The notes under the pieces: model-generated
Seen by the model: only the letters and a program-made list of their open reading frames with translations
What the model was told of the DNA's origin: nothing
Databases searched by the model: none
In this document: piece by piece, positions 1-32,495 of the stretch
How positions within the stretch are numbered: position 1 is the first letter of the stretch
Layout: the number at the start of each line of letters is the position of its first letter
DNA from: Chloroherpeton thalassium
GTDB lineage: Bacteria; Bacteroidota; Ignavibacteria; Kapaibacteriales; UBA2268
Reading direction: 5' to 3'
Length of the DNA stretch: 32,495 bases
Assembly (NCBI GenBank): GCA_020722095.1
Contig: DYLM01000010.1
Span: 12,733-45,227, forward strand
Translations under genes and position numbers: made by a program

Positions 1-63
1 TACTTCAGAAATTTTAATTTTTACTTCAGAAATTTTAATTATTACTTCAGAAATTTTAATTTT
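1..63. repeat. Tandem repeat, 21-bp unit TACTTCAGAAATTTTAATTTT x3, cut by the window edge
   Basis: Copies start at 1, 22 and 43 and are nearly identical; the array may continue upstream. Confidence 0.9.
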
Positions 64-102
64 TACTTTACTTTTACGAGTTTCTGTTGTATTTTGGTAA
101 TA

Positions 103-136
103 AAAAAGTCCAACATTTAGTTATGCTGGACTTTTT
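103..136 (-). terminator. Rho-independent terminator downstream of mutB
   Basis: AAAAAGTCCA ... TGGACTTTTT inverted repeat (103-112 / 127-136), with T-run on the minus strand. Confidence 0.75.
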
Positions 137-174
137 CTATTTATTATTATTAAATAATGATATTATTCTATAAA

Positions 175-2361
175 TTATTCTTGTCTTTTGAATAAATCAA
201 CAAGCATTTTCTTTGCAGCTTCGGGCAATTTTGTTCCAGGACCGAATATAGCACTAACGCCAGCTTGATAAAGGAAGTCGTAATCTTGTGCAGGAATAAC
301 GCCACCGCATATTATCATAATATCACCACGTCCTAATTTCTCCAATTCGGCTATTAATTCAGGAACAAGGGTCTTATGTCCAGCAGCGAGGGAACTTACT
401 CCAATAATATGGACATCATTTTCTATAGCTTGGAGTGCTGTTTCTTTGGGAGTTTGGAAAAGCGGACCAATATCAACATCAAATCCCATATCAGCATACG
501 CTGTTGAAACAACTTTAGCCCCTCTATCGTGTCCATCTTGTCCCATTTTAGCAATAAGGATCCTTGGGCGTCTTCCATAAAGCTCTTCGAACTTGTCAGT
601 GAGCTCAATTATATCATTAATATCATTTTTATTACCAAATTCGGCACCATACACACCGCTAATGGATTTAATTTGAGGATTATAACGTCCTGATACTTTC
701 TCAATGGCATCAGATATTTCACCAAGAGTTGCTTTTGCACGAGCAGCTTTAATAGATAAATCTAAAAGATTCCCTTCGCCAGTTTCAGCACATTTAGTTA
801 AAGCATTAAGAGCCGCATCAACTTCATTTTGATTTCTATTCATTTTCAATTCGTTTAATCGCTTAATCTGAAGATTCCTAACTGCAGTATTATCAATATC
901 TAATACTTCAATAGAGGTATCTTTTGTAGGTTTATACTTATTAACACCAATGATAACTTCCAATCCCGAATCAATACGGGCTTGTTTACGAGCAGCAGCT
1001 TCTTCAATTCTAAGTTTAGGAACTCCGGATTCAATAGCTTTAGCCATTCCTCCAAGACTTTCGATCTCTATTATATGATTCCAGGCTTTTTCTATAAGCT
1101 GATGGGTCAAATATTCAACATAATAAGACCCTGCCCAAGGATCAATAACCTTTGTTATGTTAGTTTCTTCTTGTAAGAATATCTGAGTGTTCCTTGCTAT
1201 TCTTGCAGAGAAGTCTGTTGGAAGAGCAATAGCCTCATCTAAAGCATTAGTATGTAAAGATTGAGTATGACCAAGCGTAGCTGCCATAGCTTCGACCGCT
1301 GTTCGAACAACATTGTTAAAAGGATCTTGTTCAGTAAGGCTCCAGCCACTGGTTTGGGAGTGTGTTCGAAGAGCCATAGACTTAAAATCTTTAGGATTGA
1401 ATGATTTTATAATCTTAGCCCACAAAACTCTTCCAGCACGGAGCTTTGCTATTTCCATAAGGTAATTCATTCCTATAGCCCAAAAGAAAGATAACCTCGG
1501 AGCAAATGCATCTATAGTTAAACCGGCATCTATTCCTGCTCTAATATACTCTAATCCATCAGCAAGGGTAAATCCTAACTCTAAATCGGCTGTTGCTCCA
1601 GCTTCTTGCATATGATATCCACTAATAGAGATTGAATTGAACTTCGGCATAAACGAAGATGTAAAGCGAAAGATATCTGATATGATTCTCATAGACATTT
1701 TTGGAGGATAAATATATGTATTTCTAACCATATATTCCTTTAGAATATCATTTTGGATTGTTCCTGAAAGTTTATCAAGCGGAACTCCTTGTTCTTCGGC
1801 AACTACTATATAAAAAGCAAGCACAGGAAGAACGGCACCATTCATTGTCATAGAAACAGATATCTTTTCCAAAGGAATTTGGTCAAAAAGAACTCTCATA
1901 TCAAGTATAGAATCAATAGCAACGCCCGCTTTTCCAACATCACCAATTACACGCGGATGATCAGAATCATATCCACGATGAGTAGCGAGGTCAAATGCAA
2001 CGGAAAGACCCTTTTGACCAGCGGCAAGGTTTCGGCGATAGAAAGCATTGCTCTCTTCTGCGGTAGAAAAGCCCGCATATTGGCGAATAGTCCATGGTTT
2101 TGTAACATACATAGTTGGATACGGACCGCGAAGGAACGGAGGAATACCAGCAGTGTATTTAATATGTTCAAAATTATCTAAATCCTTTTTGGTATAAAGT
2201 GGTTTGATATTAATATTTTCCAAAGTAAGAACTTCAGCGTCTCCGGGTCTTTTGCCAGTTTCGGAAATGAAGTTATCCGCCCAATCTTTGCAAGGATTTT
2301 GGGGTTGAGATGAATTGGAATTAGAAGAATTAAAATCAATTTTACTAAAATCTGGTTTCAT
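175..2361 (-). CDS. mutB: Methylmalonyl-CoA mutase large (catalytic) subunit
   Basis: 728 aa; mutase domain ([44 protein letters not shown]) and C-terminal cobalamin-binding motif DGHDRG. Confidence 0.97.
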
Positions 2362-4335
2362 TTAAATTCCCTCCTTAATAATAGATAGCACAGAATACTT
2401 TTGAATATCAGAAAGAGTTTCAAAAATATTTGCTTTAAGATGAACAAAATGGTCAATTCCATAAGATTTATATTCTTCAATCTTTCCTTCGGGATAACCT
2501 GCAAGAATAATATTGCACATTGGTTTATATTTTTTAATTAGGAAAGTTAATTCGGGCAGAATTGATTCATATTTGGCATCAGATGAACAAATAGCGATTG
2601 TTTGCGGACAACTTTGGTCAATAAAGAAGATCATAGCATCTTCATAAGAATCGAAAGCAGGCGATTGCAAACATTCAAAGCCCGCAACTTGAAGAAAATC
2701 AAGTGCAAAATCATTGCGAGGCTTCCATTCATTAAGCTCACCAAAGTTTAACATAAGGATTTGGGGCAAAGCACCAGTTTTTTCTTCGAATTTCAAAGCA
2801 TTTTGGCGTAATAATTCAAATTGATAAGCAAAACGTGTGATTTTAATAGATGGAACTTCAGTAATTTTGGGAGTAAGCTCATCAAAAGCAATATCTTTGA
2901 AATGATAAGGGGGATTATCTTCGGGTAATTTTTGTTTTAATATAGGATATTTGTTTGTTCCCAAAAGAGTAGCGCGTCTTGTTTGATAAGCTTGGTCAAT
3001 TTTATTAGCAGAATCACTAATAAGCGATTGGATATTGCCCGATTGAATAGCATTCCAGAATCCACCGGAAGTATCAATGTCCAAAAATAGTTTCCAAGCG
3101 GAATGAATTAATTCATTAGTTAATGATTCGATATAATAAGAGCCCGAAACTGGGTCGATAGTATCAGTTAAGTGAGCTTCGTGGAGCAAAACAAGTTGAG
3201 TATTACGCGAAATACGTAGGGAAAACTCTGTTGGATGACCATAAGCAAAGTCAAAGTTACCAATATCAATACTTTCTGAATTGCCAAGGATAGCCGACAA
3301 ACCAGCAATGGAATTACGCAAGATATTTACCCATGGATCAAGTTTGGTTTTGTCCCTCATTGAAGTAGAAGAATGAATTTTAACTTTCTGATAAGTAGCA
3401 TCTAAACCATAAGCTTCCACAAGTTTAGCCCAAAGAACCCTTGCGGCTCTCAATTTGGCAATATTCATAAAGAAATCAGACGAAACTGAAAGATGAAGGC
3501 GAATTTTAGGGAAGATTTGATGCGGTTGCAGACCTTTTTGGGATAATTGTGTAATCAATTCGATTAAATTAGCAAAGGTAAAAGCCAATTCTTGAACAGC
3601 AGTAGCCCCAGCATTATAATAAAAGGCACCATTCAAAGTAATAGCACCATAATTTGGCAGAGAATTATGCAAAATGGAAATAGTTTCGGCTAAAGATGAA
3701 ATCAAATGCTCCACAGAATGTTTGGAACCGCCATTAATTAAGATTTCACCGAAAGGATCTGCTCCGATATTGCCCTTAATCTTGGTTAAATCATATCCTT
3801 TGCTCTTCAAATAATCAATAAATACAGGAGCAAACTCAGAATAAATATCGCCAGCATTAAAATATATAGGATAATCTTCCAAATTTATTCCATCAAAAGC
3901 CGCAGAGAAATCATCACGATGTGCAAATTTAGTTCCGCAATTCACTGCAAAAGGAACAAATTGGTAATATTCATGGCGATTAATGTTAATTGAAATAGCG
4001 TCTTGCCCATTTGCCAGAGCAGTTTTTAAATGTGTATTAAATTCAAAATTGTCATTAAAAGGAATAGTTTGGGCGATTTCCCATTTCCGTGAAATGTTGC
4101 CCGAGGCAAAGTTCCCGCGCAAATAAGGAGATTCACCAGGATAAGTTGCCAAGTAAGGGATTGCCTCCAAATCCAACAAATTATAGATAGGACGCAGTAA
4201 TATTCCCTCAAAAGTTTGAGAAAAGAGCTTTTTCTCAAAATCAGCACCTTTCAGGGATTTAATTGCTTCGTCCTTCCACTGGTCATAAGTGGGTTTTGGA
4301 AATTCCGAGAAATCTAAATTATTATTGATGTTCAT
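2362..4335 (-). CDS. mutA: Methylmalonyl-CoA mutase small subunit
   Basis: 657 aa paralog of the mutase domain, directly abutting mutB; degenerate C-terminal B12 domain without DxHxxG. Confidence 0.92.
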   Translation of the reverse strand: MNINNNLDFSEFPKPTYDQWKDEAIKSLKGADFEKKLFSQTFEGILLRPIYNLLDLEAIPYLATYPGESPYLRGNFASGNISRKWEIAQTIPFNDNFEFNTHLKTALANGQDAISININRHEYYQFVPFAVNCGTKFAHRDDFSAAFDGINLEDYPIYFNAGDIYSEFAPVFIDYLKSKGYDLTKIKGNIGADPFGEILINGGSKHSVEHLISSLAETISILHNSLPNYGAITLNGAFYYNAGATAVQELAFTFANLIELITQLSQKGLQPHQIFPKIRLHLSVSSDFFMNIAKLRAARVLWAKLVEAYGLDATYQKVKIHSSTSMRDKTKLDPWVNILRNSIAGLSAILGNSESIDIGNFDFAYGHPTEFSLRISRNTQLVLLHEAHLTDTIDPVSGSYYIESLTNELIHSAWKLFLDIDTSGGFWNAIQSGNIQSLISDSANKIDQAYQTRRATLLGTNKYPILKQKLPEDNPPYHFKDIAFDELTPKITEVPSIKITRFAYQFELLRQNALKFEEKTGALPQILMLNFGELNEWKPRNDFALDFLQVAGFECLQSPAFDSYEDAMIFFIDQSCPQTIAICSSDAKYESILPELTFLIKKYKPMCNIILAGYPEGKIEEYKSYGIDHFVHLKANIFETLSDIQKYSVLSIIKEGI

Positions 4336-4376
4336 AGTATTTTGAAATTAAATATTAAACAAATAAATATAACAAC

Positions 4377-4399
4377 AAAAGGCACTTATAGTGCCTTTT
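4377..4399 (-). terminator. Hairpin terminator downstream of queA
   Basis: AAAAGGCAC-TTATA-GTGCCTTTT perfect inverted repeat flanked by A/T runs. Confidence 0.8.
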
Positions 4400-4470
4400 G
4401 GGATATTTATAAATTAATTTTTGTTCATTATTTGTATTTTGTAAAACTAACAATACAAAATTAAGCAATT

Positions 4471-5514
4471 CTAATGAATTAAAAGTGTATCGCCAAATAC
4501 ATAAAATCTATAGTTATTTTTAATTGCTTTCTTGTAGGCTTTCAGAAGGAAATCAGTTCCTGCAAAAGCACAAGACATCAGAAGCGAAGGAGATTTGGGC
4601 AAGTGGAAAGTTGTGAGCAAATGAGTAACAATCCTAAAATCATAAGAAGGATAAATAAATTTATCTGTCCAACCCGAATTTTTCTTAATTGCTAATGTTG
4701 TAAGGTAGGAACTTTCCAAGGCACGGGCAACACTCGACCCAATAGCAACAACCTTCTTCTTTTCCTTCAAGGCAGCATTCACAGTTTCGGCAGCTTCTTG
4801 TGTAATATCAAAAGGTTCGGAATACATACGGTGTTTGGTCAAATCTTCAACTTCTATCGTATCAAATAATGCTTGACCAATGGCAGTGCTAACTTTGGCA
4901 ATTCTCACACCTTTGGCAGCCAATCTATCCAAAAAAGATTTGCCTATATGCAGTCCTGCCGATGGAGGTCCGATAGAAGCCATATAGTTTGGATTAGCAT
5001 ATTCAGTTTGATAATATTCCACATCTTTTGCTTCGGGTTGTCTTTTTAAATAAGTTGGAATTGGCATAATTCCAATTCTATCTACAACATCAAATAAATT
5101 ACCCATATAGCTAAAACGAACTGTTCTACCGCGATTTGTGGTATTATCAATCACTTCGCAATAAAATTTATAATCATCAAAGTAAATTTTATTACCAATT
5201 CTTACTTTACGAGCAGGCTCGACTAAAACATCCCAGATTTTATCTTCTTTCTTGAGTTGGCGGAGGAGTAATACTTCAATTTCAGCATCTGTTTTTTCTT
5301 TTTTACCAATCAACCTTGCCGGATATACTTTATTTTCGTTCAATACGATACAATCGCCGGGCTCGAGAAAATCATATAAATCACCGATTGTTTGGTCGGA
5401 TATTTCGCCTGTTTTCTTGTCTAAATGCATCATTCGAGCTGATTCTTTGGGCTCTATTGGATATTCGGCAATTAGATTTTTAGGAATTGTATAAATAAAG
5501 TCTGCAAGTTTCAT
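4471..5514 (-). CDS. queA: S-adenosylmethionine:tRNA ribosyltransferase-isomerase (queuosine synthesis)
   Basis: 347 aa; IPKNLIAEYPIEPKESARMM, NPNYMASIGPPSAGLHI and THLLTTFHLPKSPSLLMSCAFAG motifs. Confidence 0.95.
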   Translation of the reverse strand: MKLADFIYTIPKNLIAEYPIEPKESARMMHLDKKTGEISDQTIGDLYDFLEPGDCIVLNENKVYPARLIGKKEKTDAEIEVLLLRQLKKEDKIWDVLVEPARKVRIGNKIYFDDYKFYCEVIDNTTNRGRTVRFSYMGNLFDVVDRIGIMPIPTYLKRQPEAKDVEYYQTEYANPNYMASIGPPSAGLHIGKSFLDRLAAKGVRIAKVSTAIGQALFDTIEVEDLTKHRMYSEPFDITQEAAETVNAALKEKKKVVAIGSSVARALESSYLTTLAIKKNSGWTDKFIYPSYDFRIVTHLLTTFHLPKSPSLLMSCAFAGTDFLLKAYKKAIKNNYRFYVFGDTLLIH

Positions 5515-5592
5515 ATATTCTTCTGTTTTTAAGATAAATGATAAATTATTCTTAACGTATAATTAATAGTATTATTTTAAATTAAATTATTT

Positions 5593-6261
5593 CTATGTTT
5601 TCCGAAAATTAAATTCCTGATAATATGAAGGCTCAAAATTATCAAAATCAGCAAATTCTTGTTTGATAAATTTTGAATAAGCCAAATTGGATAAAGTAGT
5701 CGGCAAAATGCTATTGTTTTTGGTAAAATGTTCCTTATTGGAATTTTCGGATATTTCAAAGTCCCCCGAAAAAAATGTATTATCATCAAGTTGCAAATCT
5801 TGAATATCAATTAGTTCAATTTCATCTACCGGATTATTATTTAAATCGAAATATTGCTTATAACATTTGCCCGAATTTCCCTTAATTGCAGATAAGATTT
5901 TATTTTTATTGGATAATTTTGCTAATTCAAGTGATTGCAATGCATAAAGTTGCAAAGTAGGCAGCAAAATTAATTTTATATCAGAATCAATTACCAAACC
6001 TTTAGCAAACGAAAATCCTATTCTTAAACCCGTAAATGAACCCGGACCAGAAGTAATTGCTATTGCATCTAAATCATTAATAGTTGTTTCGGTATCCGAA
6101 AGAATTCTACGAGTAAATTCAGCAAGAAATTTGTCGTGTTTGTTGGGCAAACTTATTGATAATTGGTAAATTATTGAATTAGATTGCGATAAAACGAGTG
6201 TGCAATTTACCGAACTTGTATCTATTGATAAAATCATTGGTGTAGGATTATCTTTGTTCAT
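5593..6261 (-). CDS. tsaB: tRNA threonylcarbamoyladenosine biosynthesis protein TsaB
   Basis: ILSIDTSSVNCTLVL and SGPGSFTGLRIG motifs. The ORF track starts at 6294; the internal ATG at 6261 (MNKDNPTPM) looks more plausible. Confidence 0.88.
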   Translation of the reverse strand: MNKDNPTPMILSIDTSSVNCTLVLSQSNSIIYQLSISLPNKHDKFLAEFTRRILSDTETTINDLDAIAITSGPGSFTGLRIGFSFAKGLVIDSDIKLILLPTLQLYALQSLELAKLSNKNKILSAIKGNSGKCYKQYFDLNNNPVDEIELIDIQDLQLDDNTFFSGDFEISENSNKEHFTKNNSILPTTLSNLAYSKFIKQEFADFDNFEPSYYQEFNFRKT

Positions 6262-6514
6262 TAATTTTGCATTTAAAATTATATGACGAAACACTCTTAA
6301 TATTCTTGAATTTATTAAAGTTTTTAATAATATTTTGTTATTTTGTTTTTTTTTGTTATTTTGTATTTTGTAGTAATAATATTTTGAAAAATGTAGTAAG
6401 TAGCAAGTTTTTTTGTAGTATTTCGACTATTTATTTTCCAATTACTATATTTTAAAGTGAATTATAAATTAATCGTGATAATTTTTTATTAAATAAATTT
6501 TTAGGAGCATAAAT

Positions 6515-9500
6515 ATGCGTAAATTTTTTACAGCAATTTTTTTGGTAGGTTTGATTTTGACCGCTACTGCCTTTGCAGGAAGTCCAATTAAGCAAACTAC
6601 CAATAACAAATCTGAATTTTTTATTGAAAATAAGGGACAATGGGATTCCGAAGTTCTTTATTTAGCAAGAATCGGCGGAATGCACTATTGGATTACTAAA
6701 TCTGGGATTGTTTACGACGTTTTCAAAATAGAAATTGATCGACAAGAATTTCTTGAAAATGGCGAACCAAATCCTGATTTTGGGCATCCAAAAAACCAAT
6801 GGGGACACGTTTTTAGTGGAAAATTTGTTGATATGAATAAAGAAACTGCTAACGTTCCTAATTATCTTAAAGAAAGCTATTATAATTATTTCATTGGAGA
6901 TGATGAAAGTAAATGGCAAGCTAATGTTAAACTTTATGGCGAAGTAAGAATTGAAAATATCTACGATAATATTGATGTTCGCTACTATTTTGACGAAGGT
7001 ACTGTTCGCTATGATTATATCGTTAAACCAAACGGAAATCCAAATGATATTCGTATTGCATTCCAAGGTCAAGATGGCTTGAGAATCAATGAGAACGGAG
7101 AACTTGAATTTGCAACAAGTATTGGTACAATCAAAAATAATAAACTATATGCTTATCAAAATTCGGGCACAAGCAATCAGCAAATTGAGTGTAAATTCGT
7201 AGATTTAGGCAATAATACAGTTGGTTTATCTGTTGGAAATTATGATTCAAGTAAAGAATTAGTGATAGACCCAATAGTTTTTGCATCATATATCGGAAGT
7301 TCTTCTTATGATTATGCTTATTCTGTAACAATCGATGGTGAAGGTAATTCAATTTTAGTTGGTTATACTTATACATCAAATTTCCCAACAACAACGGGTG
7401 CTTATGACACATCATTGTCAAGTACTGATGCATTTGTATCAAAGTTTAATGCAGAAGGAAGTGCTTTAATTTTTTCAACATTCATTGGTGGTACCAGCAC
7501 CGAATATGGATATGGAGTTGACACCGATCCTGATGGCTATGTGTATGTTTGTACTTACACTTATTCTACATCTGGTTTCCCAACAACTTCGGGCTGTTAT
7601 GATGCCAGTTTTAATGGTGGTGCAGATATTGGCTTAAGCAAATTAAACCCAAGTGGCACTGCATTATCATATTCTACTTATATTGGTGGTTCATATTATG
7701 ATTACCCTTTTGCTGGCGTCAGAGTTGATGATGATGGCAATGCTTATGTTTCTGGTTATACATCATCATCTAATTACCCAACAACATCGGGTTGCTATGA
7801 CAACTCTTACGCATCTTACGATGCATTTGTAACAAAGTTAAATGCAGCGGGTTCAGCTTTATCATATTCTACATTTCTTGGCGGTTCAAGCAGTGATTAT
7901 GGCTATGGTCTTGATATTGATGCAAGTGGGAATGCTTACGTTACTGGCTATACATATTCCTCTAATTTTCCAACAACATCGGGCTGCTACGACAATTCTT
8001 ACAATTCGACAGATATTTTTGTAACTAAATTTAATTCTACTGGTTCTGCATTGTCCTATTCTACATATTTAGGTGGAACAAGTAGTGATTATGCCTACGC
8101 TATTGCAGTTTCTTCAGATGGAAAAGCATTTATTACTGGTTATACCTATTCGTCAAATTATCCTGTTACTTCTGGCTGTTATGATGTTTCATATTCTAGT
8201 TATAATGGAATTGTAACTGGATTAAATACTACAGGTTCCGCTTTATACAAATCTACTTTTATTGGCAATTTTGGCACTCAATATTTACGTGGTATTGATT
8301 TGGATGATATGGATGATGTTTACATTACTGGTGTAACAACATCAAGTGGCTGGCCCACAACTTTTGATGCTTATCAAGCTTACAATGGTGGCAGTTACGA
8401 TGCTGTATTAGCCAAATTTAGCGGGGACTTATCAACACTCGTTTATTCTACTTATATTGGTGGCAATAGTACAGATTATTACGGGCAATATAATTATGGT
8501 TGTTTTAACGCGGGCAGATTTGCATCTTGCGGGTATACATATTCATCAAACTTCCCTGTAACTTCTGGTGCTTATGATGTTTCGATATACGGTTCGCAAG
8601 ATGCTTGGATTGCTGTATTTAGCTTTGAACCTCCTGCTGAATTATACTACGAAAGTGTATCCCCAACTGCAATGTGTGCGGGCGAAGCAATAACAACTAC
8701 ATTTACAAAAGAGCATAGCTTCAAAACAGGCAATGAGTTTATCGTTGAAATGTCCAATGAAAATGGTAGCTTTACTAATCCAATAGAAATAGGAAGAGTA
8801 ACCGCAACAGAACCCGAACCTATCACTGGCAACACTCCTGATAATTTAATGCCAGGCAGTGGCTATTTAGTGAGAGTTCGCTCCACCAAACCTGCTTTAA
8901 CTGCAGTTGGAACTGATTATATTACTATCTATCCAAAACCATTTTCCTTCAAATTCCTTGGTGATGGTGCATATTGCGAAGGCGATTCCAAAGGCTACGA
9001 AATAGTATTAGAAGATTCAGAACCATTCACAACATACCAACTATATAAAGATGGTGCAAAACTTGGCGATCAATTAATAGGCGAAGATGGTGCATTAAGT
9101 TTTGGCTACACAAAATCTATTGGAACATATACTGTAGAAGCAACTTCTCCTAAGGGGTGTAAAAATTGGATGAATGGCGAATTAATTATCCGCGTTGCTC
9201 CAAGTCCAGTGTCTTATGCAGTTACAGGTGGTAGCCAATATTACAATGTTAACGGACCAGGCACATATTGCGAAGGCGAAGACGGCGTTGCACTTGGTTT
9301 AGCAAATACAGAAATTGGCGTTAAATATCAAATTCAATTAGATGGAAAAGATTATAATATTCCAATCGATGGAACTGGAACTGATTTAAGTTTCGGATTT
9401 ATCTTCCAAGAAGGTACTTATACAATCAAAGGAATTTCCCAACTTGGTGGATGCACTAATATGATGACAGGCAATATAATTGTTAAGAAATTGCCAGCAC

Positions 9501-10825
9501 CACAAGAATTCAACTTAGTAGCTGAAACTAAACTATGCGAAGGAAGCCAAGGTAATGAAGTAAAATTATCCTCCTCGGAACCTGGAATAACTTATCAATT
9601 ATTTGTTGATGACGCACCAAGAGGCAAACTTGTTGATGGAACAGGCAGCGAAATCAGCTTTGGTACATTCAATTTAGCTGGAAAATACACAGTATTAGCT
9701 ACAAATACTAATACAAATTGTACAAAATTATTTGACAATTATCTTGAATTTGAAGTTACTCCATTACCAGCAAAATACGATGTTACTGCTGATACTTACT
9801 TCTGTGAAGGAAGCCAAGGTGTTGAAATCAAATTATCAAATTCAGAAACAACAGCAGTTTATGAATTATTCAAAGATGGCGAGCCAACTTCGGTAATTGC
9901 TATGGGAACAGGCGAAGCATTATCATTTGGTTACTTCAATTTACCAGGCAAGTATTCAGTTCACGCCAAAACTATTGAAGGTGGCTGCGAAAATTCAATG
10001 AACAATGAAGTTGAAACAATTGCAATTCCATTACCTGGAACAATCATTAAAGGTAATAATGAGCCAAAGATTGTATCAGTAGAAAAATATTGGGTTGACG
10101 AGCCACAGGAAGGCGATTCATACTTATGGTCTGCAACAAATGGAACTATTATTGACGGACAGGGAACTGCAGAAATTACGGTTGAATGGAGCAATAAGAA
10201 AACTGGTAGAGTGGAAATTTATCGTAAAAATAAATATGCTTGTGATAATTCCAACATATTAGATGTAACAATAAAGAATGAACTTGTGCCTGATTTCGTT
10301 GTTGAAAAATCGGAAGGTGATGCACCATTCTTAACTTCATTTACAAATAAATCAACAGGATACATTACTTATTATAATTGGGAATTTGGTGATGGCGGTC
10401 AAAGCCCAATGCCAAATCCAACTTATACATACAAAGTTCCTGGTAAATACACAGTAAAATTAACAGTTGGTTACGAAAATATTAGAGAATCTAAAGTTCA
10501 AGAAGAAATAATTACAGTTTATGCTCCGGGTAACGTTAAGGATAATGAAATTGAAAGCAATTCAAGCTTCAGTTTGATGCCAATAGAACCAAACCCAGCA
10601 AAAGATGAATTGCATATCAATTTAATTTCGAACTCATCAGCAAATACTGTTGTTGCAATTTACGATGTAACAGGCAATAAAGTATTAAGTGTATTTGATG
10701 GACAAATCGCACCTGGCGAAAAATCACTATCGGTAAATATTAGTAACTTACCAAATGGTGTTTATTTCGTTCAAGTTGAATCTGCAGAAGGCAACTTAAC
10801 TAAATTCTTTACTATCGCAAGATAA
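6515..10825 (+). CDS. Large secreted protein: signal peptide, ENKGQW-type N-terminal domain, 7 SBBP-like repeats, 4 Ig-like repeats, PKD domain, T9SS type A sorting domain
   Basis: Signal peptide MRKFFTAIFLVGLILTATAFA; repeated YSTYIGG...FPTTSGCYD...DAFVTKFN; PKD motif YNWEFGDGGQSPMPNPTYTY; C-terminus IEPNPAKDELHI...VAIYDVTGNKVLS...NLPNGVYFVQV. Confidence 0.92.
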   Translation: MRKFFTAIFLVGLILTATAFAGSPIKQTTNNKSEFFIENKGQWDSEVLYLARIGGMHYWITKSGIVYDVFKIEIDRQEFLENGEPNPDFGHPKNQWGHVFSGKFVDMNKETANVPNYLKESYYNYFIGDDESKWQANVKLYGEVRIENIYDNIDVRYYFDEGTVRYDYIVKPNGNPNDIRIAFQGQDGLRINENGELEFATSIGTIKNNKLYAYQNSGTSNQQIECKFVDLGNNTVGLSVGNYDSSKELVIDPIVFASYIGSSSYDYAYSVTIDGEGNSILVGYTYTSNFPTTTGAYDTSLSSTDAFVSKFNAEGSALIFSTFIGGTSTEYGYGVDTDPDGYVYVCTYTYSTSGFPTTSGCYDASFNGGADIGLSKLNPSGTALSYSTYIGGSYYDYPFAGVRVDDDGNAYVSGYTSSSNYPTTSGCYDNSYASYDAFVTKLNAAGSALSYSTFLGGSSSDYGYGLDIDASGNAYVTGYTYSSNFPTTSGCYDNSYNSTDIFVTKFNSTGSALSYSTYLGGTSSDYAYAIAVSSDGKAFITGYTYSSNYPVTSGCYDVSYSSYNGIVTGLNTTGSALYKSTFIGNFGTQYLRGIDLDDMDDVYITGVTTSSGWPTTFDAYQAYNGGSYDAVLAKFSGDLSTLVYSTYIGGNSTDYYGQYNYGCFNAGRFASCGYTYSSNFPVTSGAYDVSIYGSQDAWIAVFSFEPPAELYYESVSPTAMCAGEAITTTFTKEHSFKTGNEFIVEMSNENGSFTNPIEIGRVTATEPEPITGNTPDNLMPGSGYLVRVRSTKPALTAVGTDYITIYPKPFSFKFLGDGAYCEGDSKGYEIVLEDSEPFTTYQLYKDGAKLGDQLIGEDGALSFGYTKSIGTYTVEATSPKGCKNWMNGELIIRVAPSPVSYAVTGGSQYYNVNGPGTYCEGEDGVALGLANTEIGVKYQIQLDGKDYNIPIDGTGTDLSFGFIFQEGTYTIKGISQLGGCTNMMTGNIIVKKLPAPQEFNLVAETKLCEGSQGNEVKLSSSEPGITYQLFVDDAPRGKLVDGTGSEISFGTFNLAGKYTVLATNTNTNCTKLFDNYLEFEVTPLPAKYDVTADTYFCEGSQGVEIKLSNSETTAVYELFKDGEPTSVIAMGTGEALSFGYFNLPGKYSVHAKTIEGGCENSMNNEVETIAIPLPGTIIKGNNEPKIVSVEKYWVDEPQEGDSYLWSATNGTIIDGQGTAEITVEWSNKKTGRVEIYRKNKYACDNSNILDVTIKNELVPDFVVEKSEGDAPFLTSFTNKSTGYITYYNWEFGDGGQSPMPNPTYTYKVPGKYTVKLTVGYENIRESKVQEEIITVYAPGNVKDNEIESNSSFSLMPIEPNPAKDELHINLISNSSANTVVAIYDVTGNKVLSVFDGQIAPGEKSLSVNISNLPNGVYFVQVESAEGNLTKFFTIAR

Positions 10826-10844
10826 AATTGAATTTAAAATAATC

Positions 10845-10881
10845 AAAAAAGACTGCTTTTTGCAAAGGCAGTCTTTTTTTT
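10845..10881 (+). terminator. Rho-independent terminator after the secreted-protein gene
   Basis: AAAAAAGACTGC ... GCAGTCTTTTTTTT. Confidence 0.9.
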
Positions 10882-10921
10882 GTGTGTATAGAAATTTATT
10901 CGTGAGAGAGAGAAATCATAG

Positions 10922-11168
10922 AACCTTCCGAAGGTTTCTCATTCTTCAACCCCACGCTTAAGCGTGGGGTTGAAGGCTTTTTCCAATTATCTATATAGAG
11001 GCTGTCTCATAAGTCAGAGTTGCTGTCATTCCCACGAAAGTGGGAACCCATAGCCCACGAATTTATTCGTGGGAAAATGGATTCCCGTTTGCACGGGAAT
11101 GACAAACATACATTTTTCAAATTGAATGAGATTGCTTCGTCCCGATAAATCGGAACTCGCAAAGACGT
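10922..11168. repeat. Palindromic repeat island A
   Basis: AACCTTCCGAAGGTT (10922), 32-nt perfect palindrome (10944-10975), GGCTGTCTCATAAGTCAG (11000), triple-hairpin unit (11025-11103), GATTGCTTCGTC...CGCAAAGACG-type element (about 11129-11167). Confidence 0.85.
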
Positions 11169-11201
11169 CCAACATCTAACACCAAAACCTCATTTACAAA
11201 T

Positions 11202-12365
11202 TTATTTATAAGCTGGAATACCTGTGATGTCCTCGCCCAAAATTAGAGTGTGAATATCGTGAGTCCCTTCGTAAGTTTTAACTGATTCCAAATTAGCCGA
11301 ATGACGCATAACATTATATTCGTTCAGAATTCCATTTGCCCCATGAATTTCTCGTGCAATGCGAGCTGATTGCAATGCAATATCCACATTATTACGCTTG
11401 GCAAGTGAGACTTGCTGTGGAGTGGATTTATGCTCATCCATCAATCTTCCCAATCTTTCAACCAGAAGTTGTCCCTTGGTGATTTCGTTCAACATCCAAA
11501 CTAATTTTTCTTGAACTAATTGGAAGCCAGCAATCGGCTTGTCGAATTGCACGCGAGATTTAGCATAATTTAAGGCTGAATCATAAACAGCAGCAGCAGC
11601 GCCAACTGCACCCCAAGCAATACCATATCTCGCTTTGTTTAAACAACTTAAAGGACCGCGAAGCCCTTGGATGTCCAATTTGTTTTCTGTAGGAATTTCC
11701 ACATCTTGGAAAATTAATTCCGAAGTAATTGAAGCTCGCAATGAATGTTTACCTTTCATTTCGGGAGCAGAAAAGCCTTTCATACCTTTTTCGACAATAA
11801 AGCCGTGAACTTTTCCATTTAATTTTGCCCAAACAACTGCAATATCGGCGATAGTGCCATTAGTTATCCACATTTTAGCACCATTCAGCAAATATCCACC
11901 CGAAATCTCCTTTGCATTAGTTATCATTCCGCCTGGGTTAGAACCAAAATCGGGTTCGGTAAGCCCAAAGCAGCCAATAGTTTCGCCGGTTGCTAACTTG
12001 GGCAACCATTTTTTCTTTAAGTATTCGCTACCATATTCATTGATAGGGAACATTACGAGTGAATTCTGAACCGAAGCAAATGAACGAACACCTGAATCTC
12101 CTCGCTCAAGTTCCATCATTCCAATTCCATACATTGTGTAAGTCGCACCAGCGCCGCCGTATTCAGCCGGAATTGTGACGCCGAATAAACCCATTTCCGC
12201 CATTTTGGGAATTAAGTCCATTGGAAATTTACCTTGCATATAGTAATCTTCAATGATTGGAAGAACTTCGTTGTCAGTAAAATCTCTAACTGATTGTTGG
12301 AATAGTTTCTCTTCATCCGAAAAAGTATCGAATATTTTATAGTAATCTGGGAAGTTGAAAGCCAT
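11202..12365 (-). CDS. gcdH: Acyl-CoA dehydrogenase, glutaryl-CoA dehydrogenase-like
   Basis: FGLTEPDFGSNPGG, GAKMWITNG and TYEGTHDIHTLILGEDITGIPAYK motifs. The ORF track extends to 12530 and overlaps nusA; the ATG at 12365 (MAFNFPDYYKIFDTF) is the likely start. Confidence 0.88.
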   Translation of the reverse strand: MAFNFPDYYKIFDTFSDEEKLFQQSVRDFTDNEVLPIIEDYYMQGKFPMDLIPKMAEMGLFGVTIPAEYGGAGATYTMYGIGMMELERGDSGVRSFASVQNSLVMFPINEYGSEYLKKKWLPKLATGETIGCFGLTEPDFGSNPGGMITNAKEISGGYLLNGAKMWITNGTIADIAVVWAKLNGKVHGFIVEKGMKGFSAPEMKGKHSLRASITSELIFQDVEIPTENKLDIQGLRGPLSCLNKARYGIAWGAVGAAAAVYDSALNYAKSRVQFDKPIAGFQLVQEKLVWMLNEITKGQLLVERLGRLMDEHKSTPQQVSLAKRNNVDIALQSARIAREIHGANGILNEYNVMRHSANLESVKTYEGTHDIHTLILGEDITGIPAYK

Positions 12366-12483
12366 TTTTATCCTATTAAAAAAAAAATTATTATAATAGT
12401 GATTAATGACGAAAAAATAGTTAATTTTGTGAAAGCAAGATGGGGCAAAAGCCCTTTTTTTTGTAAGATAATGGATTTTGAAT

Positions 12484-13800
12484 ATGTCAAGATTAAGAAA
12501 AAAACCTGAAATCAACAAGCAGTCAATCATAGAAGCCTTTGCAGAAATGGCAAAATATAAGGGAATTGACCGCGATTTATTGCAAGGAATTTTGGAAGAT
12601 ACGCTATCGCTACTTATTAGAAAAAAATACGGTAACGATGCGAACTTCGAAATTATCGTTAATATGGAAAAAGGCGATATTGAAATTTATTTGATGAAAA
12701 CAATCGTAGAGGAAGTTGAAGATTCAACAATTGAGATTTCATTAGAAGAAGCAAAAAAAATTAGTGAAGATGATTACGAATTAGGGGACGATTTTGTAAT
12801 TGAAATCTCGTTACAAAGTATTGGCGAGAATTTTGGAAGAAGATTGGTAAATCTTGCTACGCAATCATTAACTCAGAGAATAAAAGAAGTAGAAAAGAAC
12901 AATATCTATAATGAATACGCAGCAAAAATTGGTGAAGTTGTAATTGGCGAAATCTATCAAATAAGAAGAAACGATTTGCTTATTATGCATAATAAAATTG
13001 AGATGCATATGCCAAGAGAGCATCAAATACCAACAGAATCTATGCGATATAAGAAAAATCAAAATATAAAATCTGTTATCCACGAAGTTCGTAAGAACGG
13101 ACCAGCAGGATTGCCCGAAATAATATTATCCCGTGCAAATAATAAATTTTTAGAGAGATTATTTGAAATTGAAATTCCGGAAATTTACGATGGATTAATC
13201 CAAATAAGAGCAATTGCTCGCGATCCAGGTCGCCGCTCCAAAGTTGCAGTTCAATCATTTGACGATAGAGTGGATCCAGTAGGAGCTTGTGTAGGAATGA
13301 AAGGAGTGAGAATTCACTCAATTGTTCGCGAATTAAATAATGAAAACATAGATTTAATAGAGTATTCTGATGATATTGCTACATTTATTATGCGTGCATT
13401 GCAACCCGCACAAGTTAAGGAAATACAATTATTTCCCGAAACTTTATCGGCAAATATCTTTGTAACGGACGATCAAGTGCCATTAGCAATCGGAACAAAC
13501 GGACAGAATATAAGATTGGCATCATTATTAACTGGTTATAATTTAACCTTAATTAAAGAAGCAGTTGATGATATTGAAATTACAGAATTCGACCAAGAAA
13601 TTGGTGCAGAAATAATCGAAAAATTAGTAGCAAGTGGAATCAAGACAGCACGAGAATTTTTAAGAGCCGAACCAGAAGTATTAGTAGAAATTGAAGGTAT
13701 TAGTGCATCATTTATCAACGACATTCGCAGAATTATACTCGCAGAATTCGAAGAAGATGAAGATCCACATTACCAAGATAAATTAGAAAATATTAAGTAA
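12484..13800 (+). CDS. nusA: Transcription termination/antitermination protein NusA
   Basis: NusA N-terminal domain, S1 domain, KH domains (DPVGACVGMKGVRIHSIVREL; LAIGTNGQNIRLASLLTGYNL); followed by infB. ATG at 12484 preferred over TTG at 12478. Confidence 0.96.
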   Translation: MSRLRKKPEINKQSIIEAFAEMAKYKGIDRDLLQGILEDTLSLLIRKKYGNDANFEIIVNMEKGDIEIYLMKTIVEEVEDSTIEISLEEAKKISEDDYELGDDFVIEISLQSIGENFGRRLVNLATQSLTQRIKEVEKNNIYNEYAAKIGEVVIGEIYQIRRNDLLIMHNKIEMHMPREHQIPTESMRYKKNQNIKSVIHEVRKNGPAGLPEIILSRANNKFLERLFEIEIPEIYDGLIQIRAIARDPGRRSKVAVQSFDDRVDPVGACVGMKGVRIHSIVRELNNENIDLIEYSDDIATFIMRALQPAQVKEIQLFPETLSANIFVTDDQVPLAIGTNGQNIRLASLLTGYNLTLIKEAVDDIEITEFDQEIGAEIIEKLVASGIKTAREFLRAEPEVLVEIEGISASFINDIRRIILAEFEEDEDPHYQDKLENIK

Positions 13801-13849
13801 AAATATAATATTAAATAATAATATTAATTAAAAATATTAAAAAATAAGT

Positions 13850-16800
13850 ATGGCAGCAAATAATAAAATAAAAATTTTCAAGATTGCCTCGGAAATTAAT
13901 ATCGGAATTGGAGCAATAGTAGAATTTCTCCAGAACAAGGGTTACGATATCCAAAATAAGCCGACTTCAACCATCACCGAAGAGATGGCAAATTTGGTTT
14001 ATGATAAATTTAAAAGGGAAAAAATAGCTGCCGAAAAACAAAGAGAGAAATTAGAGAAACATCATATTCTTAGGAATACTCCTGAACACGACCATAAAAC
14101 TGAATCAAATGAAGAAGTTGCAGTCAAAGAAGTTGTGCCTGAAGTTCCAAAGCAAACCGAACCACCAAAACCAGTTGAACCAATTCAAGAAAAACCTACA
14201 TTGAAAATTCTCGACAAAATTGATTTAACTCGAGAACCAAAGCCAGAAGTAATTGACAAAAAGGAAGATAAACCTATTCAAGAGAAAAAAGCCGAACCAG
14301 AAGTTAAAATTATTGAAGCACAAACTAATGAAGTGAAACAAGAATCGGCTGAACCAAAACAAAAAGCAGAACCTGCACCGAAACAGGAAGTTACCAAACC
14401 TGAACCAACAGAAAGAAAGATTGAGCAAGTTAGCCAAGTTGAAGCAAAGCGGGAAGGAAAAAAGCCAAAAGATGAAAATTTAAAACAACATAAAACAGAG
14501 AAAGGACCAGAACATAAAAAGCAAGATAATTCAAACAAACAAAGTCCGAAAGCTACAGAAGATACACCAAGTTCAGAGGTAAAACCAACTGATAAGAACC
14601 GCGAAACTGGTGAGAAGCATAAAAAGAAGCACAAGAAAATTGCTGAAGAAGTTATTACGGCTTCACCAAAATTACAAGGCTTGACTATTCTTGGTAAAAT
14701 TGATTTAGAAAAACCAAAACCACACAGAAGTGACGATAGAGGAAATAGAGGAAGAGGTCCAGGAACTGATAACCGTGGAGATAATCGCGGGCGTGATGAT
14801 AGTGGTGCAAGTGGTGGCAGAAGACGTGAAGACAATCGTGGAGGTTATCAAAGACGTGAAGACAATCGAAGTGGTACTCCAAGACAAGACGATGGTCGCA
14901 GCGGAGGATATGTTAGACGTGATGATAATAGAACCGATAGCAGACCACAAGGTGAAAGAAGAGACGATAGAAATACAAGCGGAAACTTTCGTTCAAATGA
15001 AAACAGACCTGCTGCTGAAGGTGGCAATTATCGCTCCAGTGGAGATAATAGATTTGCCAATCGTGCAAGAACATCGGGTTTTATTCGCCCAGCAGACCCA
15101 ATTATCGATACTAATACTTCTAAATTAAATAAAGACGTTAAGTTTAAAAAGACTTCAACAGAAGAAGAAACAACAAAAGTAATTGCAAGAGTAAAGCCAA
15201 AGGAAAAATCAAAAAGCAAAGAAGACAAGCAAGTTAAAAAGCACAAAAAACTTATTCGCGAGCAAATTAGCTCGTTAGATATAGACAAAGCAGTTCGCGA
15301 AACTATGGCTGAAATTGATCTACAGCACTCCACAGGTGGCTCACGTTCCAAAATCAAGCAAAAGAAGAAAATGGAGCGAGAAGAAAGAGATACTATCAGA
15401 CAAAGAGTTGAAGATGAAATGGCTAATGTGCTGGAACTTACAGAGTTTGTTACAACAGGCGAATTAGCTAAGGCTATGAATATATTGCCAAATCAAATAA
15501 TTGTTAAATGTATGCAACTTGGTTTAATGGTAACTATTAACCAAAGATTGGACAAAGACACAATAGCCTTGATTGCAGAAGATTTTGGATACTCAGTCAA
15601 TTTCTATAATGAACAAGAATCTTTGGAAATAGAGGAAGAAGTAGATACCGAAGAATCATTAGAGTTCCGTCCTCCAATAGTAACAATAATGGGGCACGTT
15701 GATCATGGAAAAACATCATTACTTGATTATATCCGTAGTTCAAATGTAGTTGCGGGCGAAGCAGGCGGGATCACACAACATATTGGTGCTTACCAAGTGG
15801 AATTAGATAATGGCAAGATGATTACTTTCCTCGATACACCTGGTCACGCTGCATTTACAGCAATGCGTGCTCGTGGTGCCCAAGTAACAGATATAGTAAT
15901 CTTGGTAGTTGCTGCTGACGATAGTGTGATGCCTCAAACAATTGAAGCAATAAGCCACGCCAAAGCTGCAGGTGTTCCAATTATTGTTGCAATCAATAAA
16001 ATTGACAAACCTGATGCAAACCCAGATAGAATCAAACAACAATTATCCGATCATGGAATTTTAATTGAGGAATGGGGCGGAAAATACCAAAGTATTGAAA
16101 TATCCGCAAAATTTGGAAAAAATATAGATGTTCTGTTAGATAAAGTTTTAATTGAAGCGGAATTATTGAATTTAAGAGCCAATCCAAACAAGAAAGCTCG
16201 TGGAACTGTAATTGAAGCTGTAATGAAAAAAGGTTTCGGACCAGTAGCAACTGTAATTATTCAAGGTGGAACGCTTAAAATTGGCGATCCATTCGTAGCT
16301 GGAACTGCTTCTGGTAGAGTAAAAGCAATGCTTGATGAACGCGAGAAGAGAGTAGATTTAGCAGAACCTGCATCACCAGTTTTGGTTGTTGGATTTGATA
16401 CTTTGCCCGAAGCTGGAGATAATTTCACTGTATTGAATACTGATATGGAAGCACGCCAGGTTGCTAAAGAACGTGATATATTAAAACGTGAGCTTTCGCT
16501 CCGACAAATTAGAAAAATCTCACTTGATGACATTTCTCAAAAGATTCACGAAGGCAATGTGAAGGAATTGAAATTAATCCTTAAAGGTGATGTTGCTGGT
16601 TCAGTAGAAGCATTAGGTGAATCTTTATTGAAATTGAGCAATGAAGAAGTGAGAGTATTGATTATCCACAAGGGAGTTGGTACAATTTTGGAAACAGATG
16701 TTATATTAGCTTCTGCGTCCGAAGCAGTAATCGTAGGCTTTAATGTGCCAGTTGATGTTAATGCACGCAAATTAGCAGATGTAGAAAAAGTAGATATTCG

Positions 16801-17176
16801 TAATTATAATATCATTTATGATTGTATAAATGAAGTTCACATGGCTTTGGAAGGTTTATTATCGCCTGAATATCACGAAGAAACTACAGCAATGCTCGAA
16901 GTAAGAAGAACATTCAAAATATCAAGAATGGGAACAATTGCTGGTTGTTATGTGCAGAATGGCAAAATATCCAAGAACGATAAAGTCAAAGTAATAAGAG
17001 ATGGTCTGATTTTACATACAGGAACACTTTCATCCTTGAAACGTGAAAAAGATGATGTAAAAGAAGTTGATGCTGGATTTGAGTGTGGTGTTATGATTAA
17101 TAACTTCAACTCACTTGAAGTTGGCGACCATATAGAAAGTTTCAAAATTATTGAAGTTAAACGTAAATTGTCGTAA
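13850..17176 (+). CDS. infB: Translation initiation factor IF-2 with long low-complexity N-terminal extension
   Basis: GTPase motifs GHVDHGKTS, DTPGHAAF, NKID; 1108 aa; Arg/Gly/Asp-rich tract. Confidence 0.98.
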   Translation: MAANNKIKIFKIASEINIGIGAIVEFLQNKGYDIQNKPTSTITEEMANLVYDKFKREKIAAEKQREKLEKHHILRNTPEHDHKTESNEEVAVKEVVPEVPKQTEPPKPVEPIQEKPTLKILDKIDLTREPKPEVIDKKEDKPIQEKKAEPEVKIIEAQTNEVKQESAEPKQKAEPAPKQEVTKPEPTERKIEQVSQVEAKREGKKPKDENLKQHKTEKGPEHKKQDNSNKQSPKATEDTPSSEVKPTDKNRETGEKHKKKHKKIAEEVITASPKLQGLTILGKIDLEKPKPHRSDDRGNRGRGPGTDNRGDNRGRDDSGASGGRRREDNRGGYQRREDNRSGTPRQDDGRSGGYVRRDDNRTDSRPQGERRDDRNTSGNFRSNENRPAAEGGNYRSSGDNRFANRARTSGFIRPADPIIDTNTSKLNKDVKFKKTSTEEETTKVIARVKPKEKSKSKEDKQVKKHKKLIREQISSLDIDKAVRETMAEIDLQHSTGGSRSKIKQKKKMEREERDTIRQRVEDEMANVLELTEFVTTGELAKAMNILPNQIIVKCMQLGLMVTINQRLDKDTIALIAEDFGYSVNFYNEQESLEIEEEVDTEESLEFRPPIVTIMGHVDHGKTSLLDYIRSSNVVAGEAGGITQHIGAYQVELDNGKMITFLDTPGHAAFTAMRARGAQVTDIVILVVAADDSVMPQTIEAISHAKAAGVPIIVAINKIDKPDANPDRIKQQLSDHGILIEEWGGKYQSIEISAKFGKNIDVLLDKVLIEAELLNLRANPNKKARGTVIEAVMKKGFGPVATVIIQGGTLKIGDPFVAGTASGRVKAMLDEREKRVDLAEPASPVLVVGFDTLPEAGDNFTVLNTDMEARQVAKERDILKRELSLRQIRKISLDDISQKIHEGNVKELKLILKGDVAGSVEALGESLLKLSNEEVRVLIIHKGVGTILETDVILASASEAVIVGFNVPVDVNARKLADVEKVDIRNYNIIYDCINEVHMALEGLLSPEYHEETTAMLEVRRTFKISRMGTIAGCYVQNGKISKNDKVKVIRDGLILHTGTLSSLKREKDDVKEVDAGFECGVMINNFNSLEVGDHIESFKIIEVKRKLS

Positions 17177-17517
17177 TGCAAACATTTAGAACTGAAAGAT
17201 TATCCAAAGAAATAAAAAAGATTCTGTCGGAAAGAATTTCCTTTTTAGGACAAGATATTGGTGGCGGATTGGTAAGCATCACTACCGTGCGAATCTCTAA
17301 GGATTTATCTTTAGCAAGGATTTATATAAGTGCGTTTGCTACAAAACTTACACCTTTAGAAGTGATTGCTTATTTAGATGAAAATAAAGCAATTTATCGC
17401 ACAGATTTAGCAAAAAAAATGAGAACGAGAATTGTTCCTAATCTCAAATTTTTCTTAGATGACACTCTCGACGAAATAGAAAATATTCAAAAATTGATTG
17501 ATTCTGTTAAGGAATAA
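17176..17517 (+). CDS. rbfA: 30S ribosome-binding factor A
   Basis: 113 aa; size, RbfA-like sequence and position; TAATG overlap with infB. Confidence 0.92.
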   Translation: MQTFRTERLSKEIKKILSERISFLGQDIGGGLVSITTVRISKDLSLARIYISAFATKLTPLEVIAYLDENKAIYRTDLAKKMRTRIVPNLKFFLDDTLDEIENIQKLIDSVKE

Positions 17518-17530
17518 TCTCCAAAAATAA

Positions 17531-18259
17531 ATGAATATTCTCACAAAATCTAATCTAAACAATTTCTCAAATTGGTTTGACGAAATGCAAAATTCTGGTG
17601 GCTTATTGTTAGTAAATAAGCCACTTGGATACACATCGTTTGCAATCATTAACTCATTAAAAAGAATATTCAAAGGAAAAAAAATCGGTCATAGTGGCAC
17701 TCTCGACCCATTAGCAAGTGGCTTGATGATAATTGCAATTGGCAAAGCAACAAAATTGCTCAATGACTTAATTCTTAACACGAAAATATATAGCGGATTG
17801 ATTAAAATTGGAGTTGAAACAGCCTCGCTCGACAAAGAAACACCAGAAGTGAATCATACCCAAATTCCTGAGAACATTGAGACCAAAATATTGGAAACAC
17901 TCCCCTATTTTGCTGGCGATATGGAACAAGTTCCTCCTTTGCATAGTGCATTAAAAGTTGATGGAAAAAGGGCTTATAAACTTGCCAGAAAAAATCTTGA
18001 GCAGTCTATCGCTCCAAGAAAAATAACGATACTTGATTATAAAATTTTAGATATTGATATTCCTTATGTTAAATTCAGAATCAATGTTACAAGTGGCTTT
18101 TATGTAAGGACATTTGCACAGGATTTTGGGAAATTTATAGGATTGCCCGCATACCTTTATAAATTACATCGCGAACAAATTGGTGAATTTTCTATCGAAG
18201 AAGCAGTTTCCGTTGAAGAAATACAGAAGAAATTATCTTATTTACAAACAGATAACTAA
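17531..18259 (+). CDS. truB: tRNA pseudouridine-55 synthase TruB
   Basis: LLLVNKPLGYTSF...GHSGTLDPLASGLMIIAIGKATK motif. Confidence 0.96.
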   Translation: MNILTKSNLNNFSNWFDEMQNSGGLLLVNKPLGYTSFAIINSLKRIFKGKKIGHSGTLDPLASGLMIIAIGKATKLLNDLILNTKIYSGLIKIGVETASLDKETPEVNHTQIPENIETKILETLPYFAGDMEQVPPLHSALKVDGKRAYKLARKNLEQSIAPRKITILDYKILDIDIPYVKFRINVTSGFYVRTFAQDFGKFIGLPAYLYKLHREQIGEFSIEEAVSVEEIQKKLSYLQTDN

Positions 18260-18978
18260 TTTTGCTCTATTTCAACTTGTGATTCGATTTTCTCAATTTC
18301 ATCATTTGATAAATCAAGAGTCATCATATCATCTGCTTGACTTTCGAACTCTTGCTTAACCATTTCCTCAAACTCGGATAATTCTGGCAAATCGCTAATT
18401 GTATTCAAACCAAATATTCTCAAAAAATCATCGGTAGTGCTGTACATTATTGGTCTGCCAAGCACATTTTTTCTTCCTGCAATTTTTATTAAACCTCGTT
18501 CGAGAATAGAATTTACCACTTCGTTTGAATTTACACCTCTGATTATCTCAATTTCGGGTTTTGTGATTGGTTGTTTATATGCAATTATTGCCAAAACTTC
18601 CAAAGCCGCATTGGAAAGTCTGCGATTTATTTTGGTCTTATAATAAGTACGAACATATTGACCATATTCTTTCCGAGTAGCAAATTGCCAGCCACCAGCA
18701 ATTTGGATTATTTTATACGGACGATTTGTTTCGAGCAATTGAGTGTTAATATCGAAAATTAATTTTTCTAAAGTTTTTAATTTATCGTCCAATAAATCTT
18801 GTTCGGCTTTTTGGTTTATTTCTGCGTTTTCTTCTTCTGTGATTGTGTTTTTCTTTTCATCAATCAATAAATTGAGTAAAGTTTCGGTATTTATGGGTTC
18901 GTCTGCTGCAAACAAAATGCTTTCAACAATTTTCATTTGCAACTGATAATCTAATGAAAAAAATATATTTGTATTCAA
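18256..18978 (-). CDS. scpB: Segregation and condensation protein ScpB
   Basis: SNAALEVLAIIAYKQPITKPEIEIIRGVNSNEVVNSILERGLI winged-helix motif; downstream of scpA. Confidence 0.95.
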   Translation of the reverse strand: MNTNIFFSLDYQLQMKIVESILFAADEPINTETLLNLLIDEKKNTITEEENAEINQKAEQDLLDDKLKTLEKLIFDINTQLLETNRPYKIIQIAGGWQFATRKEYGQYVRTYYKTKINRRLSNAALEVLAIIAYKQPITKPEIEIIRGVNSNEVVNSILERGLIKIAGRKNVLGRPIMYSTTDDFLRIFGLNTISDLPELSEFEEMVKQEFESQADDMMTLDLSNDEIEKIESQVEIEQN

Positions 18979-18988
18979 TTTTACTTTC

Positions 18989-19717
18989 CTAATTTAAATT
19001 TAATTTTAATGAAATTATAATATCATCTGATTGATTTTCTTGAAATAATGAAATTTGATTATTTCTTGCTAATTCTAATATTGCTAAAAATGTTACAATA
19101 ATTTCAATTCGTGAAAACTCATTTACATATTTGATAAAACTTATTCGAGATTTTGTATTTAATTTATTTAAAATATCTTTTTTCTTGTCGTCAACTGAAA
19201 TTGGGAACAAATTTACTTGATGGAATTTTTCATCAACAATATTTTTCCTTTTCAAAATTGTATTTATTGCATTTATCAAAGCAAATATGGACGAATTCTT
19301 ATAATCTGCATTTTGCTCAAAATTCTGAATTTCCGCATCATAATTTTTACGATAAAAATGATTTTTATTATCTTCTGCTTTCCGCATTAAATCTAACGAG
19401 GCTTCCTTAAATTTCTTATATTCAATCAATTGCTCTACCAATGGCAGACGCGGATCTTCCATCCCTTCCAATAATTCATCGTTTTCATCATCAGTTCGGA
19501 GCAACATTTCTGCTTTGATTTGCAATAAAGTAGCCGCCATTAAGATAAATTCCGAGGCAACTTCTAAATCTAATTGATTAAGCAATTTAATATAATCCAA
19601 AAACTCTTCTGTAATTTTGGAGATTGGAATATCATAAATATCAAGTTCATCTCGCTTGATGAAGTATAATAACAAATCGAACGGACCTTCGAAATCCTTT
19701 AATTTTAACTTAAACAT
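18989..19717 (-). CDS. scpA: Segregation and condensation protein ScpA
   Basis: LKDFEGPFDLLLYFIKRDELDIYDIPISKITEEFLDYI motif; 242 aa. Confidence 0.95.
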   Translation of the reverse strand: MFKLKLKDFEGPFDLLLYFIKRDELDIYDIPISKITEEFLDYIKLLNQLDLEVASEFILMAATLLQIKAEMLLRTDDENDELLEGMEDPRLPLVEQLIEYKKFKEASLDLMRKAEDNKNHFYRKNYDAEIQNFEQNADYKNSSIFALINAINTILKRKNIVDEKFHQVNLFPISVDDKKKDILNKLNTKSRISFIKYVNEFSRIEIIVTFLAILELARNNQISLFQENQSDDIIISLKLNLN

Positions 19718-20825
19718 TGCCCTCTGTAAAAAATCGTGGAACTCGCTTTAATATTGAAGTTGTAATATTATATGGAATTGTATTTGCTCTATCCGCCAAC
19801 TCATAAACTGAAATTTCCTCGTTGCCTTGCTTGCCAATCAACACAACTTGTTCGCCTTCGTCAATATTATCATTGCCAATATCAGCAAATAATTGATCCA
19901 TACAAATTGAACCAACTAAATCATAACGCTTGCCTTTAATCAAACATTGTGCATTATTTGTTAAGTTAAGAACAATTCCATCACCATAACCAATTGGCAA
20001 CACAGCAATTTTGGTAGGTTTGTCTGCAGTAAATTTCAAGCTATAACCTGCGGTTTCGCCCGAATTTACCGAAAATATCTTTTTTATGAATGTTTTTAAC
20101 GACAAGACAGGCTTTAAATCAAGTTTGTCAGCCAAATGTTTTTGGGGCATCAATCCATAAATTGCAAAACCCGGGCGAACAATATCAAAAATTGCATTAG
20201 GCAAATTCACAATGCCAGCAGAATTGGATATGTGGCGATATTTGAAATGCAAATTATGGCTTTCTGCATAGTCCAAAAATTGCTTGAAATTATTGATTTG
20301 AAATTGTGCAAATGTTTTATCATCCATATCAGAAGTGGCAAAGTGGCTACAAATACCCTCGAACTCGATATTTTTATAACTTTCTAAATTTGGTACAAGA
20401 TGCTTATACTCATCAAAGTTAATTCCATCGCGATTCATACCTGTATTTACATATAAGTGAGCTTTAATTTTTGCGTGTCGTTTGCGAGCAATTTCATTAA
20501 TTTCATTAATATAATGGATATGCCCGATTGTAATATCCAAATTATTATCAATAACATCGGTAATTTCTTCCACTTCGGGGGGAATTAAAAGCAAGATTTT
20601 CCGAGTCTCCCCAATATTCCTTAATTCAATACCTTCAGATGGATATGCAATGCCAAGCATATCAATTTTGGGATGATTTAGATTTTTTGCAATTCCAATC
20701 ATACCGTGACCATAAGCATTTGCCTTGATAACTGGCATTATATTGGCACTACCTATTGAATCAGCTATTTTTTGAATATTATTATTCAAATTTTTAAGAT
20801 TTATTTCGATAAAGGTGTTTCGCAT
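19710..20825 (-). CDS. alr: Alanine racemase
   Basis: PLP motif MPVIKANAYGHGM; PIGYGDG and SICMDQLFADIG motifs. Internal ATG at 20825 (MRNTFIEINLKNL) likely start; 8-bp overlap with scpA. Confidence 0.94.
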   Translation of the reverse strand: MRNTFIEINLKNLNNNIQKIADSIGSANIMPVIKANAYGHGMIGIAKNLNHPKIDMLGIAYPSEGIELRNIGETRKILLLIPPEVEEITDVIDNNLDITIGHIHYINEINEIARKRHAKIKAHLYVNTGMNRDGINFDEYKHLVPNLESYKNIEFEGICSHFATSDMDDKTFAQFQINNFKQFLDYAESHNLHFKYRHISNSAGIVNLPNAIFDIVRPGFAIYGLMPQKHLADKLDLKPVLSLKTFIKKIFSVNSGETAGYSLKFTADKPTKIAVLPIGYGDGIVLNLTNNAQCLIKGKRYDLVGSICMDQLFADIGNDNIDEGEQVVLIGKQGNEEISVYELADRANTIPYNITTSILKRVPRFFTEGNV

Positions 20826-20908
20826 ACTAATTATTGTTGAAAAATAACCGATAATAAAATTGAGATATATCAAAAAGCAAAATTATTAAGAAATTTGGTG
20901 TTAGAACA

Positions 20909-22642
20909 ATGAAATTTTCCACATATACAAAAATTATAGTTTTAATGAGTCTTTTTGTCATTGGTTGCTCCGCTCCTAAACCTTGTGGTAAAAAAGCAAA
21001 GGCTTTCGGCAATTTAGATGGAGTATTTAATACTAAATACAATGAATATTCCCCCGCATTTCATAATAATAAATTGTATTTTTCGATGATGCCTATTGGT
21101 AAAAATAAAACCAGTAAAGTTTATTATTCAAATATCAAAGACTCTGGCTTTACTTTTCCAAAGGAAGCATTAGATTTGCCTTTGAAAAAAGTAAAAAAAT
21201 ATGGAACGATTAACTTCGCAAAATATGGCAATAACGAGGAACTTTTCTTTGCTGGAAGCAATCCTAAAAGCAAGTCTGCTAATTCGAATATTTATTATTC
21301 GAAAAAATCTAATAAAAAATGGAGCGACCCAATTGCTCTAAACACAATAAATACAAATTATTACGAGTCCTATCCAACTATTTCCAAAGATGGAAAGATG
21401 ATGATATTTTCTTCGGACCGACCAGACGGCAATGGCGGAATTGACTTGTATTATTCAAAAAGAATTGGCGATAGCACTTGGAGCGAGCCAATAAATCTTG
21501 GAAATAAAATAAATACAGATAAAAACGAAATTTCTGCATTTTTAGACGAACATAATAATTTGCTTTTTGCATCAAAGGGGCATAATGCTCTTGGTGGTTA
21601 TGATGTATTTCGAGCAAATTATTTGGGGAATGAATCTTGGGCTGAACCAATACAAATGCCTTTCCCAATCAATACTGAATTTGACGAAACTGGTCCGGCA
21701 ATTTATGATGAAAACATATACTTGGCTTCAAACCGCAAGGACGGATGTGGAGCTCGAGACTTATACTTTTTCCAATTATGTAGCGATGTACAACTTGCAG
21801 GAACTATTTCTGATAAAGATAATTCTGTGTATCCGAATGGTTTTGTAAGAATTTATGATGAAAATAGAAATTTGGTAGATTCAATTATTATCAATGATGA
21901 TGGAGAATTTCAGATAAATTTGAAGGGAAATAAAAAATATTATGTTGATTATATCAATGAATGTTCTCCACTTTTTGTTCCCGAAACGGAAATTATAACT
22001 CCTTGCAATAGTGAGAACTTTGTAAAAATGAATTTGACAATATCTTTACCTTATGAACCCCAAAATTATGATTTGGGTAATTACAAAATCCCATTTTTTA
22101 TTAGTGGATATTATAAACCAATAACAAGAGAAAACATCAGAGATTTGCGATACTTATTTGATATGAATTTGATTGGGTTGGCTGACAGCACAAAATATAT
22201 TGAATATCCAACAAATGAATATGACGAATATTCAGATGTGGTAGAAGATGCTTTTAATCAAATTACAAATAAAATAAAAGAATTAGTTAGTTCATCAAAT
22301 AGCAAATGCACTAAACCAATCAAAAAGCAAATTTATATTGATATTACTGGTTATGCTGATGCACGAGGTTTCTCGGATATTGCTAAATATGCGGGCGAAG
22401 AAATTAGCGATGAATTATTGCCCTATGAAATTTATCCAGGAATGAAGATGGATAATGAATTGCTGTCAATTTTGCGGGCATATTTTGTGCAACAATATCT
22501 ACTGAAAGAAATTAAGAAAATTCCTAATTCGCAATCAATTCTCAATTCAATTGAATGGCAAATTAATGCTGGTGGTGCAATTAAATCCTCGGAAGATTAT
22601 GTTATGGAGAGAAAAGTAAGCATAAAATTTGGTATAAAATAG
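20909..22642 (+). CDS. Lipoprotein with PD40/WD40-like propeller, carboxypeptidase-regulatory-like domain and divergent OmpA-like C-terminus (PorE-like architecture)
   Basis: Lipobox VIGCSAP; SYPTISKDGKMMIFSSDRPDGNGGIDLYYSKR repeats; LAGTISDKDNSVYPNGFVRIYDENRNLVDSIIINDDGEF; C-terminal IDITGYADARG...ERKVSIKFGI. Confidence 0.75.
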   Translation: MKFSTYTKIIVLMSLFVIGCSAPKPCGKKAKAFGNLDGVFNTKYNEYSPAFHNNKLYFSMMPIGKNKTSKVYYSNIKDSGFTFPKEALDLPLKKVKKYGTINFAKYGNNEELFFAGSNPKSKSANSNIYYSKKSNKKWSDPIALNTINTNYYESYPTISKDGKMMIFSSDRPDGNGGIDLYYSKRIGDSTWSEPINLGNKINTDKNEISAFLDEHNNLLFASKGHNALGGYDVFRANYLGNESWAEPIQMPFPINTEFDETGPAIYDENIYLASNRKDGCGARDLYFFQLCSDVQLAGTISDKDNSVYPNGFVRIYDENRNLVDSIIINDDGEFQINLKGNKKYYVDYINECSPLFVPETEIITPCNSENFVKMNLTISLPYEPQNYDLGNYKIPFFISGYYKPITRENIRDLRYLFDMNLIGLADSTKYIEYPTNEYDEYSDVVEDAFNQITNKIKELVSSSNSKCTKPIKKQIYIDITGYADARGFSDIAKYAGEEISDELLPYEIYPGMKMDNELLSILRAYFVQQYLLKEIKKIPNSQSILNSIEWQINAGGAIKSSEDYVMERKVSIKFGIK

Positions 22643-22681
22643 CCAATAATCAAAAATTTCACAAAAAAATTAACTTTTTGC

Positions 22682-22705
22682 AACTAATTAGTTTTTTCAA
22701 TCGTA
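22682..22705 (+). promoter_or_regulatory. Possible ECF-sigma-type promoter upstream of the outer-membrane protein gene
   Basis: TTTTTGCAAC - 17 nt - CGTA, about 28 nt before the ATG at 22733. Confidence 0.35.
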
Positions 22706-22732
22706 ATATTAGTTAAATTAAAAATTAATATT

Positions 22733-23500
22733 ATGAAAACATTTACTTTACTTACTGTTGCTTTGTTGATGCCAATATTTCTGTTTGCTCAAAAAGGAAC
22801 CACAAGTGCGAATAACGAGCAAAATTCAACAGAAACTGACCGAGTTGAATATTTGAAGAATTTACCATTAAAAGGGTTCTTTGGATTTAACTTTGCCAAT
22901 TCTGTTCCACAAAATCAATTTATGGATGACTTAAAAAAATCAGGTCCTGGTTTTGGGTTAGTTGGTGGTTATAAATTTGAACCAATACCAATTGCAATTG
23001 GCGGACGAGTTGATTTCCATTTTTTTGGATACGAAACAAGGTATATTGATAATTCATTAGATGGTTGGTCATTTTGGCAAGATACATTAGAAACCTCCAA
23101 TAGTTCAATTCCAATTGATATGTTTGTCCGAATCGAACCAAACTTGTTCAATACTGTATTCCCATATATTGAAGGTGGTGTTGGGTTTACAGTGATGAGT
23201 GCAACAGCAAGTTATACTTCGCATTATTGGGGAGATGCCAAAGACAAAGATGAGTTCTCTGCATATATTAATTATTATGTGGGAGTAGGAACTAATATCA
23301 AGTTAGTAGATTTTGTGCAGATGCCAAATAGCAATACTCGAATGCTTTTAGATGTTAGTTTTAGATATTTATCGGGAGATAAAACTAAATATTACACAGT
23401 CAAACCCGACCCAAATAATGAGCGTTCAGTTATATTTGATAAGTATGAAGCAATTCCCGACCAAATTTTATTCAACTTGGGACTAACATTTCAATTTTAA
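22733..23500 (+). CDS. Putative outer-membrane beta-barrel protein
   Basis: Signal peptide MKTFTLLTVALLMPIFLFAQ; alternating strands; aromatic C-terminus LFNLGLTFQF. Confidence 0.7.
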   Translation: MKTFTLLTVALLMPIFLFAQKGTTSANNEQNSTETDRVEYLKNLPLKGFFGFNFANSVPQNQFMDDLKKSGPGFGLVGGYKFEPIPIAIGGRVDFHFFGYETRYIDNSLDGWSFWQDTLETSNSSIPIDMFVRIEPNLFNTVFPYIEGGVGFTVMSATASYTSHYWGDAKDKDEFSAYINYYVGVGTNIKLVDFVQMPNSNTRMLLDVSFRYLSGDKTKYYTVKPDPNNERSVIFDKYEAIPDQILFNLGLTFQF

Positions 23501-23546
23501 TAATCAATAATTTAAATAGAAAATAATAAATAAAAGGAGATAAATT

Positions 23547-23960
23547 ATGAAAAGATTTTTTGTAGCAGCAACTTTACTTATTGCTGTAATAGCATTGGCT
23601 TCATCTTGCACAACTGTAAACGGAAACTATAAATCAAGTTCTAATGATTATAGCAATGACCTAACAGTCGGTAAAGTGCAGAAAGAGATTCGCAAAGGAA
23701 TGAGTGGCTCGGAAGTTATCGAATCGCTTGGCAGTCCACAAATTATTACTGCTGACGAACAGGGGTTGGAAACTTGGGTTTATGATAAAATTGCAACTGA
23801 AGTTAGTTATTCCAAAAGCAACGATGTTTTGTTTTTATTGGTGTATGCTAAATCCAACACAGAAGCAAGTTATTCACAAACACAAAGAACTTTAACAGTT
23901 ATTGTTAAATTGCGTGATAGTAAAGTGGAAAGTTTTTCTTATCATGCAAGTAAATTCTAA
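23547..23960 (+). CDS. Lipoprotein with SmpA/OmlA (BamE)-like fold
   Basis: Lipobox ALASSC; VQKEIRKGMSGSEVIESLGSPQIITADEQGLETWVYDK resembles the SmpA/OmlA motif. Confidence 0.65.
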   Translation: MKRFFVAATLLIAVIALASSCTTVNGNYKSSSNDYSNDLTVGKVQKEIRKGMSGSEVIESLGSPQIITADEQGLETWVYDKIATEVSYSKSNDVLFLLVYAKSNTEASYSQTQRTLTVIVKLRDSKVESFSYHASKF

Positions 23961-23971
23961 ATGAGTAAAAT

Positions 23972-24565
23972 ATGAAAGCAAAAATCCTGATATTCTCAAT
24001 AATTATCGCTATTGGAATGTCTGCGTGCACCGTGGTGAACTATCAGCAGAATAAACCTGCTTATCAAGAAACACAATTAGAAGTACGCGAATTCCAAACA
24101 AGAATGTTTGATACAAATGATACTAAATTGATTATGAAAGCATTGGTAAATGTGTTGCAGGACGATAATTATATTATCACAAATGCAGTTACTGATCTTG
24201 GTGTATTGATGGCTAAAAAGGAAATTGATTTGAACTCATCACGCACCCAAAATACTACCAGCCGTGATATTGATAATCAATTTTGGTTAGAATTTTTCGA
24301 AGCAATTGCAGCCCAAGATAATCATAGAAATAAGAGAACTTATAATAATCAGCCACAACCTTACAAGAAAACCAAGTTAGTGGAAGTATCAATCAATGTT
24401 ACTGAATATGGCAAACAGAGCAAGGTAAGAGCAAACTTCCAAGCAAAAGTTCTCGATAATCAAGGCAATGTAGTGGAAGTATATCCACTGAAAGACGGCA
24501 AATTTTATCAAGACTTTTTTGCCAAAGTTGATAAATCAATCTATTTACAAAAGAATGGATTGTAG
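23972..24565 (+). CDS. Putative lipoprotein of unknown function
   Basis: Signal peptide with lipobox GMSAC; co-directional with the preceding lipoprotein gene, 11-nt gap. Confidence 0.65.
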   Translation: MKAKILIFSIIIAIGMSACTVVNYQQNKPAYQETQLEVREFQTRMFDTNDTKLIMKALVNVLQDDNYIITNAVTDLGVLMAKKEIDLNSSRTQNTTSRDIDNQFWLEFFEAIAAQDNHRNKRTYNNQPQPYKKTKLVEVSINVTEYGKQSKVRANFQAKVLDNQGNVVEVYPLKDGKFYQDFFAKVDKSIYLQKNGL

Positions 24566-24627
24566 AAATTTGTAATTTTTCCAAAACAACCTTCCGAAAG
24601 TTTTTGATTATTAAATAATATGTAATC

Positions 24628-24656
24628 AATCCCCAGCGAAAGCAGGGATTTTTTTT
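24628..24656 (+). terminator. Rho-independent terminator after the lipoprotein pair
   Basis: AATCCC-CA-GC-GAAA-GC-A-GGGATT followed by a T-run. Confidence 0.75.
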
Positions 24657-24747
24657 GTGATAATATGTTTGAAAACAAAAAGTAGCATCACGCTTAACAA
24701 ATGAGTATTACCTTACAGATAAAAATAAAGTTACAAAACAATCATGT

Positions 24748-25081
24748 GGCTGTCTCATAAGTCCAACATATTCCAAAATTGTCATTCCCGTGCAAACGGA
24801 AATCCATAGCCCACGAATTTATTCGAGGGTGCATTTTAAAATGAACGGATCAGGGCAGTGCAAACTCTGCCAAAGAAAAAGCGAGAAATAAACCTTCCGA
24901 AGGTTCGGAAACCTTCGGAAGGTTATATAATCAAAATATACAATGAAATGGGGGAATTGGTTTTATCAGATGTGGCACATCTCGCAGATGTGGCACATCT
25001 GGACTAATAAATATTATTTATAATAATAAAAAAGAGGTTTATAAAGAAAGATGTAGCCAATTTTTGAGATGGACTCCATCT
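24748..25081. repeat. Palindromic repeat island B
   Basis: GGCTGTCTCATAAGTC (24748), GTCATTCCCG (24781), CCCACGAATTTATTCGAGGG (24810), AACCTTCCGAAGGTT/AACCTTCGGAAGGTT (24891-24924), two CAGATGTGGCACATCT copies (24967, 24985), AGATGGACTCCATCT (25067). Confidence 0.85.
24840..25007 (+). pseudogene. Candidate decayed T9SS sorting-domain fragment
   Basis: My reading of this frame gives ...YIIKIYNEMGELVLSDVAHLADVAHLD-stop, resembling VVAIYDVTGNKVLS in the CTD of the 6515-10825 protein. Stop at 24837 upstream, no ATG-initiated full ORF. Confidence 0.5.
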
Positions 25082-25099
25082 ATAATTGTAAACCTACAA

Positions 25100-25134
25100 A
25101 AAAAATCCAACACTTTAAAGATGTTGGACTTTTT
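25100..25134 (-). terminator. Terminator downstream of gcvT
   Basis: TCCAACA (25106-25112) / TGTTGGA (25122-25128) stem flanked by A and T runs. Confidence 0.7.
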
Positions 25135-25181
25135 AATAATATTAATTAAGATTATTGATTAATAATACTAATTAGGAATTT

Positions 25182-26273
25182 CTAAACTACAAATGGCAAC
25201 TTGGCTACTTTTGCTTTGAATCGCTTGCCACGAGCCTCAATTTCAATATCTGAACCAACTTTGGAGAATGCTGTTTCCACATAACCCATTCCAATTGGTT
25301 GATTTAATGTAGGAGAGATATTTCCACTTGTTACGTATCCAATTTTGTTGCCTTCTGGTGAATAAATTTCATAATGATGGCGAGGAATAAATTTATCTGC
25401 ATTGCTAATAAATCCAACTAATTTACGAGTTGCTCCTTTTTCTTTCATTTCTGCAATTGGTGCTTTCCCAATAAATTCACCTTTATTGATTTTGGTTATC
25501 CAACCCAAACTTGCTTCGATTGGATTAGTTGTTTGGTCAATATCATTACCATACAAACAGTAGCCTTTTTCGAGGCGTAAAGTATCGCGAGCACCTAATC
25601 CGATAGGTTCGATTCCAAATTCTGCACCTGCTTCAAAAATTGCATTCCACATTTTAGCTGCAACTTCTTCGTCGCCTTTAAAGTAAATTTCAAAGCCCAA
25701 TTCGCCCGTATAACCAGTGCGAGAAATAATTGCATCAAATCCAGCCATCTTACCGAATGTAAAATGGTAGTATTCAATTGCAGACATATCTGTTTCAGTC
25801 AACTTTTGCAATGTTTTTAGCGAGTCTGGACCTTGCACAGCCAATAAATTGAAGTCATCACTTGCATCTGTAAGTTGAACATCAAAATTGCCTTTATTTG
25901 CATTAACCCAAGCCCAATCTTTATCAATATTAGCACCATTAACGACTAACATAATATAATCGCCAATATTATAAACAAGCATATCATCAACCAAACCGCC
26001 TTCATTATAAGGCAGTGCTGAATATTGTGCTTGACCAATCGCTAATTTGCTTGCATCATTAACCGATATATGCTGAACAAATGCAAGAGCATCTTTGCCA
26101 CGAACTTCAAATTCGCCCATGTGCGATACATCAAACACGCCAACTTGCTTGCGAACTACTAAATGTTCGTGAATAATTCCTTGTGGGTATTGAATTGGCA
26201 TCTCAAAGCCAGCAAATTCAACCATTTTAGCTTTCAATTCTTTATGAATTGAATGAAAACGAGTTACTTTCAT
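25182..26273 (-). CDS. gcvT: Glycine cleavage system T protein (aminomethyltransferase)
   Basis: VGVFDVSHMGEFEVRG, SRTGYTGELGFEIY and GLGARDTLRLEKGYCLYGND motifs. Confidence 0.95.
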   Translation of the reverse strand: MKVTRFHSIHKELKAKMVEFAGFEMPIQYPQGIIHEHLVVRKQVGVFDVSHMGEFEVRGKDALAFVQHISVNDASKLAIGQAQYSALPYNEGGLVDDMLVYNIGDYIMLVVNGANIDKDWAWVNANKGNFDVQLTDASDDFNLLAVQGPDSLKTLQKLTETDMSAIEYYHFTFGKMAGFDAIISRTGYTGELGFEIYFKGDEEVAAKMWNAIFEAGAEFGIEPIGLGARDTLRLEKGYCLYGNDIDQTTNPIEASLGWITKINKGEFIGKAPIAEMKEKGATRKLVGFISNADKFIPRHHYEIYSPEGNKIGYVTSGNISPTLNQPIGMGYVETAFSKVGSDIEIEARGKRFKAKVAKLPFVV

Positions 26274-26296
26274 ATATTTTACCTTTTATAAAAAAA

Positions 26297-28381
26297 TTAT
26301 TTTTTCTTTGTGTATTTATCTAAAAATTTAATTACTAAATCTTGCCAAATAATATATTCTTGTGGATGAGAAATAAAGTGAGTTTCGTTAGGGAAATAAA
26401 TCAATTCGGCAGGAATATCTTGCAAACGAGCAGCCGAAAATGCTTCCAAACCTTGTGTGTAAGGAACGCGGAAATCTCTTTCGCCAATTGAAATTAATAT
26501 TGGTTTATTCCAGTTCTTCACAAAATTATGTGGTGAATTTCTTTCCATATTATCACGGTTTGCTTGCTCCCAATATGGTCCGCCAAATTCCCAATTAGGG
26601 AAGAAAGTTTCTTCGGTTGCACCATATTTACTTACAACATCAAATACACCATTATGAGCAACAAATGCATTAAATCTGCCTTCGTGATGACCCGCTAACC
26701 AATATGCTGCATATCCTCCAGCACTTGCACCCAAAGCAGAGCGACCTTCTAAATCCACGAATGGTTCAGTACTGAATTGGTCTGTTGCTGCAAGTATATC
26801 TGACATCGCCATTCCACCCCAGTCCAAACTAATTGCATCATTCCAAGCTTGACCAAATCCAGGCAAACCACGGCGATTTGCTGCTAAAATGATATAACCA
26901 TTTGCAGCATAAATTCCGAAGTTCCAACGATAATGATAGTTTTGGCTTATCATACTTTGTGGACCACCTTGCAAATATGTAATGACAGGATATTTCTTGG
27001 TTTTATCAAAATCTGGTGGGTAAATTATCCAACTATGGATTTTCTTCCCATCGGTGGCTGTGAACCATCTTTGTTCCCATTTGCAAGGGTTGATATATTT
27101 AACTCTTTCATCGTTAAATCTTGTTAATTTTGTCTCTTTGCCATCTTTTAGATTGATTACATAATAATCTAATGGATTATTAAAGTTATTTTTGCCTGTA
27201 ACTAATTGTTTACCATCTTTGGAAACTGCCAATCCGTGTCCATAATCCCAATCACCTTTGGACAATTTTTTGTACAATTTTGTTGCAATATCAAATTCAA
27301 ATAAACTTGTAACTCCAGAATCAGTAGAAATAGTGTAAATCTTGTCTGATTTCGGTCCCCAAGTAAATTCCTCACTCCATTGATCTAAATTTGTAGTTAA
27401 TTCATCAAATTTATTTTCCTTAATATTATAAAGCATTATGCGAATTTTATCAGATTCAAATCCAGCACGCTCCTGACTTGAAAATGCAATATATTTGCCA
27501 TCAGGGGAATATAATGGATTTTTGTCATATCCCATCATCCCTTTTGTCAAATTTGTTGTGTGGTATTTTCCATTTTTAATGTCAATTAAATCAACCAAAT
27601 ATAAATCGGAATTTGTATTTGTCACAAAATCGCTATCTTTTTTGGCAGTATAAATAATTTGTTTGGAATCGGGCGACCAAGTAATTTCCGATACGCCACC
27701 AAAAGGCTTCAATGGCACATCAACCAATTCTTTTGGCATTAAATCGATTGCTTTTCCACCATCAATTGGCATCACAAACAAATGGCTGAAAGATTCATCA
27801 GTCCATTCGTCCCAGTGGCGAATAGGCAATTCAGTATAATGCTTCAAATTTGCTTTGTCATATTCGGGATAATCTTCCAAAATGTTCTTTTGCAATTTCA
27901 CATCGCTTGTGTAGGAAATATATTTTCCATCGGGCGACCATAAAATATTGCTTACACCATTTTCTACATCAGTTAACTTTTTAGGAGAGCCTTGTGGAAA
28001 ATCTTGAATGTAAATTTGTGGGGCGCCATTTTCAGTTGATAGATAGGCAATTTTCTTGCCACAAGGTGAGAAAACAGGCGACATTTCATTGCCTTCGGCA
28101 TTTGTAACTTGATGAGTAAATTTACCATCAATGGAAGTAGCCCATATATCGCGAGTTATCTTATTATCTTCAATAGATGGAGTTGCAACTACAAACACAA
28201 TCCATTTGCCATCGGGAGATAATTGCATTTCCGAGAGACGTTTCATTGAATAAAGATCGGTTGTAGTTAAATTGTGCATTTTTTTTACAATATTCTCGCC
28301 CTTGCCTTCCAATTTGTCAATTTCTTTGGAGCAACCAACAGCAAAAACTAAAAGAGTTATAAACAAAGCAATTCTTTTCAT
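26297..28381 (-). CDS. S9 family (prolyl oligopeptidase-like) peptidase lipoprotein
   Basis: Lipobox FAVGCSK; N-terminal propeller repeats (SPDGKYIAFSS); catalytic region GRSALGASAGGYAAYW and LISIGERDFRVPYTQ. Confidence 0.9.
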   Translation of the reverse strand: MKRIALFITLLVFAVGCSKEIDKLEGKGENIVKKMHNLTTTDLYSMKRLSEMQLSPDGKWIVFVVATPSIEDNKITRDIWATSIDGKFTHQVTNAEGNEMSPVFSPCGKKIAYLSTENGAPQIYIQDFPQGSPKKLTDVENGVSNILWSPDGKYISYTSDVKLQKNILEDYPEYDKANLKHYTELPIRHWDEWTDESFSHLFVMPIDGGKAIDLMPKELVDVPLKPFGGVSEITWSPDSKQIIYTAKKDSDFVTNTNSDLYLVDLIDIKNGKYHTTNLTKGMMGYDKNPLYSPDGKYIAFSSQERAGFESDKIRIMLYNIKENKFDELTTNLDQWSEEFTWGPKSDKIYTISTDSGVTSLFEFDIATKLYKKLSKGDWDYGHGLAVSKDGKQLVTGKNNFNNPLDYYVINLKDGKETKLTRFNDERVKYINPCKWEQRWFTATDGKKIHSWIIYPPDFDKTKKYPVITYLQGGPQSMISQNYHYRWNFGIYAANGYIILAANRRGLPGFGQAWNDAISLDWGGMAMSDILAATDQFSTEPFVDLEGRSALGASAGGYAAYWLAGHHEGRFNAFVAHNGVFDVVSKYGATEETFFPNWEFGGPYWEQANRDNMERNSPHNFVKNWNKPILISIGERDFRVPYTQGLEAFSAARLQDIPAELIYFPNETHFISHPQEYIIWQDLVIKFLDKYTKKK

Positions 28382-28574
28382 AATATACCTTTTTATAAAA
28401 AAACAAAATTAAGAATAAACAATTTACAATGTATAAAGAAAGGTAAATTAATTTGGGAATTGGGTGTTGGGTTTCGGGATTTATGTGCAGAGTATTGTGT
28501 ATAAAAATAGTCAATAAAGTTTCACATTTTGTAATTTTGCATTCTTTAATTATTATTAAATTCAAATTCTAACG

Positions 28575-29573
28575 ATGACGAACTTCTGGCAACATATTCG
28601 AAGACCAATTTATGCTCTTGCACCTATGGAAGATGTAACCGATACAGTTTTCCGCGAAATTGTTATGTCGATTTCGGACGATAGCCATTTGAATATGCTT
28701 TTTGCCGAATTCACTTCTGTTGATGGACTTTATCATCCAATTGGTAAGGATAAAGTATCGCACCGATTGAAAATTAATCCATCAGAAATGGAATTGATGA
28801 AGAAAAAGGGAGTAAAAATTGTTGCTCAAATTTGGGGAAACGACCCCGAAAAGTTCGTTTATGCAGCCAAACACATAACTGAAAATTATGAATATGACGG
28901 AATTGATATTAATATGGGATGCCCAATACGTAAGATTGTGCATCAAGTTGCTTGCTCTGAATTAATTAGATTTCCTGATTTGGCTCGAGAAATTATTCAA
29001 GCAACAAAGGAGGCAACTCATTTGCCCGTAAGCGTTAAAACCCGCACTGGAATCAAAGAACATCAAACTGAAAAATGGATAAGCAATGTTCTGCAAGCAA
29101 AACCAGATGCCATTACTTTACATTGCCGCACCCAAAAAATGCTGTCAGAAAAACCAGCTGACTGGGAGCAAATCAGCATTGCAGTTGATGTGAGAAATTC
29201 ACTTTCGCCCACAACTCCGTTAATTGGTAATGGTGATATTTTTACCATCGAAGATGCCGAAATGAAGATTGCCGAGTATAAACCCGATGGAGTTATGATT
29301 GGTCGTGGAATTTTCAAAAATGCTTGGATTTTTAATAGCCACAAAAAAGAAATAACAAAACAAGAAAGATTACAAACATTAATTAATCATACCGAATTAT
29401 TCCGTAAAACTTGGGAAAACCAAAAAAGCCATTCAATTCTAAAGAAATTCTATAAAATTTACCTCTCCGAATTTCCCGGTTCGGCTGAATTACGCTCAAA
29501 ATTGATGGCTGCGCCCACTCTTGATGAAGTATTGAGTATTGCATATAGCGAATTAAACTCTACCGAATTGTAG
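28575..29573 (+). CDS. dus: tRNA-dihydrouridine synthase family protein
   Basis: YALAPMEDVTDTVFRE, DGIDINMGCP, VSVKTRTGI and DGVMIGRGIFKNAWIF motifs. Confidence 0.9.
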   Translation: MTNFWQHIRRPIYALAPMEDVTDTVFREIVMSISDDSHLNMLFAEFTSVDGLYHPIGKDKVSHRLKINPSEMELMKKKGVKIVAQIWGNDPEKFVYAAKHITENYEYDGIDINMGCPIRKIVHQVACSELIRFPDLAREIIQATKEATHLPVSVKTRTGIKEHQTEKWISNVLQAKPDAITLHCRTQKMLSEKPADWEQISIAVDVRNSLSPTTPLIGNGDIFTIEDAEMKIAEYKPDGVMIGRGIFKNAWIFNSHKKEITKQERLQTLINHTELFRKTWENQKSHSILKKFYKIYLSEFPGSAELRSKLMAAPTLDEVLSIAYSELNSTEL

Positions 29574-29708
29574 AAGATTATTGTCTGCATTTTGTCTGTT
29601 AAATGCAATTCATAATTTTTAGGTTCGTCTAAATATAATATTAATCACTTGTTAATTTGAAAATTTGAAAATGTTGGGTGAATGTTGGGTGTTGGGAGAA
29701 TAACAAAG

Positions 29709-29841
29709 CCCACGAATTTATTCGTGGGTAAATATTAAAATGAATCTTCCGAAGGTTTCCAAACCTTCGGAAGGTTAAAAAGAAAATTTATTAGTGGCTG
29801 TCTCATAAGTCAGTTTTGCTTTTATCATATATGATACAGCC
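29709..29841. repeat. Palindromic repeat island C
   Basis: CCCACGAATTTATTCGTGGG (29709-29728), AATCTTCCGAAGGTTT/AAACCTTCGGAAGGTT (29743-29776), GGCTGTCTCATA...TATGATACAGCC (29796-29841). Confidence 0.85.
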
Positions 29842-29869
29842 CCTTAATTTTAGGGATGTATATTAGTAT

Positions 29870-30205
29870 TTAATTCACAATCGGATTACCTGGAAAGCCA
29901 GGGAATAGATTTTGACCATCAAGTTTAATTTCACCAAATTGATTTTCGAATCGCTTGACATTTTCGTTTAATGCACGAACAAGCATCTTGGCATGAATTG
30001 GCGACATTATCACCCTTGAATAAACTTTTGCTTTGGGAACGCCCGGCAAAACACGAGTAAAGTCGATTACAAATTCGGCATTGCTATGCGAAATTATTGC
30101 AAGATTGGAATAAATTCCTTCTGCTTCTTTCTCTCCAATCTCAACATTAATTTGTTGCGACTGCGGATTTGGTTGATTCATTTGATTTTCTTTGTTATTA
30201 TCCAT
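29870..30205 (-). CDS. DUF3467 domain protein
   Basis: EGIYSNLAIISHSNAEFVIDFTRVLPGVPKAKVYSRVIMSPIHAKMLVRALNENVKRFE matches the family pattern as I recall it. Confidence 0.8.
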   Translation of the reverse strand: MDNNKENQMNQPNPQSQQINVEIGEKEAEGIYSNLAIISHSNAEFVIDFTRVLPGVPKAKVYSRVIMSPIHAKMLVRALNENVKRFENQFGEIKLDGQNLFPGFPGNPIVN

Positions 30206-30217
30206 TTGTCCAATTCT

Positions 30218-31726
30218 TTATTGTTTAATTTTTTTGCTGTAGAAATCTCTTTTTGCGTCATCTTTAACATAAGAACTAAAGATTTTAACCAATTCGAGAT
30301 AGTAATATTCTTTTTGATTTTCGGGAATTTTTGTTTCTAATTTTTCCAATGATTCAATGTAATTATTCATCTTTGCTTTGTCGTCTAACACATAATAGAT
30401 ATTAACCAAATCGGAAATAACTGCAAAATCATCTTTGTATTTCGGAGTTTTAATTGCTTTTTCAAAGTATTTAGCAGATTCTCTCAAATCTGGGAAAAAT
30501 TCTTCAAAATCAGGTTTGTAATTTTTATCTGTGTCCATTTTTGCTTTGATTTCACCTTGTTTAATGCTCGCTCTATTTTTATAAGACGAAGCAATATTTC
30601 GGATTGCTAATTCGTAAGTTGGATCGATTTCCAATGCTTTCAGATATGCTTCAATTGCTTTTGTGTATTCTTTTTGTGTTTGATATAAGTCGCCTAATTG
30701 ACCAATAAATAGTTTATTAGTTGGATTTTCTTTTATTAATTGTTGCAAATATGCAAATGCATCATCCATTTTGCCTTGATCTTGATAAATTTGCACCAAG
30801 AAAGCGTTGATATTTGTATTTTCGGGCTCTAATGAACCCAAGAGTTTAACATAAGTTAAAGCGTCTTGATACTTTTGTTTATAATAATAAATTTGGGCTA
30901 ATGCACCAATTGGCGTTGTGTTGAGAGCAGACCATTGAGATTGCTCATTTGGCAACCAATTTTGTGGTGGGTCGTATCTTAAACCAACTAATTTGAAATT
31001 TAAGTCTTTTTTATTGTCTTTGTAGAACAAGTACAAATCTTTATCTGTAACTTGGAATAAATCTGTCAATAAAGAATCCCCTTGTGAGCCCGAAATTCCA
31101 GTCGTTAATTTTGGTTTGCCCAATGCAGTTAAAACATCGCGGCGATTTTGATTTATGTAAAATTTATTATTAATCAAATAATCAAAATCTTTCTTGGATT
31201 TATTGTAATAATCAATGTATTCTGATAATGCAAGAGTTGTGTCCCCTCGTAGTTCGTAAGCCTGACCGATAAATGCATAGAAGTCAGTCATTTCGGGACG
31301 AACGATTTTACCTGTTTCAAAGTAATTGATTGCAGAATCAAGGAATTTCGCGTTTTGTGTTGAGAAATATCTATTCAAATTATCAACACCTGAATTATAA
31401 CTTTCTACCCATATTTTGTTTAAAAGTAATTTAGGACGTTGTGATAATTTTGTGTCTTTTTTGGGTAATTGGTCAGCTTTAACTGCAAATTCAGCAGCTT
31501 TTTTCACATTTCCTTTCATCAAATAAATATCAGCCATCAACAAATATGCTTCTTCATTTTGCGGATTTTTGGTTAATTCTTGTTGAGCAAAATCAATTGC
31601 TTTATCGTAATCCTTGCTTTGGAATGCAACTTTGGCTGTTGTCATTTCTCTTGATGAACATTGGAAGCCTTGTAATACCAATGCACCGATAATTGCAATC
31701 ATCATTAATTGAAAAATTCTTTTCAC
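30218..31726 (-). CDS. TPR-repeat lipoprotein
   Basis: Signal peptide with Cys (LQGFQCSS); TPR-like repeats (KAIEAYLKALEIDPTYELAIRNIASSY). Confidence 0.85.
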   Translation of the reverse strand: MKRIFQLMMIAIIGALVLQGFQCSSREMTTAKVAFQSKDYDKAIDFAQQELTKNPQNEEAYLLMADIYLMKGNVKKAAEFAVKADQLPKKDTKLSQRPKLLLNKIWVESYNSGVDNLNRYFSTQNAKFLDSAINYFETGKIVRPEMTDFYAFIGQAYELRGDTTLALSEYIDYYNKSKKDFDYLINNKFYINQNRRDVLTALGKPKLTTGISGSQGDSLLTDLFQVTDKDLYLFYKDNKKDLNFKLVGLRYDPPQNWLPNEQSQWSALNTTPIGALAQIYYYKQKYQDALTYVKLLGSLEPENTNINAFLVQIYQDQGKMDDAFAYLQQLIKENPTNKLFIGQLGDLYQTQKEYTKAIEAYLKALEIDPTYELAIRNIASSYKNRASIKQGEIKAKMDTDKNYKPDFEEFFPDLRESAKYFEKAIKTPKYKDDFAVISDLVNIYYVLDDKAKMNNYIESLEKLETKIPENQKEYYYLELVKIFSSYVKDDAKRDFYSKKIKQ

Positions 31727-31857
31727 TATTTCACCTTTTGAATATTAAACATTTTACAATTTACAAAATTAAAACTATTTTACAAAATACTTTTGATTAT
31801 TACATTTTTTTATGGGATTTAGAGAAATTAATTTTTTCTTAACTTTTTATTTATTCT

Positions 31858-32475
31858 TTACCACGCTTTTGGAAGAAAATCAATTGGATTAACAATGCTC
31901 GCACTGCTACCAGTGGCTCGGATAACAAGCAAACCTTTGTTTTGAGCCATTTCCGATGCTTTGCTATCTTCTTTTAAATATGCAACTGCTCCAATTACAT
32001 TATTATTGCTGTATCTGGGCATTATCTTCTTAAATTCTTTTAAATTATCAATAAAATCTTGTACATCATCAGTTTTGAGAGTAGTTTTAACTTCCACCAC
32101 AACAATATCATCGCCATTTTCAGCAATTATGTCAAACTCAAAATGTTTGCCCTGATAAGTACCTTTAATGCGAGTTGAAGTCTGATGTACTTTGATTCCA
32201 CGTTCATTCAACAATTTAATTAAATCTCCTTCCACCAATGTTTCCATTAATTTGCCCCATTGCGATGTGAAAAGAGTTTCTAATTTCCTCAACTTCTTTT
32301 CGGTTTGAAGTGAAGATTTTTCCAACAATTCCTTGGTCTCTTGGAATTTTCGGTCGGTTTCAAGTGAAGATTTTGCCATCAATTCCTTTGTTTCTTGGAA
32401 TTTTCGGTCGGTTTCTTGGAACATAAGCCAGACTTTCTCGAAGTCTAATTTCTCTGTTTTTCTTTCTATTGCCAT
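31858..32475 (-). CDS. Coiled-coil protein with PD-(D/E)XK nuclease-like domain (DUF3782-like)
   Basis: N-terminal repeats ETDRKFQETKELMAKSSL/ETDRKFQETKELLEKSSL; FEFDIIAENGDDIVVVEVKTTL matches D-x(n)-ExK. Confidence 0.75.
   Translation of the reverse strand: MAIERKTEKLDFEKVWLMFQETDRKFQETKELMAKSSLETDRKFQETKELLEKSSLQTEKKLRKLETLFTSQWGKLMETLVEGDLIKLLNERGIKVHQTSTRIKGTYQGKHFEFDIIAENGDDIVVVEVKTTLKTDDVQDFIDNLKEFKKIMPRYSNNNVIGAVAYLKEDSKASEMAQNKGLLVIRATGSSASIVNPIDFLPKAW
32308..32415. repeat. Intragenic 54-bp tandem repeat, two copies plus degenerate flanks
   Basis: Unit AAGTGAAGATTTT...TTGGAATTTTCGGTCGGTTTC at 32308-32361 and 32362-32415; encodes 18-aa repeats. Confidence 0.85.
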
Positions 32476-32495
32476 TTTTTTTAAATTGAATTTTA

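Follow-up and report, generated by a model that had tools for sequence, protein, structure and literature searches.

Mosaic MITE and REP-like repeats with IS1182-type TIRs at convergent gene junctions of Chloroherpeton thalassium

Why do three intergenic islands in a 32,495-nucleotide stretch of the Chloroherpeton thalassium genome (the window), each lying between convergent genes, share the same short modules? Islands were found at three of the four convergent pairs in the window (10825/11202, 18259/18256, 24565/25182, and 29573/29870), the fourth being TruB/ScpB (18259/18256) with its overlapping stop codons. Island 1 is flanked by genes for a Por-secreted SBBP/PKD protein (6515-10825) and an acyl-CoA dehydrogenase, island 2 by genes for an unassigned protein and GcvT, and island 3 by genes for a Dus protein and a DUF3467 protein. 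A sequence-only reading of the window had reported three modules that recur in these islands in differing order, and had tentatively taken them for REP/MITE-like elements either tolerated at 3'-3' junctions or selected there as bidirectional terminators or mRNA stabilizers. When the window was reread, every reported position was correct, and the module order does differ between islands. One of the modules, the TIR word GGCTGTCTCATAAGTC, occurs at 11000, 24748, and 29796; the others are the palindromes P1 (CCCACGAATTTATTCGTGGG) and P2 (the AACCTTCCGAAGGTT family). Rfam gave no matches at the gathering threshold in the window.

Island 1 contains a P2 palindrome (10922-10936), common to the congener G001 at the same place, followed by a P3 hairpin (TCTTCAACCCCACGCTTAAGCGTGGGGTTGAAGG) with its tail (10943-10996, + strand), which is missing at the orthologous place in G001. 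Next to these lies a MITE (10998-11105, + strand) with left TIR GAGGCTGTCTCATAAGTC and arms GTCATTCCCACGAAAGTGGGAA and TTCCCGTTTGCACGGGAATGAC, the right TIR of which has been lost; a P1 copy (11054-11073) sits within its variable center. A GAGATTGCTTCGTCCCGATAAATCGGAACTCGCAAAGACG repeat (11127-11166) is likewise missing at the G001 orthologous place, and stretches related to it adjoin other module copies in the genome. A scan placed an intrinsic terminator of the upstream + strand gene outside the modules (10845-10879, + strand; fold, -17.5 kcal/mol). Within that gene, window positions 7332 to 8583 are tandem coding repeats of ~192 bp (SBBP beta-propeller), and at the start of the window (1-68) TACTTCAGAAATTTTAATTTT is present as three 21-bp tandem copies.

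Island 2 is a composite of ~265 bp (24746-25005, + strand) that aligns near-identically with a copy on another contig of the same genome (G000:C177, ~9055-9330), where a right-end TIR variant is still present. Its order is TIR, arm, P1, spacer, P2-P2 hairpin, spacer, and P4-P4 hairpin, with P1 carrying one change (24810-24829; ...TTCGAGGG), P2-P2 forming an inverted pair with a 15-bp stem (24891-24924), and the P4 pair consisting of AGATGTGGCACATCT twice (24968-25004). A further P2 with one change (24588-24602) lies between the stop of the + strand gene and the island. In island 3, P1 (29709-29728) is joined via the recurring spacer TAAATATTAAAATGAA to a P2-P2 inverted pair (29743-29776), and a 46-bp MITE remnant (29796-29841, + strand) retains the left TIR and a degraded right TIR, CATATATGATACAGCC; the left part of this remnant is the same in copies on contig C46.

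The modules recur far beyond chance. Genome-wide, the TIR word has 136 matches at no more than one mismatch, versus 0 for a reversed-letter control, CCTTCCGAAGG has 84 versus 2 for its control, and P1 has 121 strand-hits at no more than two mismatches versus 0. The TIR word pairs head to head as the TIRs of a non-coding element of ~127 bp that is present in many copies and reads TIR, hairpin arm TGTCATTCCCACGAAAGTGGGAATCCA, variable center, hairpin arm TGGATTCCCGTTTGCACGGGAATGACA, TIR. This MITE is self-complementary (DNA fold versus shuffles, z = -8.8), and most of its copies are truncated or mosaic. P1 (CCCACGAA / CCCACGAATTTATTCGTGGG) often fills the variable center, island 1 being one case, and the joins on its two sides recur; P2, a second hairpin module, travels with the MITE mostly as an inverted pair. 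The same mosaic includes the further hairpins P3 (CCCCACGCTTAAGCGTGGGG; 10 copies in 1.05 Mb) and P4 (AGATGTGCCACATCT), plus a longer body. P1, P2-P2, P3, and P4-P4 are short extragenic palindromes arranged in inverted pairs and mosaics, a feature that they share with REP/BIME sequences. For each module, 68 to 80% of the copies have a TIR at most 400 bp away.

The IS1182-type MITE and the REP-like palindromes might be two unrelated families that share gaps only since both are excluded elsewhere. Such a shared exclusion would suit those copies of P1, P2, and P4 that have no recognized TIR within 400 bp, as well as the counts in G001, where P1 is much rarer relative to the TIR (7 P1 versus 60 TIR matches, compared with 62 versus 116 here), but exact junctions recur (CATAG-P1-AAAATGGATTCCCG, P1-TAAATATTAAAATGAA-P2, and P2-P2-CTGAAACAGATGAGGCTG). 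These junctions and the duplicated island 2 composite show that the modules move together, and we regard two unrelated families with a shared exclusion as distinctly unlikely. The modules are fragments of mobile elements, as opposed to signals in their own right.

Comparison with four congeners points the same way. The TIR is abundant in this genome, rarer in G001, and undetected in the other three. One gap (C116:56630) is empty here and occupied in the G001 orthologue; another (C166:65329) holds a canonical MITE in G001 and a longer mosaic here; and island 1 is partly common to the two genomes, with P3 and a repeat of ~70 bp present only here. Filled versus empty, or differently filled, orthologous sites show that insertion or replacement has taken place. 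G001 has lost the gene order around islands 2 and 3 seen here or never had it, so that neither is readable as an empty or filled site; the G001 gap after the GcvT orthologue contains modules, and the gap after the DUF3467 orthologue contains none. A search of loci in the other three congeners turned up no modules except for one weak match.

A Belliella genome contains an 1,827-bp IS (locus L160, 1799-3625) bounded by GAGGCTGTCTCA, which is essentially the same TIR as that of the MITE, and its transposase passes the IS1182 model NF033551 with 334.7 bits against a cut-off of 270. Among the matches listed in an 18-base TIR scan of species genomes, most were from Bacteroidota and Chlorobiota, and, again among those listed, many contigs of these two groups carry TIR pairs ~110 to 270 bp apart; viral contigs had no TIR pairs at a spacing of 60 to 90 bp. 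In the draft genome studied here (222 contigs, 94.65% complete), no DDE_Tnp_1 or DDE_Tnp_1_6 match exceeded threshold, the IS1182 model returned only a weak sub-cut-off fragment at C144, and the Y1 (RAYT-type) transposase PF01797 had no matches. Because no Y1 transposase turned up, the family is not assigned to REP/RAYT; it is classed as a MITE on its TIRs, its copy number, and its differently filled sites. The earlier suggestion of REP/MITE-like elements tolerated at 3'-3' junctions is supported by a TIR-bounded MITE of 127 bp whose IS1182-type TIR is shared with the Belliella IS. In two other genomes, module words occur in same-strand series: G008:C139:88567-92022 (L246, L252, and L257) has three same-strand TIR words ~1.7 kb apart, resembling tandem ISs, in a genome with no IS1182 transposase match, and G022:C14:42110-44391 (L324 and L326), from another genus, has four exact same-strand copies of CCCACGAATTTATTCGTGGG in 2.3 kb in a genome with no TIR match.

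Orientation was analyzed in stretches of 35 contigs covering 1.05 of the 2.46 Mb of the draft (32% GC in the sampled part). The contigs were chosen among those that the module searches had named, with length as the main criterion for the initial 15 (713 kb), and absolute densities are for this reason not genome averages; the orientation comparison is made within the sample. Gene starts came from a simple hexamer-based caller, only the span of recognized modules was subtracted to obtain pre-insertion gap lengths, and some islands were missed because contigs often end in these repeats. Modules occupied 71 gaps, of which 34 were convergent (124 such gaps in the sample), 30 co-directional (594), and 7 divergent (131). 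The absence of modules from co-directional and divergent gaps, as noticed in the window by the sequence-only reading, thus does not extend to the genome, where about half of the occupied gaps (37/71) are of these kinds. Pre-insertion length predicts 11.6 convergent, 38.8 co-directional, and 20.7 divergent occupied gaps, and the length-based convergent expectation (11.6 to 14.6) is well short of the 34 observed (P = 2.5e-7 with full lengths; P = 6e-10 with the islands' own length removed). A spread over junction orientations in proportion to length had been named as counting against a junction preference; this holds by half, as copies are found at every kind of junction, yet their numbers do not simply follow length. 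The convergent bias is real and not exclusive. Restricting the analysis to the 713-kb set, or dropping the contig that holds the window, did not alter the results.

When the 150 bp upstream of gene starts were excluded, the expected numbers became 31.4, 33.4, and 6.3, against 34, 30, and 7 observed, and the excess was gone. The 150-bp cut is a post hoc pick from a short series and is in line with measured distances between modules and starts: the median distance from a module to the next start in co-directional gaps is 159 bp, versus 82 bp from the previous stop to the module (P = 0.005). Because this exclusion predicts the three gap classes closely, tolerance is sufficient to explain the bias, and the tolerance proposed earlier is backed as well by the empty or differently filled sites in the congener. 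With a 100-bp exclusion, a moderate convergent excess stays (34 versus 23.8 expected; P = 0.008), and it is the gaps containing palindrome modules that account for it. Besides tolerance, 3'-end function may make a smaller contribution.

The convergent enrichment could instead reflect the landing of insertions, if an IS1182-type element targeted hairpins such as terminators or REP-like palindromes, which would concentrate it at 3' ends. In other taxa, the flanks of 56 TIR pairs (L151-L230) are often A-rich on the left and T-rich on the right, and the two flanks of a MITE there continue to pair as inverted complements outside the TIR (209 matching positions versus 160.3 expected, P = 0.0002; P = 0.005 with one MITE per assembly); the Belliella IS itself is placed between TAAAAAAA and TTTTTTAT. 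These flanks suggest insertion into palindromes or terminators in other taxa. The same flank signal in the present genome, however, was 104 versus 96.4 expected (P = 0.19), and MITEs of other taxa had no convergent enrichment (12 observed versus 12.6 expected, from rough gene calls in mixed genomes). Hairpin targeting was accordingly set aside as an explanation for the bias seen here, the flank test in this genome being not significant, and a general convergent bias of IS1182-type MITEs was not seen in the other taxa with those gene calls. We consider targeted landing an unlikely explanation of the convergent enrichment.

Selection for 3'-end function was the other reading proposed earlier: mobility would spread the hairpin modules, and their activity as bidirectional terminators or mRNA 3'-end stabilizers would retain them at 3' ends. 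Several features are of the expected sort, among them strong hairpins with 15-bp stems, the P3 of island 1 and some P2-P2 copies that pass a loose terminator scan, and the residual convergent excess at the 100-bp exclusion in gaps with palindromes. Moreover, at least five T residues in the eight positions after the stem were found in 37% of P2-P2 cases, versus 18% in the background (P3, 25%). Against this, the T content after P1, single P2, P4, and the MITE arms is at, near, or below background, so that most hairpins have no T-tract above background; terminator-like sites are similarly frequent at convergent 3' ends with islands (37%) and without them (30%); and the loci examined in the other three congeners yielded no modules, the one weak match aside. 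Next to island 1 there is a clear, canonical terminator (10845-10879), which lies outside the modules and has a conserved stem, with a changed loop, in G001. Since the excess also vanishes once 5' regions are removed, selection as terminators or stabilizers is unsupported, and we hold it to be very unlikely as the reason for the islands. It is similarly doubtful, although conceivable, that a hairpin-preferring IS1182-type element targets the palindromic cores of its own relatives, which would lead to cassette exchange, with some mosaics (P2-P2 and P3) co-opted as bidirectional terminators.

Most probably, then, the islands are mosaic, nested, and mostly decayed MITE/REP-like mobile repeats that are kept where promoters are absent. 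Their core is a non-autonomous MITE of ~127 bp with IS1182-type TIRs, the center of which is filled by interchangeable palindromic cassettes, and the hairpin modules travel with it or were inserted beside it. A trans-acting IS1182-family (DDE) transposase, since lost from this genome or unassembled in it, probably spread these elements. Insertions and rearrangements would persist chiefly where they spare promoters and 5' leaders, probably through purifying selection behind the observed avoidance of starts, and convergent gaps would accumulate islands because they have no 5' flank. A gap once occupied would stay a safe target for further nesting, which may be accompanied by exchange of cassettes between the variable centers seen in the copies.

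A literature search found no description of this mosaic MITE family, which is specific to its lineage and belongs to a genus that is little characterized and probably related to Chlorobiota. The repeats are of a kind already familiar in bacteria, here in a new, lineage-specific instance, with no new regulatory signal demonstrated. It also serves as a worked control, in that a convergent-junction bias need not mean 3'-end function when a start exclusion of ~150 bp reproduces it; signs that IS1182-type MITEs lie inside palindromic targets across taxa are a side result open to testing. Like known IS1182-derived MITEs, the element is short, non-coding, TIR-bounded, and multicopy, with a TIR resembling that of an autonomous IS, here from Belliella. 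It differs from them in that no autonomous partner was found in this draft genome, no direct target-site duplication was recognized by eye in the MITE flanks, the center is replaced by diverse palindromic cassettes, and the copies are mostly truncated or mosaic. The modules resemble REP/BIME sequences as extragenic palindromes of 20 to 40 bp in inverted pairs and mosaics, and differ from them in being tied to DDE-type TIRs in a genome with no Y1 (RAYT-type) transposase over threshold. REPs are reported to occupy chiefly the gaps that separate unidirectional or convergent ORFs, on the downstream side of coding regions, and their palindromes have a GTAG or CGTC tag at one end (PMC3733652). In Neisseria, large mosaic intergenic regions interleave members of different repeat families (PMC3733652); compared by description only, the present islands likewise interleave repeat families between genes, but their boundary TIR is IS1182-type. 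Finally, a large survey found convergent (->IS<-) contexts to be overrepresented for several IS families, including IS1182 (PMC9208149). The elements at those junctions are full insertion sequences, whereas those described here are non-coding miniature derivatives.
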